NCBI GenBank assembly: GCA_025454925.1 | Contig: JALONM010000001.1 | Span: 1 to 64,000 of the forward strand | DNA from: Cytophagaceae bacterium | GTDB taxonomy: Bacteria > Bacteroidota > Bacteroidia > Cytophagales > Cytophagaceae | Length of the DNA: 64,000 nt | Direction of reading: 5' to 3' | Shown here: positions 1-64,000 of the stretch, piece after piece | Layout of the letters: every line of letters begins with the position of its first letter | Position numbering within the stretch: position 1 is the first letter of the stretch | Notes under the pieces: model-generated | The model's database searches: none | Seen by the model: the letters and a program-made list of their open reading frames with translations, nothing else | What the model was told of the DNA's origin: nothing | Translations under genes and position numbers: made by a program

Positions 1-34
1 TAGAATTTAAAAGGTTGTGGCATTATTGCCGAGA

Positions 35-66
35 CAAATATAGTTAGGAAACCTAACTATATCAAG
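35..66 (-). promoter_or_regulatory. Leftward promoter with embedded palindromic operator
   Basis: On the minus strand the sequence reads TTG (65-63), a 20-base spacer, then TATATTTG (42-35). This matches the Bacteroidota -33/-7 consensus TTG-N19/20-TAnnTTTG. The spacer is filled by a perfect inverted repeat, ATATAGTTAGG (38-48), loop AAA, CCTAACTATAT (52-62). A repressor bound there would block the polymerase. The controlled gene would start left of the window and run leftwards. A MarR-type repressor that controls its own gene is a plausible guess only. Confidence 0.6.
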
Positions 67-163
67 TTTTAGTTACGGTAATTCAAAAGAAAAAAGAAGA
101 AGGCTGGTTTACAGTATACTGGATTGAGGAACTTCGAACCTATCGATTGTCACGAATAAAGTA

Positions 164-171
164 TACCTTTG
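164..171 (+). promoter_or_regulatory. Candidate -7 box for the ABC-F gene
   Basis: TACCTTTG matches the Bacteroidota -7 element TAnnTTTG and lies about 55 bases before the start codon at 227. No TTG stands at the usual 19-20 base distance upstream, so only half of the promoter is supported. Confidence 0.35.
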
Positions 172-226
172 CAACTGAATCCATTCGTAATACTTTAAAG
201 AATGGAGGCAGAGGTAACATAACTAT

Positions 227-2125
227 ATGCTCACGCTTAATAACGTTTCTTTTTTCTTTGGCAGCCGAGTGCTGTACGACGAGGTTTCTCTTCAAATTAA
301 ACCCAAAGACAAGATGGGATTGATTGGTGCCAATGGCACCGGCAAATCAACATTATTGAGACTTATTGTTGGAGAATACACACCGGATGAAGGAGAAATC
401 GGAAAATCCAACGATTGCAGCATTGGATTCCTGAATCAGGATTTATTATCCTACCAAAGCGATGAACCGATTCTACATGTGGCCATGAAAGCCTACAAAG
501 AGGCCATGGAAGTGCAGGCCCAGATCGACGAGGTATTGCATACCATGGAAACCTCGTACACCGATGCGCTCGTCGACAAGCTATCGCGTTTACAGGAACG
601 CTTTGACGCTCTGGAAGGTTACAGCCTGCAATCGAATGCTGAAAAAATACTGGAAGGTCTTGGCTTCAGCACTGCTGATTTGCAAAAACCCTTACGTACT
701 TTTTCCGGAGGATGGCGCATGAGAGTCATGCTCGCACAAATGCTACTTTCAAAACCTGCATTATTGCTTTTGGACGAGCCTACAAACCACCTTGACATGC
801 CCTCTATTCAGTGGCTGGAAAATTATTTGAAAGAATACGAAGGTGCTGTAGTGATCGTATCCCATGACAGGGAATTTCTGGATAATTGTGTAAAAACCAT
901 TGTGGAGGTTTCTCATTCAAAATTGAATGTATACCAAGGAAATTTTTCTTTTTATCTAAAAGAAAAAGAATTGCGCCAACAGATCCAACAAAATGCCTAT
1001 GAAAACCAACAAGCTCAGATCAGGCAAACTGAACGATTTATAGAGCGCTTCAAAGCCAAGGCGAGCAAAGCAAGACAGGTACAATCAAAAGTAAAATCCC
1101 TGGAGCGCATTGATTTAATTCCGGAAGTCATAGACGAGTCAGCCAAAGTTCATTTTAAATTTAAATTCTCTGTTCAACCGGGGCGTACGATTGTAGAAAT
1201 GAAAAATTTCTCCAAGAGTTTCGGAGACCTTCATTTATTTCGCGATAGCCACGTGCGGTTGGAACGAGGAGACAAAGTGGCTTTTATCGGAGCCAATGGC
1301 AAAGGAAAGTCTACCCTGCTGCGAATCATGGCGGGTGTAGAGGCGTTTGAAGGCGATCGTCAGGAAGGACATCAGGTGAGAATGGCGTTTTTCGCTCAAC
1401 ATCAACTTGAATCGCTGAAACTAGACAATACCATCCTGGAAGAATTAAAAGAAACTGGGACTGATAGACTCGAAAATGAATTGAGAAGTATTTTAGGATG
1501 CTTTCTATTTTCCGAAGATGATGTATTTAAAAAAATAAAAGTGCTCTCCGGTGGAGAACGCTCGCGGGTAGCCATGGCAAAAATGTTGGTTTCGGAAGCG
1601 AATTTCCTATTGCTCGACGAACCTACCAACCACCTCGACATGCAATCGGTAAACATTCTCATTCAATCGCTGCAACAATATAGCGGTACATTCATCTGCG
1701 TTTCTCACGACAGACATTTCGTTTCCCAGATTGCTAATAAGATCTGGTTTATTGAAGACATGCAGTTAAAAGAATATCCAGGCACCTATTCTGAATTCCT
1801 CACGTGGCAAGCCGGAAGAGAAAAGAAACCTACGACCCCGGCACCTGCCAAAAAAGATACGCAGACATCACATACCAAAACCAAGTCTGAGGACGTTACT
1901 AAAAAAATAAAATCACTGGAAAAAGAGATCAAGGAGGCCGAGACCACCATTACCGAATTAGAAAAGAAACTTCGAGAAATCGAGGAGCAACTTTCCAACC
2001 CAGAAACTTACCACAGCAAAGGAGCTGCTTTGCAAGCCGAATATACCCAACAGCAGCAACGCTTGCAGCAGGAAGAAAAAAAATGGGAATCTCTACTTTT
2101 AGATTGGGAACAACTTCATGGGTAA
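227..2125 (+). CDS. ABC-F family ATPase
   Basis: This soluble protein has two ATP-binding cassettes and no membrane segment. It belongs to the ABC-F group, whose members act on the ribosome (translation factors, or ribosome protection from antibiotics). The first cassette has Walker A GANGTGKS (34-41), signature FSGGWRMR (159-166) and Walker B ending DEPTNHLD (183-190). The second has GANGKGKS (355-362), LSGGERSR (440-447) and DEPTNHLD (464-471). Between them is the charged helical linker typical of the family. The C-terminal 85 residues are a Lys/Glu-rich coiled coil, as in Uup-like members. The 632-aa length is normal. Its end overlaps the next gene by 8 bases, so the two are probably co-translated. 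Which ABC-F subfamily it belongs to cannot be decided by eye. Confidence 0.95.
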   Translation: MLTLNNVSFFFGSRVLYDEVSLQIKPKDKMGLIGANGTGKSTLLRLIVGEYTPDEGEIGKSNDCSIGFLNQDLLSYQSDEPILHVAMKAYKEAMEVQAQIDEVLHTMETSYTDALVDKLSRLQERFDALEGYSLQSNAEKILEGLGFSTADLQKPLRTFSGGWRMRVMLAQMLLSKPALLLLDEPTNHLDMPSIQWLENYLKEYEGAVVIVSHDREFLDNCVKTIVEVSHSKLNVYQGNFSFYLKEKELRQQIQQNAYENQQAQIRQTERFIERFKAKASKARQVQSKVKSLERIDLIPEVIDESAKVHFKFKFSVQPGRTIVEMKNFSKSFGDLHLFRDSHVRLERGDKVAFIGANGKGKSTLLRIMAGVEAFEGDRQEGHQVRMAFFAQHQLESLKLDNTILEELKETGTDRLENELRSILGCFLFSEDDVFKKIKVLSGGERSRVAMAKMLVSEANFLLLDEPTNHLDMQSVNILIQSLQQYSGTFICVSHDRHFVSQIANKIWFIEDMQLKEYPGTYSEFLTWQAGREKKPTTPAPAKKDTQTSHTKTKSEDVTKKIKSLEKEIKEAETTITELEKKLREIEEQLSNPETYHSKGAALQAEYTQQQQRLQQEEKKWESLLLDWEQLHG

Positions 2126-3398
2126 CTATACTGCATGCATAAGCCTGGCGATTTGGATCGGAGTCCTGATATGTGGAGCTTCCGGGGCCATTATCGGACC
2201 TGTAGAAGACAGAGCCTACGATCCTTCGGTAAAAACTATCTTATTGAATCCGGGAATGGGACAGAAAGACGCAATTTTGCCTGCTATTCTTCCATTAACA
2301 CAGCCCGTACCCCTCACCCTAAGTTTCGATATCTTATCCAACAATACCGAAAACCTGACGCTCCGGATTGTGCATTGCAATATGGATTGGACTTTGTCCG
2401 ATGTGAATGCTTCTTTGTACATGCTTGATATGAACGACATTCAAATTCAGGATATTCAAAGTTCCTTCAATACACGCGTGCGGTATCAACATTACTCCAT
2501 CAACCTTCCAAGGGTTCAACTCAGCGGAAATTATGCCGCTATGGTATATAAAAATTACAACGAAGAAGAAATCCTCCTCACCAGAAGATTTCTGATTTAT
2601 GAAGAAGCCATTCGCATCAGCCCTACCATGAAACCTTCGATGGTAAATCGAAATACCTCACAACAAACTGATTTTACTATTGTATGGGGAGGCGCTCAAC
2701 TCGTGAACCCTATGCTGAGGCTCAAACCTGTGGTAAGACAAAATTATCAATGGTACCAGCTCAAAGAAAATCTGGAGCCTACCATGCCAAGGGAAAGTGA
2801 CGGCATATACGAATACTTTTATTTCAATGGTGAAAATAGTTTTGCAGGTCTTAATGAGTTTCGATTTTTTGATTTACGAAGCCTTCGCGTAGTTGGAATG
2901 AATATAGACAGGATTGAATTCACCAACGACCGTAACGATGCTTTTTTACTGCTGGATAAACCGCGTCGTGGCATTAATTACTCTACATTTCAGGATTTGG
3001 ATGGTATGTTTGTTCCTGAGCACTATGAATCCCGTGGATATACCATAGAACCCGATTATTGTAATGTGACCTTTTTTTTAGAAGCCCCTCCTGCCGAATA
3101 TCCAGGAAGAATATTTATATACGGCGCCTTAAGCGATTGGAAATTGCAAACGGATTTTGAAATGATCTATGATCCGGAATTAAAACTTTACCGGTGCACT
3201 GCCTTGCTTAAACAGGGTTTTTATAATTATTGCTATACCTATTTGCCACAAGGGAGCCAGATTCACGATATTGCGGCAATGGAGGGCAGTCATTTCAGTA
3301 CCCAGAATCATTATGATTTTTTGGTTTATTACCGTCCTCCTGGAAAAAACTTTGACTTGTTGATCGGCTATGAAGCTCTCAATTACCTGGGAAGATAA
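2118..3398 (+). CDS. T9SS plug-like protein (DUF5103 family)
   Basis: The protein has an N-terminal signal peptide ending near residue 24 and a beta-rich body. It resembles the Bacteroidota family formerly called DUF5103, now described as the type IX secretion plug protein. Family-like features are the early motif around KTILLNPGMGQKD, the LTLSFD...Y.IVHCNMDW stretch and a C-terminal immunoglobulin/CBM-like half. In the family, the plug closes the periplasmic side of the SprA translocon when PorV is not docked. Here the gene overlaps the ABC-F gene by 8 bases and is not next to other T9SS machinery genes, which fits the scattered nature of T9SS loci. The three T9SS cargo genes in this window are natural clients. 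Assignment rests on remembered family features. Confidence 0.75.
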   Translation: MGNYTACISLAIWIGVLICGASGAIIGPVEDRAYDPSVKTILLNPGMGQKDAILPAILPLTQPVPLTLSFDILSNNTENLTLRIVHCNMDWTLSDVNASLYMLDMNDIQIQDIQSSFNTRVRYQHYSINLPRVQLSGNYAAMVYKNYNEEEILLTRRFLIYEEAIRISPTMKPSMVNRNTSQQTDFTIVWGGAQLVNPMLRLKPVVRQNYQWYQLKENLEPTMPRESDGIYEYFYFNGENSFAGLNEFRFFDLRSLRVVGMNIDRIEFTNDRNDAFLLLDKPRRGINYSTFQDLDGMFVPEHYESRGYTIEPDYCNVTFFLEAPPAEYPGRIFIYGALSDWKLQTDFEMIYDPELKLYRCTALLKQGFYNYCYTYLPQGSQIHDIAAMEGSHFSTQNHYDFLVYYRPPGKNFDLLIGYEALNYLGR

Positions 3399-3469
3399 TT
3401 GGTGGACCAATAGACGGAACTTAACAAACCGTTAACATGAAAAGTACCGGACACCTTGAATTTTACATG

Positions 3470-3477
3470 TATTTTTG
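3470..3477 (+). promoter_or_regulatory. -7 box just upstream of the PstS-like start
   Basis: TATTTTTG matches TAnnTTTG and ends only 7 bases before the ATG at 3485. A transcript from it would have almost no leader. The box lies inside a possible N-terminal extension beginning at 3437, which argues that 3485 is the true start. No matching -33 TTG was found at the right spacing. Confidence 0.4.
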
Positions 3478-3484
3478 CAGACAC

Positions 3485-4336
3485 ATGAAATGGGTTATTT
3501 TCATTAGCGTTTTCATTCTTCTGGGCTGCTCCCCCACCGAAGCAAAAAGAAAGGTGCAGACCTTTACGGTAGGCACCGACAAAGCCTTTGCACCCTTTAT
3601 TCAATCCGCTTTTGAAACAGAGCAAGTTTCCGACACCAGTTATAAAGGGAGTCTTTTTTTTGCTCCACAGGAAGCCCTCATAGACACCTTTCTTGAACAC
3701 TCCACAGATCTGATCTTCTGCGGCCGGCCGCTTGACAGTCTAGAAAAAGCCTACCTTGCTTCCAGGCAAAAAATATTGCGTTCCTATGAAGTAGGATATG
3801 ATGCCTTGGTCGTTATCAGACATTCAAGTTCCATCGATACCGTAATCAGTCTTGAGAAGTTAAAAAAAGAAATAGGGGAAAAAGAAGGGAAATATGTCAT
3901 AGATCAAATGGAATCCCTAAACTGGCAATACCTTCGTTCACGGCTATCTTTGTCTTCCACTACAAAAATGGCAGTGGCTGGCAGCGATGAAAAAGTATTG
4001 GAGCTGGTGGCAGCTAATCCAGGATTAACAGGAATTGTTTCCTACGCCTTGGTAGCAGACCGCGACGACCCTACCGTACAACAACGCATGAAAGATATTC
4101 GCATTGTTTATTTGCATGCCTCCGACAGCATTCCAGCCAAGCCCTCCCCCGACGCACTGGCCATAGGATCCTACCCTTTCAAAAGAACCATTTGGATGCA
4201 CTCTACCGAGGGCGTGGATGGTAACTCCGCAGGTATGGCAGGGTTTATGCTAAAAGACAAAGGAAAAAGGCTGTTGCTGAAAATGGGAATATTACCTGCA
4301 ACCATGCCGGGAAGAGAAGTAGAACTGATAGAATAA
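3485..4336 (+). CDS. PstS-like substrate-binding lipoprotein
   Basis: The sequence begins with a lipoprotein signal: a hydrophobic stretch followed by LLGC, with the cysteine as the lipidation site. The rest (about 260 residues) looks like a periplasmic binding protein of the phosphate PstS type, with an opening beta strand (TFTVGTDKAFAPF) and an end region containing KDKGKRLLLKMGILPA. An upstream in-frame ATG at 3437 would add 16 residues ahead of the signal peptide, so I chose 3485. No permease or ATPase gene is nearby. It is followed by a TPR gene after 19 bases. In Bacteroidota, orphan PstS-like proteins often sit beside TPR proteins in exbB-exbD-tonB clusters, so a role in TonB-linked uptake is possible. 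The ligand is unknown. Confidence 0.75.
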   Translation: MKWVIFISVFILLGCSPTEAKRKVQTFTVGTDKAFAPFIQSAFETEQVSDTSYKGSLFFAPQEALIDTFLEHSTDLIFCGRPLDSLEKAYLASRQKILRSYEVGYDALVVIRHSSSIDTVISLEKLKKEIGEKEGKYVIDQMESLNWQYLRSRLSLSSTTKMAVAGSDEKVLELVAANPGLTGIVSYALVADRDDPTVQQRMKDIRIVYLHASDSIPAKPSPDALAIGSYPFKRTIWMHSTEGVDGNSAGMAGFMLKDKGKRLLLKMGILPATMPGREVELIE

Positions 4337-4355
4337 TTTTAAGAATACAATTACT

Positions 4356-5921
4356 ATGAATCACATCATTAAATTCGCGTTGATACTGGGAGCCTTTCAA
4401 GTTATTGCACAAGACTTGAAACAAATGAACTATTTTGTAGAGCGTGAAATGTTTGCCAAAGCAAAACTGGAAGTGCAGGTACTACTGAAAAAAGAACCAT
4501 CCAATGCCGATTATCATTTTTATATGGGGGACATTTATTTCAAAAATGATCAGCCCGATTCGGCCAGGTATTGGTTTATGGAAGGTTTAAAGAAAAGCGA
4601 AAAATGCGCTCTTTGCTACGTGGGCATGGGCAAGGTAAGCATGGAAAACAACCCTACCGAAGGCAAAGCCAATTTTGACAAAGCCTTGTCTACCGCTCCC
4701 AAAGATCACCGTGTTTATGCAGCCATTGGAGATTATTGGTTAAACCTGGAAAAGCCGGAAGGAAAAAAAGCGGTAGAAGTATTGTCAAAAGCCAGTGAAA
4801 TGGATACCAAAAATTTAACCTATAAAATGCTGCTGGGAGACGCTCACCGATTTGCGGCCGATGGATCTAAAGGCATGGCTCTTTATAAAGAAGTATTGGC
4901 CAAAGATTCTATGAATCCTGCCGTATATTGGAGAATCGGGAAACTGTACCTGGGTGCTAAAAACTATGAACTTGGAAAAGAAAATTTTAGCAAAGGCATT
5001 GAAAAAGATGCTACGTTTAGCCCTATCTACAGAGAGTTTGGCGAACTGTATTACAAATGGAGAAAATACGACAAAGCCATTGAGCAATATAAAAAGTACC
5101 TGAGCCTTCGCGACAAAAGTGATGATACCGATTTTCGATTTGCATCGTTTCTCTTCTTGAGTAAAAATTATAAGGAGTCGCTTACCTTGCTGAATTCCTT
5201 AAACCAAAAAGGATATCCGAATCCGGTTATACATCGCTTAATGGCTTACAGCTATTATGAAACAAAGGAGTATAACAACGCTGCTTCGAGCATGAATGCG
5301 TTCTGGGGAAAAATTAAAGGTGATAAAATTAATGCCACCGACTACGAATACCAGGGAAAAATTCATTTAAAAACGGGTAAAGATTCATTAGGTATTTTAT
5401 CCTTGGAAAAAGCCATCGAATTGGATAGCAATAAAAAAGAAGCCTACAAAGAGTTTGCTGAATTCTACAATGAAAAAGGCCAAACCGATAAAAGTCTGTC
5501 ATGTTACAGAAAATACTTGGCAAGTGGCAAGGGTAATTACAACGATTACTACAGTTTTGGTAAAATTTGCATGGCCAGTAATAAATTTGGAACGGCAGAC
5601 AGCGCTTTTGCCAAGGTAATTGATTCCCGACCTGAGTTACCCCAAGGATATCTCTGGAGAGCGCGGGCAAACGGAAATCTGGACCCGGATTCTAAAAATG
5701 GTTTAGCGAAACCTTATTATGAAAAATACATAGAGATTGGATCTAAAGATGCCGCCAAAAATAAAGACGGTTTAGTAGAAGCCTACTCTTATTTAGGTTC
5801 CTATTATATCGATACAAAAGACAAAGCTAAGGCCAGCGAATATTGGAATTTGGTAAAAACAACAGACCCTGGTAACAAAGCCGCCCTGGAAGCAGACAAA
5901 TTCCTAAAAACAATGAAATAA
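4356..5921 (+). CDS. Tetratricopeptide repeat protein, probably periplasmic
   Basis: A short signal peptide (to about residue 18, ...FQVIAQ) is followed by tandem TPR helical pairs over the whole 521 residues, visible as repeated A..Y...G......A...Y.kal spacing (for example YHFYMGDIYFKNDQPDSARY and VYWRIGKLYLGAKNYELGKE). TPR proteins are scaffolds for protein contacts, so no catalytic role is implied. It lies 19 bases behind the PstS-like lipoprotein gene and ahead of a strong terminator, so the two form the end of a transcription unit. The partner is unknown. Confidence 0.8.
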   Translation: MNHIIKFALILGAFQVIAQDLKQMNYFVEREMFAKAKLEVQVLLKKEPSNADYHFYMGDIYFKNDQPDSARYWFMEGLKKSEKCALCYVGMGKVSMENNPTEGKANFDKALSTAPKDHRVYAAIGDYWLNLEKPEGKKAVEVLSKASEMDTKNLTYKMLLGDAHRFAADGSKGMALYKEVLAKDSMNPAVYWRIGKLYLGAKNYELGKENFSKGIEKDATFSPIYREFGELYYKWRKYDKAIEQYKKYLSLRDKSDDTDFRFASFLFLSKNYKESLTLLNSLNQKGYPNPVIHRLMAYSYYETKEYNNAASSMNAFWGKIKGDKINATDYEYQGKIHLKTGKDSLGILSLEKAIELDSNKKEAYKEFAEFYNEKGQTDKSLSCYRKYLASGKGNYNDYYSFGKICMASNKFGTADSAFAKVIDSRPELPQGYLWRARANGNLDPDSKNGLAKPYYEKYIEIGSKDAAKNKDGLVEAYSYLGSYYIDTKDKAKASEYWNLVKTTDPGNKAALEADKFLKTMK

Positions 5922-5952
5922 GTTTAACAGAAGGTTTACCATTCAAATGCCC

Positions 5953-5982
5953 AAAACGCCAGGAAATCCTGGCGTTTTTTTT
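5953..5982 (+). terminator. Rho-independent terminator after the TPR gene
   Basis: AAAACGCCAGGA pairs with TCCTGGCGTTTT (5953-5964 with 5967-5978), followed by a run of T. It lies 32 bases after the stop codon. Confidence 0.9.
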
Positions 5983-6307
5983 ATACCCAATCAGCTAAAA
6001 CGTTAGCCTATCATCCATATTAAATACAACCCATTGCTTCTTCCATAATTCATATTTTGAGAGATGCCTTCAATGAAATCTTCAGCAACGAAAAATCTTT
6101 AGAATTGTTACAATTTTTTTTTAGCGCTTGTTTACCAAGAACCTTACAAGCTAAACCACAGAGCATCAGACTTATAAATTAAATATATGATTATTCAAAT
6201 AATTTTCTTGACTTTAAAGCACCAATAATCTTATCAAATTATTTAATTAATATAATTTACATAATTATTAATATTTATATTAAGATTAGTTGAAATTATC
6301 CCTGCCT
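5983..6307. other. AT-rich intergenic region before a T9SS cargo gene
   Basis: These 325 bases hold no convincing open reading frame or RNA gene. The last 120 bases are very AT-rich, with runs of TAATTATT-like sequence. I expect the promoter of the following gene here, but no clear TTG...TAnnTTTG pair was found. Confidence 0.5.
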
Positions 6308-8809
6308 ATGAAAACAGTTTTTACCCTTTTACGTACAACAGCCCTCTTAGTAATACTTGGCAACCTTGTCGGCCAAATCTGTCCTGTTACGCCTGGGACC
6401 GAATTAATTAACAATGGCAACTTTGAGGCAGGAAACACCGGATTTACCAATGCATTTACCTATTGCACTCCCCCATGCGGCGGATTGGGTGGAGACCAAT
6501 ACACTGTTTCCACGAATCCAAACAACCAGAATAGTGGCTACTTCCGATCCATGGCCGACCATACACCTGGCGCAGGAACAAACATGCTGGTATTTGACTT
6601 TAACAACAACTCTACCAATGACCCTATTTATAGCACAAGCGTTAATGTAGTAGCTGGAAAAGTGTATTTCTTTTCCGCATGGTTCGCCAACATTGCCATA
6701 AACAACACGACGCCTTGTCCGACCTGTCCGGGAGGAGTATTCATTACAAACTCTCCCATTCTTAAATTTAGAATCAATGGCGTAGACCAAGGTACTGTGC
6801 GGGTAGACAGTCTGAGTAACAACTGGAACCAGTTTTTCACTACCTGGACAGCAGCCGCTTCCGGAAGCATCACTATTGAAATAATTAACCTGCGCGGTGG
6901 CAATGCCAGCAACGACTTGGCGATAGATGATATTTCTTTTACCGATGGGTGCGAAAAAATCACAAATCTCAACACCTTAGGAATGTCAAGTGGGTTGATC
7001 GATACAGTTAAAGTCTGCAATTTCAATTTCCCTTATGCGCTTAATCCAGGATTGCCTGGCACCTACGGATATTCCTGGAGAAACAGTGCTGGATCTTTGC
7101 TTCCAGGCCTAAACTCAGGAACGACCTATACAGTAAACGCGGCACCGGCAGACAATACCAAATATTATCTATGCTACGAATTTATAGCTGGTTGCCCTCG
7201 CATGGACTCGGTGATTTTTAAAACGACACCTTTGTCGGTAGAACTTGGGCCTCCTAAAGTGATGTGTGCACCGGTAAATATTGTTTTAAATTCTGGCGTT
7301 ACTAATCCTCCGGTCGCTGTGCAATGGACCAAAAACAGCGTCAACGTAGCTACTACTGCTACGTATACCGCTACCGACGTGGGCACATACGGAGTCACTA
7401 TTTCCAGACCTGGTTGCGGCAGTGCTACCGATGCCGTGGTGATCAGCAATCCTACCTCCAGCATTGCCGGAAGTGGCACGTATTGCAATACCAACAATAC
7501 GGCTTCCTTTTCCGTAACCAGTGGTTCTACACAAATCAAATGGTTCACGACACCTACAGGTGGCACCGCGTTAAACCCTTCCAACACCAATGCCACCATT
7601 AATTTGCCATATACCTCTACCAATACTTCCACACCGGGCTGCCTTTCAGGTTTATATGCTGAAGACAAATCCAGTTACCCAGGAACCTTATTGGGCACGG
7701 CACCTTGCGGTACGAGCAACACTTCCAATCCGGTAGATTTATTAATTGAAGTGAATCAAACCATTGTCTTGAACTCTTTCAATTTCTTTCAAAATACGGG
7801 ATGGGGCCCGACAGGTACATTTAGTTTTTCGATACTTAATAACAACCCAACTGGCGGCCCTCATTGCGGCACTTGCAGTCCAGCTGGCACTAAAGATGGA
7901 CCAGGAGCAACGGTTTTATATTCCGAAACGTCCCCAAGCTATACCGTTGGAGGCTCCGCCACTGTTCGAACCTTCAATCTTACTACTCCACAAAGTTTAA
8001 GTCCAGGACGCTATTGGTTGAGATTACAAGCCAATACCACCGCACTCGGAGTATTCGATGGATGCACCCCTTCCATTAATTCATCTGGAACCTGGTCGAG
8101 CCCTTACAACGATAATACTGGAAATTCCGTGGTACAAGGAATCAAATCCATACACAATAATAACGTGGTCGGCTCTGGCGCTTTTTTCAATATTGGCTTC
8201 CAGGTTGGCGCCAGCAACCCTTGCAGCCGCTTGTTTATTTGCGCAACTCTTGACTGTCCGGCTCCTGTAGAATTATCCAGCTTTACTGCTGTTGCTAAAT
8301 CCGCTTTCAACGAAATTCGATGGACCACAGCCTCCGAAACACAAAGCGATTATTTTATTCTTGAGAAAAGTCTGGATGGCCAATTCTTTGAATCCATTGA
8401 TCGGCTTAGTGCCGCTGGCAATAGCACCAGTCAGCAACAATATTCCAGCGTAGACAAGAATATCAACGAGTCTGTCATGTATTACCGCTTAAAACAAGTA
8501 GATCAGGATGGTTCCATTCATTATTCTGAAATCATTCAGGTTACTCGTAGCGGATTGACTTCTATGCTGGTGTATCCTAACCCTGCCAACTCTGGCCAGG
8601 AAATCAGCTTACTTATTTATGCAGAAAACTCCGAGTGGATTCAGGTGGAGTGCATGGATATAACCGGTAAAAAAGAATTCACGCATTCCTTTGAAATCAT
8701 TCCCGGAAAAAACATCGCCAACTTACCAACGAGTCAATTACCAACAGGCATGTATGTACTAAAAGTAATGGGAACCAATACTAGCACCACCACATTCGTG
8801 ATTGAATAG
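6308..8809 (+). CDS. Secreted protein with T9SS type A sorting domain
   Basis: The protein has a signal peptide (cleavage near VGQ-ICP), then a domain resembling a carbohydrate-binding/jelly-roll fold (about residues 30-220: NNGNFEAGNTGF..., ending LAIDDISFTDGC). Ig-like segments follow, then a second beta-rich domain, and the last ~80 residues form a T9SS type A sorting domain (VYPNPANSGQ..., TGKKEF, LPTGMYVLKV). Such proteins cross the outer membrane through the T9SS and are usually cleaved and attached to the surface. Just before the sorting domain is the common segment PVELSSFTAVAK...RWTTASE. The ATG at 6308 begins a good signal peptide; a TTG at 6290 would add six residues. It has no visible catalytic domain, so an adhesin or matrix role is inference. 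Confidence 0.85.
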   Translation: MKTVFTLLRTTALLVILGNLVGQICPVTPGTELINNGNFEAGNTGFTNAFTYCTPPCGGLGGDQYTVSTNPNNQNSGYFRSMADHTPGAGTNMLVFDFNNNSTNDPIYSTSVNVVAGKVYFFSAWFANIAINNTTPCPTCPGGVFITNSPILKFRINGVDQGTVRVDSLSNNWNQFFTTWTAAASGSITIEIINLRGGNASNDLAIDDISFTDGCEKITNLNTLGMSSGLIDTVKVCNFNFPYALNPGLPGTYGYSWRNSAGSLLPGLNSGTTYTVNAAPADNTKYYLCYEFIAGCPRMDSVIFKTTPLSVELGPPKVMCAPVNIVLNSGVTNPPVAVQWTKNSVNVATTATYTATDVGTYGVTISRPGCGSATDAVVISNPTSSIAGSGTYCNTNNTASFSVTSGSTQIKWFTTPTGGTALNPSNTNATINLPYTSTNTSTPGCLSGLYAEDKSSYPGTLLGTAPCGTSNTSNPVDLLIEVNQTIVLNSFNFFQNTGWGPTGTFSFSILNNNPTGGPHCGTCSPAGTKDGPGATVLYSETSPSYTVGGSATVRTFNLTTPQSLSPGRYWLRLQANTTALGVFDGCTPSINSSGTWSSPYNDNTGNSVVQGIKSIHNNNVVGSGAFFNIGFQVGASNPCSRLFICATLDCPAPVELSSFTAVAKSAFNEIRWTTASETQSDYFILEKSLDGQFFESIDRLSAAGNSTSQQQYSSVDKNINESVMYYRLKQVDQDGSIHYSEIIQVTRSGLTSMLVYPNPANSGQEISLLIYAENSEWIQVECMDITGKKEFTHSFEIIPGKNIANLPTSQLPTGMYVLKVMGTNTSTTTFVIE

Positions 8810-8827
8810 CAGAACCCAGCAGAAAAT

Positions 8828-8864
8828 GAAACAGGCTCTTTCCATGAAAGAAAGAGCCTGTTTC
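8828..8864. terminator. Perfect 15-bp hairpin between convergent genes
   Basis: GAAACAGGCTCTTTC (8828-8842) pairs perfectly with GAAAGAGCCTGTTTC (8850-8864) around a 7-base loop. It follows the T9SS cargo gene and faces the convergent FrnE-like gene. There is no long T-run after it, so termination may be only partial. Confidence 0.65.
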
Positions 8865-8964
8865 GTATTCAATAACAGTCACAGAAAGGGAAATCACTCG
8901 TTCCTAAATTTCAATCCGGATTCCAATACCCATCCATCAAATAGATTCAGAAACGTCACAAGCC

Positions 8965-9651
8965 TCAGCAATTATTTCCATCCACATCACAGGAATCTGC
9001 CTCTGAAGAAGAAGTACGTAGCTGCTGAAATACTTCTTTCCAAACCTCCACCGGCTGTGCTCCCGACAATGCATATTGTTGATTAATAATAAAAAAAGGA
9101 ACTCCAGAAATACCCTTTTGCTGCATGCTGTGTATTTCCTGTTTTACCTGGTACCGCAAGGAATCATCATGCAATACAGACATTGTTTTCTCTTTTGTCC
9201 AACCAAAATCTAGCATGATGTTAATTACATTTTCCTCTTTGCTCAAATCTATGGGTTGCACCATATAAGCTTCAAAAAGGTACGCCGCTAATTCCAATTG
9301 CCTTCCTTCCTCTTTGGCCTTCTGCATCAATACATGCAAGGAAAGCGTATTAGGAATGGTGGGTATGCTCCGAAAATTAAAATGTATTCCTTCCGTAGCA
9401 CCTACTGCTTCTACACGGCTAAAGACAGCTTCAACCCGATCCGGACTCCCGAATTTATTTTCAAAATACATTTCCCTGTTCACACCTGTTTCCGGAAGTG
9501 TGGGATCCAATTGAAAAGGATGAAAGTTTATTTCAGCTTTCAGCCCCTCCTCTTCCAGGGCTTTTTCCAAACGCTTCTTCCCGATATAGCACCACGGACA
9601 AGCTACGTCAGATACGACATCAATACTTAAAACTTCTTTAAATTCTTTCAT
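8965..9651 (-). CDS. DsbA-family oxidoreductase, FrnE-like
   Basis: This 228-residue protein has a thioredoxin-fold N-terminus with the active-site motif CPWC (18-21, in SDVACPWCYIGKKRLEK) and a helical insertion. Its C-terminal part contains GISGVPFFIINQQYALSGAQ, where the VP holds the cis-proline typical of the fold. This pattern matches the FrnE/2-hydroxychromene-2-carboxylate-isomerase-like DsbA group. There is no signal peptide, so it is cytoplasmic and more likely acts on small molecules or cytosolic disulfides than on exported proteins. Its C-terminal tail contains two further cysteines (SCDVDGNNC), which may be redox-active. It is a single-gene unit convergent with its left neighbour. 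Its substrate is unknown. Confidence 0.85.
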   Translation of the reverse strand: MKEFKEVLSIDVVSDVACPWCYIGKKRLEKALEEEGLKAEINFHPFQLDPTLPETGVNREMYFENKFGSPDRVEAVFSRVEAVGATEGIHFNFRSIPTIPNTLSLHVLMQKAKEEGRQLELAAYLFEAYMVQPIDLSKEENVINIMLDFGWTKEKTMSVLHDDSLRYQVKQEIHSMQQKGISGVPFFIINQQYALSGAQPVEVWKEVFQQLRTSSSEADSCDVDGNNC

Positions 9652-9732
9652 ACATATTCGATATTTATACAGAACAACTAATCACTTCACTAAAGTTCCA
9701 AAATACGCGATTCAACTTGGAAGATTGAAACG

Positions 9733-9803
9733 AGCGGCCCTGATAGAGCGGAAAGCCCCCGCGTAATCGCGGGGCCTTGAAGCGATAGCAGGAACAGCCG
9801 CCC
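9733..9803 (-). repeat. Palindromic intergenic repeat, copy A
   Basis: CCCCGCG (9757-9763) pairs with CGCGGGG (9768-9774) inside an outer GCGGC (9734-9738)/GCCGC (9797-9801) pair. Read on the minus strand it contains GGCTTTCCGCTCTATC, which matches GGCTTTACGCTCTATC of copy B (9903-10036) at 15 of 16 positions. It also has TCGCTTCAAGGCC against TCGCTGCAAGCCC in copy B. The two copies are related, lie in opposite orientation and are 100 bases apart. The type resembles dispersed palindromic repeats I have seen in many Bacteroidota genomes. Confidence 0.7.
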
Positions 9804-9902
9804 AAAAAACAATACTAGTAACCCTTTCCATCCATCCTGAGTCAGATTAAAGAGATGGCCACGTAGCATTTTACATCAGCACATAAATCCAAGACTTTAT
9901 TT

Positions 9903-10036
9903 TGGGGCGTGCCCCTGCCTGGTGGCGCCTTAGGCGCCATGCCACTTGGGTCGGGCTTTCGCTGCAAGCCCTGTTGGCATGTTGGCGCCAGTAGCGCCAC
10001 CACACCAACAGGCTTTACGCTCTATCCCTCACGCAG
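9903..10036 (+). repeat. Palindromic intergenic repeat, copy B
   Basis: This element is built of stacked palindromes: GGGGC-GT-GCCCC (9904-9915), TGGCGCC-TTA-GGCGCCA (9923-9939), and an outer CCTGTTGG (9970-9977)/CCAACAGG (10005-10012) stem. The outer stem encloses TGGCGC (9983-9988)/GCGCCA (9994-9999). It ends in the motif CTCTATCCCTCACGCA. It is GC-rich in an AT-rich intergenic region and shares its core with copy A in reverse orientation. It encodes no protein. Confidence 0.75.
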
Positions 10037-10112
10037 GTAAATACAAGCATTGCCGTTCCTCCAGCGTTTCTCCAGGGAAGCGAATTGCACTCTGGAGAAT
10101 TTCATGAATCGT

Positions 10113-10168
10113 AGATCCATGGCCGGCAATACCGTCATAGAAAATCATGGGCTTCGAAAAGAACTTCT
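10113..10168. repeat. Dispersed intergenic repeat, copy 1 (pair with 22470-22528)
   Basis: AGATCCATGGCCG (10113-10125), then 22 bases, then TGGGCTTCGAAAA (10148-10160). The same two blocks with exactly the same 22-base spacing occur at 22470-22482 and 22505-22517. The spacer matches at about half its positions, and similarity continues weakly to ACTTCTT/ACATTCTT. No gene covers either copy. Confidence 0.65.
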
Positions 10169-10251
10169 TGCATTCTACTCCTTATATAACCATTGAACTT
10201 AATTCTAATTACTCCACAAGAAATTTCTTTGGAGAAATCAGAATGGAAGTC

Positions 10252-10313
10252 AACCGCAATTAGACAGTAGAGATTTCGACTCGTAGTAAATGTACCACTG
10301 TCTAATTGCGGTT
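10252..10313. repeat. 17-bp inverted repeat
   Basis: AACCGCAATTAGACAGT (10252-10268) and its perfect reverse complement (10297-10313) enclose 28 bases. It could be a structured RNA, a remnant of a small mobile element with terminal inverted repeats, or part of the 3' region of the long minus-strand gene that ends at 10417. Confidence 0.6.
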
Positions 10314-10341
10314 CAAAATATAGTAAGGGTTGCGTGTATCA

Positions 10342-10366
10342 AAAAAAATCCCGCTAAAGCGGGATT
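10342..10366 (-). terminator. Rho-independent terminator of the 2-kb-class T9SS cargo gene
   Basis: On the minus strand AATCCCGC pairs with GCGGGATT (10347-10366) around a TTTA loop and is followed by a T8 run. It lies about 50 bases after the stop codon of the gene at 10417-16563. Confidence 0.9.
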
Positions 10367-10416
10367 TTATGGCATTAAAAATTTCTAAACGGAATCGTAT
10401 ATAATCTCAAACGTTC

Positions 10417-13400
10417 TTACTTCACAATAATTAATTTCTTGCTGGAAAGTCTTCCTGCCGAATCAGTAAGCTGAAGGGAGTATACCCCCGCCGATTGTTC
10501 GCGGGTATCCAGCGCAAACCCTTGGGCACCTGCTTGAGAGGTTCCTTGCTGCACCACTTTGCCCAAGGCATCTACCAACATCCATTGATACGAACTTCTG
10601 GTTTTATCTCCAAATAATACGAAGGCCTCATCCGTGGCAGGATTCGGAAATAATTGTACCGAAAGAGCCGATTCTAAGGCATCCTCTGTACCATCAACAA
10701 TACTGGAAGATTGTGAACCACGCACATATTTCGCTTGATATATCTCCTTGGTCGTGGCATCTTGAATAAAGACCACGATCCCTAATTTAGCCGTAGGAGG
10801 TAGTGAATTAGACCAGGAATTGTATACGGTAGCCGACGAATCTTTTGCCCAGCTATTGATGGTAATTACCTTTCCAGCAGCAGTAGGCATCATTTTCCTA
10901 ACCACACCATTCATACTATTAATACCGGAGGCAGAATCTTCCACCACCACTGTATGCACAATGACACGGTTAGAAAGTGTGCTATTGTCGGCGTAAGTTA
11001 CTTTCACCCCAACATTTACCTGACCGGTAGTAATGCTCGAATTAATATCGACTTTGAAACGAGCGGTCTCCAAGGCTTTGGAATCGATATCGTCCACATC
11101 GAGTCTGGTTTCCGGCGTTCCTCCGCTATAAGTATTACCATTATAATACGTTCCATCCACAACAGTTCTCGGTACGTTCGATACTCCATAATACAAGACC
11201 CTCGAACTTACCCCCGGATCCACACCATCAACCAATGAGAACGGATCGATGCTTGGGAAAGAGGTATGGTACGAAAGCAGCGCCACATCTGCAGGGCGCG
11301 CAGCTCTCATCGCATCTACCGCAGCATTGGCAGGTGTTGTTTGTGCAGAAACCGAAGAACTTGAATTTGTAAAATGTTCCATTAAAATCATCTTGGTTCT
11401 ATTGCCAATCCACACACTATCGAAAGCAATACCGTCTTTTTGGTTCAATGGGTCATTTACCGCAGAGCTACCAAAAACCAATCGGAAGCGTACCAAACTG
11501 TCGCGCAACGCATACTGCGACAATCCGATTCTTGAAATACCCCAATTCGTATTTTCTCCGGAAAATCCTTGTGCCAATGGATTATTGGAATTCACACCTA
11601 TCAATCCTACAATACCAGACGTATTATACCAATTCAAGCCCTGGCCAATTTGCCCTATGGAATTCCAAGGCTGCATATAACCGGTGGTAGCTTCGAGCAT
11701 GGCACCAGCAAGGTTGGTAGAATTATTCCAGGTCTTCAAAGAAATCATAGGTTTATCCAACGATCTAAAATTAAAACATGGAGAATTTAAATAAGACAAT
11801 TCACCCAGGTTGTAGTTGCCATTTAAATTAGTGATCCAGGTATTGAAGGCAGGGTTAATTACATCTTTACCACTTGGTGTACCCCATGCCCAACTGTAGT
11901 TAGCACCGCTTGGCGCCCAATTCAACCCCGCAGAGCGGAAGGTGGTATCGTATGGATTTGCGTCTGTAATGGTAATGGTAGGTAAAACATAAACTTCCTT
12001 ACGGATCACTTTCTTACAGTTATACAGATTGGTAGTAGCATCCAACTCTACATTATAAATATTCGGACTAGCAAATTTGTAACGAGGATTCAAGGAATTC
12101 GCATTTGTCATTGTCACTCCATTTACTTTGTAGGCTCCGGCGCCATTCATATTCCAGGTGATCGAATTCGAATAGCCTGTAGGAATGGTGGTAAGGTTGG
12201 TGAACACAATGGAATCGACCGAACATGGTCTGTCCCAGGCAAAATTAGTAGCCGGATATGGGCCAAAAATACGAGTAGAATCTTTGGTATTAAAACAATT
12301 GATATTACCCGCACCGTTTACGGAAGTAACTTTCAGTTTAATGTTATGCAATCCATAATTCACAAAAGAGTAGCGTGCAACCGGAGTATTGAGCGACGAC
12401 TGAACTGGAGCAAAAACATTTTGAATCGTATCACTGTCGATCGTCCAATCGTACCGATTGTTTGCTGTGGCAGGATTATTCAGATTGGATATGGTAGCGG
12501 TTTGTGTAAAGGTAATGGTATCCTTTTCACATAAAGTAGAAATGTTAAAATTCACCAATGGATATGGGAACAAGCGGAAAACGGTATCGACATAGTTGAC
12601 ACAACCCTTGGCATCGGCATACGAGTAACGCACAGTGTCTGGCCCACCATTTGGATTGATGGAATAAGAACCTTCGGGATCGTATTTAAACGCACTACCG
12701 AAAGGAACTACATAGGTTCCATTTAGTGCATTTATACCTTCAAAGGAAGCAGAGTTCTTATTTCCCGGTGCCAGGTAAATACTTCCCAAGTTACCGAACA
12801 AGAAAACGGCATCATCATTTCCACAATACTGAATCCTCGTGGCAGGATCAAAATGTGTAATGGGAAGTGGATTTATTTTAATATTAATCCTGGCAGAGTC
12901 TGCCAAACAAGGGCCCGCTGTATCCGGATCTAAGGTAACCAGGTACGCAAACAACGAATCGCCTAGGCCCAATTCACCAGTACCTTCTACTACATTAAAT
13001 CCAGATGAAGTTATAACCCCATCTGGATTATAAGTACCTACCAAGTTTGCAGGTGCAGTAAGGCTAAAGGTTCCCAGACCGTCAAAAGTCTTCCAGGTAT
13101 TATACCCAGCACCTGTTCTGTTGGCACCTCCTATTTTCACGGTACCGTTCAATTGTACCGGTTGATTGGCACAAACTTCAATATCTGCCCCGGCATCTAC
13201 TGTCACATGCGGATTGATTCGTATCCTCATTACGTCGGAAGCGGGAACGCAAGGCCCTCCGTCGTCGGGATCATTGGTAGTGGCCGTAAAATCAATGAAC
13301 AAAGGAACACCTGTTGCATTATCGCCAGGCACAACGGTATAAGTGGTAGTCGCTAATCCTGGGTTTACGATAGTACCTGAACCTGCGTTTTTAGTCCAGG

Positions 13401-16400
13401 TAACTGCGGTAGCAGAACCACCCGCCAAAGAGGCAGTAAGTACCGGGCTGGTGTTGGAGCAATAAGTAGCATCAGCTCCCGCTACTACCACCGGTGCCTG
13501 ATTGATTTTGAATGATGAACTTTGTGTGACTACCTTACATGGACCTGCTCCATCGGGATCATCCGACACCAAATTAAACAACAGCGTAGATCCACCAGCC
13601 TCTGCAGTGGTAGGTGAATACGTTGCATTCTTAGGATTGGTAGTACCTGGCAGGTATGAACTCCAAGGAATTACCCCAGTACCATTCCATGTGGCTCCCA
13701 GATTCCCTCCTCCGAATAAGGTGCAAGTCCCTACCAGATTGATGTTACTACCACCGCAAATGGTATCACCAATGGAAGCAGCAACAACAGCCTCCGGATT
13801 AATGGCAATAGTGATATTCGCGTCTACTGCCGAACAAGGGCCAGTACCATCGGGATCACTTGACTGGACAAAGAATGTGATGCTACCTCCTGTTTTCTCA
13901 CTACCATTGGGAACAAAATCGGTAGATAATTGAGTTGGAGTTAACAAGCCTGTTTGAACATTGGAGGCAATCGGTCCTTTGTACCAGGTAACAGGGGCCG
14001 CTACCAATTTACTAACAGTAGCTTTCAACTCAATTAAATCATTAGAGCAATACACCGGCTTGGTGGATGTGGCTGAAATAGTAGGTAACTCTGTAATGGA
14101 AACAACGGTATCCTTGGTTACCAGGGGGCATCCTTGTGGGCCATCCGGATCAGAAGTGGTAACCCGAAACGTTACACTTCCTCTTGTAATATCCGTTGGA
14201 TGCAACGTATATGTAGGCGTATTACTGGTGTTATTATCAAAAGTTCCCGATGGCAGCGTTACGGTTGACCAAGTCTGAGTAACAGCAGGCCCAGTTTTCT
14301 GCAATTTATTCAAACTGATGGTTTGATTGGAACAAACCGTATTGTATTGACCAATATTTACTGAAACCGGAGGATTCACAGCTAAGATATATGGTGCCGA
14401 CGCATCACTCACACAGGTGTTATATTTGTATTGCTTCATGAAATAAGTCTCATCGGAGCTGATTAGACCACGGGGAAAATAAGCAAAGTTGGTAAATGTA
14501 GGATAGTAATTATCGGAGAAAACCGGTGGGTTATTAGGGAAATCTCTACTCCATTGCATCGTCATGCCAACTCCTTGCACCACATTGGCCACCGCGTAAG
14601 TACCTTGGTTGCTGCAAAACGTATATGGAAATGTTTGACCTACGAAATAACCCACTCCATTGTATGGTGTGGGCGTGCTCGGCTTTAGGGCAACAGGTAC
14701 ATTTTTAGTGATGGTATTGCTGCACCCAGAAACGTTATCTACAAAGGTTAATGAAATAGGCTTGCCTACAGAATCTAACACCGCTCCGGCTGCATTCCAA
14801 TTTGCAAAATAATTGGGAGAGCTGAAGGTAACAAAACCAGTTACCGTAGAAGAAAATGTCGCTGTACCCGAGGCTCCGTTAGCAGTGTAGGTAAGCTGAG
14901 TGGTAGGAAAATCAGAGCAAACAACCGTTGGAAAACTATTGGTAATACTTATAGTCGGTCGAGGATAAATAGTAGTTGTTTGAGAAGGAGAAAATCTTGT
15001 GCTTAAGAATATAAAGGTTGAAGAATATGAATATCTGAATAAACGAGTGCCGGCACCTAGTGTGGAAGGAGAAAGTGTATAGGAATAACGAGTAGTCGTT
15101 CCGAAAATACAAGATCCCTGAGGAGTGGTAGATGCAGGAATCATAGGATTCCAGGTAGCTCCATTATCAGCAGAATATTCCATGCCAATATAAGCTGTGC
15201 AACCAAAGAAACACGAAGCACAAAAATCCACATAAATGGTTGAATTCGCGTCGTATTCGCAATATTTGGTATTTATATTTTGAATGGCTCCTGCCGACAC
15301 TCCAGTACCCACCACAAACGATTTATCTGTTGTACTTTCACAACCTGATCCATCCACAAAGTGATAGGTAATTAAATGGGTTCCATCGCCCGCTACATTC
15401 GGATAAAAGTAATAACGATCATCTCCTGAATCATATATCACTCCCGGCCCAGTAAAGTAGGATGGCGAACCGGTACTCCGGTTGGCTTCTTCTGCTGGGG
15501 TCCCCAACGTATCGAGCCAAAAACCTGGGTCTGAAGAGGAGAAAGTATTCTTCGTAGGATTGAATGTAGGTGCGGCTGGTAGTGAATTGATAACAATGTT
15601 TTGTTGTGAAGAATTTGCTTTACAACCATTGGTGGCGGTACCTTCTATGTAAATAACATCTCCATTATTAAGGGTACTGGTTGTATAGGGACTTGATGAA
15701 CTCAACAATGTTGGGCCGCTGGTTTTAAATATCTGATACGTATTGGCGCCATAGCCAGTGAATGTAATATCATCATTCGTACAAACCACACCATCGTTCA
15801 TAAAGTTACCTCCTGTTTCTTCTGTTATCATGGTTACTATAGGGGCCGCATTTACGTCAATCGAAATGTTTCTGGTAAAGGCACAAGTAGGTGAATTGGT
15901 ATTTACAGTATACACCACATTGTTCGTACCTACCGTTGCGGCAGAAGGGTTAAAATTCGATCCAGATACTCCTGGTGATCCGGAATACCCTTGAGGACCT
16001 GAGCTTACACCAGTGCCTAAGGTAAAAGAGCCCCCTAAAGGAAATGGTAATTCATTGTTACACTTGGCAGTAACCGTAGAGAAATTGATAGAGGATAAGG
16101 CTGATTGCACCTGAAAAGCGGTGGTTCCATTGGAAATACCAGCAATGGCACTTGAACCTGGCGCAAACACAAAGTTCCCGGTAGCACCCGAAACGCTGGC
16201 AGCCCTAATCCGAATGTTTGAAATGCCAAATGCGTCTATTTGATTGTTGTTGTTTATTTCGTATCCTATGGCCAGAGTAGAAGCCGTAATGAATAATACG
16301 CTATTGATTGCAAAATTATTAGGCGAATTATTGGTAAAGCCAATCGGACTGCTCGGATCGAATTCAAATCCGGAAGGAGCAGCAATGAGCAATATTTTCC

Positions 16401-16563
16401 CCGCACCTATACTAAAATCCCCCACAGCACTTTCCGTTATCACAACATCATTTATCGTAGTATACGATTGAGTACAGACTCTTGCAGATATGCCGTTGAA
16501 CGAAGCCGCTGAGGCAACGAAAAACGAGAACAATCCAATAGAAGCACGAACTAAATATTTCAT
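10417..16563 (-). CDS. Giant T9SS type A surface protein with tandem Ig-like modules and Omp28-like domain
   Basis: About 2,048 residues from the ATG at 16563, which starts a normal signal peptide (MKYLVRASIGLFSFFVASAA). A longer frame from 16692 would put 43 odd residues before it. The middle has at least five tandem modules of about 98 residues, each with an early cysteine (YCSN/VCAN type) and a DPDG-x-GPC motif, suggesting one disulfide per module. Near the end, after NRTKMILMEHFTNSSSS, is a region like the Omp28 thioredoxin-fold family, but the usual cysteines are absent. The last ~75 residues form a T9SS type A sorting domain (LFPNPATDEAF..., SAGVYSLQL). It is probably exported by the T9SS and surface-bound. 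An adhesin role is inference. It forms its own transcription unit, ending at the terminator near 10350. Confidence 0.85.
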   Translation of the reverse strand: MKYLVRASIGLFSFFVASAASFNGISARVCTQSYTTINDVVITESAVGDFSIGAGKILLIAAPSGFEFDPSSPIGFTNNSPNNFAINSVLFITASTLAIGYEINNNNQIDAFGISNIRIRAASVSGATGNFVFAPGSSAIAGISNGTTAFQVQSALSSINFSTVTAKCNNELPFPLGGSFTLGTGVSSGPQGYSGSPGVSGSNFNPSAATVGTNNVVYTVNTNSPTCAFTRNISIDVNAAPIVTMITEETGGNFMNDGVVCTNDDITFTGYGANTYQIFKTSGPTLLSSSSPYTTSTLNNGDVIYIEGTATNGCKANSSQQNIVINSLPAAPTFNPTKNTFSSSDPGFWLDTLGTPAEEANRSTGSPSYFTGPGVIYDSGDDRYYFYPNVAGDGTHLITYHFVDGSGCESTTDKSFVVGTGVSAGAIQNINTKYCEYDANSTIYVDFCASCFFGCTAYIGMEYSADNGATWNPMIPASTTPQGSCIFGTTTRYSYTLSPSTLGAGTRLFRYSYSSTFIFLSTRFSPSQTTTIYPRPTISITNSFPTVVCSDFPTTQLTYTANGASGTATFSSTVTGFVTFSSPNYFANWNAAGAVLDSVGKPISLTFVDNVSGCSNTITKNVPVALKPSTPTPYNGVGYFVGQTFPYTFCSNQGTYAVANVVQGVGMTMQWSRDFPNNPPVFSDNYYPTFTNFAYFPRGLISSDETYFMKQYKYNTCVSDASAPYILAVNPPVSVNIGQYNTVCSNQTISLNKLQKTGPAVTQTWSTVTLPSGTFDNNTSNTPTYTLHPTDITRGSVTFRVTTSDPDGPQGCPLVTKDTVVSITELPTISATSTKPVYCSNDLIELKATVSKLVAAPVTWYKGPIASNVQTGLLTPTQLSTDFVPNGSEKTGGSITFFVQSSDPDGTGPCSAVDANITIAINPEAVVAASIGDTICGGSNINLVGTCTLFGGGNLGATWNGTGVIPWSSYLPGTTNPKNATYSPTTAEAGGSTLLFNLVSDDPDGAGPCKVVTQSSSFKINQAPVVVAGADATYCSNTSPVLTASLAGGSATAVTWTKNAGSGTIVNPGLATTTYTVVPGDNATGVPLFIDFTATTNDPDDGGPCVPASDVMRIRINPHVTVDAGADIEVCANQPVQLNGTVKIGGANRTGAGYNTWKTFDGLGTFSLTAPANLVGTYNPDGVITSSGFNVVEGTGELGLGDSLFAYLVTLDPDTAGPCLADSARINIKINPLPITHFDPATRIQYCGNDDAVFLFGNLGSIYLAPGNKNSASFEGINALNGTYVVPFGSAFKYDPEGSYSINPNGGPDTVRYSYADAKGCVNYVDTVFRLFPYPLVNFNISTLCEKDTITFTQTATISNLNNPATANNRYDWTIDSDTIQNVFAPVQSSLNTPVARYSFVNYGLHNIKLKVTSVNGAGNINCFNTKDSTRIFGPYPATNFAWDRPCSVDSIVFTNLTTIPTGYSNSITWNMNGAGAYKVNGVTMTNANSLNPRYKFASPNIYNVELDATTNLYNCKKVIRKEVYVLPTITITDANPYDTTFRSAGLNWAPSGANYSWAWGTPSGKDVINPAFNTWITNLNGNYNLGELSYLNSPCFNFRSLDKPMISLKTWNNSTNLAGAMLEATTGYMQPWNSIGQIGQGLNWYNTSGIVGLIGVNSNNPLAQGFSGENTNWGISRIGLSQYALRDSLVRFRLVFGSSAVNDPLNQKDGIAFDSVWIGNRTKMILMEHFTNSSSSVSAQTTPANAAVDAMRAARPADVALLSYHTSFPSIDPFSLVDGVDPGVSSRVLYYGVSNVPRTVVDGTYYNGNTYSGGTPETRLDVDDIDSKALETARFKVDINSSITTGQVNVGVKVTYADNSTLSNRVIVHTVVVEDSASGINSMNGVVRKMMPTAAGKVITINSWAKDSSATVYNSWSNSLPPTAKLGIVVFIQDATTKEIYQAKYVRGSQSSSIVDGTEDALESALSVQLFPNPATDEAFVLFGDKTRSSYQWMLVDALGKVVQQGTSQAGAQGFALDTREQSAGVYSLQLTDSAGRLSSKKLIIVK

Positions 16564-16871
16564 AGGTTGTTTGAAAATTTCTAAGTAAGGTACAGCGTTT
16601 AATACGCCATCAGCAAGCATCGTAACCAATTGAAAATTAAACTTTCCAACGATCACATTCCGAAAGTTAACAAAAAAGAGCATGATTTTCACCCTCCTTT
16701 ATGTATTTGTACTCCCGATAGAATGACCACCTTAGGATTTAAAACCTTCATCATTTTAAAAACTTAGCAAGGCAGGCGACCTTAAAACAGGACAAATAAC
16801 GATCCATTTTTTCAGAAAATCCGGTTTCCTACTAAATTATCATTTTATAATTTTTAAATGCAGGATTCACC
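16564..16871. other. Divergent intergenic region
   Basis: This stretch separates the giant T9SS gene (leftwards) from the MORN-repeat operon (rightwards). I see no gene in it. A short frame extending the T9SS gene to 16692 covers part of it but lies ahead of that gene's signal peptide. Confidence 0.5.
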
Positions 16872-16901
16872 TTGGCAATTCTGTTCCATTTCTTATCTTT
16901 A
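16872..16901 (+). promoter_or_regulatory. Promoter of the MORN-repeat operon
   Basis: TTG (16872-16874), a 19-base spacer, then TATCTTTA (16894-16901), one mismatch from the TAnnTTTG -7 element. It lies 22 bases before the start codon at 16924. Confidence 0.5.
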
Positions 16902-16923
16902 AGCCACTGATAACTAAAATACT

Positions 16924-18978
16924 ATGAAGAAATTCTTAGTTCTTTTATGGGTTTTCACAGCCTTGAGTATGCTGGCTCAACCCACCAAGGAATATTACGA
17001 CGATGCCACCACGCAATTGAAATCGGAAGGCATGCTGGTCAATGGAATCAAAGAAGGACTTTGGAAGTTTTACAACCGCCAGGGAATACTCTCCGATGAA
17101 ATAAGCTATGCCGCAGGTAAAGAAAACGGAACCTACCGTTCCTTTTTTCCTTCCGGTGGACTCATGCTCTTTTGTCAATATAGCGATGGATTGGAGCACG
17201 GTCCATGGGTTGAATATTATTCCAATGGGAATAAAAAATTAGAAAGCTCCTACAACAAAGGAAAATTAGAAGGAGCCTGGAAAGAATTTTTCGGCAACGG
17301 CATACTTTCTACAGAAGGAACTTTCAGCAAAGACAATAAAATTAATTCCTGGAAAGAATGGTATCCATCGGGTAAAATGAAAATAGATGGGAAATTTGAG
17401 AACGGAGCGCGTCAAGGTCCCTGGAAAGAATTCTACGAAAATGGTCAGCTATTGTTTGAGGCCAATTATAAAGCCGGCATTCCGGAAGGGCTTGCTCAGT
17501 CTTATTATCCGAATGGCAAACTCGCCAAAAAATTTTCTTTCTCAAACGGAAAGGAAGATGGCACCTGGACAGAATATTATGAAGATGGCTCCTTCAAATT
17601 AAAAAATTTCTATTCACAAGGTGTGGCCACTGGCACCTGGGAATTTTATTTTCCTAACGGTACATTATCTTCCAGCAACAGCTATCAAAACGATAAACTG
17701 CATGGATTGTCGACTTACTACTACGAAAATGGTCTGGTAAAAAGCGTGGAACAATGGGCCAACAATAAATTAATTCAAGTAAACAAATACCTAGACCAAA
17801 AAGGTACTGTACTAGACCCCGGAACACTGAAAGGCGGAACCGGCAGCAGAAAGATTTATTATGCCGATGGCAAACTGATGGCAGAGTTGCAATATAGAGA
17901 CAGTCTCAGGAATGGACCAGCGATAGCGTACTACACAGATGGTACTGTAAAATCAGAAATGCTATTTCAAAACGATGTACAAACCGGCACTCTGAAAGAA
18001 TACCATCCCAATGGAAACGTAGCTTCCTTAACTCAATATTCAAACGGAAAAGAACAGGGTGTTTACACAGAGTACCACGAAGAAGGAGCCTTGGCAGTAT
18101 TAGGCCATTTTAAGCAAGGCATGGAAGATAGTCTTTGGATTGAATACCATGCCTCTGGTGCCGTATTCAGTGAAGGATATTTCATAGAAGGAAAACGGGA
18201 AGGCTTGTGGAATGAATTTCACGACAACGATTCTTTAGCGTCTACGGGATTTTATGAAGATGGACTCCCTCAAGGAATTTGGGCAGAATACTTTGAAAAT
18301 GGAAACCTGGCTTCTGAAGGGGCTTATGCAGAAGGAAAACGGGAAGGGCTCTGGAAATCCTATTACGCCAATGGACAGCCAGCCATGGAAGGGGCCTTTT
18401 TGGAAGGCCTGGAAAATGGACCATGGAAAATGTATCACGACAATGGAAAGTTATCCATGGAAGGCTCTTATGAAATGGGACTGGAGCAAGGAATTTGGAA
18501 AGAATTTCATCCCAATGGACAACTCGAATCCGAAGGTTCCTATACCTTGGGCAAAGAAAACGGTGTATGGAAAACCTACTGGGATAACGGCCAATTAATG
18601 ATGGAAGAAACTTACCAGGAAGGCAAACTATGGTCTGTTTCGGATGTTATGAACAAAGCTGGTAAAGTAGCGCTGAAAGCTCCCATCAAAGATGGCAATG
18701 GCAGCAGCAAATCTTTTTATGATTCCGGTAAAGTATCGGCGGAAGGCAACATCCGGAACGGATATCCCGAAGGTGTGTGGAAATATTATCATCCCAACGG
18801 ACAACTTTCGGGCACCGGAGAAATGCGCAAAGGACTTCGTCAGGGTACATGGAAATTTTATTTTGACACAGGAAAACTTGAAGCGGAAGGTACTTATACT
18901 GACGACGAAGTTTCCGGAATCTGGAAATATTATGATCAGGGTCAATTCAGCCGTATCGAAAATTTTGATGAAGAATAG
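16924..18978 (+). CDS. Secreted MORN-type repeat protein (YwqK-like), long
   Basis: A signal peptide (MKKFLVLLWVFTALSMLAQ) is followed by about 25 repeats of 23 residues of the form YYPNGKL..EG.Y..GK.EG.WK. This is the MORN-variant repeat that databases often label 'YwqK family antitoxin'; that label does not prove toxin neutralisation. Two places break the pattern with a similar insert (KYLDQKGTVLDPGTLKGGTG near residue 295 and VMNKAGKVALKAPIKDGNG near residue 575). The array therefore looks like two long blocks plus a short third one, a sign of internal duplication. The start of the next gene overlaps its last 11 bases. MORN-type repeats form extended beta sheets and may bind membranes or proteins; the role here is unknown. 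Confidence 0.85.
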   Translation: MKKFLVLLWVFTALSMLAQPTKEYYDDATTQLKSEGMLVNGIKEGLWKFYNRQGILSDEISYAAGKENGTYRSFFPSGGLMLFCQYSDGLEHGPWVEYYSNGNKKLESSYNKGKLEGAWKEFFGNGILSTEGTFSKDNKINSWKEWYPSGKMKIDGKFENGARQGPWKEFYENGQLLFEANYKAGIPEGLAQSYYPNGKLAKKFSFSNGKEDGTWTEYYEDGSFKLKNFYSQGVATGTWEFYFPNGTLSSSNSYQNDKLHGLSTYYYENGLVKSVEQWANNKLIQVNKYLDQKGTVLDPGTLKGGTGSRKIYYADGKLMAELQYRDSLRNGPAIAYYTDGTVKSEMLFQNDVQTGTLKEYHPNGNVASLTQYSNGKEQGVYTEYHEEGALAVLGHFKQGMEDSLWIEYHASGAVFSEGYFIEGKREGLWNEFHDNDSLASTGFYEDGLPQGIWAEYFENGNLASEGAYAEGKREGLWKSYYANGQPAMEGAFLEGLENGPWKMYHDNGKLSMEGSYEMGLEQGIWKEFHPNGQLESEGSYTLGKENGVWKTYWDNGQLMMEETYQEGKLWSVSDVMNKAGKVALKAPIKDGNGSSKSFYDSGKVSAEGNIRNGYPEGVWKYYHPNGQLSGTGEMRKGLRQGTWKFYFDTGKLEAEGTYTDDEVSGIWKYYDQGQFSRIENFDEE

Positions 18979-19594
18979 GCGACTGATCATATTCTGGATA
19001 GCCTCACTTTCTTTCCTCTGCATGCTTGCTCAGGAGGGTCCTGTGATAGAAAAATATCCTAACGGAACAATTAAATCTTCCGGTCAATACCTGAAAGGCC
19101 ACAAATCCGGTGTTTGGAAATATTTCTATCCGGATGGCTCTCTTATGGCCATTGAAAACTTCGAGGGAGGAATGCTGCATGGAGAAGTATTAAATTATTC
19201 TCCCAATGGTTGCCTTGAGCTAAAAGAAAACTGGCAATATGGTATGCAGGAAGACACTGCCTATTCCTATTATCCTTCCGGTGCCATCAAACGAAAAGGC
19301 GTATATCGTAATGGCCTGTACGAAGGCACCTGGATAAGCTTTTATGAAAATGGAAAATGCAAAAACAAAGGCGCATACCAAGCCGGGGAACCACAGGGTG
19401 AATGGCTATTTTTCCATCCGAACGGAAACCTTTCGATGAAAGCAGAATATGCTAACGGAAAAAAAAATGGGCCCGCGGAACATTTTTCCAACAAAGGCAG
19501 ACTGGAACGTTCCGGACAATACACCAACGATATGCCGAGTGGGCAATGGAACATATATAAAAAAGGAAAACTAAAATCTACCTATTCATACTAG
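18968..19594 (+). CDS. Secreted MORN-type repeat protein, short paralogue
   Basis: The ATG at 18968 overlaps the end of the preceding paralogue by 11 bases and begins a clear signal peptide (MKNRRLIIFWIASLSFLCMLAQ), so I prefer it to an upstream Met at 18692 inside the preceding gene. The 208-residue product carries about seven MORN-type repeats (IEKYPNGTIKSSGQYLKGHK, FYENGKCKNKGAYQAGEPQG). The overlap implies translational coupling, hence similar amounts of both paralogues. Function is unknown. Confidence 0.85.
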   Translation: MKNRRLIIFWIASLSFLCMLAQEGPVIEKYPNGTIKSSGQYLKGHKSGVWKYFYPDGSLMAIENFEGGMLHGEVLNYSPNGCLELKENWQYGMQEDTAYSYYPSGAIKRKGVYRNGLYEGTWISFYENGKCKNKGAYQAGEPQGEWLFFHPNGNLSMKAEYANGKKNGPAEHFSNKGRLERSGQYTNDMPSGQWNIYKKGKLKSTYSY

Positions 19595-19608
19595 AAATTT
19601 AGACTAAC

Positions 19609-20133
19609 ATGGAAACCATCTTTACCGATTTAATCAAAATCATTTTACCATCAGCCATTTCGTTGTACGCCATTTACCTGGTGGTGAAAACTTTTTTAAG
19701 CAAGGAGTTTGAAAAACGAGTTATCGACCTACGCATTAAAAACAATGAACTAGTGCTGCCAGTGCGATTGCAGGCTTACGAGCGAATGGCTCTTTACCTA
19801 GAGCGCATTTCACTGCACAATCTGGTGTTGCGCACCAACGATCCATCCTTTACTGCCGGAGAATTTCAATCCAAAATGACGATGGATATTCGTGAAGAAT
19901 TCAACCATAATGTAGCTCAACAAATTTACGTTAGCGATGCGGCATGGGCCTTAATTAAAACTTCCATGGAAGAAAATATTGCCATCATTAACAAATGCGG
20001 CCAAAAAGTTCCTTCCGACGCACGAAGCATAGAATTGGCGAAAATGGTTTTTGAAGAACTGCTTCAACGCAATGAAGATCCAACTTCTAAAGCCATGCGA
20101 CAACTCAAGGAAGAAATTCGTCAGGTATTTTAA
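19609..20133 (+). CDS. Conserved membrane-anchored protein of unknown function
   Basis: Residues 5-28 form a single N-terminal membrane helix (LIKIILPSAISLYAIYLVVKT). The remaining ~145 residues are a charged, mostly helical cytoplasmic domain with LPVRLQAYERMALYLERI. I recognise the type as a recurrent Bacteroidota family without known function. It lies 14 bases after the short MORN gene and 10 bases before the symporter gene, so it belongs to the same operon. Confidence 0.7.
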   Translation: METIFTDLIKIILPSAISLYAIYLVVKTFLSKEFEKRVIDLRIKNNELVLPVRLQAYERMALYLERISLHNLVLRTNDPSFTAGEFQSKMTMDIREEFNHNVAQQIYVSDAAWALIKTSMEENIAIINKCGQKVPSDARSIELAKMVFEELLQRNEDPTSKAMRQLKEEIRQVF

Positions 20134-20143
20134 TTCAGAAAAC

Positions 20144-21364
20144 ATGGCCATAGCCAGGAATTTAACATTTTGGATTTTTGTAGCCATGCTCGCGGGCATT
20201 GGAGTTGGCATTTTTTTACCTGAACTGGCAGGCAAACTGGAAGTATTCAACACCCTGTTCCTGCGCCTGATTAAAATGATTATTGCCCCGCTGGTATTGA
20301 GTACGCTCACCTTGGGGGTGGCTAAGATGGGAGATATTAAATCCATTGGAAGAATCGGAATTAAAACACTGTTGTATTTTCAAGTAGCCACGTTACTTGC
20401 CTTAGTCCTTGGCTTACTGATTGTCAATATTACCTCCCCCGGTGAAGTAATACAGCTGCAGCTTCCCGCTGCTGACGCCCGCACGGAGGTAAATGCGGAA
20501 GCCATACAGTTCAAAACGTTCCTTCTTCACTTAGTTCCTACAAGCATCTTTCAGGCATTGGCCAATAATGAAATTTTACAAATTGTAGTTTTTTCTGTAC
20601 TCTTTGGAATTTCCATGGGTGCAATTGGGCAATCCGCAGCTCCGGTAATTCAGTTGCTCGAATCACTTTCTAAAATCATCTTCAAACTAACTCAATACAT
20701 CATGTATGTAGCTCCTCTTGGAGTATTTGGAGCCATCGCCATGGCCGTTGGAAAATATGGATTACAAATTTTTGAAGGCTATGCGTATCTTATCCTTACT
20801 TTTTATGCAGGGCTTATATTCTTCATCACTATCATATTGGGAGGTATTTGTTTTTTGTGCAAGATACCCTTCTGGAAGCTTTTGAAATCGCTTAAAAATT
20901 CGATGCTATTAGCCTTCTCTACAGCAAGCTCGGAATCCGCCTACCCGAGCGTTATCGAATCTTTAGAAAAAATAGGATGTTCCAAAAGAGTGACAGGTTT
21001 TGTCATTCCCTTAGGGTACTCCTTTAACCTGGATGGGTCCATTATGTACATGACTTTTGCCACCATGTTCATCGCTCAAGTATACCATATCCCCATGAGC
21101 CTTTCAGACCAACTGACCATGATGCTTATTTTACTTTTGACTAGCAAAGGTATGGCAGGTGTGCCAAGAGCTTCGTTAGTTGTAATCGCCGCGTTGCTCG
21201 CGCACTTTCGCATCCCGCAGGAAGGCTTATTGCTGTTATTGGGAGTAGATCAACTCCTTGACATGGGTCGCTCAGCGGTTAATGTGGCGGGTAATGGCGT
21301 AGCTACCTGCGTGGTAGCCAAATGGGAAAATGAATTTATTTCTACTGACACTAAGTATTCGTAA
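20144..21364 (+). CDS. Dicarboxylate/amino acid:cation symporter (DAACS family)
   Basis: This 406-residue integral inner-membrane protein has the family's hallmark motifs: the serine-rich AFSTASSESAYPSVIESL of hairpin 1, GYSFNLDGSIMYM in TM7, SKGMAGVPRASLV in hairpin 2, and DMGRSAVNVAGNGVATCVVA in TM8. Such carriers (GltP, DctA and relatives) bring in glutamate, aspartate or C4-dicarboxylates with Na+ or H+. The DMGR..NV.GN motif holds the substrate-binding Asp and Asn. I chose the ATG at 20144, which directly precedes the first hydrophobic helix and avoids overlap with the previous gene. The exact substrate cannot be read from the sequence. Confidence 0.93.
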   Translation: MAIARNLTFWIFVAMLAGIGVGIFLPELAGKLEVFNTLFLRLIKMIIAPLVLSTLTLGVAKMGDIKSIGRIGIKTLLYFQVATLLALVLGLLIVNITSPGEVIQLQLPAADARTEVNAEAIQFKTFLLHLVPTSIFQALANNEILQIVVFSVLFGISMGAIGQSAAPVIQLLESLSKIIFKLTQYIMYVAPLGVFGAIAMAVGKYGLQIFEGYAYLILTFYAGLIFFITIILGGICFLCKIPFWKLLKSLKNSMLLAFSTASSESAYPSVIESLEKIGCSKRVTGFVIPLGYSFNLDGSIMYMTFATMFIAQVYHIPMSLSDQLTMMLILLLTSKGMAGVPRASLVVIAALLAHFRIPQEGLLLLLGVDQLLDMGRSAVNVAGNGVATCVVAKWENEFISTDTKYS

Positions 21365-21369
21365 CAAAC

Positions 21370-21909
21370 ATGGATAAACTTTCGCTTGGCGTTGGCTCAC
21401 GCGTTGAGCACAACTCGTATGGAGAAGGCATCGTGGCCGGATCTAAGCTTCACCGCTACCGCATTTCTTTTCATGGAAAAGGAATTATAGAAATTGATAA
21501 AGATTCTTCGGATTATGAAGTACTCGAATACTTGGCGCCCGAAGAAAATACGGTAGCCATGGACGATGTAGAAACAACCCTTATTAATATTCTACGCAAA
21601 TGGTCCGACGTATCTGAAATTGTGCACCTGGCTGATAAATGGAGAAATGGGAATATGATCCTCAAGCCTATCGACGAAGGTCTAAAACCAAAAGAAATTC
21701 CTATCGAAACATTCTTCCACAAAATTGTGATGCTCCGTGATCGCTTGCGTGTTTTAGAACAAAAAATTAACGGCCATTCCAAACTGAGTGATGAAGATAA
21801 AGTGGAAATGCAACAATACATCACTCGCATATACGGCAGTCTTACTACCTTTAACGTCTTATTCAAAAATCCTTCCCAGGTTTTTGTTGGCGAAAAAGGA
21901 AAAGAATAA
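21370..21909 (+). CDS. Unknown protein with SH3/CarD-like N-terminal domain
   Basis: The first ~60 residues (GSRVEHNSYGEGIVAGSKLH, then GKGIIEIDKDS) look like the small beta barrel seen at the N-terminus of CarD-type and UvrD C-terminal domains ('G..V.H..yG.G.V'). The remaining ~115 residues are helical and end with a coiled-coil-like segment. There is no signal peptide. It is the last gene of the operon, 5 bases after the symporter gene and followed by a terminator. A nucleic-acid or protein-binding role is possible but unproven. Confidence 0.65.
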   Translation: MDKLSLGVGSRVEHNSYGEGIVAGSKLHRYRISFHGKGIIEIDKDSSDYEVLEYLAPEENTVAMDDVETTLINILRKWSDVSEIVHLADKWRNGNMILKPIDEGLKPKEIPIETFFHKIVMLRDRLRVLEQKINGHSKLSDEDKVEMQQYITRIYGSLTTFNVLFKNPSQVFVGEKGKE

Positions 21910-21924
21910 TTCCATCTCGGCTCT

Positions 21925-21961
21925 TTCCTGGGTAATGATTTGTAATATCTTTACCCAGGAA
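21925..21961 (+). terminator. Terminator between convergent genes
   Basis: TTCCTGGGTAA (21925-21935) pairs with TTACCCAGGAA (21951-21961), followed by the T-rich TTCTTATTTT. It ends the five-gene plus-strand operon and abuts the stop codon of the convergent gene at 21965. Confidence 0.8.
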
Positions 21962-21964
21962 TTC

Positions 21965-22360
21965 TTATTTTAACCGCTCCAATTTACCCTTTCGCTTTAC
22001 GATATTTTTGTAATCCCACTGAATGTCTCTGGCTTTTTTTAACCATCGATTCAAATCTTGCAAGTTAATTTGTGATGCAGTCTGATAGGTAATGGACGCA
22101 TCTCTAAATTTTCCTGTACCAGGGACCAAATCTGCTTCTTCGAATTCCATCCCACTCCAAAACATCAAACGAATTCCGGCTTTTACTTTACTATAACCAA
22201 CAACGGGGTTTCCTTCGATAAACCATACGGGATGGGCGTGCCATATTTTACTTTCTGCCTCGGAAAGTTCTTTGTTTAATTCTTTTTCCAGTATCTCGCA
22301 AATAGACTTTTCTTCTGAACTAAAATTTTCTGGGTAGTTTTGAATTCCTTTCATGGGCAT
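21965..22360 (-). CDS. DUF1801-family protein
   Basis: This 131-residue cytoplasmic protein has the pattern of the DUF1801/YdhG family: HPVWFIEGNPVVGYSKVKAG in the first half, then IRLMFWSG, then a C-terminal RDIQWDYKNIVKRK. The family is widespread and has no firmly known biochemical function. Two ATGs lie two codons apart at the start; either is possible. It is a single-gene unit. Confidence 0.75.
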   Translation of the reverse strand: MPMKGIQNYPENFSSEEKSICEILEKELNKELSEAESKIWHAHPVWFIEGNPVVGYSKVKAGIRLMFWSGMEFEEADLVPGTGKFRDASITYQTASQINLQDLNRWLKKARDIQWDYKNIVKRKGKLERLK

Positions 22361-22469
22361 TCCATATACAGATTTTTACAAAAATGAATTTCGCTGAATA
22401 ATTATGAAAGATTCAACCGGCTTTTCTACTTAGAAACGAAGCCCACGATGTAAAAGCCACATCAATCTA

Positions 22470-22528
22470 AGATCCATGGCCGATACTCCCGACTCATACA
22501 ATCTTGGGCTTCGAAAAACATTCTTCTG
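22470..22528. repeat. Dispersed intergenic repeat, copy 2
   Basis: AGATCCATGGCCG, 22 bases, then TGGGCTTCGAAAA, as in the copy at 10113-10168. Around this copy CGAAGCCCA occurs at 22437-22445 and again at 22541-22549, with its reverse complement TGGGCTTCG at 22505-22513. The element can therefore fold in two alternative ways (left arm with centre, or centre with right arm). Confidence 0.65.
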
Positions 22529-22606
22529 ATCGATTCCCTCCGAAGCCCACTTGATTTTATTTTTGTTCTCCATAGACGAATTTCAAAGGTGAATTCGGGC
22601 TAAAAT

Positions 22607-22627
22607 AAAAAAGGGAGCCCGGCTCCC
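22607..22627 (-). terminator. Terminator of the small membrane protein gene
   Basis: GGGAGCC/GGCTCCC (22613-22627) forms a tight hairpin, followed on the minus strand by T6. It lies about 110 bases after the stop codon of the small gene at 22738-22914. Confidence 0.6.
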
Positions 22628-22737
22628 ATTTAAAATTATATCGAAAGTAGTTTGTCTCGCAGACCCATCCTCACAACAAAAAAATACAACCTGGCAGAAC
22701 AAAAAAAAAATAGATAAAAAATAATCACTAAAAATTC

Positions 22738-22914
22738 TTATATCAACAGGTTTCCTATCTGATGATATTCGTAATTGTGTACGGAAGAACTTAAATGATA
22801 CAATTCACAATCTGCACGTTTGGGGCACGGAGCACACCAAAAGGTAAAAAGTAGTACCCACACCATGATGAACATGGGAATCGGACTTGCAAATACTTGA
22901 ACAGCTCTTTTCAT
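22738..22914 (-). CDS. Small membrane protein with CxxC motif (58 aa)
   Basis: An ATG at 22914 opens a 58-codon frame with a short positive N-terminus (MKRAVQ), a hydrophobic segment (about residues 7-27) and a cysteine cluster CAPCPKRADC right after it. It ends IGNLLI. A terminator-like hairpin follows about 110 bases downstream. It could be a one-pass membrane peptide or a secreted Cys-rich peptide. I know no family for it. It rests on the frame, its hydrophobic-then-cysteine layout and its isolated position, so it is a prediction. Confidence 0.5.
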   Translation of the reverse strand: MKRAVQVFASPIPMFIMVWVLLFTFWCAPCPKRADCELYHLSSSVHNYEYHQIGNLLI

Positions 22915-23078
22915 AACTTTACGTTTTAAAACCTACAAAACTTAAAAGACTTGCAGAAAAAATGTATTACTGATTCATACGTCCTTTCTTGGCAATTGTT
23001 ACAGTCTTCTTACATCCATGACTATCATCAATCACCAGAGGTTGCTCTAATCTCAAAAAATAAAGGGAAAACATAAAA

Positions 23079-23099
23079 AAACCGCCATTCTGGCGGTTT
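23079..23099 (-). terminator. Terminator of the outer-membrane barrel gene
   Basis: AAACCGCCA (23079-23087) pairs with TGGCGGTTT (23091-23099), with an A/T-run on both sides. It lies 17 bases after the stop codon at 23116. Confidence 0.85.
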
Positions 23100-23115
23100 T
23101 AAAATTTTAAAAAAA

Positions 23116-23895
23116 TCATCTCATATCTTTTGGCTTACGTTTATACGGTCGGAACCTATACGTATTTCCAGGCAAATTCAAATAATCTTTGCGGTTAAGC
23201 ACATACAATAATCCTACTTGAAAGCTCACCGAATAGGGATGCCATCCCAAACCTTTCCCAAAGATTGGGAAAGTATTATACGTAATCCCTTTTACAGCCA
23301 AATTATTGAGCATGATATCCGCCTTGATACCCGTAAATAAATCTAAACGCTTCTTGATGGCTATTTCAGTGCCCCATTGAAATGCCGCGTCTACGCCATG
23401 TTTTTTAAAATAATCGCGATCAATAATTGGAAGGTCGAAATACACATTGGGTTCATAGACTGTCACCCCGCCTCCATAGCTCATTGTGTAAGAATATTGC
23501 AAACCGAGGGCGAAGGATGTCTTTACAAACTTAGCAACCCTGCCACTTTTGCGGTACATAACGGGAACTTTAATAAACCGGAATCTTTTCTTCCCTCGGT
23601 GGGTATAATCTTCGTTAAACAATTCGTATTTAAAAACAAAGCTCTGGTTGGTAGCCGCATAATATATACCCGTTTGAAAACCTTTACCTTTGCGACCATC
23701 GTAACTGAGGGGTAATCCTGCTCCATATCCTAAAGATGGGTATTGTAATAAACCTTCGCGCTCGGTTACATCCAGGTTGAGTGCACCCGTTAGAGCTGGT
23801 GCAGCCACCAAACCTATACGCCATTGTCCAAAAGAACTTACCACACACAACAAAACACAGGCTACCATGCATTTTGTAATTATCGTTTTAATCAT
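23116..23895 (-). CDS. Outer-membrane beta-barrel protein (PorT-like fold)
   Basis: A signal peptide (to about residue 23, ...VVSSFGQ) is followed by alternating hydrophobic/aromatic strands typical of the small Bacteroidota outer-membrane barrel family (PorT-like): GFQTGIYYAATNQSFVF, RFIKVPVMYR, TSFALGLQYSYTMSY, ending VSFQVGLLYVL. The last ~20 residues are a basic, Pro-rich tail. The segment 'KVPVMYR' resembles the 'iPl..ky' strand common to this family. A -7-like box TATATTTG lies at 23938-23931 on the minus strand. Its function is unknown. Confidence 0.75.
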   Translation of the reverse strand: MIKTIITKCMVACVLLCVVSSFGQWRIGLVAAPALTGALNLDVTEREGLLQYPSLGYGAGLPLSYDGRKGKGFQTGIYYAATNQSFVFKYELFNEDYTHRGKKRFRFIKVPVMYRKSGRVAKFVKTSFALGLQYSYTMSYGGGVTVYEPNVYFDLPIIDRDYFKKHGVDAAFQWGTEIAIKKRLDLFTGIKADIMLNNLAVKGITYNTFPIFGKGLGWHPYSVSFQVGLLYVLNRKDYLNLPGNTYRFRPYKRKPKDMR

Positions 23896-24082
23896 AACCC
23901 AACAGAATTAAATACTTCCATGCTTTAAGACAAATATACAAGTATTATACCTAAAATCGTTGCATTTTATTGCCCAGATGGCTGCAATTTACCCTTGCAA
24001 TGCTTCCATGGACTGAACCCTAAGTCGTTTCCGGAGAACGTTGACGAATCATTTATTAAAATAATACCTTTTGAACAACTCT

Positions 24083-27000
24083 TTAAAATAAAGCTGAAAC
24101 TTGCATTCTACCTATATGAACCGTTGGAACATCTTTACTTCTGCGACCTTCATAAGAAAAGGTTAATTGTAGACCATTCGATAATTTTTCCTGCCAGTTA
24201 AAGTTCCAGGTCATGTTTTGTCCTGGCCTCAAGGCTTCCAGCATTTCAAATCCTAGGGGGGAATTAATATCTGCAGATGTCAAATTGCTGGTGATTACAA
24301 TTAATTTCGCTTGCCCTTGTAAGGATCGATGAGAAACCTTGTTCACTTTAATTTCTGCTCCTGCTTCCCTGAACATTACCTTTTGTATGGATAGCCTATT
24401 GTATTTCTCCATATATCCCAATAAAGCAGACAATCGCACACTCCTATTCGGTTGATACGATATTCCCGGATTACATTTATATCCCTCAATGGCATAATTT
24501 CTTGTTGCCAAAAAATCAGATGCATTTTTTCTATACAGCCATCCAATGCTGTTCTTTGTGCTCCAATGATTTGAAAGATTAGCCCTTAGCAAACCGTTCC
24601 ATTCGTTTACAAACCTCGACTCAAAACCTTGAGACAAAAACTGTTTGTTCTCTATGTAATTGTAATTGATATCACAACCAAATTTTGGACTCGTTCGATT
24701 ATAAAACAATGTACTTCTCCAAGCATTTTGCATAGAAATAATATCCGTCTCTGCAATGCTTGTGCTGAAAGGATTAAAACGTTTTAAAATATCAGGATCT
24801 GTAATTTTCTTTTGGGAATTTAATGACGTAATATTTGAAAGACGAGAAACCCATTTTTTTATTTTGCCTTTACCGCTTCTCCAGGTTCTTGGAGCAGATA
24901 CATCAATTTGATAATTCAAGGTATTACTAAATGCTTTGACATATGTATCTGTCGGGACAAAGACTTTAATGAATTCACCATTGATGTCGTCAAATTTTTT
25001 TTCTGAAAACTCATCCAGTTGCTGCACTCCATCGCTGTTAAAATCGTTCCATACGTGCGTGCCTTGCCCTACAGGTACCGGCAAATAATTAAACTCTCTC
25101 CTCAATTCTCTGCCGGTGGCACTTACCAACAAGAGTTCAGAGCGGAGATGTTGATGCAATATCGAACCTGACCATTCCAATCTACCAGTCACGGTTTCTT
25201 CATTAGCAAAAGGTGTAGGGCCTATGGAGTTATTGAGGTAACGATACGAAAATCCTGTTCTTATAATTTGTTCTTTCCAGGTTCCTCCCAGGGTAGCATT
25301 CATCGTGGCACTAGAGGAATTGGGCTGAAGCGTTCCGGCAAACACTTCTCTATCGTTTCGCTCTGCGTATTCGATTAAGTATTTCAACTGAGTACTATCG
25401 CCATTGCGCATGTAAGCCTTGTGTTCCTCAAAATACATGAGGCTGGAACTGATGTTTCCGGCTGCATCCGTAATGCTGTTTTGTTCCGAAGAATATGTAT
25501 AACCAGGAACCCACCATTTGGTTTTGTAAAACGTATTAGCCGAGTATCGATTCCAACGAACTTCCGAAGCAACTTTTTCATTATTCATTCTAAAACCATC
25601 CAACTCCATATGCCAGTTTCGGATAGATTGGTATAATTGTGCATTGTGTTGTTGACCATCCACATCACCAGGCTTAATTCTCCTTATAACCTTATAATTA
25701 ATTTTATTGGCATCATTCCTTTTGGCCTGAAATGCGGCCTCCAGCATATTGTTGTCGGCTACTAATCCCGATTCGCCCCAAAAACGTTCAAAATCTGCCG
25801 AACGAAAACGATCCACCGGGGTAAAATATTTTTGATTGTATTCATAATTCAAGGTTCCTGAAAACTTATAGCGATAACGGGTAGGACGTTCGGCCCAACG
25901 TACCCCGGATTTGATTGACCAACCTTGGTCGTCGAAAGCGTCTGCGCTGGAGTATTGATTTAAATCATGCTGAGAAAATGCGGCTTCAGAAAAAACAGAA
26001 ATTTGTTTTCCTAAGTCTAAGCCTGCACCTGCGGTCCACATCTGTTTGCGGGTCGGAAGTGGAATAATTTGTACTGGTTCATAGTTTCCGTTTGGAAATC
26101 CAACATACCTGAATACCCTTCCGTTTACGGTTGTATTTTCCAATACATAACTACCATTGCCGGGAGGCACCTGTGAAAAACGAATATCAAAAAATGCACT
26201 GTCTGGATGAGTGGAGTACTGATAAATAACGTTGCTGCCACTTATTATTTTTTTGTACAAAACTTTATTTTGAACAAAACCAGACGAATCTATTCCAGAA
26301 ATAAAAGCCCGGTTTATTGTATCACCAATTAAACTCAAGCGATCGATTTCCTCTTGCGATAAATCCTGAAATAAGGGATTGTTGGGATTATCACGTTCCA
26401 GGTAGTAGTGCACATAACCATACACTGATTTATAGCGTTCATGAGCCGACAATGCCGTAATTAGCCTGGAATAATTTCGATCGCTGAATTCGAAATCCAC
26501 TCGCACACGAGAAAACCTAGTGATTAACACCTGATTGGTAAACGTAATTTCCGCAAGATTATAATCAATCGTATAATCATACTCCCATCCACGCTTCAGC
26601 AATCTGCCGTCGAGGTACACTTTTTCTGAGTTGGCCAGTACAATGATAAATCGTTCATTATTTGGTCCTCTCAACCGGTAAGGTCCCTGAACACCTTCAA
26701 TTAGTGTATCCCCTCCCCCATAGCCGAAAACCATAGAATTAAATTTACCTTTTGAAATGGCAGCACCTGCCGAAATAAAAGTTTGTTGAGTGGAATCTTT
26801 GCGTGCATGCTCCACCAAGCCACCTTGTACGTTACGATAGTAGCGAAGAAATTCGGAGGGTTGATTTTTTAACACCAAATCTCCAGCGGTAAGCGTAGAA
26901 CGTTGGGTTTTTAACTGAACATATACTTTATCAAACTCCTGCAATTGCTGGGTATTTCCATCAGCCTGAAAAGGAATATTCTGATCAGATATTACGGCTA

Positions 27001-27493
27001 CCATGGAAACATCTTCGGTCAACTTCCCTTCTAATTGCAGGTTGAGAGTAGAGTTTACAAACACATTCTGATTATTGCCAAAAGAAATTCCTCTGGAAAT
27101 AGTACCGTTTTTTTGAATACCCGGACTGGCGAATAATTCTTCGCGCCGTTCAACCACAGAATAACTTCTTCCATAATCTTCAATAAACGATTTACTGCTA
27201 TCGTAGCGACTGGCATCGCGTTTAAAATAAGTTTTGGTAAACGACAACGGAAACACCCGGTAGCAAACGAAAACAGAATCGGTAGCACCGAATATTTTTA
27301 TTTTACCCGTTTGAGAATTATAGGTGTGGGAATACGTTGACACTTGAATGCTGGAAGGCAGCACGGTGAGTGAATCCAAAGAGCTACCGCTTGTATCGGC
27401 TGCTATTCGAAGCCAACGGCAACGCTGAGAACTACTTTGCGCAAGGGCAGTTCCGAGGCAACACAGCAATAAGGTAAACAACCATACTCGCAT
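24083..27493 (-). CDS. Large outer-membrane/surface protein of unknown function
   Basis: This 1,136-residue protein has a signal peptide ([19 protein letters not shown]) and almost entirely beta-type sequence. Its second quarter has the pattern [20 protein letters not shown]...[11 protein letters not shown]...[27 protein letters not shown]. I recall this from long conserved Bacteroidota proteins; it faintly resembles parts of the SprA translocon. Near residue 835 is [16 protein letters not shown], a calcium-loop-like motif. The C-terminal half reads as a many-stranded outer-membrane barrel and ends with F. Only 2 bases separate it from the histidine kinase gene upstream, so the two are co-transcribed and may work together. 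No exact function can be given. Confidence 0.7.
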   Translation of the reverse strand: [1136 protein letters not shown]

Positions 27494-27495
27494 CC

Positions 27496-30400
27496 TTATC
27501 CAATCAGAGGCAATTGTATATAAAAAGTAGTGCCTTCGTTCTTTTGGGTTTCAAACCAAATTTTACCACCCGCGTGTTCAATTCCTCTTTTTGCCACGGC
27601 TAAACCAATTCCTGATCCACTGTCTTTGGTACTGAAATTCGGAAGAAATACTTTTTCTCTTATCTCTTCAGAAATACCGCTACCATTATCTGATACGGTT
27701 ATTGTAAGCCAGGTGTTTTCAACAAATAGATGCACCGATATTTGAGGAGTTCGATCAACTGGTACCGACTGAAAGGCGTTAATAATTAAGTTTGTCATAA
27801 TGGCACTGAGCAACTCGGCATCTCCCATGCAAGGGTAACCAATAGTCCAGTCAGCCTTTAAGGTAACGCTGAATTCATGATTATTGTTGTACAGCAGCAC
27901 CGTGTTTCGTAACACCTCTCCAACCTCGATTCGTTCTGATTTAGGAATAGGCATTTTAGCGAAAGCAGAAAAAGAGGAAGCTATCTCACTCAAGATATTC
28001 ACTTGATTTAATAAACTATCGAGGGCAAGTTTGGTTTTTTCTTCCATACGCTCCGGATGTTCCTTCCATCCACGCTGAATATGTTGTATGGTGAGTTTCA
28101 TAGGGGTTAGCGGGTTTTTGATTTCATGGGCTACCTGCTTTGCCATTTCTCTCCAAGCCGATTCCTTTTCACTTCTGCTCAATGCTGCCTTACTGTCTTC
28201 CAATTTTACGAGCATAGAATTATACTCGTTCACCAACAATCCAATCTCGTCTCGGGTTTTCCACTCTAAAGGCTGGTTCCCCCCGAAGGTTGTTTTGCTG
28301 ATTTTATGAGTAAGCAATTTCAATGGCTCCGTCAACACTTTAGAAGCTAACCATGCCATAAATAAAAACAACACAAACACCGAGGCAAAAATATTTAAGA
28401 TCGTTGTCAAAATTCCGATCAACTGATCCTGGAACTCTTGCTTAGCTTCAAAAAATGGAATACTTACAATGCCTAGCAATTCACGGGAGTTGTAGGACCT
28501 CACGGCCATATAGACCACATTGTACTTGAGCTTTCCGACTGATTCATTGAGTAAAATTTCATTAAAATTCTGTTCAACCAAATTGGTATATGCTTGTGTA
28601 TTAATTTTGGTGGAAAGTAATTCTGTGCTGTATATAGCTGGGTGATAGGAATAAATGAGATCTCCCTGTGAGCTATATAAATTAATATCAGTATCAGTGC
28701 TTCTTGCCAGTTGAGTTACCTCATCTTCCAGCTTGGAAAGCAATAAGGAGTCTTCCGCATAGTCTTCGAGATGTGCGTTGATATTAGCACTTAAGCTTTC
28801 GGCTTTTTGTAAAAAAGAAGCTGTTAGAGCCTCTCTGTATCCAGAACCGATCAGCGTAAGCAACACTATGCTTACCAAAATCAAAGGGAGAAAAAATGAA
28901 ATATTTAAGTACAACTGAATTTTAGTTGAATAATTAAGGTAGATACCTTTGCTTCTGAAATAAAATGCGTTAATCACTAAAAACAACAGCACAAAAAACA
29001 CCAGCACTACCAATAAAAAAGAAAAATTAGAAAAGGCATAACGAAGAAAATAAGCGGGAGAAGAAATAACGATTACTTTGCCATTTTCAGTTTTATATCC
29101 CAGGTGGTGAAAATCGTTTATAACGATTCCATCCTCGTACAATGCCGGATTCTTTAAATTCTGAGGACTAAAAAATTTATAATAATTAAAATTGCCCGAA
29201 GAAACCAAAATCTCCTTTTCTCTAAAAATAGAATACAAAAATTCTTTATTGTGAGAGGGCTGAATGAATTTTTTATCCACTAATAATTCAGGATATACAC
29301 TGTTAGAGACGGTTCGCTTATGTGTAAGTTCAATAACCACATAGCCTACCAAATATCCAGCATCATACATCTCTACCAAACTTACATAGCGTTTTAATGG
29401 ACTTTCGCCTTTTTCATTGAGAAAATAAATCCCTTTATATTCCGTTTTATATACGTCCTTGCGAAAAAGCTCCAAGGCCTCTGAATAGGTTTTGTATTCT
29501 CCGTGCCCGATGTAGGCATTCCCCTGTTCGTCGAACACTGAAATGAGTGGATCGTATTTATCCAGATAGTCGGGCAGATGTTTCTTTTTTATTTTTTGAC
29601 TGATCACATCTTTGGATAAAAAAGGATTTTTAAATCGATTCAACAAAAACTTATCCTCCGCTATTCTTTTTGAAGCTTCAAATAGCAGATATTCCCCAAA
29701 ATGATCGTTCTCAGAAAGTAATTGTGTTGCGTACTTTTGTTTTTCTGCAATCATGGTAGCATTGGTTTGCACATACAAACCATGGGCCGCGAGGAAAGAA
29801 CAGAAGAATGCTACCAGCAGAAAATAGAGGTAGGTAGAGTAATTGACTCGGCTTAAATGATACGGAATCCGATAATAATGAAGGATGAAGAAAAACAAAA
29901 CTTGCAGCACGTATAATACCCAATCGGCATCCCAAATCATAGAATTCAGGAGGTACCCCAGAGCCATGGTTAAAACACCCAGCCATTTCAAATGCCAAAC
30001 ATCCTTGCCTAACAAAACAAGTATTCTGAAAAAAATATGATTGAAAATAAAATAACTGGCTCCAATCAAAACGAATGATAAAAGACCAAATACTTTAAAC
30101 CAATTCATTTCGATATTCCGGGTAATGTCGAGCGAATTTTGAGAGCTGCCAAACAATACTTCAAACAAATGAAGCATGTAACCGGAACCAAGAAAAAGCA
30201 TTAAACCACAGATCAGAATGGCCAGGTATCGATATTGAATTTGTAGGTGAAAAATCATTTTTACCCAAGCAATGTTGGCGTAATGTTTTAACAGGAACCA
30301 AAAAAAGAAAGCCGTGAGCAAGGCATTCAGAAAAAAATCACCCATGGAGGGTGCCAATGCGGAAGAAGCAAAAAAACGAGGATCAAAGAGCGCCAACTCC

Positions 30401-31197
30401 GTAACCAAAAAGGGGATATTCCCGATCAATAATAACCCGCGAACGGACAGAAGAATGGAAAACACCAGCACTATACTAAGGCCCTGATAGCCTAACAACA
30501 GGCAATTCTGAACGATCTTTGACAAAAAAAACATCAGAAAAAACAAGCCCGCCAACCCTAACACACTTACCCATACACGGGTAGAAATGGTTATTTCCTG
30601 AGGTAGATTTTCAAAGTTTACAGAAAACAAATAAGCTCCATCATCGCTCCTTACTTCAAAGGAGGATAGTGTATGAAAATTATTGATTTCAATATCATGC
30701 CAATCGAAAAATCGTACATTCAAACCTGACTCCAGATAATTATTTTCGATAGGGTAGGAAGTTTTTAATAAAATGGCGCTAACCACATTGAGGGTGTCGC
30801 CCTTCACGAGGTAATCTCTTTTTACCAGCAAATAGAGACCTGTTGAATGAATTTTGAAAAGATATTTATTGACATTTTCGTATCGCTCCGGAATGAAGCG
30901 ATGATCTGACCAATACAATAATTCTTTATTTTTATAACACGCCAATGGAAATTGATATTCATCGTCCATTTGAGAAATAGCACTAGGAATAGACGTTTGA
31001 TACTTAAGTATTAGCGCAGTTTGCTCTTGATTGGTTTGCTCTATGGCTTTGCTGATCGACTCTTGTATCGATTGAGCATAGGCTTCGTGGTCCCGTTTGC
31101 TTTTAGGCAAGGATTGCCACCACCATACCAGTGCTGCGGAACCGAGCAGCAGGATAGCGATAAATAAAATTCTAACTAGTACTCTTTGTTGATTCAT
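27496..31197 (-). CDS. Very large NtrY-like sensor histidine kinase
   Basis: The 1,233 residues include an N-terminal membrane helix, a periplasmic region, a block of about eight helices, a second long extracytoplasmic region, and further helices. A HAMP domain follows (near LTEPLKLLTHKI), then a HisKA domain with the phospho-accepting His1024 in the motif HEIKNPLTPMK, and a HATPase domain with N-box NLIINAF, DNGSGI and GSGIGLAV. The HEIKNPLTPMK form is typical of NtrY-like kinases. Typical kinases are 400-700 residues; here the N-terminal sensor part is unusually large. No response-regulator gene lies nearby, so it is an orphan kinase in this window. Its operon partner is the large outer-membrane protein 2 bases downstream. 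Confidence 0.9.
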   Translation of the reverse strand: MNQQRVLVRILFIAILLLGSAALVWWWQSLPKSKRDHEAYAQSIQESISKAIEQTNQEQTALILKYQTSIPSAISQMDDEYQFPLACYKNKELLYWSDHRFIPERYENVNKYLFKIHSTGLYLLVKRDYLVKGDTLNVVSAILLKTSYPIENNYLESGLNVRFFDWHDIEINNFHTLSSFEVRSDDGAYLFSVNFENLPQEITISTRVWVSVLGLAGLFFLMFFLSKIVQNCLLLGYQGLSIVLVFSILLSVRGLLLIGNIPFLVTELALFDPRFFASSALAPSMGDFFLNALLTAFFFWFLLKHYANIAWVKMIFHLQIQYRYLAILICGLMLFLGSGYMLHLFEVLFGSSQNSLDITRNIEMNWFKVFGLLSFVLIGASYFIFNHIFFRILVLLGKDVWHLKWLGVLTMALGYLLNSMIWDADWVLYVLQVLFFFILHYYRIPYHLSRVNYSTYLYFLLVAFFCSFLAAHGLYVQTNATMIAEKQKYATQLLSENDHFGEYLLFEASKRIAEDKFLLNRFKNPFLSKDVISQKIKKKHLPDYLDKYDPLISVFDEQGNAYIGHGEYKTYSEALELFRKDVYKTEYKGIYFLNEKGESPLKRYVSLVEMYDAGYLVGYVVIELTHKRTVSNSVYPELLVDKKFIQPSHNKEFLYSIFREKEILVSSGNFNYYKFFSPQNLKNPALYEDGIVINDFHHLGYKTENGKVIVISSPAYFLRYAFSNFSFLLVVLVFFVLLFLVINAFYFRSKGIYLNYSTKIQLYLNISFFLPLILVSIVLLTLIGSGYREALTASFLQKAESLSANINAHLEDYAEDSLLLSKLEDEVTQLARSTDTDINLYSSQGDLIYSYHPAIYSTELLSTKINTQAYTNLVEQNFNEILLNESVGKLKYNVVYMAVRSYNSRELLGIVSIPFFEAKQEFQDQLIGILTTILNIFASVFVLFLFMAWLASKVLTEPLKLLTHKISKTTFGGNQPLEWKTRDEIGLLVNEYNSMLVKLEDSKAALSRSEKESAWREMAKQVAHEIKNPLTPMKLTIQHIQRGWKEHPERMEEKTKLALDSLLNQVNILSEIASSFSAFAKMPIPKSERIEVGEVLRNTVLLYNNNHEFSVTLKADWTIGYPCMGDAELLSAIMTNLIINAFQSVPVDRTPQISVHLFVENTWLTITVSDNGSGISEEIREKVFLPNFSTKDSGSGIGLAVAKRGIEHAGGKIWFETQKNEGTTFYIQLPLIG

Positions 31198-31305
31198 GAT
31201 GGCACGCTACAATCTTTCCTCTGCTCTAGTATACTCATTTTTTTTAAGGGATGCTAACGTATGTTTCCGCAGTATTATCTCCGTTAGATTTAAAATTTCC
31301 TACGA

Positions 31306-31343
31306 AAACAAAAAAGTAAGACCCGAATGGTATCTTACTTTTT
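31306..31343 (-). terminator. Terminator of the TIR/STAND operon
   Basis: On the minus strand AAAAAGTAAGA (31343-31333) pairs with TCTTACTTTTT (31321-31311) and continues into a T-rich tail. It follows the stop codon at 31374 by about 30 bases and ends the five-gene operon. Confidence 0.85.
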
Positions 31344-31373
31344 CATATAAGCGATGCTGTCTGATCAGAACAA

Positions 31374-32666
31374 TTATTTCACATTGGAAAGTTCACCATC
31401 GGCATTTAGTTTAATAAGCGCCAGCACCGATGAGCGTCCAGAGTTATCGTTGTTGTTACCAAAGTCAATCGTTCCGCAGATGACATACCCATTATCAGAA
31501 GTTTGTTTTACGGCCGCAGCTACATCGTCACCAACACCCCCAAACGTTTTTTTCCATTCTTCGTCGCCGTTTGCATTAACTTTAATAACAAGCAAATCGC
31601 GTTTCTTTTCCGGCGCACCAATATACGCTTCGTTATCAGTAGTTCCCAACAGCACAAATCCACCATCGTTGGTTTTGCAAATAGCCACCCCGCGTTCTCT
31701 GCTATTGGATTCGCCAAATTTGCGAATGGTTCCCTTTACATTAATATTCTGATCGAGTTGCAACAAATACATATCCTGATCGGATGCTATTCCTGAGGTG
31801 ACTGTGTAGGTAGTACCTACCATGGCAAATTGATCGCCCCCAGCCTGAATAATTTCTGCCGCAGCACCAAGTGTAGCATCATTAAAGTTATTGTTGGTGG
31901 GCGCATAGTTGTGTAGCAATAAATCTCCATTCAAAATAAACCTAACAACACGGGGAGTAAAATTAGCACCAATCTTTGTACTGCTGGCCATAATGTATTC
32001 ATCCGTCGATGAAACGGCCAATCGCCCGGGAATATCGTCTTCCACATCGTTTCCATACAAGAAATCGGAACTATCGATGCGTGCCAAATTCTGATTGACC
32101 ATCACGGCAAACAAGTCGTACTTCCTGGAACTATCCACCGTTCCACAAAGCATATACCCACCATTCACGTTTTGAACATCGTACCCTGCCGCACCAATTT
32201 TAATTCTTCCCGGAGCACTAAATAAGCCTTTATAATTGTACAAGGCCTGACGCGTAATATCCCCGGAAGCATTGAGTTTATAGGCCACTAATGCCGTGGA
32301 ATCATTTCGGGGATCGAATACATTGGATTTGTAGGAATAGGTTCCCACGACTATGTATCCACCATCCGGACTCACTTCAATACCACCAGCATAATCGTCG
32401 TTGGCACCGCCTAGGGTTTTGTGCCATTCTTCATTGCCATATACATCTGTTTTAATAACAATCAAATCTGAGCCTCCGTTGCCGGAAGTTTCTGTGGTAC
32501 CCAGAAGGACATAGCCCCCATCGGCAGCTATGGCCATGTCTACTGCATTATCCTTTTCGATACCCCCGTAATATTTAATAAAGGCACTGGATAATTCTAC
32601 ATCTTTCTTTTTACAGGCCATTACTCCTGCTACAAACAGTAGTAATAACATTAAACGAGCTTTCAT
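31374..32666 (-). CDS. Lipoprotein with DGGYVLLGTT-type propeller repeats
   Basis: The ATG at 32666 opens a lipoprotein signal (MKARLMLLLLFVAGVMACKKK, lipobox VMAC); a Met seven codons upstream would overlap the preceding gene. The body has repeats of the form DGGYVLLGTTET...SDLIVIKTD.GNEEWHKTLGG..DD, seen most clearly near both ends, for example DGGFVLLGTTDN and NGYVICGTIDF. Such repeats are common in secreted Bacteroidota proteins and probably form a beta propeller. It is the last gene of the five-gene operon. A role as outer-membrane or surface partner of that operon's barrel protein is inference. Confidence 0.8.
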   Translation of the reverse strand: MKARLMLLLLFVAGVMACKKKDVELSSAFIKYYGGIEKDNAVDMAIAADGGYVLLGTTETSGNGGSDLIVIKTDVYGNEEWHKTLGGANDDYAGGIEVSPDGGYIVVGTYSYKSNVFDPRNDSTALVAYKLNASGDITRQALYNYKGLFSAPGRIKIGAAGYDVQNVNGGYMLCGTVDSSRKYDLFAVMVNQNLARIDSSDFLYGNDVEDDIPGRLAVSSTDEYIMASSTKIGANFTPRVVRFILNGDLLLHNYAPTNNNFNDATLGAAAEIIQAGGDQFAMVGTTYTVTSGIASDQDMYLLQLDQNINVKGTIRKFGESNSRERGVAICKTNDGGFVLLGTTDNEAYIGAPEKKRDLLVIKVNANGDEEWKKTFGGVGDDVAAAVKQTSDNGYVICGTIDFGNNNDNSGRSSVLALIKLNADGELSNVK

Positions 32667-32679
32667 GCCGTGTATCGGG

Positions 32680-33747
32680 TTATTCAAAGTCTTTAATTTT
32701 ATTCTTTTTAGGCTTATAGAAGGATTTAAAATATCCTACAGAAAAAGCAAGATTGTTCACTGAGAAATCACTACTGATATACCCATGATAAAATAAACTT
32801 CTTCCATCTTCGCTCAGGAAGCGATTATCGGCATTGGCCAAATTATTCAATCCAAACTGATAGCGTGCTTCCAAACAAATATAGCCAAATCCTACTTTGT
32901 ACCGGAAGCCTGCCCCCAAAAGTGCGTTGGTTCCCAGCTTACGGCGTTGTTTTCCAAAATTCAAACTTTCCTGGTTGGCTGCACTAGACTCGTCAGTATT
33001 TACTCGACTTAAACGCGATGTTGCGGAAATCAACCAATTATTGGAAACACCTGCCAGGGCATACGGTTTTATTTTTTTATTCCCCAGCACATACTTCAAT
33101 GCCAAAGGCATATCCAGCCACATCTGATTTTCCCGTGAAGTGAGTGTTGTATAATTGCTGTATAGAAGTTCTTTAGAGTAGGTAAACTGTTTTAAATTCC
33201 AAATAAAGCCGGTGTTCAATTGCCAGTTCTTATATAACAAAATATCGGCTAAAACACCCAACTGGAATCCGAGCCTGGATGTATAGTCAGCTTTACCGTT
33301 ATCTAAACTATTGACCGTATAAGATTTTCGTTCTGTGACACCCGTTCGATTCACTCCGCCTAAAATACCAATGCTGATAACCGGTAGGGTTCTGTACTGA
33401 CGAAATAATTGATAAAACTCAGCCGGGTCTATGGCCGGATTCAAAGTATATTCCGGATCTTCATGCAATAATTCCAAGAGTTGTTTTTCCGCCTTTTGAT
33501 GTTCATCCTGAAATAAGAAACTCAGAATGAGCAAGCGCAAAGCCTGCATTTTTTCTTCTTTAGTAAATCCCTCCTTGATACATTCTTTCAATAAAGGTTC
33601 CACTTCAGAAATTTTTCCCGCATCGTATACTTTCTGTGCCCGGTTTAATTTCTGGGTACAGGTAAGTGCGGAATCTCCAATCAATCCGGCCCTACTGGTA
33701 AAAGCCAGTAGCAGAAAGGAAAAGAAGGCCAGCAATGTTAGTTTCAT
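32680..33747 (-). CDS. Outer-membrane protein: helical repeat domain plus beta barrel
   Basis: A signal peptide (to about residue 20) is followed by a helical, TPR-like segment (about 30-110: LNRAQKVYDAGKISEVEPLL, FLFQDEHQKAEKQLLELL). Residues 120-345 show the alternating strands of an outer-membrane barrel (PVISIGILGGVNRTG, LGFQLGVLADILLY, LDMPLALKYVLG, LLGAGFRYKVGFGYICLEARYQF). It lies 19 bases after the STAND gene and 13 before the lipoprotein gene. The periplasmic helical part could link inner-membrane partners to the barrel. That is inference; the family is unnamed to my knowledge. Confidence 0.75.
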   Translation of the reverse strand: MKLTLLAFFSFLLLAFTSRAGLIGDSALTCTQKLNRAQKVYDAGKISEVEPLLKECIKEGFTKEEKMQALRLLILSFLFQDEHQKAEKQLLELLHEDPEYTLNPAIDPAEFYQLFRQYRTLPVISIGILGGVNRTGVTERKSYTVNSLDNGKADYTSRLGFQLGVLADILLYKNWQLNTGFIWNLKQFTYSKELLYSNYTTLTSRENQMWLDMPLALKYVLGNKKIKPYALAGVSNNWLISATSRLSRVNTDESSAANQESLNFGKQRRKLGTNALLGAGFRYKVGFGYICLEARYQFGLNNLANADNRFLSEDGRSLFYHGYISSDFSVNNLAFSVGYFKSFYKPKKNKIKDFE

Positions 33748-33766
33748 GATACCTTAAACATCTTTT

Positions 33767-36700
33767 TTAATACAATTCTTCCTTCACAAACTCACTGCTT
33801 GGAAGCTGATCACAGGTTTTTTCATACTGAATATCATCGGCCACATATCGTTTCCATTCTTTACCTGTCATATTTCTATTTACTTTATTGCATATCTGAT
33901 CAGACATATGTTCCATGCTTGTCGGCCAAACGCGAATTAAATTATCAACGCATCCTGCCAACAACTTGGTGCCATCCGGACTGAAACCAACTGACCACAC
34001 CCACATTTCATGATCGCGCAAGATCAATGGCTCTTCGTCGAGATTTGTAAAATCCCACAAACGAACTGTGTGATCAAAACTTGCCGTAGCCATAAGTTTA
34101 CCGTCTTTGCTAAAGCGAATATCGTTGATTCGCGCTTTGTGGTCTGTTAATACGGCGATCAACTTCGACTCCTGGAGATTGTATACTTTTACAATTCCCA
34201 ACTCGTCTCCGGATACAACGTATTTTCCATCGCTGCTGAAGGCTACGCTGTGTACTACCTTTCCTTTATGGTCTATAATGGCTTGATCTGAATTTGAATT
34301 TCTGTCAATCAAAATCACTTGACCTTTTTCAGAAGCAACCGCCAGATGTTTACCATCTGGTGACAATTTAACCTGCTTTAATCTGGATTTACCTTTGTAC
34401 ACTACTTTGGATTTTTGTTCTGATAAATCCCAATAAAGCACCGTACTATCGGCACCTGCAGAATAGAGGCCTTTGTTATCGGAAGTGAAGCAAACGGACC
34501 AAACGGCCCCTCGGTGTCCTCTCAACTGCAATGGAACAGCTGGATTAGAAAGATCAAATAACTGAATATAGCTTACATCGCTGCAGGCTGCCAGGTATTT
34601 TTCATCGGGGCTGACATCAATGGCGCGATAAACAAAGCCATGACTAAAAACAGGTACAGGTGTTTTCACGGTTTTGCTCATGTCCCAACGTAAAATTTTG
34701 CCATCGCTTCCAGCAGTAAATAAATCGCGTCCATCTTTCGAGTATACAATGGATCGAATAGCATCGCTATGACCTACCATGGCGTTGTACTCCTCCTTCT
34801 CGAGGTATTTAACAGCAAAATACAAGCCTTCGTAAATATCGTGGTTATGTTTCTTACCACCGTTTCCGGTATGGAACCTGAACGCTTGTTGCGCCAGCAA
34901 TGCTTTGCGGGATGTATCCGTAAGCGAAACCGATTTAACGGCCATAGACTTGGCGATGGAAAGTAATCGCTGATTCAAGGCTTCCTTCGTTTTCTGTTCA
35001 GCAATTTTTGTTTGTTCAATGGCCTTTGCTTCGTTTTGCTTAGCGATATCCGCATTCTGCCGTGCGATATCCGCATTTCGGTCGGCGAGGGCTTTGGCCT
35101 GTCGAGCGATCTCGGCTTGGTTTTCGGCTTCTTTTTTAGCCAACTCCGCTTTTTCTTTTTCTTTCAGGGCGATTCCTTTTTGTCGCTCAGCTTCTTCCAA
35201 AGCCTCTAAGGCTTTGGCTTCGGAGCGTTTGGCTTTGGCTTCAGAGCGTTTGGCGTTTGCTTCCGATTCTTTCGCATTTTTTTCAGCAATCAACGCGGCA
35301 ATTTTCGCATTTTCCGCCTCTACCTTTTGCGTTAAGGCCCAGATTCCTAAACCTATTGCAAACACCGCGGCCACAGCCATGATCAAGGCAAACATACGCG
35401 TACGCTTAAGCGTGCGGCGCTGCATCATTTCCTTGATGCGCTGTTCCGTTTCAAAGGCCTTTTTAGAGGTCTCCAAAAACACGATGGCTCTTTCGAATGC
35501 CGGGTCGTATCGTTGGGCCCAATCAAGGGTCGGCTTATTTTTTTCATACCAGTTTACCCCTACCTGAAGATCGGGTGGTCTCCACAAACCCGTTTTACCT
35601 TGTTGATACATGTAGGCTGCCTCAGAAAGTCGCAGATACATTTGAACTGCTTCACTTTCCTCCTCTACCCACATTTTAAGTCGGGTCCAGATCCTCATCA
35701 AGGACTCGTGGGAAATATCAACTACGGTATTGGAACTCAATGGAATGCCTGGTGGTGGCATCAACAGCGAGCGGCCTGGCTTGCGAAAAGCCTCCACCAC
35801 GCTTACCAACTCCGCCTCTGGCACATTGGCAATAGAGGCGATGGTACCCAGGCGTGTGGGTCTGCGAACACCATGCGCACTTTCTGCACTTTTCTCCGTC
35901 AAGGCCTTAAACATTACCTGGCAAATTTCCTTTTGCTTTTCGGTAAGTTCATCGTAAGCCTCGTTGGCATGCATCGAAAGCGCTTCTGCCATGCGACCAA
36001 TAGCCTCATAATGCGGCAAATCAATTGGTTCGCCGTCTTCGTGATGCTCTGCCCAATACGTCCAGGTTCGCATAAGGGAGTGCTGCATAATCGGCAACTG
36101 ATCCGGATTATCACCAAGATCATTAAGCAACTGCTGCAATAATCTTGGAGAAACTTTAGAACCACCCACTGCCACAGGACCAACTATGGCCAAACGCTTT
36201 TGTTCCCTCGTCATCTGAGGGATCAGGTAATGACTATCGTTTATGAATTTTGTTAAATCGGGAAACTGGGCGCAATCACCGATAAAATCGGAACGCATGG
36301 TGATGGCCACATAAATTGAAGAATCCTTCTGACGAATCGCTTCCGACAACAAATTCACAAACGCAAGCGACTCGTTGATACCTGTCCCTTCCTCCATTCT
36401 GCGGAATCTGAATAATTCCTCAAACTGGTCAATCAGAATCAATACATTTTGCGTCAGGCTGGACTTGGTTTGGGCAACGGCTTCCACCAAGCCTAAAGAA
36501 CTGCTTCGAAGTAAGGTAGAAACTATTTTTCGGCGAACTTTTTTCTCATCGGCATCCGCCACCACATAATCTACATTACTGCGAAGCAAGGCTTCCCCAA
36601 GGTTTTCTATCGGAGAGTTACCTGGTCTGGCAACTACCACATTCCAGTTGGAACCGGTATTGGTAGAAAACCCTCCATATAAAATCGGAATTACACCGCA

Positions 36701-36964
36701 ATATAAAAACGATGACTTACCACTTCCAGAAGCTCCAATCACACCCACGAACTTATTGTTCACCAGCTTCATGAGTACTTCATCGCTCTGTCCTTCCCGT
36801 CCGAAAAACAAATGACTCTCTTCCGTATCGAAAGGACGTAAACCTGGGAACGGATTAGGAAATTGCTGCAAGCGCTTTTCCTTTTTCAGTTCTCGCTCGG
36901 TCTTGGGAAGAGTTTCTGTAATCGTCTCCTGCCCTGTATTAACTTTGGTTGTCACCTCACTCAT
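33767..36964 (-). CDS. nSTAND1 NTPase with TM helix, coiled coil and seven-blade WD40 propeller
   Basis: Residues 37-500 form a STAND NTPase of the nSTAND1 type: NPFPGLRPFDTEESHLFFGR entry motif, Walker A GASGSGKS (77-84), Walker B LILIDQFEE (175-183), then DISHESLMRIW (416-426). One membrane helix follows (525-545), then a ~130-residue coiled coil rich in Ala/Lys/Glu/Gln heptads. The C-terminal ~310 residues hold seven WD40 repeats, enough for a closed propeller. STAND proteins are signal-sensing NTPases that assemble on ligand binding; WD40 domains usually sense or bind the partner. It lies 5 bases after the TIR protein gene. Because of the TM helix, NTPase and propeller should face opposite sides of the inner membrane unless the helix is not inserted. 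The repeated coiled-coil coding DNA gives long false frames on the other strand. Confidence 0.9.
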   Translation of the reverse strand: MSEVTTKVNTGQETITETLPKTERELKKEKRLQQFPNPFPGLRPFDTEESHLFFGREGQSDEVLMKLVNNKFVGVIGASGSGKSSFLYCGVIPILYGGFSTNTGSNWNVVVARPGNSPIENLGEALLRSNVDYVVADADEKKVRRKIVSTLLRSSSLGLVEAVAQTKSSLTQNVLILIDQFEELFRFRRMEEGTGINESLAFVNLLSEAIRQKDSSIYVAITMRSDFIGDCAQFPDLTKFINDSHYLIPQMTREQKRLAIVGPVAVGGSKVSPRLLQQLLNDLGDNPDQLPIMQHSLMRTWTYWAEHHEDGEPIDLPHYEAIGRMAEALSMHANEAYDELTEKQKEICQVMFKALTEKSAESAHGVRRPTRLGTIASIANVPEAELVSVVEAFRKPGRSLLMPPPGIPLSSNTVVDISHESLMRIWTRLKMWVEEESEAVQMYLRLSEAAYMYQQGKTGLWRPPDLQVGVNWYEKNKPTLDWAQRYDPAFERAIVFLETSKKAFETEQRIKEMMQRRTLKRTRMFALIMAVAAVFAIGLGIWALTQKVEAENAKIAALIAEKNAKESEANAKRSEAKAKRSEAKALEALEEAERQKGIALKEKEKAELAKKEAENQAEIARQAKALADRNADIARQNADIAKQNEAKAIEQTKIAEQKTKEALNQRLLSIAKSMAVKSVSLTDTSRKALLAQQAFRFHTGNGGKKHNHDIYEGLYFAVKYLEKEEYNAMVGHSDAIRSIVYSKDGRDLFTAGSDGKILRWDMSKTVKTPVPVFSHGFVYRAIDVSPDEKYLAACSDVSYIQLFDLSNPAVPLQLRGHRGAVWSVCFTSDNKGLYSAGADSTVLYWDLSEQKSKVVYKGKSRLKQVKLSPDGKHLAVASEKGQVILIDRNSNSDQAIIDHKGKVVHSVAFSSDGKYVVSGDELGIVKVYNLQESKLIAVLTDHKARINDIRFSKDGKLMATASFDHTVRLWDFTNLDEEPLILRDHEMWVWSVGFSPDGTKLLAGCVDNLIRVWPTSMEHMSDQICNKVNRNMTGKEWKRYVADDIQYEKTCDQLPSSEFVKEELY

Positions 36965-36969
36965 AGATC

Positions 36970-38451
36970 TTATACTTTAGAAGTGAAAGGTCTTAGTACT
37001 TCTGATAGAAACTCATTCTTATTGTGCATCACCTCAAAGCCATTTTGTTTGAGGAACATTTGGTCGTGCAATTTGGCTCCTTTTTCAACAAATACAGCTT
37101 TGCATTTCATTGTTTTGATGCGTCCAAATCCGGGTGATTTAAGTACATCGTGAGCTTTACTATTCACCCATTTCTCGCTAACCTTACTCATGTAAATGAT
37201 GGCTGCATCGCAACGATTAAGATGCAATTGATGCAGCTGCCGAGCCTCTAAAATAGTTCCTGTAAGCTCAGGAACGATCACCTCATACCCAGAAACTGAC
37301 AAATGATCGGCGAGTTTCTTAGCCTCATCGCGGTCCATTTTATCACAAATCAGGTACACTTGCTGCTTTTCATTGTTTGATTCTGATTGTAGAATCACTT
37401 TTGAATTTGCTCGTGTATTAATTTCGTAAAGTTCGTTGCGAATGATGTTTTTCAACTCTTCCAAAGGTATGGAAAGCACTTCGGCTCCCGCCACCATTTG
37501 AGCATCGCGCTTGAAATTTTCAATGAATAATTTTTGCTGCTCATCCGATACTTTGGAATCGGGTGGGATCCAAATAAAGCGAGGGAAAGCCAAATGATCT
37601 TTTCCAACTTGCTGATTTTTCCAAACGGAATGAGCCGCTGCCACTTTATTCTGCACAGTGGGCAGCGACTTTACCTGCTCTCCGTCCTTATTATAGGCAG
37701 ATCCACTAATAAAATGTATGGAAAGCTTGCAACGTTCCAAATCCGATTTGATGACCTCTTCCAGGTTGGAAGACTCAACATTCAGGTATTGATTGGGAAG
37801 AATGTTGTATCCATGCCGTTGAAGTTCCCTGCGAATAACGTCGCGTTGAATAGCTAGGTCGCGAGGAGGATTAGCCAAGTAAATGTATTCATCGGCACCT
37901 TCCACCGTTAGCACCTCTTCTTTTTTCTTGCCACGTGCTTCCATGATCAAATCATACAATTCATGAGCAAGATCTACCAAGCGCAACCAATACGTACCTT
38001 CTACCTCATTGTTAAAAAAATCATTTATTTCGACACTCTCTCCCGTTTCCAGATTAATGCCGAATAAATTATATCCAATCAGTTCCCTGAATCCATCGGG
38101 CTGCTCAGTAGTAGGCACATAGGTCTTCAATACTTTGAAAACCCTGTGTTGATTCTGCATCTGAAGTTTACCCGCATGGAGCAGTTCTCTGTAAAATCCT
38201 TCCGATTCTTTAACACATGGAACCGTAGTAACATAAGCGGGTGATAGAATAGAAATTAATGCGATGGCTTTATCCGACATGCCTGGATTATTCTTCCCAT
38301 CCGAAATCAGGATAGAAGGTTTTTGGCCCATTAACTGAGTTAACAAGCGATCCAAGAAACGATGGAAGCTCGATACCCATCCAGGCTGCTGGTCGGCAGA
38401 GACGTCATCATTGGGATGATAGCTTATTAGAATATCGTATTCGTATGGCAT
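36970..38451 (-). CDS. TIR-domain protein with three TIR-like modules
   Basis: Module 1 (residues 4-130) starts YDILISYHPNDD and contains a SILSPAYVTTVPCVKESEGF segment, like the 'SPNYL.S.WC..E' part of TIR domains; Glu82 (or Glu84) is where the catalytic NADase glutamate would be. Module 2 (about 187-300) and module 3 (about 364-465: VYLICDKMDRDEAKKLADHL, CDAAIIYMS) have the same alternating pattern but lack a clear catalytic glutamate. TIR domains are protein-interaction modules, and in bacteria many cleave NAD+ or make signalling nucleotides in defence. It has no signal peptide, so it is cytoplasmic. It lies between the transporter/HEAT gene (18 bases) and the STAND gene (5 bases). Module 1 is a confident TIR; the others are a weaker reading. 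Confidence 0.75.
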   Translation of the reverse strand: MPYEYDILISYHPNDDVSADQQPGWVSSFHRFLDRLLTQLMGQKPSILISDGKNNPGMSDKAIALISILSPAYVTTVPCVKESEGFYRELLHAGKLQMQNQHRVFKVLKTYVPTTEQPDGFRELIGYNLFGINLETGESVEINDFFNNEVEGTYWLRLVDLAHELYDLIMEARGKKKEEVLTVEGADEYIYLANPPRDLAIQRDVIRRELQRHGYNILPNQYLNVESSNLEEVIKSDLERCKLSIHFISGSAYNKDGEQVKSLPTVQNKVAAAHSVWKNQQVGKDHLAFPRFIWIPPDSKVSDEQQKLFIENFKRDAQMVAGAEVLSIPLEELKNIIRNELYEINTRANSKVILQSESNNEKQQVYLICDKMDRDEAKKLADHLSVSGYEVIVPELTGTILEARQLHQLHLNRCDAAIIYMSKVSEKWVNSKAHDVLKSPGFGRIKTMKCKAVFVEKGAKLHDQMFLKQNGFEVMHNKNEFLSEVLRPFTSKV

Positions 38452-38469
38452 ACGTGTTGTTTTTTGCGC

Positions 38470-41400
38470 TTATGATTTTCTTAAATCAAGTAATTCTTCA
38501 GCCAGGTGATCATGTTCCAAAACTGTTCTATGTTCCACAAACCCAGCAATTACTCCTTCTGTCATTTCATGCGATTGCGACATCAATTCATAGAAATGAT
38601 CCTTTTCTATTTTATATAACACGCAATCCTCTATCACCACTACATCGTATTGATACAAATCGGTTTCCAGCACTAAATTTTCTCCTACCAAATCTCCACG
38701 CACCAATCTGGCTATGGTTTGATTTCCATCCCGTACTTCAAGCAAGCCGGTTTGGACAGCGTAGATAGGAGCATTGCCTTTGGCTCCGAATTGCAATACT
38801 GTATCTCCTCTGCGAAACTTTACTTCCGAAACCGACTGCGCGATATTGGCTATTAATACTCCGGGGATGGTAGAAAGAGCCTTCACTTCTTTAAGAAAAA
38901 GTACCTTTTCGTAAATCAAATGCTTCCGATTGGATTCATCGTCTTGCGTGAGCATGATAAAATCGAGCTCACGTTTAATTTCAGGATCAATCCGTTTAGT
39001 ACTTTCATGATAACTAACCCGATCTAAGGTATACATGGCATACGCGGCGATTTCGCGAAGCAAGGGATCCGGGTTGAACAAGTTGGCTACTATATCGTTG
39101 GTAAGCAAGGCACCAGGCATTTTCAAATACCGATACATGGCACAGGCTTTCGTCCATCGGTTTATCGAGTTATAATCCTGATTAATTATTTCCATGAGTA
39201 TAGTCACCTGATCGAAACGCTCGCGTAAATAATATTCCTGAAGCCGATTGATTTTTTCCTGAACAGGCAATTCATCCAGCAAGGGGAAAAGAACAGGTTT
39301 CAATTCTTCTGCCACAAACACATTGAGCAACTCAATTGCATACAATACCCCTTCCGAAGTACGGCTCTCAATATTCTGGCGCACGAGCTGAATCGAATTC
39401 GGATCGTATACGAGCGACAACAACATGAAAATATCGTTGTCGTTTTTCTCAATTTCTTCCACAATGGCCATTTTTAATGGCAAAACATCGTCGTCATTTC
39501 CAACTTCCGCATAGGCTGCAATAAGCCAGGCAGAGTTACCAATCTCTTGCTCGATGGTTTGCAAAATCCTCAGGGCTTTTGATCCCTCGGCCTGAAAGCG
39601 GCATCCCGAAAGAGAAAGCAGCACTTGATTCACAACCCTTCGATCGGGAAAGTCAATTTTATTCCATAAAAATGCTACCACCTTTTCTCCACCAAATCGG
39701 CCATACATCTGAATAATCTTTAACATCACCTCAATGGTTTGTCCGGATTTATAAAAGGTAGACTCAAGCGATGGGATGATGGATTCACCAATAGAATACA
39801 ACGAAGCCGCAGCTATATTGCCAAATAGCGGTGAGGAAAGATTTTCAAGAAGTAGTGGAAAAAATTCCTGCCTTCTGGTTTTACCGGCAGATACCAAGGC
39901 AGCAGACTTTACTTTGGTGTTTGGATCGCGCATCAGGTCTATGAGCACCTGAATATTGGTATCGTCTATAATTTTATGAATAAGCTTGGCAGCCAAAAAC
40001 CGATCATTCCAATCGAGGGATTTGGCAAGTTTGTACATACGATGATTAGAGATGGCCAATGTTTCGGCTTCATTTAGTTTTTCAATGGCCTCGTTGGCAA
40101 TTCTTTTTATTTCAGGAGAATCATCCAATTTGATTACATTCCTCAAGGTTGAGATGGAAGCAATGGCTCTATGTTCCGTGAGTTTTTGTATGGCGTAAGA
40201 ACGAATCCGCGGCGATGGATCATAGACCAATTCGTCGGATTGAACTTCCAACATCACTGGTTCTATGCGCTCCATAAGTTTGAGTGTATAAATAATCTTA
40301 TCAGGCTCATGACACTGCAATTCTTTCTTCATTACATTAATCGGAGAATATTCTTTTCGCTCAAACGACAATCTGTTTTTTTGCTTATTCAAGGATTCCA
40401 GCAAGGTGAACTGATAGGACTCAAATAACTTAATGGCTGTAACAAAATAAAAGACACTAATTAGTACAGTTGAAGCACAAATGACCACCTCGCGATTTTG
40501 AGCCAATGCATCTCCAGGCATCAACTGGTAAATTCCAAATAGCACCAATCCGGCAAATGCCCAGGCCAACTGCTTAAACACGCCTTCAATACTGGTTTGT
40601 ATATTATGTCTTACAAAGGAATCGATTGGAAGGAAGAAGTTTTTAAGAATAGGATCTTCGAAGGTATCTTTCGTTAAGGAGAGAAATAATTTCCCACCCG
40701 CAATGCACACAAAAAAGAGCATGGTGCCCCCAATATCTTGCCGGGTTACCTTATCGTAAATCACACGTATTCCCCAGAAATTTCCGATGATGGCCGCCAT
40801 CAAAAAAAAGATAGAAATCAACACCGGCAAAACAACGATTGAAATTTTAACACCAAACTTTTCTATGATTTTATCCCCTGCAAAAATCTGCATGGCGAAT
40901 GATAAAATTGTGAGTGCTCCTCCGTAGAAACCAAGAAAATAAGTCAGGTCCTCTGTTTTTTCGAACGCAGCAGATGAGGCACTCAGGAAAGAATATTCTA
41001 CGAAAAGAGTAATGAGCACCGCAACAAGAAACATAAATCCCAGCAGCCGAATGTATTTATTTTTGATAAAATTATCACCCTCTCCTCTTCTGGTATCCTG
41101 AGAAACCAACGTAGAAAGTTGCTGTGTTCTATGTTTAACAACAAAGTACGATTGCAGAAACAATGCAACGATGGCCGCTCCGGTACTGTAAAAAAAGTAA
41201 TGCTTGGTAGGAACGTTGGTAAAGGCAAAAGTTACCAGGAAGAATGCTAAGGAAGTGGCAAACAAAAATCCTAAATCCACCGTTCCTGTAATTCGTTTTT
41301 CCTGTTTCAAGGTAAACGCTCTGGAAACAGTACCATAAAAGCCCAGGAGGGTTAAGGCATTTAAAGGACCTAACAAGGCGAACGAATACAACAATAATAA

Positions 41401-41793
41401 TTCTGGTGTAATAATTTTTACTGGTGTCAATTCTCCATGCACTTCGGCTTGCACTATTTGCTCGCCCGCCATTTGAAAAGAATAGGTAAGGAAAGCTGTA
41501 AGCAACATGAGTGAAAACTGAGTAATCACCGATAGTTTATCAAATGATACTTTGCGTTGAAGAAATGCAAAAATGACGGTAACAAAAATTCCTAAACCAC
41601 CGGAAAGCATAATGCCAATAGCAATAGAATCTTCACCGTGTACTTTTACGTACTGGTCGAGGAAGAGTGTGTTTACCGCTACATCATAAGTCACCAGAAA
41701 AGCTCCCTGGAAAAAAGATATCAGAAGTAATATATACACCTGTCCCTCTTCGGATGAATCTATATCCAGCAGTTTTCTAAGAAATGCTCTCAT
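38470..41793 (-). CDS. 12-TM nucleotide-transporter-like protein fused to HEAT repeats and a cNMP-binding-like domain
   Basis: Residues 1-450 hold twelve hydrophobic helices with the look of the NTT (ATP/ADP translocase) or MFS-type fold. Residues ~480-950 are HEAT-like helical repeats (SPRIRSYAIQKLTEHRAIAS, NTKVKSAALVSAGKTRR). Residues ~985-1090 are a cyclic-nucleotide-binding-like beta roll (VSEVKFRRGDTVLQFG..., LVRGDLVGENLVLETDLY, VLYKIEKDHFYELM). In that roll the phosphate-binding segment VGENLVLETDLYQYD lacks the arginine found in cAMP-binding CAP and PKA domains, so its ligand may differ. NTT-HEAT fusions are known in bacteria. It is the first gene of the operon, with a palindrome about 45 bases before the start. 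NTT versus MFS needs a profile search. Confidence 0.8.
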   Translation of the reverse strand: MRAFLRKLLDIDSSEEGQVYILLLISFFQGAFLVTYDVAVNTLFLDQYVKVHGEDSIAIGIMLSGGLGIFVTVIFAFLQRKVSFDKLSVITQFSLMLLTAFLTYSFQMAGEQIVQAEVHGELTPVKIITPELLLLYSFALLGPLNALTLLGFYGTVSRAFTLKQEKRITGTVDLGFLFATSLAFFLVTFAFTNVPTKHYFFYSTGAAIVALFLQSYFVVKHRTQQLSTLVSQDTRRGEGDNFIKNKYIRLLGFMFLVAVLITLFVEYSFLSASSAAFEKTEDLTYFLGFYGGALTILSFAMQIFAGDKIIEKFGVKISIVVLPVLISIFFLMAAIIGNFWGIRVIYDKVTRQDIGGTMLFFVCIAGGKLFLSLTKDTFEDPILKNFFLPIDSFVRHNIQTSIEGVFKQLAWAFAGLVLFGIYQLMPGDALAQNREVVICASTVLISVFYFVTAIKLFESYQFTLLESLNKQKNRLSFERKEYSPINVMKKELQCHEPDKIIYTLKLMERIEPVMLEVQSDELVYDPSPRIRSYAIQKLTEHRAIASISTLRNVIKLDDSPEIKRIANEAIEKLNEAETLAISNHRMYKLAKSLDWNDRFLAAKLIHKIIDDTNIQVLIDLMRDPNTKVKSAALVSAGKTRRQEFFPLLLENLSSPLFGNIAAASLYSIGESIIPSLESTFYKSGQTIEVMLKIIQMYGRFGGEKVVAFLWNKIDFPDRRVVNQVLLSLSGCRFQAEGSKALRILQTIEQEIGNSAWLIAAYAEVGNDDDVLPLKMAIVEEIEKNDNDIFMLLSLVYDPNSIQLVRQNIESRTSEGVLYAIELLNVFVAEELKPVLFPLLDELPVQEKINRLQEYYLRERFDQVTILMEIINQDYNSINRWTKACAMYRYLKMPGALLTNDIVANLFNPDPLLREIAAYAMYTLDRVSYHESTKRIDPEIKRELDFIMLTQDDESNRKHLIYEKVLFLKEVKALSTIPGVLIANIAQSVSEVKFRRGDTVLQFGAKGNAPIYAVQTGLLEVRDGNQTIARLVRGDLVGENLVLETDLYQYDVVVIEDCVLYKIEKDHFYELMSQSHEMTEGVIAGFVEHRTVLEHDHLAEELLDLRKS

Positions 41794-41837
41794 GTCTGAT
41801 AAAAATACAAAAGGAATTAAGGCAATTGTATGGCTAA

Positions 41838-41860
41838 TTTAATGATTTTAAATCATTAAA
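41838..41860. promoter_or_regulatory. Perfect palindrome upstream of the TIR/STAND operon
   Basis: TTTAATGATTT (41838-41848), one T, then AAATCATTAAA (41850-41860): two 11-base arms with a single central base. It lies 44 bases before the start codon at 41793. It holds almost no G or C, so it is not a terminator. A dimeric repressor or activator site is the likely reading. Confidence 0.5.
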
Positions 41861-41997
41861 AGCGATTCCATAACTAAAAAAGTAAATAAAGTTAAAAGCT
41901 ATCTATGCTTTAAATGTGAATTATTTAAAGAAAATAGAGTCTCAATTACGAAAAAGATGGATGTAATAATTTAAGCCATTTTGAGTCAAAACAAAAA

Positions 41998-42025
41998 AAG
42001 CCAGGCAGATAGTTTCGCCTGGCTT
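41998..42025 (-). terminator. Terminator of bioB
   Basis: AAGCCAGGC (41998-42006) pairs with GCCTGGCTT (42017-42025). On the minus strand a T7 run follows. It lies 23 bases after the stop codon at 42049. Confidence 0.9.
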
Positions 42026-42048
42026 GATAACGTTTATGCGGGGAAAGG

Positions 42049-43041
42049 TTAATGACAATGGGGTATTTGCTCCACGGAAACGCCTTGTTTAGAAGCCATA
42101 GGACGAATGTTCAGGGTCTGGAATAGTTCCTGATCTTTATCCTTTTCCGGATTTGGAGTAGTAAGCAACTTTTCTCCTGCGAAAATGGAATTAGCACCGG
42201 CTAAAAAACAAAGGGCCTGATCTTCTATACTCATGCGAATGCGGCCTGCGGAAAGGCGAACCATGGACTTAGGCATGAGGATGCGCGCGGTGGCGATCAT
42301 GCGCACCATTTCCCAAATGGAAACCATAGGCTGATTTTCAAGCGGAGTACCTTCTACAGGCACTAAGGCGTTTACAGGTACAGAATCCGGATGCTGCGGT
42401 AAATTAACCAGAGTATGGAGCATACCAATACGGTCCTGATGAGACTCTCCCATTCCAATGATTCCGCCTGAACAAACGGAAAGCTTGGCCTTACGTGCAT
42501 GTTCCAGCGTTTTTAAACGATCGTCGTAGGTACGGGTGGAAATAATTTTATCGTAATGTTCTTCACTGGTATCAAGGTTGTGGTTGTAAGCATACAAGCC
42601 TGCTTCCTTGAGTTTCATGGCCTGCTCTTCGGTGAGCATTCCCAGGGTGCAACAAACTTCCAGTCCAACATCGCTTACGCCCTTCACCATGTCCAGCACT
42701 TTATCAAAGTCTTTATTATCGCGAACTTCCCTCCATGCTGCTCCAAGGCAAAAGCGTGAACTCCCTTTTTCCTTGGCATCTTTAGCCGCGTTTACTACTT
42801 CTTCGACTTCCATCAGCTTTTGTACCTTGACATCAGTATGGTACCTGGCGGCCTGAGGACAGTAAGCGCAATCTTCCGGACAGCCTCCGGTTTTGATAGA
42901 TAATAACGTGCTTACCTGAACTTCCTGAGGATCAAAATTTCTTCTATGTACAGTGGCTGCCTGGTAAATTAATTCCAGTACAGGCCTGTTGTAAATCTCT
43001 GCTATTTCTTCGCGCGTCCAATTATGTCTTATCTCGTCCAT
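42049..43041 (-). CDS. bioB: Biotin synthase
   Basis: This radical-SAM enzyme inserts sulfur into dethiobiotin, the last step of biotin synthesis. The CxxxCxxC cluster motif that binds the 4Fe-4S/SAM centre is [12 protein letters not shown] (Cys54, 58, 61 counted from the start at 43041). Further family features are [30 protein letters not shown] and [23 protein letters not shown], the last with the arginine that helps hold the 2Fe-2S cluster. The 330-residue length is normal. I chose the ATG at 43041 because the 11 residues before it look like upstream sequence. A -7 box TAGATTTG lies about 21 bases upstream. It is a single gene with no other biotin gene nearby. Confidence 0.95.
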
Positions 43042-43061
43042 ACGTAATTCATAAAGTACCA

Positions 43062-43069
43062 CAAATCTA
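43062..43069 (-). promoter_or_regulatory. -7 box of bioB
   Basis: On the minus strand TAGATTTG matches TAnnTTTG, about 21 bases before the chosen start at 43041. No TTG was found at the usual distance upstream, so this is half a promoter. It lies just beyond that start, inside the longer reading frame, which supports the shorter protein. Confidence 0.4.
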
Positions 43070-43163
43070 ATCAATAAGGATTAAAAGCCATGCTTAAGCG
43101 ATACGATAATGCTAAAATGTGAGCGTATTCTGCCCGATGAGATTAGAAAATAGGAATAAAAAA

Positions 43164-43190
43164 GGCACTGCCGGTAAAACCAGCAGCGCC
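43164..43190 (-). terminator. Terminator of the bTHX gene
   Basis: On the minus strand GGCGCTGCTGG pairs with CCGGCAGTGCC (11 pairs, two of them G-T) around a TTTTA loop, followed by T6. It lies about 75 bases after the stop codon of the small gene at 43265. Confidence 0.8.
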
Positions 43191-43264
43191 AAACAACCAA
43201 ACAAACCAAGTTTGCCAAAGCAAACCTGATTCAAAAATAAGATAAAATCCTGAACTATTGCGTA

Positions 43265-43378
43265 TTATTTTGTCTTAGCAACAGCTTTAGGCTTCGATTT
43301 GGAAGCACGCAAGCGACTTTTACCGAAAGTGCCCTTAGCCAGCTTCCCTCTTTTTGACTTTTTATCACCTTTACCCAT
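43265..43378 (-). CDS. 30S ribosomal protein bTHX
   Basis: This 37-residue, very basic frame starts MGKGDKKSKRGKLAKGTFGK and ends KPKAVAKTK. The 'MGKGDKKSKRGK...GTFGKSR' pattern is that of the THX family, a small protein that fills a cavity at the top of the 30S head. It is followed by a terminator hairpin and lies just downstream of sdhB. Confidence 0.9.
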   Translation of the reverse strand: MGKGDKKSKRGKLAKGTFGKSRLRASKSKPKAVAKTK

Positions 43379-43429
43379 AAATGTAGAATTAGTGTTTAAT
43401 TGTGAGTTTATCAAAAGACAAAATTACAA

Positions 43430-44197
43430 TTATTTCACATTTTGGGAAGTAAATTTAGCCCCAAAATATTCTCTATTCATGCGTGCAATATGTTCCAGAG
43501 AAATTTCTTTAGGACATTCCGCCGAGCAGGCTCCTGTATTTGTGCAAGAACCAAATCCTTCCTCGTCCATAGTCTCCACCATATTCTCGGCACGACGCTT
43601 ACGCTCCGGATCTCCTTGTGGCAACATGGCCAATTGGGAAATTTTTGCAGACACAAATAACATGGCTGAAGCATTTTTACAAGCGGCTACGCAAGCGCCG
43701 CAACCGATGCAAGCTGCCGCAGAAAAAGCCTCGTCGGCATCTTCTTTTCCAATTAAAATATTATTCGCGTCTTTGGTGTTTCCGGTGTTTACCGAAACAA
43801 ATCCACCTGAGGCTATGATTCTATCGAAGGAAGAACGATCTACCACCAAATCTTTGATAACAGGAAATGCCTGTGCTCTCCATGGTTCAACCACAATGGT
43901 ATCCCCGTCGTGGAAAGAACGCATATGCAACTGACAGGTGGTAACTCCCTTTAATGGTCCGTGCGGACGGCCATTGATGTACATGCTGCACATACCACAA
44001 ATACCTTCCCGGCAATCGTGATCAAAGGCAATAGGCGTTTCTCCCTTGCTGATCAGTTGTTCATTCAGCACATCAAACATTTCCAGGAATGACATATCAG
44101 GTGAAATATCTTTAACTTGATACGTAGCAAAAGCTCCCTTATCGTTTTTATTTTTCTGACGCCAAACTTTCAGCGTTAAATTCATTGTTCCGCTCAT
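43430..44197 (-). CDS. sdhB: Succinate dehydrogenase/fumarate reductase iron-sulfur subunit
   Basis: This 255-residue subunit carries electrons between the flavoprotein and the quinone site. The N-terminal ferredoxin-like part holds the 2Fe-2S ligands in [17 protein letters not shown] and a later cysteine in TTCQLH. The C-terminal part holds two cysteine groups for the 4Fe-4S and 3Fe-4S clusters: [17 protein letters not shown] and [15 protein letters not shown]. It is the last gene of the sdhC-sdhA-sdhB operon, 32 bases after sdhA. The three-subunit layout with one cytochrome b is that of Bacteroidota/Epsilon-type enzymes; direction (succinate oxidation or fumarate reduction) is not fixed by sequence. 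Confidence 0.96.
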
Positions 44198-44229
44198 AAC
44201 CTTTCCAATTAGAGTTTCAAACCAAATGC

Positions 44230-46206
44230 TTATTTATACGAACGTTTTGCGATCGTAATGTTTTCGTATACCAAATCCTCTTTATTAAGATTCCATTGGG
44301 TATTTTCTTTGTATTCCCAGGCTGCTACATATTTGTAGTTATCGTCGTCACGAAGTGCTTCTCCATCTTCTTCGTATTCTTCACGGAAGTGACCACCACA
44401 TGATTCTTTACGATCCAAAGCGTCTACACACATCAATTCTCCAAGTTCGAGGAAGTCGGCAACACGACCAGCCTTTTCAAGTTCCGGATTGAACTCATCT
44501 GCACTGCCTGGCACACGTACTTCTTTCCAGAACTCGGCGCGCAAGGCACGGATTTCATCGATGGCCGAAATCAGTCCTTTTTCGTTACGAGCCATACCAC
44601 ATTTGTCCCACATAATCTTGCCCAACCGTTTGTGGAAATAATCCACCGATTTGGACCCTTTAATAGAGAACAATTGGTTGATCGTCGATTTCACATTTTT
44701 CTCCGCTTCTTCAAAGGCAGGATGATCGGTAGGGATGGCTTTGGTTTTAATTTCACTGGAAAGATACGCCCCAATGGTGTATGGTATTACAAAGTATCCA
44801 TCTGCCAATCCCTGCATCAAGGCAGAAGCTCCTAGGCGGTTTGCGCCGTGATCGGAGAAGTTGGCTTCACCCAAGGCATACAACCCAGGAATGGTAGTCA
44901 TCAGATTGTAATCTACCCACAAGCCACCCATGGTGTAGTGAACAGCAGGGTAAATGCGCATTGGCACCTCGTATGGATCTTCGCCAGTAATCTGTTTATA
45001 CATATCGAAGAGGTTACCGTACTCTTCTTTCACAACCTCTTTTCCAAGAGCAATAAGCTTCTCCATGCTAGGGTTCTGTATACCTAACTTGGCTGCTTCG
45101 GCGCGGCCGTATTTATTAATGAGGTTGGATTTAAAATCCAAGTATACTGCCTGCTTGCTGTTTCCTACTCCGAATCCTGCGTCGCAACGTTCTTTAGCTG
45201 CGCGGGAGGCCACATCGCGAGGCACCAGGTTTCCGAATGCCGGATATCTGCGCTCTAAATAGTAATCACGTTCCTCCTCCGGAATATCGTTTGGATGACG
45301 AGTATCTCCCGCCTTTTTGGGCACCCAGATACGGCCATCGTTTCGCAATGATTCCGACATCAGGGTAAGTTTAGACTGATGATCCCCGGAAACAGGAATG
45401 CAGGTAGGGTGAATCTGTGTGAAACAAGGATTGGCGAAAAAAGCTCCTTTGCGGTGAGCTTTCCAAGCAGCCGTAACGTTGCTTCCCATGGCATTGGTAG
45501 ACAGATAAAACACATTACCGTATCCACCGGTGCATAACAGCACCGCATGTCCGAAGTGTCTCTCCAGATTTCCAGTCACCAGGTCGCGGGCAATAATTCC
45601 ACGGGCCTTTCCATCGATAACCACCACATCCAACATTTCGTGACGAGCAAACATTTGTACATTGCCCATACCAATCTGGCGCTGCAAAGCACTGTAAGCC
45701 CCTAATAATAGTTGTTGTCCGGTTTGTCCTGCAGCGTAAAACGTCCTTTTTACCTGTGTACCACCAAAGGAACGGTTTTTCAGCAATCCACCATATTCAC
45801 GTGCAAAAGGAACACCTTGAGCCACACATTGGTCAATGATATTGACACTTACTTCAGCCAAACGATATACATTGGCCTCACGCGCGCGGTAATCGCCTCC
45901 TTTGATCGTATCGTAAAATAAGCGATAAACCGAGTCTCCATCGTTTTGATAGTTTTTTGCGGCATTAATACCTCCCTGCGCAGCAATGGAGTGAGCCCTG
46001 CGAGGAGAATCCTGAAAACAAAATACCTTTACTTTATAGCCCATTTCAGCCAGGGAAGCAGCTGCTGAAGACCCAGCCAGGCCTGACCCTACTACAATTA
46101 CCTCCAGGTTTCTTTTATTTGCCGGGTTTACCAGCGGAACTTTAGAGCGGTATTTCGTCCACTTACTTTCTAAAGGTCCTTCAGGAATTTTAGCATCTAA
46201 TTTCAT
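44230..46206 (-). CDS. sdhA: Succinate dehydrogenase/fumarate reductase flavoprotein subunit
   Basis: This 658-residue subunit oxidises succinate or reduces fumarate at an FAD bound to a histidine. The N-terminal FAD-binding motif is [40 protein letters not shown] holds the His for covalent FAD. Substrate-site features appear as [11 protein letters not shown] and later [16 protein letters not shown]-type sequence around the active-site His. The length and the C-terminal helical domain ([11 protein letters not shown]...[11 protein letters not shown]) are normal. It lies 26 bases after sdhC. Confidence 0.96.
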
Positions 46207-46232
46207 ATTGCTGCGGAATTATCAAAATCAAA

Positions 46233-46997
46233 TTAACTGAAATACATGTACACCGGGATGGCCGCGAATGCCAATGGAATCAAAATGGAAAACACAAGTC
46301 CAAACCATTTGATTGCTGAAGTATATTTTTTATGATTCAACCCTAAAGTCTGAAAACCACTCTGGAAGCCGTGAGACAAGTGAAACGCCAATACAGCCAT
46401 AGAAATCACGTACAATACTACGTACCACAATTGCTCGAACGCCTCTTTACACTCCAGAAACAGGTCTTTGGCAATTACTGTGCGCACACCATCTTGGACG
46501 TAATCCACATACACTCCTTTATCCAACCCTGATTTGGCAGAAGTACTCACTTTGCCTGTAAGTAATTCTACTTTATATTCCTTGAAAGGAAAACCATCTT
46601 CATTGTGATATTCGTACCAGAAATCACTCATGTGCACTACTATGAAAAGTAATATCATCGTTCCTAAAACACCCATGTTGCGCGAGGCCCAAACGCTCTG
46701 GTTATTCACAGAAGCATAACTCACTGGACGTGCCTTTTTGTTTTTGTACGCCAAATACAAGCCAAGAAATGCATGACCCAGAATGCTTGAGTACAATAAG
46801 ATAGAGACTGTCTTAATCAATGGATTGGTGGTCATAAAACGAGCGTATGTATTAAACGCCAATCCTTCATCCGAATAAAACAACTGCAAGTTCCCAAGCA
46901 AGTGTACCACTAGAAAAGTACAAAGGAACAAACCTGTAAGTGCCGTCAGTAATTTTTTACCTAGCGAAGACGAAAATGTGGTAATTACCCAGTTCAT
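46233..46997 (-). CDS. sdhC: Succinate dehydrogenase/fumarate reductase cytochrome b subunit
   Basis: This 254-residue subunit has about five membrane helices and histidines within helices (VVHLLGNLQLFY, ILGHAFLGLYLAY, VHMSDFWYEYH, LAFHLSHGFQSGFQTLG) that would hold two b hemes, as in the single-subunit b558 family. It anchors the enzyme in the inner membrane and passes electrons to or from the quinone pool. It is the first gene of the operon and has a clear promoter at 47043-47073. Confidence 0.95.
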   Translation of the reverse strand: MNWVITTFSSSLGKKLLTALTGLFLCTFLVVHLLGNLQLFYSDEGLAFNTYARFMTTNPLIKTVSILLYSSILGHAFLGLYLAYKNKKARPVSYASVNNQSVWASRNMGVLGTMILLFIVVHMSDFWYEYHNEDGFPFKEYKVELLTGKVSTSAKSGLDKGVYVDYVQDGVRTVIAKDLFLECKEAFEQLWYVVLYVISMAVLAFHLSHGFQSGFQTLGLNHKKYTSAIKWFGLVFSILIPLAFAAIPVYMYFS

Positions 46998-47042
46998 ATT
47001 ATATATTATTTGAAAAAAATAAACGTTTTTTCTTCAACTGGT

Positions 47043-47073
47043 CAAAAATACGTAGGGACCAGCTAGTAATCAA
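47043..47073 (-). promoter_or_regulatory. Promoter of the sdhCAB operon
   Basis: On the minus strand TTG (47073-47071), a 20-base spacer, then TATTTTTG (47050-47043). This matches the Bacteroidota consensus exactly at the boxes. The leader to the sdhC start would be about 40 bases. Confidence 0.75.
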
Positions 47074-47460
47074 CGAAATATTTTTATTTAAATTCATTCT
47101 AAATTATGATCGTTTTTTCCCTTGAATTTACCCTGGGTTCTGGAAAAAGTATAAATATGGTTACCCAATAAAGCCTCTTTCCTAAGTACCGGAAACCCCC
47201 AACAGTAAGGAAGGAAATTCTAAGATTATAACAGCAGGCAAGCACTTAGGTTTATCCTTATTACAGGCAAAAGCTTTCCTATTTTTCTGACATTACTCTA
47301 CTCAACAAAGGAGTCAAGAGCAGAAACAAACGAAATGGACGGGCCATATCCGTACTTCAGCCAAATTTTGCGATTTAAAAGTACGGATACCATACAACTT
47401 TATTACCTTGTAGGGCGTTTATTTAAATAGCCAAAGCGCTCGCAAAACCTGACAATTCAC
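47074..47460. other. Intergenic region with an 11-bp inverted repeat
   Basis: It holds no gene that I can support. TATCCGTACTT (47347-47357) and its reverse complement (47379-47389) flank 21 bases, about 70 bases before the T9SS type B gene. They could be a regulatory site or a leader hairpin. Confidence 0.45.
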
Positions 47461-49998
47461 GTGAAAGGATTACTTCTTTACTTTTCTTTGATCATGGCCG
47501 GCTTCTGGTCATTTTCCTCGCACATTCGAGCAGGTGAAATTACCGCTACCAGAGTGAATGGGAATACCTTTATTTTTACGCTTACCATTTATGGGAATTC
47601 TAATTCCACAGCGCCACTAGACAGAGCTATCTTTTCTTTTGGAGACCAATCGCCTTCTGTTGAAGTAGACTATGTGGTAAATGAGAATATTCCACCTGAT
47701 TCTTACAAAAGAATATTCTCGGTAGGCCATACTTACCCGGGCGATGGCTTTTACAGAGTAACGTATCAGGAATCGTATAGGATTGCCAACATCGTAAACA
47801 TTGCCAACTCCAGCCAGGTAAATTTATACCTCGAAACAGTAGTGTCTGTCTCTAGTTTAAATCAGGGGAACCGTCCACCCTATTTAACCATACCTCCACT
47901 AGACAAAGCAAACGTAGGGGAAATCTTCACCCACAATGCCGGTGCTATCGACGATGATGGAGATAGTCTTTCGTATAAACTAGTGTCTCCTAAATCTGCA
48001 CTCAACTTCCCGGCGCCGGGTTATTTTACCCCCAACAACCTAACGATGAACCCAATTACTGGGGACTTGGTATGGAATACTCCACCCAGCCCGGGTATTT
48101 ATAACTTTGCTTTTATTATTGAGGAGTGGAAACGTGGACCCAGAGGACCAGAGCGCATCAGTTTTATCACACGCGACATGCAGGTGGTAGTTGAAGACGC
48201 TAACAACGCACCTCCTCAACTCCGCTTACCCGAGGACACCTGCGTAGTGGCAGGTTCTACCTTAAACAAGATAATTACAGCAACGGACCCTGACAATAAT
48301 TCGATCAGCATGCGCGCCTGGCCGGATGATTATTTTACCGTGGTAAATCCTCAGGCAAGCCCTGCTTCAGGTTTATTTTCCTGGTCCACAACCTGCAACG
48401 ATGCCAGACAGCAACCTCACTCCTTTGTATTCAGAGCCGAGGATAATCATCCCAGCAACCCTTATACAGATATTCGAACCTGGCTCGTAACGGTCATCGC
48501 CCCTGCTCCCACAGGCTTGTCCGCATCCGGCACGAATAATAATATTCAGCTCACCTGGAATGCATATCCTTGCACCAACGCTCTTCAGATAGATATTTAT
48601 CGTGTAGAATGCGACACCTCCGAATATCAGCAAAAGCAGTGCGAACGAGGCATTGAAGGATTTAACGGATACCGCAGAATTGCTTCGGTTCCAGCTTCGT
48701 CTACCAACTACTCTGATGCTACCGCGGTATCGGGCATCTTTTATTGTTATCGGATCGTTGCCCGTTTCCCCGCCTTTGGATTTGGAGAAAGTTATGCTTC
48801 TTCTAAATCTTGTGCGGCGCTCAACAACAACGCGCCTCAAATTAATGCGGTCTCCGTGCTTACGACGAATCTTACTAATGGTACCATAGAGGTTATATGG
48901 TCGGATCCTGAAGTAGGAACTCCGCCTTACACCTATAATGTGTGGCGCTCTGCCAATAACACCAATAACTTTACTCAAATAGCAAGCAACGCAAGCAGTC
49001 CATTCCAGGATAATGGGTTAAATACAGAGCAAAACCAATATTTTTATAGGATAGAATTGGCTGGAATCAGTAATTCCAGCCCTGTTTCTGCAACAAGACT
49101 CACGGCAAGTGGAGAAAATCAGCTTGTTCGACTTCGTTGGTCCGAAACGGCCAATTGGTTCAACGATTCAGCGGAGGTGTACCGAAGCATAAATGGTAAT
49201 CCATTTACGTTTGTGCGCAAACTGATTCCCGACCAAGGACAATTTAACGATACTCCTTTGCAAAACTGCGATACTGTTTGTTATTACATAAAAGGTTACC
49301 ACCATTATTGTTTGCCTGGCAATGACTCGTCATTCTCTCAACTTTCCCAGCAAGCCTGCGCTGTTCCCAAAGACAATCGTCCACCCGATGGACCAGTACT
49401 GACGGTAAAAGGATGCAACGGGAATACTGAAATCTTCAGCAATTTACTTTCGTGGACGGATGTTGAAAACCCATTATGTCCTAATCTTTCAGCTTACCAA
49501 GTATTTTATGCAGAATACGAAGATAGCCCCTGGCAATTACTTGCGACGCTGAATTCCACCCAGTTAACCTATGAAGATATTGACAGTAATTCACTTTCCG
49601 GGTGTTATATGGTAAAAGCGATCACGTATGATGGCGTAGCAGGAGAAGAAAGTAACAAAGTTTGTGTAGATGCCTGCGTGTATTACGAGCTCCCGAATTT
49701 GATCACACCCAATGGAGATTATAAAAACGATGTCATGAATCCATTCCCGGTGCCTCGTGGGGTGGAACTGGTTTCTTTCAAAGTTTATAACCGGTGGGGC
49801 CAACTGCTTTATGAAGACCAATCAGGTCCTTATCTGAATTGGCCAGGAAAAGACAATAGAGGGGACTCTCTGCTCGATGGAATCTATTTTTATAGTGCAG
49901 AGGTTAAATATTTCCGAAGATTAAACCAAGAGGATGAGAAACAACTCATCAAAGGTTGGGTTCATATAGTAGATCAGAAGCCTTCCGCCCGCGACTAA
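47461..49998 (+). CDS. Secreted protein with T9SS type B (gliding-associated) C-terminal domain
   Basis: The protein starts with GTG and a signal peptide (MKGLLLYFSLIMAGFW..., cleavage near HIRAGE). The N-terminal region (GEITATRVNGNTFIF...) is of the type seen in large Bacteroidota surface proteins. A cadherin-like segment follows (DDDGDSLSYKLVSP), then several fibronectin-III-like domains. The last ~90 residues match the gliding-motility-associated/T9SS type B sorting domain: LITPNGDYKNDVMNPFPVPR, VYNRWGQLLYED, GDSLLDGIYFYSAEV. Type B cargo usually needs its own PorP/SprF partner; none is in the window. Its role could be adhesion or matrix building, but no specific ligand is visible. Confidence 0.88.
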   Translation: MKGLLLYFSLIMAGFWSFSSHIRAGEITATRVNGNTFIFTLTIYGNSNSTAPLDRAIFSFGDQSPSVEVDYVVNENIPPDSYKRIFSVGHTYPGDGFYRVTYQESYRIANIVNIANSSQVNLYLETVVSVSSLNQGNRPPYLTIPPLDKANVGEIFTHNAGAIDDDGDSLSYKLVSPKSALNFPAPGYFTPNNLTMNPITGDLVWNTPPSPGIYNFAFIIEEWKRGPRGPERISFITRDMQVVVEDANNAPPQLRLPEDTCVVAGSTLNKIITATDPDNNSISMRAWPDDYFTVVNPQASPASGLFSWSTTCNDARQQPHSFVFRAEDNHPSNPYTDIRTWLVTVIAPAPTGLSASGTNNNIQLTWNAYPCTNALQIDIYRVECDTSEYQQKQCERGIEGFNGYRRIASVPASSTNYSDATAVSGIFYCYRIVARFPAFGFGESYASSKSCAALNNNAPQINAVSVLTTNLTNGTIEVIWSDPEVGTPPYTYNVWRSANNTNNFTQIASNASSPFQDNGLNTEQNQYFYRIELAGISNSSPVSATRLTASGENQLVRLRWSETANWFNDSAEVYRSINGNPFTFVRKLIPDQGQFNDTPLQNCDTVCYYIKGYHHYCLPGNDSSFSQLSQQACAVPKDNRPPDGPVLTVKGCNGNTEIFSNLLSWTDVENPLCPNLSAYQVFYAEYEDSPWQLLATLNSTQLTYEDIDSNSLSGCYMVKAITYDGVAGEESNKVCVDACVYYELPNLITPNGDYKNDVMNPFPVPRGVELVSFKVYNRWGQLLYEDQSGPYLNWPGKDNRGDSLLDGIYFYSAEVKYFRRLNQEDEKQLIKGWVHIVDQKPSARD

Positions 49999-50092
49999 TA
50001 GCAATGTGGATATCCTTATCTCGTCGTATATCATTAAAAATCAATCAATTAATCATCCTTAAAAGAATCTTTAAGAAAATATTGTAGATAGC

Positions 50093-50124
50093 TTTGGAAA
50101 TTGATTGGGAAAGGTCTACTTTTG
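50093..50124 (+). promoter_or_regulatory. Promoter of the rplM-rpsI-rpsB operon
   Basis: TTTG (50093-50096), a 20-base spacer, then TACTTTTG (50117-50124). This is a textbook Bacteroidota promoter. The leader to the rplM start is about 40 bases. Confidence 0.85.
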
Positions 50125-50168
50125 TGTCCCAATTTTAGGGAAGGATTGCTTTATACTAAAGAAGAGCG

Positions 50169-50612
50169 ATGAACAGTTTAAGTTACAAAACACAGTTCCT
50201 TTCGAAGAACACAATTAAGAAGGAATGGGTAATAGTAGATGCAGAAGGACAGACCTTAGGTCGCCTTTGCAGCCAGATTGCCAAAGTTATCCGTGGCAAA
50301 CACAAACCAGGCTACACTCCATTTATGGATTGCGGTGATAATGTAATTGTTATCAATGCAGAGAAGGTTCGTCTTACCGGTAAAAAAATGACCGATAAAG
50401 AATATATTACCCATACAGGTTATCCGGGAGGACAGCGTTTTGCTACGCCGAAGGCTACACTAGCCAAGCATCCTACCCGTGTAATTGAGTGGGCTGTTCG
50501 TGGCATGTTGCCTAAAAACAGAATTGGCCGCACCTTGTTCACTAACTTGCATGTATATGCAGGAGCTGAGCATCCACATGCTGGTCAAAATCCAAAGGTT
50601 TTGAAATTCTAA
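50169..50612 (+). CDS. rplM: 50S ribosomal protein L13
   Basis: This 147-residue protein has the L13 pattern EWVIVDAEGQTLGRLCSQIA, KHKPGYTPFMDCGDNVIVIN and VRGMLPKNRIGR, ending YAGAEHPHAGQNP. It is an early assembly protein of the large subunit. It is the first gene of a classic rplM-rpsI pair, 12 bases before rpsI. Confidence 0.98.
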   Translation: MNSLSYKTQFLSKNTIKKEWVIVDAEGQTLGRLCSQIAKVIRGKHKPGYTPFMDCGDNVIVINAEKVRLTGKKMTDKEYITHTGYPGGQRFATPKATLAKHPTRVIEWAVRGMLPKNRIGRTLFTNLHVYAGAEHPHAGQNPKVLKF

Positions 50613-50624
50613 TTAATGCTGTAA

Positions 50625-51011
50625 ATGGAAGTTGTAAACACCATTGGTCGTAGAAAGTCATCCGTTGCCCGCGTGTATGTGAAGCCTGGCAAAGGAACTA
50701 TCACCGTAAACGACAGAGATCTTAAAGTGTATTTCCCTTCTGAAATCCTTCAGACGATAGTAAACCAGCCATTGGTTGCTGCCAATGAGGTAGGTAAATA
50801 CGATATCAAGGCTACCATCGACGGTGGTGGGCTAACTGGTCAAGCGGAAGCTCTTCGTTTGGCTATCACCCGGGCCTTGTGTTCTACTGCTCCTGAGAGC
50901 CGCACCACGCTTAAGAAAGCTGGATACGTAACTCGCGATCCACGTATGGTGGAGCGTAAGAAATACGGTAGAAGAAAAGCTCGTAGAAGATTCCAGTTCA
51001 GCAAACGTTAA
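50625..51011 (+). CDS. rpsI: 30S ribosomal protein S9
   Basis: This 128-residue protein has the S9 pattern [35 protein letters not shown] and the basic C-terminus [14 protein letters not shown], whose tail reaches the tRNA in the P site. The C-terminal Lys-Arg is intact. It is followed after 18 bases by rpsB. Confidence 0.98.
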
Positions 51012-51029
51012 TCGATACCTTCAAAGAAT

Positions 51030-51797
51030 ATGTCAAAGAAAATTGAATATAAAGATTTGTTGGATGCCAGCGTACACTTTGGCCACCAGACTCAGAAGTG
51101 GAATCCAAAGATGGCTCCTTATATCTTCATGGAGAAAAATGGTATTCATATCATCGACCTAAACAAAACACAAGCTTGTTTAGACGATGCTTGCGCTGCC
51201 ATTAAAGGTATCGTTCGCTCAGGACGCAAGGTATTGTTTGTAGCTACCAAGAAACAAGCAAAAGAAATTGTTGCCTCTGAAGCTAAAAGATTGAAAATGC
51301 CTTATGCTACCGAACGTTGGTTGGGGGGTATGCTTACCAACTTTGCAACGGTTCGTAAGTCATTGAAGAAAATGTCTTCCTTGGAAAAAATGACCAAAGA
51401 AGAGTCTTACAAAAACTTGAACAAAAAAGAGCGTTTGATGCTTAACCGCGATCGCCTTAAACTTGAAAAAGTATTGGGTGGTATTGCAGACCTTACTCGT
51501 CTTCCTGCGGCTTTGTTCGTAGTAGATATTAAGAAAGAGCACATTGCCATTGCTGAAGCTAAACGCTTGAATATTCCTATCTTTGCAATGGTAGATACCA
51601 ACTCTGATCCCGATTTGGTAGAGTATCCAATCCCTGCCAATGACGATGCGTACAAGTCAATCGCCATTATCACACAAGCCATCGGACAAGCCATTGAAGA
51701 AGGTTTGATCGAGCGTAAGAAAGATAAAGACGATAAAGACAAAGACGAAGAGTTAGAAAACAAGAAAGAGATCGACTCTAAAGCAGAAGTGGAATAA
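51030..51797 (+). CDS. rpsB: 30S ribosomal protein S2
   Basis: This 255-residue protein shows the S2 pattern LLDASVHFGHQTQKWNPKM, RWLGGMLTNFATVRKSL and IPIFAMVDTNSDPDLVEYPI. The last ~30 residues are a charged tail (KDKDDKDKDEELENKKE) that is longer than in E. coli and typical of lineage-specific variation. A hairpin with a T-run follows the stop codon, before tsf. Confidence 0.98.
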   Translation: MSKKIEYKDLLDASVHFGHQTQKWNPKMAPYIFMEKNGIHIIDLNKTQACLDDACAAIKGIVRSGRKVLFVATKKQAKEIVASEAKRLKMPYATERWLGGMLTNFATVRKSLKKMSSLEKMTKEESYKNLNKKERLMLNRDRLKLEKVLGGIADLTRLPAALFVVDIKKEHIAIAEAKRLNIPIFAMVDTNSDPDLVEYPIPANDDAYKSIAIITQAIGQAIEEGLIERKKDKDDKDKDEELENKKEIDSKAEVE

Positions 51798-51820
51798 CTA
51801 CCACCAAGCTCGCAATATAA

Positions 51821-51864
51821 AAATTGAACATTGGTCGGTACGTCTAATGTTCAATTTTTTTTAC
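51821..51864 (+). terminator. Terminator or attenuator between rpsB and tsf
   Basis: AAATTGAACATT (51821-51832) pairs with AATGTTCAATTT (51846-51857), followed by a T-run. It lies inside the usual rpsB-tsf operon, so read-through could set the amount of EF-Ts relative to S2, unless tsf has its own promoter in the next 50 bases. Confidence 0.75.
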
Positions 51865-51910
51865 TATCAATCTGAAATTTATCATTCACCTCATTAACAA
51901 CGTATAACTC

Positions 51911-52750
51911 ATGGAAACTGTAATTTCAGCCTCCGATGTAAACAAACTTAGGCAAATGACCGGTGCCGGTATGATGGACTGTAAAAAGGCCCTTACCGAA
52001 GCCAATGGAGATTTTGAAGCTGCCATCGATATCCTTAGAAAAAAAGGACAAAAAGTTTCTGCTTCTCGTGCAGAAAATAAAACCTCTGAAGGCATCGTAT
52101 TGATTCAGGTTTCTGCTGATGGCAAAAATGGTAAATTGATTGCGCTGGCTTGCGAAACAGAACCTGTTTCTAAAGTGGAAGATTTCAGAAATCTTGGACA
52201 ACAAATTCTGGAAGTGGCTGTTGCGAAAAATGCCGCGGACGCTGACGCTCTTCAGGCTTTAAGTCTTGCTAATGGCCGTACCGTTGCTGAAAACATCATT
52301 GACCTTACTGGTAAAATCGGTGAGAAAATTGTTGTGCAGAACTATGAAAATGTTTCTGGAGAGCAAGTGGTTCCTTACCTTCACTCCAATGGTAAATTAG
52401 GAGTATTGGTGGTTTTCAAAGGTGCTAACGGCGCAGATATCCTCGAAGTAGGTAAGGATGTGGCTATGCAAATTGCCGCTATGAAACCACTGGCAGTTGA
52501 CAAAGACGGTGTAGATAAATCAATCGTAGAGCGTGAAATCGAAATCGGAAAAGAACAAGCTCGCGCAGAAGGTAAACCAGAAGCAATGCTAGAAAAAATC
52601 GCTTTGGGTAAACTGAATAAATTTTACAAAGACAGCACTTTATTGAATCAGGAATTCGTAAAAGACGGTTCCAAAACCATCGCTCAGTTATTAGATGGTG
52701 TTCAGAAAGGTCTTACCGTTACTGATTTCAAAAGAATCTCTATCGGATAA
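51911..52750 (+). CDS. tsf: Elongation factor Ts
   Basis: This 279-residue protein is the nucleotide exchange factor for EF-Tu. The N-terminal UBA-like segment SDVNKLRQMTGAGMMDCKKA and the following ALTEANGDFEAAIDILRKKG are the family hallmark. The core contains LACETEPVSKVEDF, the EF-Tu contact region with its T-E-P element (usually TDFVA in other groups). The usual rpsB-tsf order is kept, but with an intervening hairpin. Confidence 0.97.
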   Translation: METVISASDVNKLRQMTGAGMMDCKKALTEANGDFEAAIDILRKKGQKVSASRAENKTSEGIVLIQVSADGKNGKLIALACETEPVSKVEDFRNLGQQILEVAVAKNAADADALQALSLANGRTVAENIIDLTGKIGEKIVVQNYENVSGEQVVPYLHSNGKLGVLVVFKGANGADILEVGKDVAMQIAAMKPLAVDKDGVDKSIVEREIEIGKEQARAEGKPEAMLEKIALGKLNKFYKDSTLLNQEFVKDGSKTIAQLLDGVQKGLTVTDFKRISIG

Positions 52751-52769
52751 TCCATTGATCTCCTTAGAA

Positions 52770-52806
52770 AGAAAAGGCTTCCCAATGGGAAGCCTTTTCT
52801 TTTTTT
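52770..52806 (+). terminator. Terminator of tsf
   Basis: AGAAAAGGCTTCCC pairs with GGGAAGCCTTTTCT around a 3-base loop, followed by T7. It starts 20 bases after the stop codon. Confidence 0.92.
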
Positions 52807-52905
52807 GACTCTCCGCTACCCTCGTGTAACCTTGGTTGAGGCAAGAAAATCCTATCCGATTCCTCGAATCTGTTGTTGTGCAAACAAACAAAAAATCCTT
52901 ACTTG

Positions 52906-52919
52906 CTCATTATAATGAG
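52906..52919. promoter_or_regulatory. 14-bp palindrome at the start of the deacetylase gene
   Basis: CTCATTATAATGAG is a perfect palindrome 5 bases before the ATG at 52925. It could be an operator or a translation-blocking hairpin. A chance short palindrome cannot be excluded. Confidence 0.3.
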
Positions 52920-52924
52920 TTTGT

Positions 52925-53902
52925 ATGCCGGGTAGCTTTGTAGTTTCTCTTGATTTTGAGCTTTTTTGGGGGGTGCGCGATCATCGCAGCCTGGAAGAGT
53001 ATGGCAGAAACATTCTGGGGGTGCGCAAAGCCTTGCCAGCCATGTTGGATCTATTTACCAGGTATCAGATCAGGAGCACGTTTGCAACAGTAGGATTTTT
53101 GTTTTTTGATTCCAAAGATTCCCTGCTTGCGGCCTGTCCGGAAATCAAACCTTCTTACCAAAATCCCACGCTCTCCCCCTACCAGTGTTTAGCTGGCATT
53201 GGGCAAAACGAAGAGGAAGATCCCTATCATTTTGGAGCAAACCTCCTTCGATTGATTCAGCAAACGCCTGGACAAGAAATCGGAACGCATACCTTTTCTC
53301 ATTACTATTGCCTGGAAGAGGGACAACAAATAGATCAATTTCAAGCCGATTTAACAGCCGCCAGAAAAGTCGCAGACCGAGAAGGAATTCCTTTGCATAG
53401 CATTGTATTTCCCAGAAATCAATATAATCCGGATTATCTAGAGGTTTGTCGCCAGTTGGGTATATATGTGTACCGGGGGAATGAATCTCATTGGCTTTAT
53501 GCGGCACGAAATCGAGACGCTGAAACTTCCTTTCGTAGGGCTTTTCGTTTGCTGGATGCCTATTTAAACCTTAGCGGTCATCATACATTTACTTGGCCCA
53601 TTGCCGACAGTCGAGGATTGGTGAACGTACCAGCCAGCCGCTTTCTACGTCCCTATTCCCAAAAGCTTGCCTGGCTGGACTCCTGGCGTTGCCAGCGAAT
53701 ACTCAACAGCATGAGTCATGCAGCAAAATATAATGAAGTGTATCATTTATGGTGGCACCCCCATAATTTCGGTCTTCATTGCGATGAGAATATTGCCTTT
53801 CTGGAAAAAATACTGGAACATTACAGTTCCTTGCAAAAGCAGTATGGTTTTACAAGCCGCTGTATGTCTGACTTCCTTCCTCCTGAACCAACTCACACCT
53901 AA
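52925..53902 (+). CDS. Polysaccharide deacetylase-family protein
   Basis: This 325-residue protein has the NodB-like deacetylase pattern: Asp10 in SLDFELFW (the catalytic base/metal region) and the metal-binding H-x3-H at His122/His126 in GTHTFSHYY. The fold's last motifs appear as PIADSRG and HLWWHPHNFG. The family removes acetyl groups from N-acetylated sugars in polysaccharides or sugar-lipids. There is no signal peptide, so it acts in the cytoplasm, probably on a precursor. A formyltransferase-family gene follows after 9 bases, which suggests a shared sugar-modifying pathway (deacetylation, then formylation of the free amine). That pathway is inference. Confidence 0.85.
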   Translation: MPGSFVVSLDFELFWGVRDHRSLEEYGRNILGVRKALPAMLDLFTRYQIRSTFATVGFLFFDSKDSLLAACPEIKPSYQNPTLSPYQCLAGIGQNEEEDPYHFGANLLRLIQQTPGQEIGTHTFSHYYCLEEGQQIDQFQADLTAARKVADREGIPLHSIVFPRNQYNPDYLEVCRQLGIYVYRGNESHWLYAARNRDAETSFRRAFRLLDAYLNLSGHHTFTWPIADSRGLVNVPASRFLRPYSQKLAWLDSWRCQRILNSMSHAAKYNEVYHLWWHPHNFGLHCDENIAFLEKILEHYSSLQKQYGFTSRCMSDFLPPEPTHT

Positions 53903-53911
53903 CGCCGATCC

Positions 53912-54679
53912 ATGCGCATCGTTCTTCTCGGACTCAAAAATGATCGCAGCTTGCATGCACTTTACCATGCGCTGAAGGATTCACATGCCATTGCAGCCGT
54001 GGTAAAAGAAGACAAAGAACCTTTGTCTTTATTCCTCAAGCGTAGAATACGCAAATTGGGGTATATGAGAGTAATCTCTCAAATTGCCTTTAAACTGCTT
54101 GTGGTGCCTGTATTACAGAAACTAAGTCAGCCCCGTATTCGTGCATTGCACCATTCCTTGCCATTGAATGAGGAGGCAATTCCTGAAACGTTGATCGTTG
54201 ATTGTGAAAATGTAAATGCAACCTCTTCCATAGAGAAAATAAATCAATACCAGCCAGAAGCTATTTTGGTAAATGGCACGCGAATTCTTTCCAAAGAATT
54301 TATTGCTGCCATGAAATGCCCTGTTATCAATACCCATGTGGGAATTACGCCCTTATACAGAGGAGTACATGGAGCCTATTGGGCCCTAGTTAATCAAGAT
54401 GCCGAGCACTGCGGAGTAACGGTGCACCTAATTGATGCAGGTATTGATACAGGAGGCATTCTATACCAGGAGAAAATTCATCCTACTAATCAAGATAATT
54501 TTATTACCTATCCCCTGTTACAACTGGCAACCGGAATAACCCTTCTGAAGAAAACCTTGAATGATTTGAGCAAGGGGGAAATGCGCACCATCCCCCCCGT
54601 CTCGGGTTCTAGCAAACTTTGGTACCATCCGGGTATTGGGGAATACTTATGGAATGGTCTTCGCAAGAAAGTTTGGTAA
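53912..54679 (+). CDS. Formyltransferase-family protein
   Basis: This 255-residue protein has the formyl-transferase core of the methionyl-tRNA/GAR formyltransferase family. The catalytic triad is visible as Asn140 and His142 in INTHVGITPLYRGVHG and Asp179 in AGIDTGGILY. It lacks the C-terminal tRNA-binding domain, so it is not a normal Fmt. Small stand-alone enzymes of this type formylate amino sugars with 10-formyl-tetrahydrofolate. Here it sits 9 bases behind a polysaccharide deacetylase gene, consistent with making an N-formyl sugar for a surface glycan. The substrate is unknown. Confidence 0.85.
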   Translation: MRIVLLGLKNDRSLHALYHALKDSHAIAAVVKEDKEPLSLFLKRRIRKLGYMRVISQIAFKLLVVPVLQKLSQPRIRALHHSLPLNEEAIPETLIVDCENVNATSSIEKINQYQPEAILVNGTRILSKEFIAAMKCPVINTHVGITPLYRGVHGAYWALVNQDAEHCGVTVHLIDAGIDTGGILYQEKIHPTNQDNFITYPLLQLATGITLLKKTLNDLSKGEMRTIPPVSGSSKLWYHPGIGEYLWNGLRKKVW

Positions 54680-54725
54680 TCGCACTTATTAGGAAAGGAT
54701 GAATGCATTACCAAAAATACCATTT

Positions 54726-55616
54726 TTAAGAGATCTCGGTATTCGACGGCTTGTTATTTTCATCCTTCTTTCTACCCGTTAAAAACTTCCAAAACGCCGC
54801 GATGCCAGCAAACAATCCTACGAAAATAATTTTCGAGAACTTGGCCAATCCCGCCAGTAAACCAACCTTGGAAAGAACTTTACCTGCAACCAATCCCCCA
54901 ACAGTCCAGGCCGCAACTTCATCAACATCCGGATCAAAATCGGCGTACGTATTTCCTTCATTAAATTTAACACTCCCTAAAACTCCATCAATGGATCCTT
55001 TAATCCGCTCCAGTTCTGACATAGAGGCCACAGCATTCAATACGAATACTCCTTTTTTTCCCAATACTCTTAAATGATAATTCAAGGTATTATGTTGTGC
55101 GTCACCAAACTTAATCTCCTTGGCCCAATGCAATACTTTTTTATCTTCATCATAATATGGCGCAGAGGCCCAACCTACCAACTCTACTTTCTCATACCCA
55201 AGTTTCTCTCTTTCTAAACTGGCTTCAGAAGTTTCTTTTTTCATATTTACCAGCAACTCCTCGTAATCGATGTCATTGGCATCATCGTCTTTCACATATC
55301 CGATGGCATCGTAAGTAATCACAAACACATACGCATTTGAATCCATGATGCTGCCTTGGTCGGGAACCAACAAACCTAATATGGTGGAATCGCTGGGATT
55401 ACCCCACAAACTACTGAGCACATACTGTGCTCCTTCGGCATCCAGAAAACGAAATCCGGCAGGAGTTTCCAAAGATGCCTCGCAGGAAGGAAAATCAATT
55501 TTCCCTGTTTTGAATTGAAGTAAAGAATCGATGTTGATACTCAGAGAATCTGCACTTTGTGACCATGCGGATTGCAAGCACAAAAATACCAACATTAAAA
55601 ATGAAATCTTTTTCAT
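54726..55616 (-). CDS. DUF2167-family membrane protein
   Basis: The start at 55616 opens a signal peptide (MKKISFLMLVFLCLQSAWSQ); a longer frame from 55784 would precede it with 56 unrelated residues. The body (about 30-240) follows the DUF2167 pattern: GAQYVLSSLWGNPSDSTILGLLVPDQ, YVFVITYDAIGYVKDDDANDIDYEELL, GWASAPYYDEDKKVLHWAKE, NYHLRVLGKKGVFVLNAVA. Two hydrophobic segments close to the C-terminus would anchor it. The family has no established function. It is a single-gene unit. Confidence 0.85.
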   Translation of the reverse strand: MKKISFLMLVFLCLQSAWSQSADSLSINIDSLLQFKTGKIDFPSCEASLETPAGFRFLDAEGAQYVLSSLWGNPSDSTILGLLVPDQGSIMDSNAYVFVITYDAIGYVKDDDANDIDYEELLVNMKKETSEASLEREKLGYEKVELVGWASAPYYDEDKKVLHWAKEIKFGDAQHNTLNYHLRVLGKKGVFVLNAVASMSELERIKGSIDGVLGSVKFNEGNTYADFDPDVDEVAAWTVGGLVAGKVLSKVGLLAGLAKFSKIIFVGLFAGIAAFWKFLTGRKKDENNKPSNTEIS

Positions 55617-55780
55617 AGCTAAAACGATTGAGTGAATAATTATACGTATGAGCAAGTTATAATTTCTATTATTTTTTTCCGAATTCCAAGATGCAATAGT
55701 AAGGCCCAGATGCCAACTCTTTTGTTGCGCTAGGTCACGCTTATCAAACCCTGTGGATCTTCTATGGACGGTGGGTCTGA

Positions 55781-55820
55781 GCAATAAAAAAGGCCGGTGT
55801 TTACCGGCCTTTTTTATTGC
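55781..55820. terminator. Terminator of the DAHP synthase/chorismate mutase gene
   Basis: GCAATAAAAAAGGCCGGT (55781-55798) and its perfect reverse complement (55803-55820) form an 18-bp stem with a 4-base loop. A/T runs on both sides make it work in either direction. It lies 23 bases after the stop codon at 55843. Confidence 0.92.
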
Positions 55821-55842
55821 TTTATGTGTAAGGTATTAGAAA

Positions 55843-56946
55843 CTATGCTTTGGTTTCTACTGCCTTCATAATTTCAGTTTGCTTACGAATAGACTCCTCG
55901 TGAATAATTTTGTAGATCTCAGTAATAAACTCCGTATTCAGATTCATCTTTTTCGCTAACTCAGCACGATTTTTCATGATATCGTCCCAACGTTTTACCT
56001 GGTAGGTAGTAACGTTGTTCTCTTTCTTGTACTCACCGATTTTCTCCACGATGGCCATACGAGCAGCCAGGGTTTCGATGATTTCACGGTCGATGTTGTC
56101 AATTTTACGACGTAATTCATCCAAGGTATCGTTGAATACTTGATCCGAAGATGAATCCTGACGGATTTTCAACTCATTCAAGATTTCGCCCAAACGCGCA
56201 GGAGTCACTTGCTGGTCTGCATCGCTCCAGGCTTTATCAGGATCAATGTGTGTTTCAATCATCAAACCATCGAAATTCAAATCCATGGCTTTCTGAGAAA
56301 TTTCAAAAATCAAGTCACGCTTTCCAGCAATGTGTGAAGGATCGCAAATGATTGGAATTTGAGGCGCTACACGACGAAGTTCAATCGGAATTTGCCAAAC
56401 TGGTTGGTTACGGAATTTCGATTTGTCATAGGTGGAAAAACCACGGTGAATAGCACCCAGGTTGGTGATACCCGCTTGGTTCAAACGCTCAAAAGCACCG
56501 ATCCAAAGGTTCAATTCAGGGTGAGTAGGGTTTTTTACCAATACAGAAACGTTCTTCACACCTTTCAATGCGTCGGCCATTTCTTGAATTGCAAAAGGAG
56601 AAACTGTAGTACGGGCTCCAATCCATAAAACATCTACCCCATACTTAAGAGCAAGCTCGATGTGTTCAGGATTTGCGACTTCCGTTCCAACAGGAATACC
56701 AACTTCTTTCTTTACATCTGCCAACCACTTCAATCCATCTTCGCCAGCGCCTTCAAAAGCATTTGGACGAGTACGGGGTTTCCAGATTCCAGCACGAAGC
56801 ACGTCAACCTTCAGATTTTTCAATCCTTGAGCGGTAGCCAGCAACTGCTCAGGTGTTTCAGCACTGCAAGGGCCTGCGATTACAAGAGGCTTACTCTTCA
56901 ATTTCGCCCAGCTCTCCAGTGGACTGATGTTAAGATTAATACTCAT
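55843..56946 (-). CDS. 3-deoxy-7-phosphoheptulonate synthase / chorismate mutase fusion
   Basis: The first ~265 residues are a type I-beta-like DAHP synthase: VIAGPCSAETPEQLL, KPRTRPNAFEGAGEDGL, WIGARTTVSPFAIQEMADAL, CDPSHIAGKRDL. The last ~90 residues (from DTLDELRRKIDNIDREIIE) are an AroQ-type chorismate mutase with the family's Arg and Lys (RMAIVEKIGEYKKENN, RWDDIMKNRAELAKK). The protein catalyses the first step of the shikimate pathway and a committed step to Phe/Tyr. The mutase domain may also act as an allosteric site, as in known fusions of this type. It is a single gene, divergent from the proline dehydrogenase gene. Confidence 0.95.
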   Translation of the reverse strand: MSINLNISPLESWAKLKSKPLVIAGPCSAETPEQLLATAQGLKNLKVDVLRAGIWKPRTRPNAFEGAGEDGLKWLADVKKEVGIPVGTEVANPEHIELALKYGVDVLWIGARTTVSPFAIQEMADALKGVKNVSVLVKNPTHPELNLWIGAFERLNQAGITNLGAIHRGFSTYDKSKFRNQPVWQIPIELRRVAPQIPIICDPSHIAGKRDLIFEISQKAMDLNFDGLMIETHIDPDKAWSDADQQVTPARLGEILNELKIRQDSSSDQVFNDTLDELRRKIDNIDREIIETLAARMAIVEKIGEYKKENNVTTYQVKRWDDIMKNRAELAKKMNLNTEFITEIYKIIHEESIRKQTEIMKAVETKA

Positions 56947-57008
56947 AATTCAATTACTTTCTTTGTAAGTAGTGCAACAAAATGACTCAGAAATAAGTTC
57001 TACCACTT

Positions 57009-58145
57009 ATGATTCCTGACTTCAAGAACACCGAATCAGCCTTTCGCATCAGAAGCACCGCTGAACTGCAGCGCATGAAGCTTCTTTTCCAACTTATGGG
57101 TTCCTATGAACTAACAAAGATAGGAACATTTTTGATTAAAGCAGCACTGAAGTGGCATTTTCCAATAAAAAAACTCATTAAACATACCCTATTCAAGCAA
57201 TTTTGTGGAGGTGAAACCTTGGAAGAATGCCAGGAAGGGATGGAAAAAAGATATCATTCTGGTGTCTTATCCATCCCCGATTATTCAGCCGAAGCGGGTT
57301 CAAACCCAGATTATGCAGCTGCTTTCGAAGAAATCAAACGTAGCATTTATTTTGTCTCCCAACACCGATCCTGCGCCTTCGCTGTATTTAAAGCGAGCGC
57401 CCTGGGCCCCTCGGCACCTATGGAAAAGCATGGAATTTCACCACTACGTCCGGAAGAACAATCGCTGCTTCAACAAACCAAACAATATATGCAGGAACTT
57501 TGCACGTATGCCGCACAGCTGCGCGTGAAGCTTTTAATTGATGCGGAAGAATCTTGGATACAAGATTGGATAGATGAACAAGTGATTGAAATATCGGCAC
57601 ACTGCAACCGGGAAGAGGCCTGGATATACCCTACCCTGCAAATGTATCGCCGAGATGGGATGCAACGCTTACAACATTATGAGAGATGTTCCCGAGAATT
57701 ACAGTTTAAACCAGCAGTAAAATTGGTGCGGGGAGCTTATATGGAAAAAGAAAATGCCAGGGCTCAACAACTTGGCTATGTTTCGCCCATCCATACCAGC
57801 AAAGCAGATACCGATGCCTGTTTCAATAAAGGTTTGGAATACTGCGTGCAGCAAGGCATAGCCTTGTGTGCTGGCACTCATAATGAAAATAGCACAGGCC
57901 TGCTGTGCTCACTATATGCACAAAAAAAAGAAGATGTTTACTTCGCGCAATTGCTAGGCATGAGCGACAATCTTTCTTTTGTATTGGCTGAAAACAAATT
58001 CCCTGTGGCCAAATATGTTCCTTACGGTCCGGTGGAATTGGTAATGCCCTATCTATTCAGACGTGCGGATGAAAACACTTCAGTGACCGGTGAGGTGGGA
58101 AGAGAACTAAGATTGATCAGAAAGGAATTAGAGAGGAGGAAATAA
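57009..58145 (+). CDS. Proline dehydrogenase
   Basis: This 378-residue protein is the stand-alone (monofunctional) flavin enzyme that oxidises proline to pyrroline-5-carboxylate. The family motifs are VKLVRGAYMEKENARA, CAGTHNENS, LLGMSDNLSF, VAKYVPYGPVELVMPYLFRR, and AEESWIQDWIDE earlier. RRADENTS near the end contains the paired arginines that bind the substrate carboxylate. It starts 62 bases from the divergent DAHP synthase gene. The partner P5C dehydrogenase is not in the window. Confidence 0.93.
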   Translation: MIPDFKNTESAFRIRSTAELQRMKLLFQLMGSYELTKIGTFLIKAALKWHFPIKKLIKHTLFKQFCGGETLEECQEGMEKRYHSGVLSIPDYSAEAGSNPDYAAAFEEIKRSIYFVSQHRSCAFAVFKASALGPSAPMEKHGISPLRPEEQSLLQQTKQYMQELCTYAAQLRVKLLIDAEESWIQDWIDEQVIEISAHCNREEAWIYPTLQMYRRDGMQRLQHYERCSRELQFKPAVKLVRGAYMEKENARAQQLGYVSPIHTSKADTDACFNKGLEYCVQQGIALCAGTHNENSTGLLCSLYAQKKEDVYFAQLLGMSDNLSFVLAENKFPVAKYVPYGPVELVMPYLFRRADENTSVTGEVGRELRLIRKELERRK

Positions 58146-58492
58146 GTGCGAAATTTTGGATGTTTTAGTTAAAGTATAGTCTTAATCAAATTAGAATTTA
58201 TTTACATTTCAGAAATCTACTAACCAGTTCAGAGACAATAAAATTATTCTGAATATGACCTTAAATCATTTACGATGCCCCGACGAAAGTCTTCGATCAT
58301 TCCGTTGTAGCAATCTGAACCAAAACGAATCTTTACTAAATTCCGAGAAATACCAATCACTCAAAAAGATTTATTACTAGAACCACTTAATTAAAAAAAC
58401 AGGTTGGTAGAAACAAACTAAAATTCAGTATTGTGCAGGCGCTTGTCCATTGGATTTTAAATTGGAAAATCCATTGAAAAATAAAAAAAGCC
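58146..58492. other. Intergenic region between convergent genes
   Basis: I see no gene here. TGGATTTT (58451-58458) and AAAATCCA (58466-58473) form a short hairpin 20-40 bases beyond the stop of the PIN toxin gene. It is AT-rich, with no clear promoter or T-run, so it is only a weak terminator candidate. Confidence 0.4.
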
Positions 58493-58885
58493 TCAATCAA
58501 CATATAAACGAATACCTGGCATAAACTTGAAATCTTTTTTATTGCTTGTTAATAGCATTAAGTCGTTTGTAATGCAAATTGCACCTATTAACGAATCAGG
58601 AATCTGCAGATGGTGGCTCCTATAATAGTTTTCTATCAACTTAGCTGACAACTTAGACGCATCTTCTGTAATATAAAATATGGCAAACTCCCTTAGAAAA
58701 CTAACAAGCATTTGTTGTTCTCTTTTATTTCTAGATCCTATTATAATTTCTTTGTAGGTTATAGAGGTAATGGCTCTGTCTTGCTTGGGTATTGTCTCAA
58801 AATAGTCAATAGCAGATTGAATCCCTCTTAAATAATCAATAATAATATTCGAATCAAATATTATATAATTCACTTTCTTTGCCAT
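58493..58885 (-). CDS. PIN-domain ribonuclease toxin (VapC-like)
   Basis: The 130 residues form one PIN domain. The metal-binding acidic residues are Asp11 (FDSNIIIDYL), Glu46 (TYKEIIIG), Asp97 (QIPDSLIGA) and Asp118 (NKKDF). VapC-type toxins cut specific RNAs, often tRNA or the sarcin-ricin loop. Its ATG lies inside the end of the antitoxin gene (16-base overlap), typical of toxin-antitoxin pairs and of coupled translation. Confidence 0.88.
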   Translation of the reverse strand: MAKKVNYIIFDSNIIIDYLRGIQSAIDYFETIPKQDRAITSITYKEIIIGSRNKREQQMLVSFLREFAIFYITEDASKLSAKLIENYYRSHHLQIPDSLIGAICITNDLMLLTSNKKDFKFMPGIRLYVD

Positions 58886-59271
58886 GCCTTTTTACGCAGT
58901 CCAGAAACATCAATATCTCTATCCTTCCATATCCCAGCCAAACTCAAGGATTCCGGAGTTTTACTCAATAACGACTCAGCTTTAACCGATTTTATTTCAA
59001 TTCCTAACTTAGACTTAACAAGCTTCTTCATGCCTGAAGACGACTTGGATTTATTCCCAAAAAAATCTGCTAAAATTTTATTTCCATCCTCAACACGTCT
59101 CTTTTTTTCAGAAAAGATCATATATAAGACAACTGCTACGACCGCAATCATTATCCCAGATTTATCATTCTCGGAAATAATAATTTCATCTCCTCTTTTT
59201 ATTTTACTTTTTTTAAGAGTGGCCTTAACCTCTGAAACCTCAGATTCCTTATCAAGAACAATAGTTTTCAT
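58870..59271 (-). CDS. Antitoxin-like protein with internal hydrophobic segment
   Basis: From the ATG at 59271 it has 133 residues. The C-terminus (SLSLAGIWKDRDIDVSGLRKKAWQRK) is the toxin-binding tail type common to VapB-like antitoxins. The N-terminus (KESEVSEVKATLKKSKIKRGDEIIISE) resembles a short DNA-binding AbrB/Phd-like part. Between them is a run of about 16 hydrophobic residues (IMIAVVAVVLYMIF) flanked by charged residues, which looks like a membrane helix. Soluble antitoxins do not normally have one. The stop codon overlaps the toxin start. A longer frame begins at 59307, but the added residues are also hydrophobic and unlike the family. Confidence 0.65.
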   Translation of the reverse strand: MKTIVLDKESEVSEVKATLKKSKIKRGDEIIISENDKSGIMIAVVAVVLYMIFSEKKRRVEDGNKILADFFGNKSKSSSGMKKLVKSKLGIEIKSVKAESLLSKTPESLSLAGIWKDRDIDVSGLRKKAWQRK

Positions 59272-59312
59272 ATAACCTAATATACAAAAAAGGACCACAT
59301 AAATCAAAAGTC

Positions 59313-60626
59313 CTACTGCACCACTTCTCCAAACAAATCAAATTCTTCACTATTGGTAATCTTCACCTGTGCAAAATCGCCGGTGCGCACATAAAATTTC
59401 GATGCATCGACCAGCACTTCGTTGTCAACTTCCGGAGAGTCGGCTTCGGTACGACCTATAAAATACCCTCCTTCTTTACGATCAAACAGCACTTTATAGG
59501 TATTCCCTATTTTTTTCTCATTTAGCTCTTTTGAAATCCCTTGTTGAATATCCATGATGATGTCGGCGCGCTCTTGCTTTACCTCGGCAGGAATAACATC
59601 TTCCATGGTATACGCGTGTGTGTGCTCTTCGTGGGAATATGTAAATACTCCTAAACGATCGAATCGGTGTTTTTCAACAAACTGACATAATTCTTCGAAC
59701 TCCGCTTCTGTTTCACCAGGATGGCCGGTAATAAGAGTCGTGCGCAAGGTTATGTTGGGTACTGTAGCCCTTATTTCTTCCAATAACGCATCGGTGCGTT
59801 CGCGGGTAATCCCTCGGCGCATAATTTTAAGCATATTGGAAGTGGCGTGCTGGAGCGGCATATCAAGGTACTTGCAAATATTTTCGCGCTCGTTCATCAC
59901 CTTCAATACATCCATAGGAAATTGAGACGGATATGCGTATTGCAAACGAATCCAATCTATTCCATTTACATCAGAAAGATGCTTTAATAATTCTGCCAGA
60001 TTTCTTTCTTTATAGATATCGAGGCCGTAATACGTTAGATCCTGAGCGATGAGCACCAGTTCTTTGGTACCATTTTTAGCCAGGTTGGAAGCTTCTTTTA
60101 CCAATTCCTCTATGGGTCTTGAGACATGCTTTCCACGCATCACAGGAATGGCACAAAATGAACAAGGTCGATCACATCCTTCAGCTATTTTCAAAAAAGC
60201 GAAATGCCTGGGTGTAGTAATGATGCGCTCTCCAAGCAATTCATGTTTGTAATCCGCCTTAAACATTTTAAGAATGGCTGGCAATTCATTGGTACCAAAA
60301 AAAGCATCTACCTGCGGAATTTCCTTTTCCATGTCGTCTTTGTAGCGGTGCGAAAGACAACCCGTTACATATACTTTATCGACAAGGCCTTCTTCTTTGG
60401 CATCTACATAATTCAATATGGTATCAATGGATTCCTGTTTGGCATTATCAATAAAGCCACAGGTATTGATAACCACTACATTGCAATCGTCTTTAGAAGA
60501 TTCATGCACCGCATCAATTTGATTGGCACGCAGCTGGGTAAGTAAATTCTCAGAATCTACCAGATTTTTGGAACAACCCAGGGTGACAATATTTACCTTC
60601 GTCTTTTTATTTCCTTTCGTCTTCAT
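59313..60626 (-). CDS. rimO: Ribosomal protein S12 methylthiotransferase
   Basis: This 437-residue radical-SAM enzyme adds a methylthio group to an aspartate of ribosomal protein S12. The N-terminal UPF0004 domain has the three cysteines Cys18 (VTLGCSKNLVDSE), Cys56 (INTCGFID) and Cys90 (VTGCLSHRYKDDM). The radical-SAM motif is CDRPCSFCAIP (Cys151, 155, 158). The C-terminal TRAM-like domain is near the end (YKVLFDRKEGGYFIGR...). The 'GCSKN' form separates RimO from MiaB. It follows the small lipoprotein gene by 7 bases and belongs to the ftsY block. Confidence 0.95.
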   Translation of the reverse strand: MKTKGNKKTKVNIVTLGCSKNLVDSENLLTQLRANQIDAVHESSKDDCNVVVINTCGFIDNAKQESIDTILNYVDAKEEGLVDKVYVTGCLSHRYKDDMEKEIPQVDAFFGTNELPAILKMFKADYKHELLGERIITTPRHFAFLKIAEGCDRPCSFCAIPVMRGKHVSRPIEELVKEASNLAKNGTKELVLIAQDLTYYGLDIYKERNLAELLKHLSDVNGIDWIRLQYAYPSQFPMDVLKVMNERENICKYLDMPLQHATSNMLKIMRRGITRERTDALLEEIRATVPNITLRTTLITGHPGETEAEFEELCQFVEKHRFDRLGVFTYSHEEHTHAYTMEDVIPAEVKQERADIIMDIQQGISKELNEKKIGNTYKVLFDRKEGGYFIGRTEADSPEVDNEVLVDASKFYVRTGDFAQVKITNSEEFDLFGEVVQ

Positions 60627-60633
60627 GCTAACA

Positions 60634-61134
60634 TCAATAATTGGCCAGGTAATCTATTTCAATCATGATTTTATTTACACTATCCTTTTGATATCGGACA
60701 GGGAAAAAATTATCGCCATCGCCCAATTTTCCGTACAGGCGATCATTTTCTTTTATAAATAAGGAATATACACCTTCTTGAAGTCCTCCAATAACGAAGC
60801 TTCCATGATAATCAGAGAAGATGGTATCTACAGGATTGGTAGAAATATAATTCACAAAATCCCCGTCACCTATTTCAACGTCTTTCAGATTTGTTAATTC
60901 GAAAACCAGGATCTCACGTTGCACTCCGTAAATGCGACCTTCGTCGGTTATTTCTCCGTCTGAATTAAAATTTCCTTCTTTGAAAAGTATTTTTCCTACG
61001 ATGCCTTCCGCAGGCAATATGAAAAGGGGATGAGTTGGTTGGACAACTGCCTTTTTCTGACAAGTCATTAAACTGACACAAATGGTCAGCAGTATTTTAT
61101 TTAGATGGCGAGAATAAGGAGTCCACAAATTCAT
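60634..61134 (-). CDS. Predicted lipoprotein of unknown function
   Basis: The frame starts inside the end of ftsY (38-base overlap) and has a signal-like stretch ending LMTC at residue 25, a possible lipobox. The remaining ~140 residues include a carboxypeptidase-regulatory-like segment (DYHGSFVIGGLQEGVYSLFI), typical of beta-sandwich domains in Bacteroidota surface lipoproteins. The overlap with ftsY is unusually long; a later start would destroy the signal peptide. The gene sits between ftsY and rimO. Confidence 0.7.
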   Translation of the reverse strand: MNLWTPYSRHLNKILLTICVSLMTCQKKAVVQPTHPLFILPAEGIVGKILFKEGNFNSDGEITDEGRIYGVQREILVFELTNLKDVEIGDGDFVNYISTNPVDTIFSDYHGSFVIGGLQEGVYSLFIKENDRLYGKLGDGDNFFPVRYQKDSVNKIMIEIDYLANY

Positions 61135-62059
61135 ATTTGTTGAAGACTTGAAGATCGTCTATTTTCTCTCCTACACCGATATACTTCACTGGGATATTAA
61201 ACTCGTGTGATATACCAATCACAACGCCACCTTTGGCGGTGCCATCTAATTTTGTAATGGCCAAAGCATTTACTTCCGTGGCTTTGGTGAACTCACGGGC
61301 CTGAATAACGGCATTTTGTCCGGTGCTGCCGTCGAGCACTAATAGTATTTCGTGGGGGGCTTCCGGAATAAATTTCTGAATGACGCGTTTGATTTTACTC
61401 AATTCATTCATCAGATTTATTTTGGTATGAAGTCTACCTGCTGTATCAATGATAACCACGTCGGCTTGCATATCTACCGCTTTTTTTACCGCGTCAAAAG
61501 CAACAGAGGCAGGATCGGTATTCATTCCATGTGAAATAACGGGAACACCAACACGGTCTCCCCATAGCTTAAGTTGGTCGACCGCTGCTGCCCTGAACGT
61601 ATCACCGGCCCCGAGAACTACCTTCTTGCCTCTTTTATGAAATTGTGCGGCTAACTTTCCGATGGTAGTTGTTTTACCAACTCCATTCACTCCCACAACC
61701 ATCACTACGTATGGTTTTTTATCGGCGGGTAGTTCGAAGTCTGCATTCGATTGTTCGACATCGGTCGCGCCCAGCAGCGCGGCTACCTCTTCTTTTAATA
61801 TCCTATCTAATTCCGAAGTAGTGAGATAATGATCTTTCGCTACGCGGTCCTGAATGCGCTTAATAATGGTAAGCGTAGTCTCCACACCGACATCTGCTGC
61901 AATCAATAATTCCTCTAACTGATCAAGTACCTCCTCGTCAACTTTCGACTTCCCCAATATGGCCTTACCCAGGCGAGAGAAAAAACTCTCTTTAGTTTTT
62001 TCTAACCCTTTGTTGAGACTCTCCTTTTTTTCTTTCGAAAACAATCCGAAAAATGCCAT
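61097..62059 (-). CDS. ftsY: Signal recognition particle receptor FtsY
   Basis: This 320-residue GTPase is the membrane receptor for the signal recognition particle, used in inserting membrane proteins. It has the NG domain: helical N part (IAADVGVETTLTIIKRI), P-loop GVNGVGKT (123-130), DTAGRL (205-210), TKLDGTAKGG (269-278). The variable A domain before it is short (about 40 residues, Lys-rich), as is usual in Bacteroidota. The gene stands between DUF4295 and the lipoprotein gene in the rpmB-rpmG-DUF4295-ftsY-rimO block. Confidence 0.97.
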   Translation of the reverse strand: MAFFGLFSKEKKESLNKGLEKTKESFFSRLGKAILGKSKVDEEVLDQLEELLIAADVGVETTLTIIKRIQDRVAKDHYLTTSELDRILKEEVAALLGATDVEQSNADFELPADKKPYVVMVVGVNGVGKTTTIGKLAAQFHKRGKKVVLGAGDTFRAAAVDQLKLWGDRVGVPVISHGMNTDPASVAFDAVKKAVDMQADVVIIDTAGRLHTKINLMNELSKIKRVIQKFIPEAPHEILLVLDGSTGQNAVIQAREFTKATEVNALAITKLDGTAKGGVVIGISHEFNIPVKYIGVGEKIDDLQVFNKYEFVDSLFSPSK

Positions 62060-62104
62060 ACGCAGGTAAGCTAAACGATCTGGAAACTAAATGGATGTAA
62101 ACAC

Positions 62105-62128
62105 AGCAGGCCCTAAACAGGGCCTGCT
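62105..62128. terminator. Hairpin between DUF4295 and ftsY
   Basis: AGCAGGCCCT pairs with AGGGCCTGCT around AAAC. There is no T-run on the minus strand, so it may be a processing or pausing site rather than a full terminator. Confidence 0.45.
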
Positions 62129-62147
62129 AATAGAAGTTCTCGAAAAC

Positions 62148-62300
62148 TTATTTCTTAATAGCTTCCTGAACCTGATCTACAGGTACAATCTCCTCACGGA
62201 AAGTATAAGCGCCTGTTTTTTCAGATTTAACAGCTTTGATCACTTTTGCATACCCTTTAGTGTCTTCTTTCTTCAGGGTAGCCACTACTTTCTTTGCCAT
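62148..62300 (-). CDS. DUF4295 small basic protein
   Basis: This 50-residue frame (MAKKVVATLKKEDTKGYAKV... EIVPVDQVQEAIKK) matches the DUF4295 family, found in Bacteroidota directly after rpmG. It lies one base after the rpmG stop. It is likely ribosome-linked because of its constant position, but its role is not established. Confidence 0.85.
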   Translation of the reverse strand: MAKKVVATLKKEDTKGYAKVIKAVKSEKTGAYTFREEIVPVDQVQEAIKK

Positions 62301-62301
62301 G

Positions 62302-62484
62302 TTACTTTATCTCCTTATGGATAGTGTACTTTTTAAGAATGGGGTTATATTTCTTCAACTCCAAACGCTCCGTAGTGTTCTTACGGTTTTTTGTTGAGAT
62401 ATAACGGCTTGTTCCTGGCTGACCAGAGTTCTTATGCTCGGTGCACTCAAGAATTACCTGAATGCGGTTACCTTTCTTTGCCAT
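62302..62484 (-). CDS. rpmG: 50S ribosomal protein L33
   Basis: This 60-residue protein has the L33 pattern [15 protein letters not shown]...[22 protein letters not shown]. It has only one cysteine (Cys14), so it is the form that lost the zinc-binding cysteines. It lies 25 bases after rpmB and 1 base before DUF4295. Confidence 0.95.
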
Positions 62485-62509
62485 ATTGCCTGATGCTAAT
62501 GATTAAAAT

Positions 62510-62752
62510 CTATACTCTTTCCAAATGACCTTTTTCAGCAGCCTTTAAGAGAGCAGCTTCCAATCCGATCTTGTTGATCGTACGAAGACCGCGGGCTGAC
62601 AACTTCAAGGTGATCCAACGCTTCTCAGAAGCTAAATAGAACTTCTGGATGTGGATATTAGGATAAAAACGACGGAGAGTTTTATTGTTCGCATGTGATA
62701 CCTTGTTACCAACCTGCGTTTTCTTTCCGGTTATTTGACATACTCTTGGCAT
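62510..62752 (-). CDS. rpmB: 50S ribosomal protein L28
   Basis: This 80-residue protein has the L28 pattern MPRVCQITGKKTQVGNKVSHANN, NIHIQKFYLASEKRWITLKLSARGLRTINK. Only Cys5 is present, so it is also the zinc-free form. It is the first gene of the rpmB-rpmG-DUF4295-ftsY block. Confidence 0.96.
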   Translation of the reverse strand: MPRVCQITGKKTQVGNKVSHANNKTLRRFYPNIHIQKFYLASEKRWITLKLSARGLRTINKIGLEAALLKAAEKGHLERV

Positions 62753-62777
62753 AACTTTTCAGTTAAAAATCGGACCG

Positions 62778-62809
62778 CAAAAATGCGATTTTTTTATTTA
62801 GAAACCAAA
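62778..62809 (-). promoter_or_regulatory. Promoter of the rpmB block
   Basis: On the minus strand TTTG (62809-62806), a 20-base spacer, then CATTTTTG (62785-62778), one mismatch from TAnnTTTG. The leader to rpmB would be about 20 bases. An imperfect hairpin overlaps the -7 region (AAAAATCG/CGATTTTT, 62765-62793) and may also end the upstream OmpA transcript. Confidence 0.6.
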
Positions 62810-62859
62810 CAATGCGAATACTATTCCTTACAAATAAAATAAGATCCTGATAATCAATA

Positions 62860-64000
62860 CTATTTTTTATCCTCCGGATCAGCATCTTCCTCACTTTGAT
62901 CAGAATTTTCCTGAGTTTCCTCCGGTTCGGTCATATTTTCGTCATGTTCTTTGATCTGGCGCTGCAATTCCATTTGATCTTCAATGCCAAGACTTTCCAT
63001 CTCTTCTTTGCTGGGCTTAATTATCTGAAACTCTACCCTGCGGTTCAGTTTGCGGTCGGAATCAGTTTTTTCTTCTACAATAGGCTTTTGACTTCCATAC
63101 CCTATCGCTTCTACCCGATCAGGACTAATATGCCCCCTGTCTACCAAATATTGCTTAATAGATTCGGCACGCTTCTGAGATAGACGCAGATTAGCATCCT
63201 GATCGCCCTGCGAATCGGTATGCCCGGAAATTTTTAGCTTGAAATAAGGATGGTCCACCAGAAAATTTACAACCTTATCCAAATCCTGCTCCATATCCTT
63301 TAAAATATCGGCTTTCCCGTTTTCAAACTCCAAATGCTCGAATGTCCATTTATTGTACTTAATAGGATTCGTTTCAATGCGAATGGTAGTATCTCCGTCG
63401 AGCGAAATTTTCTTTTCAATCCGAAAGAAATCATCTCCCTGTATAATGAGTAAATAATCCTGGTTATCGATCAGGTCAAACTCAAAACTTCCATCTTCTC
63501 TTATGAACTTAGGCGCTACTTCGATTCCCTGGCTTAGGTCAATGACCGAAACAATGCCTTTAAAAGGATCTCCGGTGGTAGAATCAACCAATATGCCTTT
63601 TAACTTGGTATTGGCATTGGGCTGGGCTTCCATAGGAAGCGGAAAAGAAAAAATATCGAGGTTCTTCAGGTTATCGGATTCGGACCGTGCGTAAAATAAA
63701 TCTTTGGATTTGGAATCTATGGTGAAATAATATTCATCGCCTTTTCCATTGACCAGGGGACCAATATTTTTTGGTTCCTGCCATTTACCTTCCAATCGAA
63801 CGGCCTTGTAAATATCGAAGGTTTTGAATATTTGTTCGGTAGTATCAAATCCTCCAAAATTTACCAGATGACCATTGGAGCTGAAATAAAACACATGATG
63901 AGAAGGGTGATAAAAGGGGCTTACCTCATTTCCACGGGTATTGAGCGTTGGTCCCATGTTTTGTGCTGGCGACCATTCACCGGTGGCTAATTTATGAGTA
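62860..64000 (-). CDS. OmpA-family protein with PD40 repeats (5' end outside the window)
   Basis: The frame stays open to the window edge (codons before Met at 63957 read ...TGEWSPAQN), so the start lies to the right. The visible N-terminal part has PD40/WD40-like repeats (NMGPTLNTRGNEVSPF, NGKGDEYYF). A carboxypeptidase-regulatory-like segment lies in the middle, and then a C-terminal OmpA domain (LKISGHTDSQGDQDANLRLSQKRA, ...RKLNRRVEF) that binds peptidoglycan. A Glu/Asp-rich tail ends the protein. It probably anchors an outer-membrane structure to the cell wall. Proteins of this layout often accompany PorP/SprF-type T9SS partners, but no partner is visible. Confidence 0.9.
   Translation of the reverse strand, partial: THKLATGEWSPAQNMGPTLNTRGNEVSPFYHPSHHVFYFSSNGHLVNFGGFDTTEQIFKTFDIYKAVRLEGKWQEPKNIGPLVNGKGDEYYFTIDSKSKDLFYARSESDNLKNLDIFSFPLPMEAQPNANTKLKGILVDSTTGDPFKGIVSVIDLSQGIEVAPKFIREDGSFEFDLIDNQDYLLIIQGDDFFRIEKKISLDGDTTIRIETNPIKYNKWTFEHLEFENGKADILKDMEQDLDKVVNFLVDHPYFKLKISGHTDSQGDQDANLRLSQKRAESIKQYLVDRGHISPDRVEAIGYGSQKPIVEEKTDSDRKLNRRVEFQIIKPSKEEMESLGIEDQMELQRQIKEHDENMTEPEETQENSDQSEEDADPEDKK

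Follow-up and report, generated by a model that had tools for sequence, protein, structure and literature searches.

What does a bacterium do with an operon that joins a nucleotide translocator, a TIR protein, a STAND NTPase, an outer-membrane barrel and a lipoprotein? The question is raised by a 64,000-nucleotide stretch from a Cytophagaceae bacterium (assembly GCA_025454925.1, contig JALONM010000001.1, positions 1 to 64,000), referred to here as the window. Our preferred reading, to which we assign a probability of about 0.5, is that the operon is a trans-envelope surface-sensing system of Cytophagales, in which a signal would run from a giant surface protein (F), the barrel (D) and the lipoprotein (E) through the STAND protein (C) and the TIR protein (B) to the translocator-type protein (A).

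Re-reading of the open reading frames (ORFs) confirmed what an earlier note on this DNA had described, namely five minus-strand genes separated by 18, 5, 19 and 13 bases, with one palindrome upstream and one terminator at the end. Gene A (38470..41793) encodes an NTT-type ATP/ADP translocator fused to a HEAT array and a degenerate cyclic-nucleotide-binding-like domain, gene B (36970..38451) three tandem TIR/DNPH1-like domains, and gene C (33767..36964) an nSTAND1 NTPase followed by a transmembrane (TM) helix, a coiled coil and WD40 repeats. Gene D (32680..33747) encodes a protein with a signal peptide, a helical N-terminal domain with a Cys pair and an outer-membrane β-barrel, and gene E (31374..32666) a lipoprotein with delta-60/SBBP-like propeller repeats. 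The listed ORF of gene E, with a TTG start, extends to 32687; the ATG at 32666 is its most likely start. A terminator-like hairpin on the minus strand (31311..31343; 11-bp stem, then T) follows E. A second one on the same strand (41998..42025), between bioB and A, sets A apart from the upstream gene; bioB and a fumarate-reductase/succinate-dehydrogenase-like flavoprotein gene lie upstream of the operon. The exact palindrome TTTAATGATTT-T-AAATCATTAAA (41838..41860, 23 bases) is located 44 bases 5' of the ATG of gene A, and a shuffled window is expected to contain 0.01 matches to it when up to 3 mismatches are allowed. It is possibly an operator upstream of A; because it occurs as a single copy genome-wide at up to 2 mismatches, a role as regulon mark was ruled out.

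A scan of GTDB contigs yielded 182 relatives, and 80 loci were retained to count gene order. Nearly all of these are labelled as Cytophagales families or Bacteroidetes, and one as Rickettsiales. Genes A, B and C are adjacent in 76 of the 80 loci, normally followed by D and E, so that TIR and STAND genes regularly occur together elsewhere; the median gaps are 18 (A-B), 4 (B-C), 3 (C-D) and -4 (D-E) bases. Since this adjacency is kept at 33-64% identity of B across the compared loci, with flanks that are unconserved beyond genus or family, the gene order is strongly conserved, far beyond chance, which supports the earlier proposal of one conserved unit spanning both membranes. When 40 loci were read in whole genomes, A, B, C and D were found in order in 35, three had an isolated B homolog with none of A, C and D close by, and no A was detected in two. 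Within the order, 60 of 390 genomes, from 29 of 129 genera, contain relatives of B, and all strong B matches among 296 genomes of the phylum come from this same order.

Of 24 splits, 13 are common to the A+B+C+D tree and the rpoB tree (shuffles: mean 0.14, maximum 2). The operon tree thus largely follows rpoB, and inheritance is mostly vertical. The deeper branches of both trees disagree, and therefore some transfer or poor resolution remains. Flanking genes are common to loci within genera, partly within one family and hardly across families.

These patterns bear on the idea of an anti-phage or conflict system, in which D, E and F would detect phage, the STAND protein would assemble, and TIR and NTT effectors would drain NAD or ATP. 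STAND and TIR modules are indeed common in predicted conflict systems (PMC8195603; PMC7159879), and an NTT could export nucleotides. However, none of the five proteins has a PADLOC match of note, the mostly vertical inheritance and the flanks shared within genera argue against such a role, and the catalytic Glu of the TIR domains is not kept (see below). PADLOC gave few matches among 88 flanking proteins (methyltransferase, mad2 and similar; raw counts without a baseline flank set). The commonest, to the MotB-like ZorB model (9 of the 88), probably reflects shared OmpA-type domains. Without a clear cluster among these few matches, again as raw counts without a baseline flank set, a defence island was rejected. 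We give the conflict system a small chance; rather than defending against phage, the operon probably works as a surface-sensing switch.

Protein A consists of an NTT domain (residues 1-476; 40366-41793, minus strand), a HEAT array (residues 484-987; HEAT_2 match) and a degenerate cNMP-binding-like domain (residues 989-1073; 38575-38829, minus strand; cNMP_binding match). When its TM profile was compared with solved structures, CpNTT1 and AtNTT1 were the only PDB matches (E=5e-17 and 1e-13). The AF2 model (pLDDT 85) matches AtNTT1 with a Z-score of 34.7, clear of the next MFS family at 25.9, and in the profile alignment A lines up with CpNTT1 and AtNTT1 at the FWG, K-R and P-x-D positions. Judged by profile and modelled fold, the 12-TM carrier domain is a true NTT. 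A search of its own genome with the Pfam TLC model (PF03219) gave no match; as an argument against an NTT, this is overturned by profile and structure. Profiles and AF2 folds likewise bear out the NTT, TIR and STAND assignments made earlier for A, B and C.

A true NTT would also suit extracellular nucleotide uptake or sensing, with D as channel, E and F as substrate binders, A as importer of ATP or NAD, and B and C as regulators, and the aligned NTT motif positions favor it. Against it, the outer-membrane part is a TonB receptor in variant loci, the size of the ATPase C and its long rod exceed what uptake would need, and F is a giant Ig-like protein. We consider this alternative unlikely, albeit with a modest chance of being correct.

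At the C-terminal end of A, no conserved phosphate-binding cassette arginine is present at positions 1046-1052 in 45 sequences, and cNMP sensing by A was rejected on this residue conservation. The PycTIR model of PADLOC and PycTIR in the PDB match the cNBD-like domain weakly. NTT-HEAT-cNBD genes of other lineages were also observed near response-regulator-like genes (L191, 16875-17921; L192, 10025-11071), which resemble the SpoIIE-carrying one in locus L183.

The three TIR/DNPH1-like domains of B comprise residues 2-173, 187-345 and 360-493 (AF2 pLDDT 83). The model matches the folds of SPARTA TIR, MyD88, DNPH1 and RRS1 TIR with Z-scores of 12-13, and TIR_2 was matched in the profile scan (E=2.4e-6); comparison of the B profile with solved structures gave no convincing match. 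The catalytic Glu of TIR domains is found four residues after a Trp, as in SARM1. At the corresponding positions of B, as set by motif and alignment and not by superposition, the first domain is variable (position 82), the second carries Gln (Q267) in 74 of 77 sequences and Glu in 3, and the third carries Lys (K432) in 77 of 77. By this alignment, B has no conserved catalytic Glu in any of its domains, which fits an adaptor role, and catalytic TIR signaling by B was rejected on these grounds. The suggestion of a nucleotide signal produced by the TIR protein and read by the cNMP domain is therefore not supported on either side, with neither a conserved catalytic Glu nor the phosphate-binding Arg of the cNMP domain in place.

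Protein C combines an nSTAND1 NTPase (35597-36853; E=2e-94), one TM helix (35333-35389), an alanine-heptad coiled coil (34961-35338), a WD40 propeller identified by profile match (about 33920-34786) and a C-terminal Cys pair (C1025/C1051), all encoded on the minus strand. The Walker A and B motifs are kept in the alignment (GxSGSGKSS and DQFEELF). In the window, the coiled coil counts 18 unbroken Ala heptads, or 126 residues, which at 0.15 nm per residue gives a predicted length of about 19 nm. The TM helix shows a positive-inside bias in 69 of 69 orthologs, with a net charge of +4.4 before and +0.1 after it, and this bias places the N-terminus at the predicted inside. The Cys pair in the tail is present in all 69 orthologs at a spacing of 25-29, and exactly two Cys follow the TM helix in 51; as a lone conserved pair, it fits a periplasmic disulphide. 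The single TM helix, the Ala-heptad rod and the tail Cys pair together suggest that the WD40 end is probably periplasmic.

At the outer membrane, D matches OMP_b-brl_2 in the profile scan (E=3e-14). For E, a lipobox Cys is present in the sequence and a simple lipobox pattern fits 48 of 67 orthologs; partial matches to LipL53 and delta-60 are below cut-off. The earlier gene set missed F: a very long same-strand ORF is found behind E in 63 of the 64 loci that can be read past E, and 50 of these ORFs are at least 1000 aa long within the available locus. In ten genomes F could be read through, with lengths of 1525-4054 aa; all ten proteins contain an Omp28-like region and carry a type IX sorting tail. 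The F region of G533 contains runs of N, and the start of F is uncertain there. Ig-like, PKD and fn3 domains were detected by Pfam in the F proteins scanned.

In the window, the likely F gene is displaced. It encodes a 2048-aa surface protein with an Omp28-like region and a Por_Secre_tail (10417..16563, minus strand), 14.8 kb beyond E on the same strand. An HMM of the F C-termini from ten other genomes, which excludes the window protein, matches it with E=1e-92 over 418 columns, and among the five family members in the genome it scores highest (306 versus 271, 247, 224 and 204 bits). Based on this sequence similarity it is likely, though not certainly, orthologous to F of the relatives. The position directly behind E, where relatives carry F, is occupied by a gene for an unusually large 1233-aa multi-TM histidine kinase (27496-31197). 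Another gene (24083-27493), near an outer-membrane barrel gene (23116-23895), encodes a 1136-aa protein with no Pfam match at 1e-5.

The position of F behind E in nearly all readable loci raises the alternative that the operon is machinery for mounting or driving F, as an adhesin assembly or gliding module that resembles sprCDBF of Flavobacterium in layout, with C as its ATP-using inner-membrane part. Cytophagales, to which the hosts belong, is an order known for gliding, and D shows weak matches, below cut-off, to PorT/SprT as well as to TssQ. Nevertheless, D belongs to OMP_b-brl_2 and has no PorP/SprF match in the profile scan, the TonB-receptor variants described below showed no neighboring F, and the TIR and cNBD-like parts suggest a regulatory role. 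We hold this alternative to be improbable.

Which part of the operon is invariant was examined with A and C profiles run over the same 296 phylum genomes, counting strong full-length matches. Eight genomes carry full-length A, and the same eight carry full-length C in matching copy number: two of each in four genomes and one of each in the other four. Such identical sets have a chance of 8e-16 if independent, a figure made optimistic by genome relatedness. The window genome carries a second A-B-C-D set. Second copies in three of the eight genomes (G049, G146 and G186) lack B and read A-C-D-E; a long ORF comes next, and the one that was scanned is of PKD/Ig type. In loci L183 and L185 from other orders and L186 from another family of the same order, the sequence is C, a large outer-membrane protein, a small acetyltransferase-like protein (called by eye), A, and a Reg_prop/Y_Y_Y protein whose C-terminal domain is a histidine kinase or SpoIIE; in L183 the large outer-membrane protein is a TonB-dependent receptor and an RR-SpoIIE phosphatase follows. 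The matched occurrence of A and C and these variants with other partners identify the NTT-STAND pair as the invariant core, with exchangeable outer-membrane and cytoplasmic partners. A different two-STAND system is conserved in genomes that are distant from each other within the phylum (L179, 9109-19664; L181; L195) and comprises a TIR protein of ~532 aa, two tandem nSTAND1-like proteins of ~1350 aa and a 268-aa multi-TM protein.

Taken as a whole, the earlier interpretation stands for the conserved two-membrane unit and its NTT, STAND and TIR members, is not supported for the nucleotide signal, and overlooked F and the NTT-STAND core. For surface sensing, the order kept in 76 of 80 loci, the presence of F behind E and its T9SS tail with Ig-like, PKD or fn3 domains in the genomes examined, the topology of C (one TM helix, charge bias, Cys pair), the co-occurrence of A and C with variant partners that all belong to signaling families, the lack of a conserved catalytic Glu in B and the splits shared with rpoB all count in favor. 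Against it count that F here is one of a five-member family and not adjacent, that a histidine kinase gene lies next to E, and that the periplasmic placement of the WD40 end is a prediction. In the proposed mechanism, the giant T9SS-secreted F would be held at the cell surface by D and E, and a change there would reach C at its periplasmic WD40 propeller. The ~19-nm coiled coil would transmit the signal across the inner membrane, and the nSTAND1 ATPase would then assemble or switch. B, as a TIR adaptor without catalysis, would link C to the cytoplasmic HEAT/cNBD-like portion of A. The NTT domain of A would respond with altered nucleotide exchange or serve as a nucleotide-sensing membrane output. 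Computation establishes the gene linkage, the protein families and the A-C partnership, and also that the usual residues for catalysis and ligand binding are missing; the topology and coil length of C are predictions. From these we infer which way the signal runs, that the proteins form a complex and what A does, and the direction could be reversed.

A similar layout is known from sprCDBF of Flavobacterium, where a giant T9SS surface protein is encoded together with outer-membrane proteins; that locus is not known to include STAND, TIR or NTT, and D belongs to a different barrel family. Fusions of NTT with HEAT, or with HEAT and cNBD, are known, and the parts of the source consulted list NTTs from Bacteroidetes and state that NTT-HEAT-cNBD proteins are broadly conserved, with cyanobacteria and Chlamydia among the carriers, and that how the fused domains work together functionally is not known (Major et al. 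2017, PMC5381601). A has the same domain order, but those parts report no STAND, TIR or outer-membrane partner, whereas A is tied here to a specific STAND protein (PMC5381601). As in nSTAND1/TIR conflict systems (PMC8195603; PMC7159879), an nSTAND1 NTPase is encoded near a TIR protein; here, in contrast, the STAND protein is predicted to span the inner membrane, the TIR protein has no conserved catalytic Glu, the partners are envelope and T9SS proteins, and inheritance is mostly vertical. The cNMP-sensing TIR effectors of Pycsar resemble the cNBD-like domain of A through the weak PycTIR matches, but cNBD and TIR are on separate proteins here, the cNBD Arg and the TIR Glu are not kept, and no cyclase was seen in the operon.

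No description of the operon was found in open-licence PMC papers, a set that leaves subscription literature mostly outside, and the portions of that literature consulted on STAND, WD40 and periplasmic proteins contained no such system. The STAND and TIR families and the NTT-HEAT-cNBD architecture are already known; the gene combination and the envelope-spanning STAND topology appear to be new. More tentatively than for surface sensing itself, we propose a new class of trans-envelope receptor, in which a giant T9SS surface protein would be coupled to an NTT-family protein by a STAND ATPase that carries a membrane-crossing rod and a periplasmic propeller, via a non-catalytic triple-TIR adaptor. 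If true, a STAND NTPase would receive signals from the cell surface and not from inside the cell, and TIR domains would be used as adaptors in bacteria. For one branch of the NTT-HEAT-cNBD proteins, a fixed STAND partner with matching presence and copy number provides a testable context.
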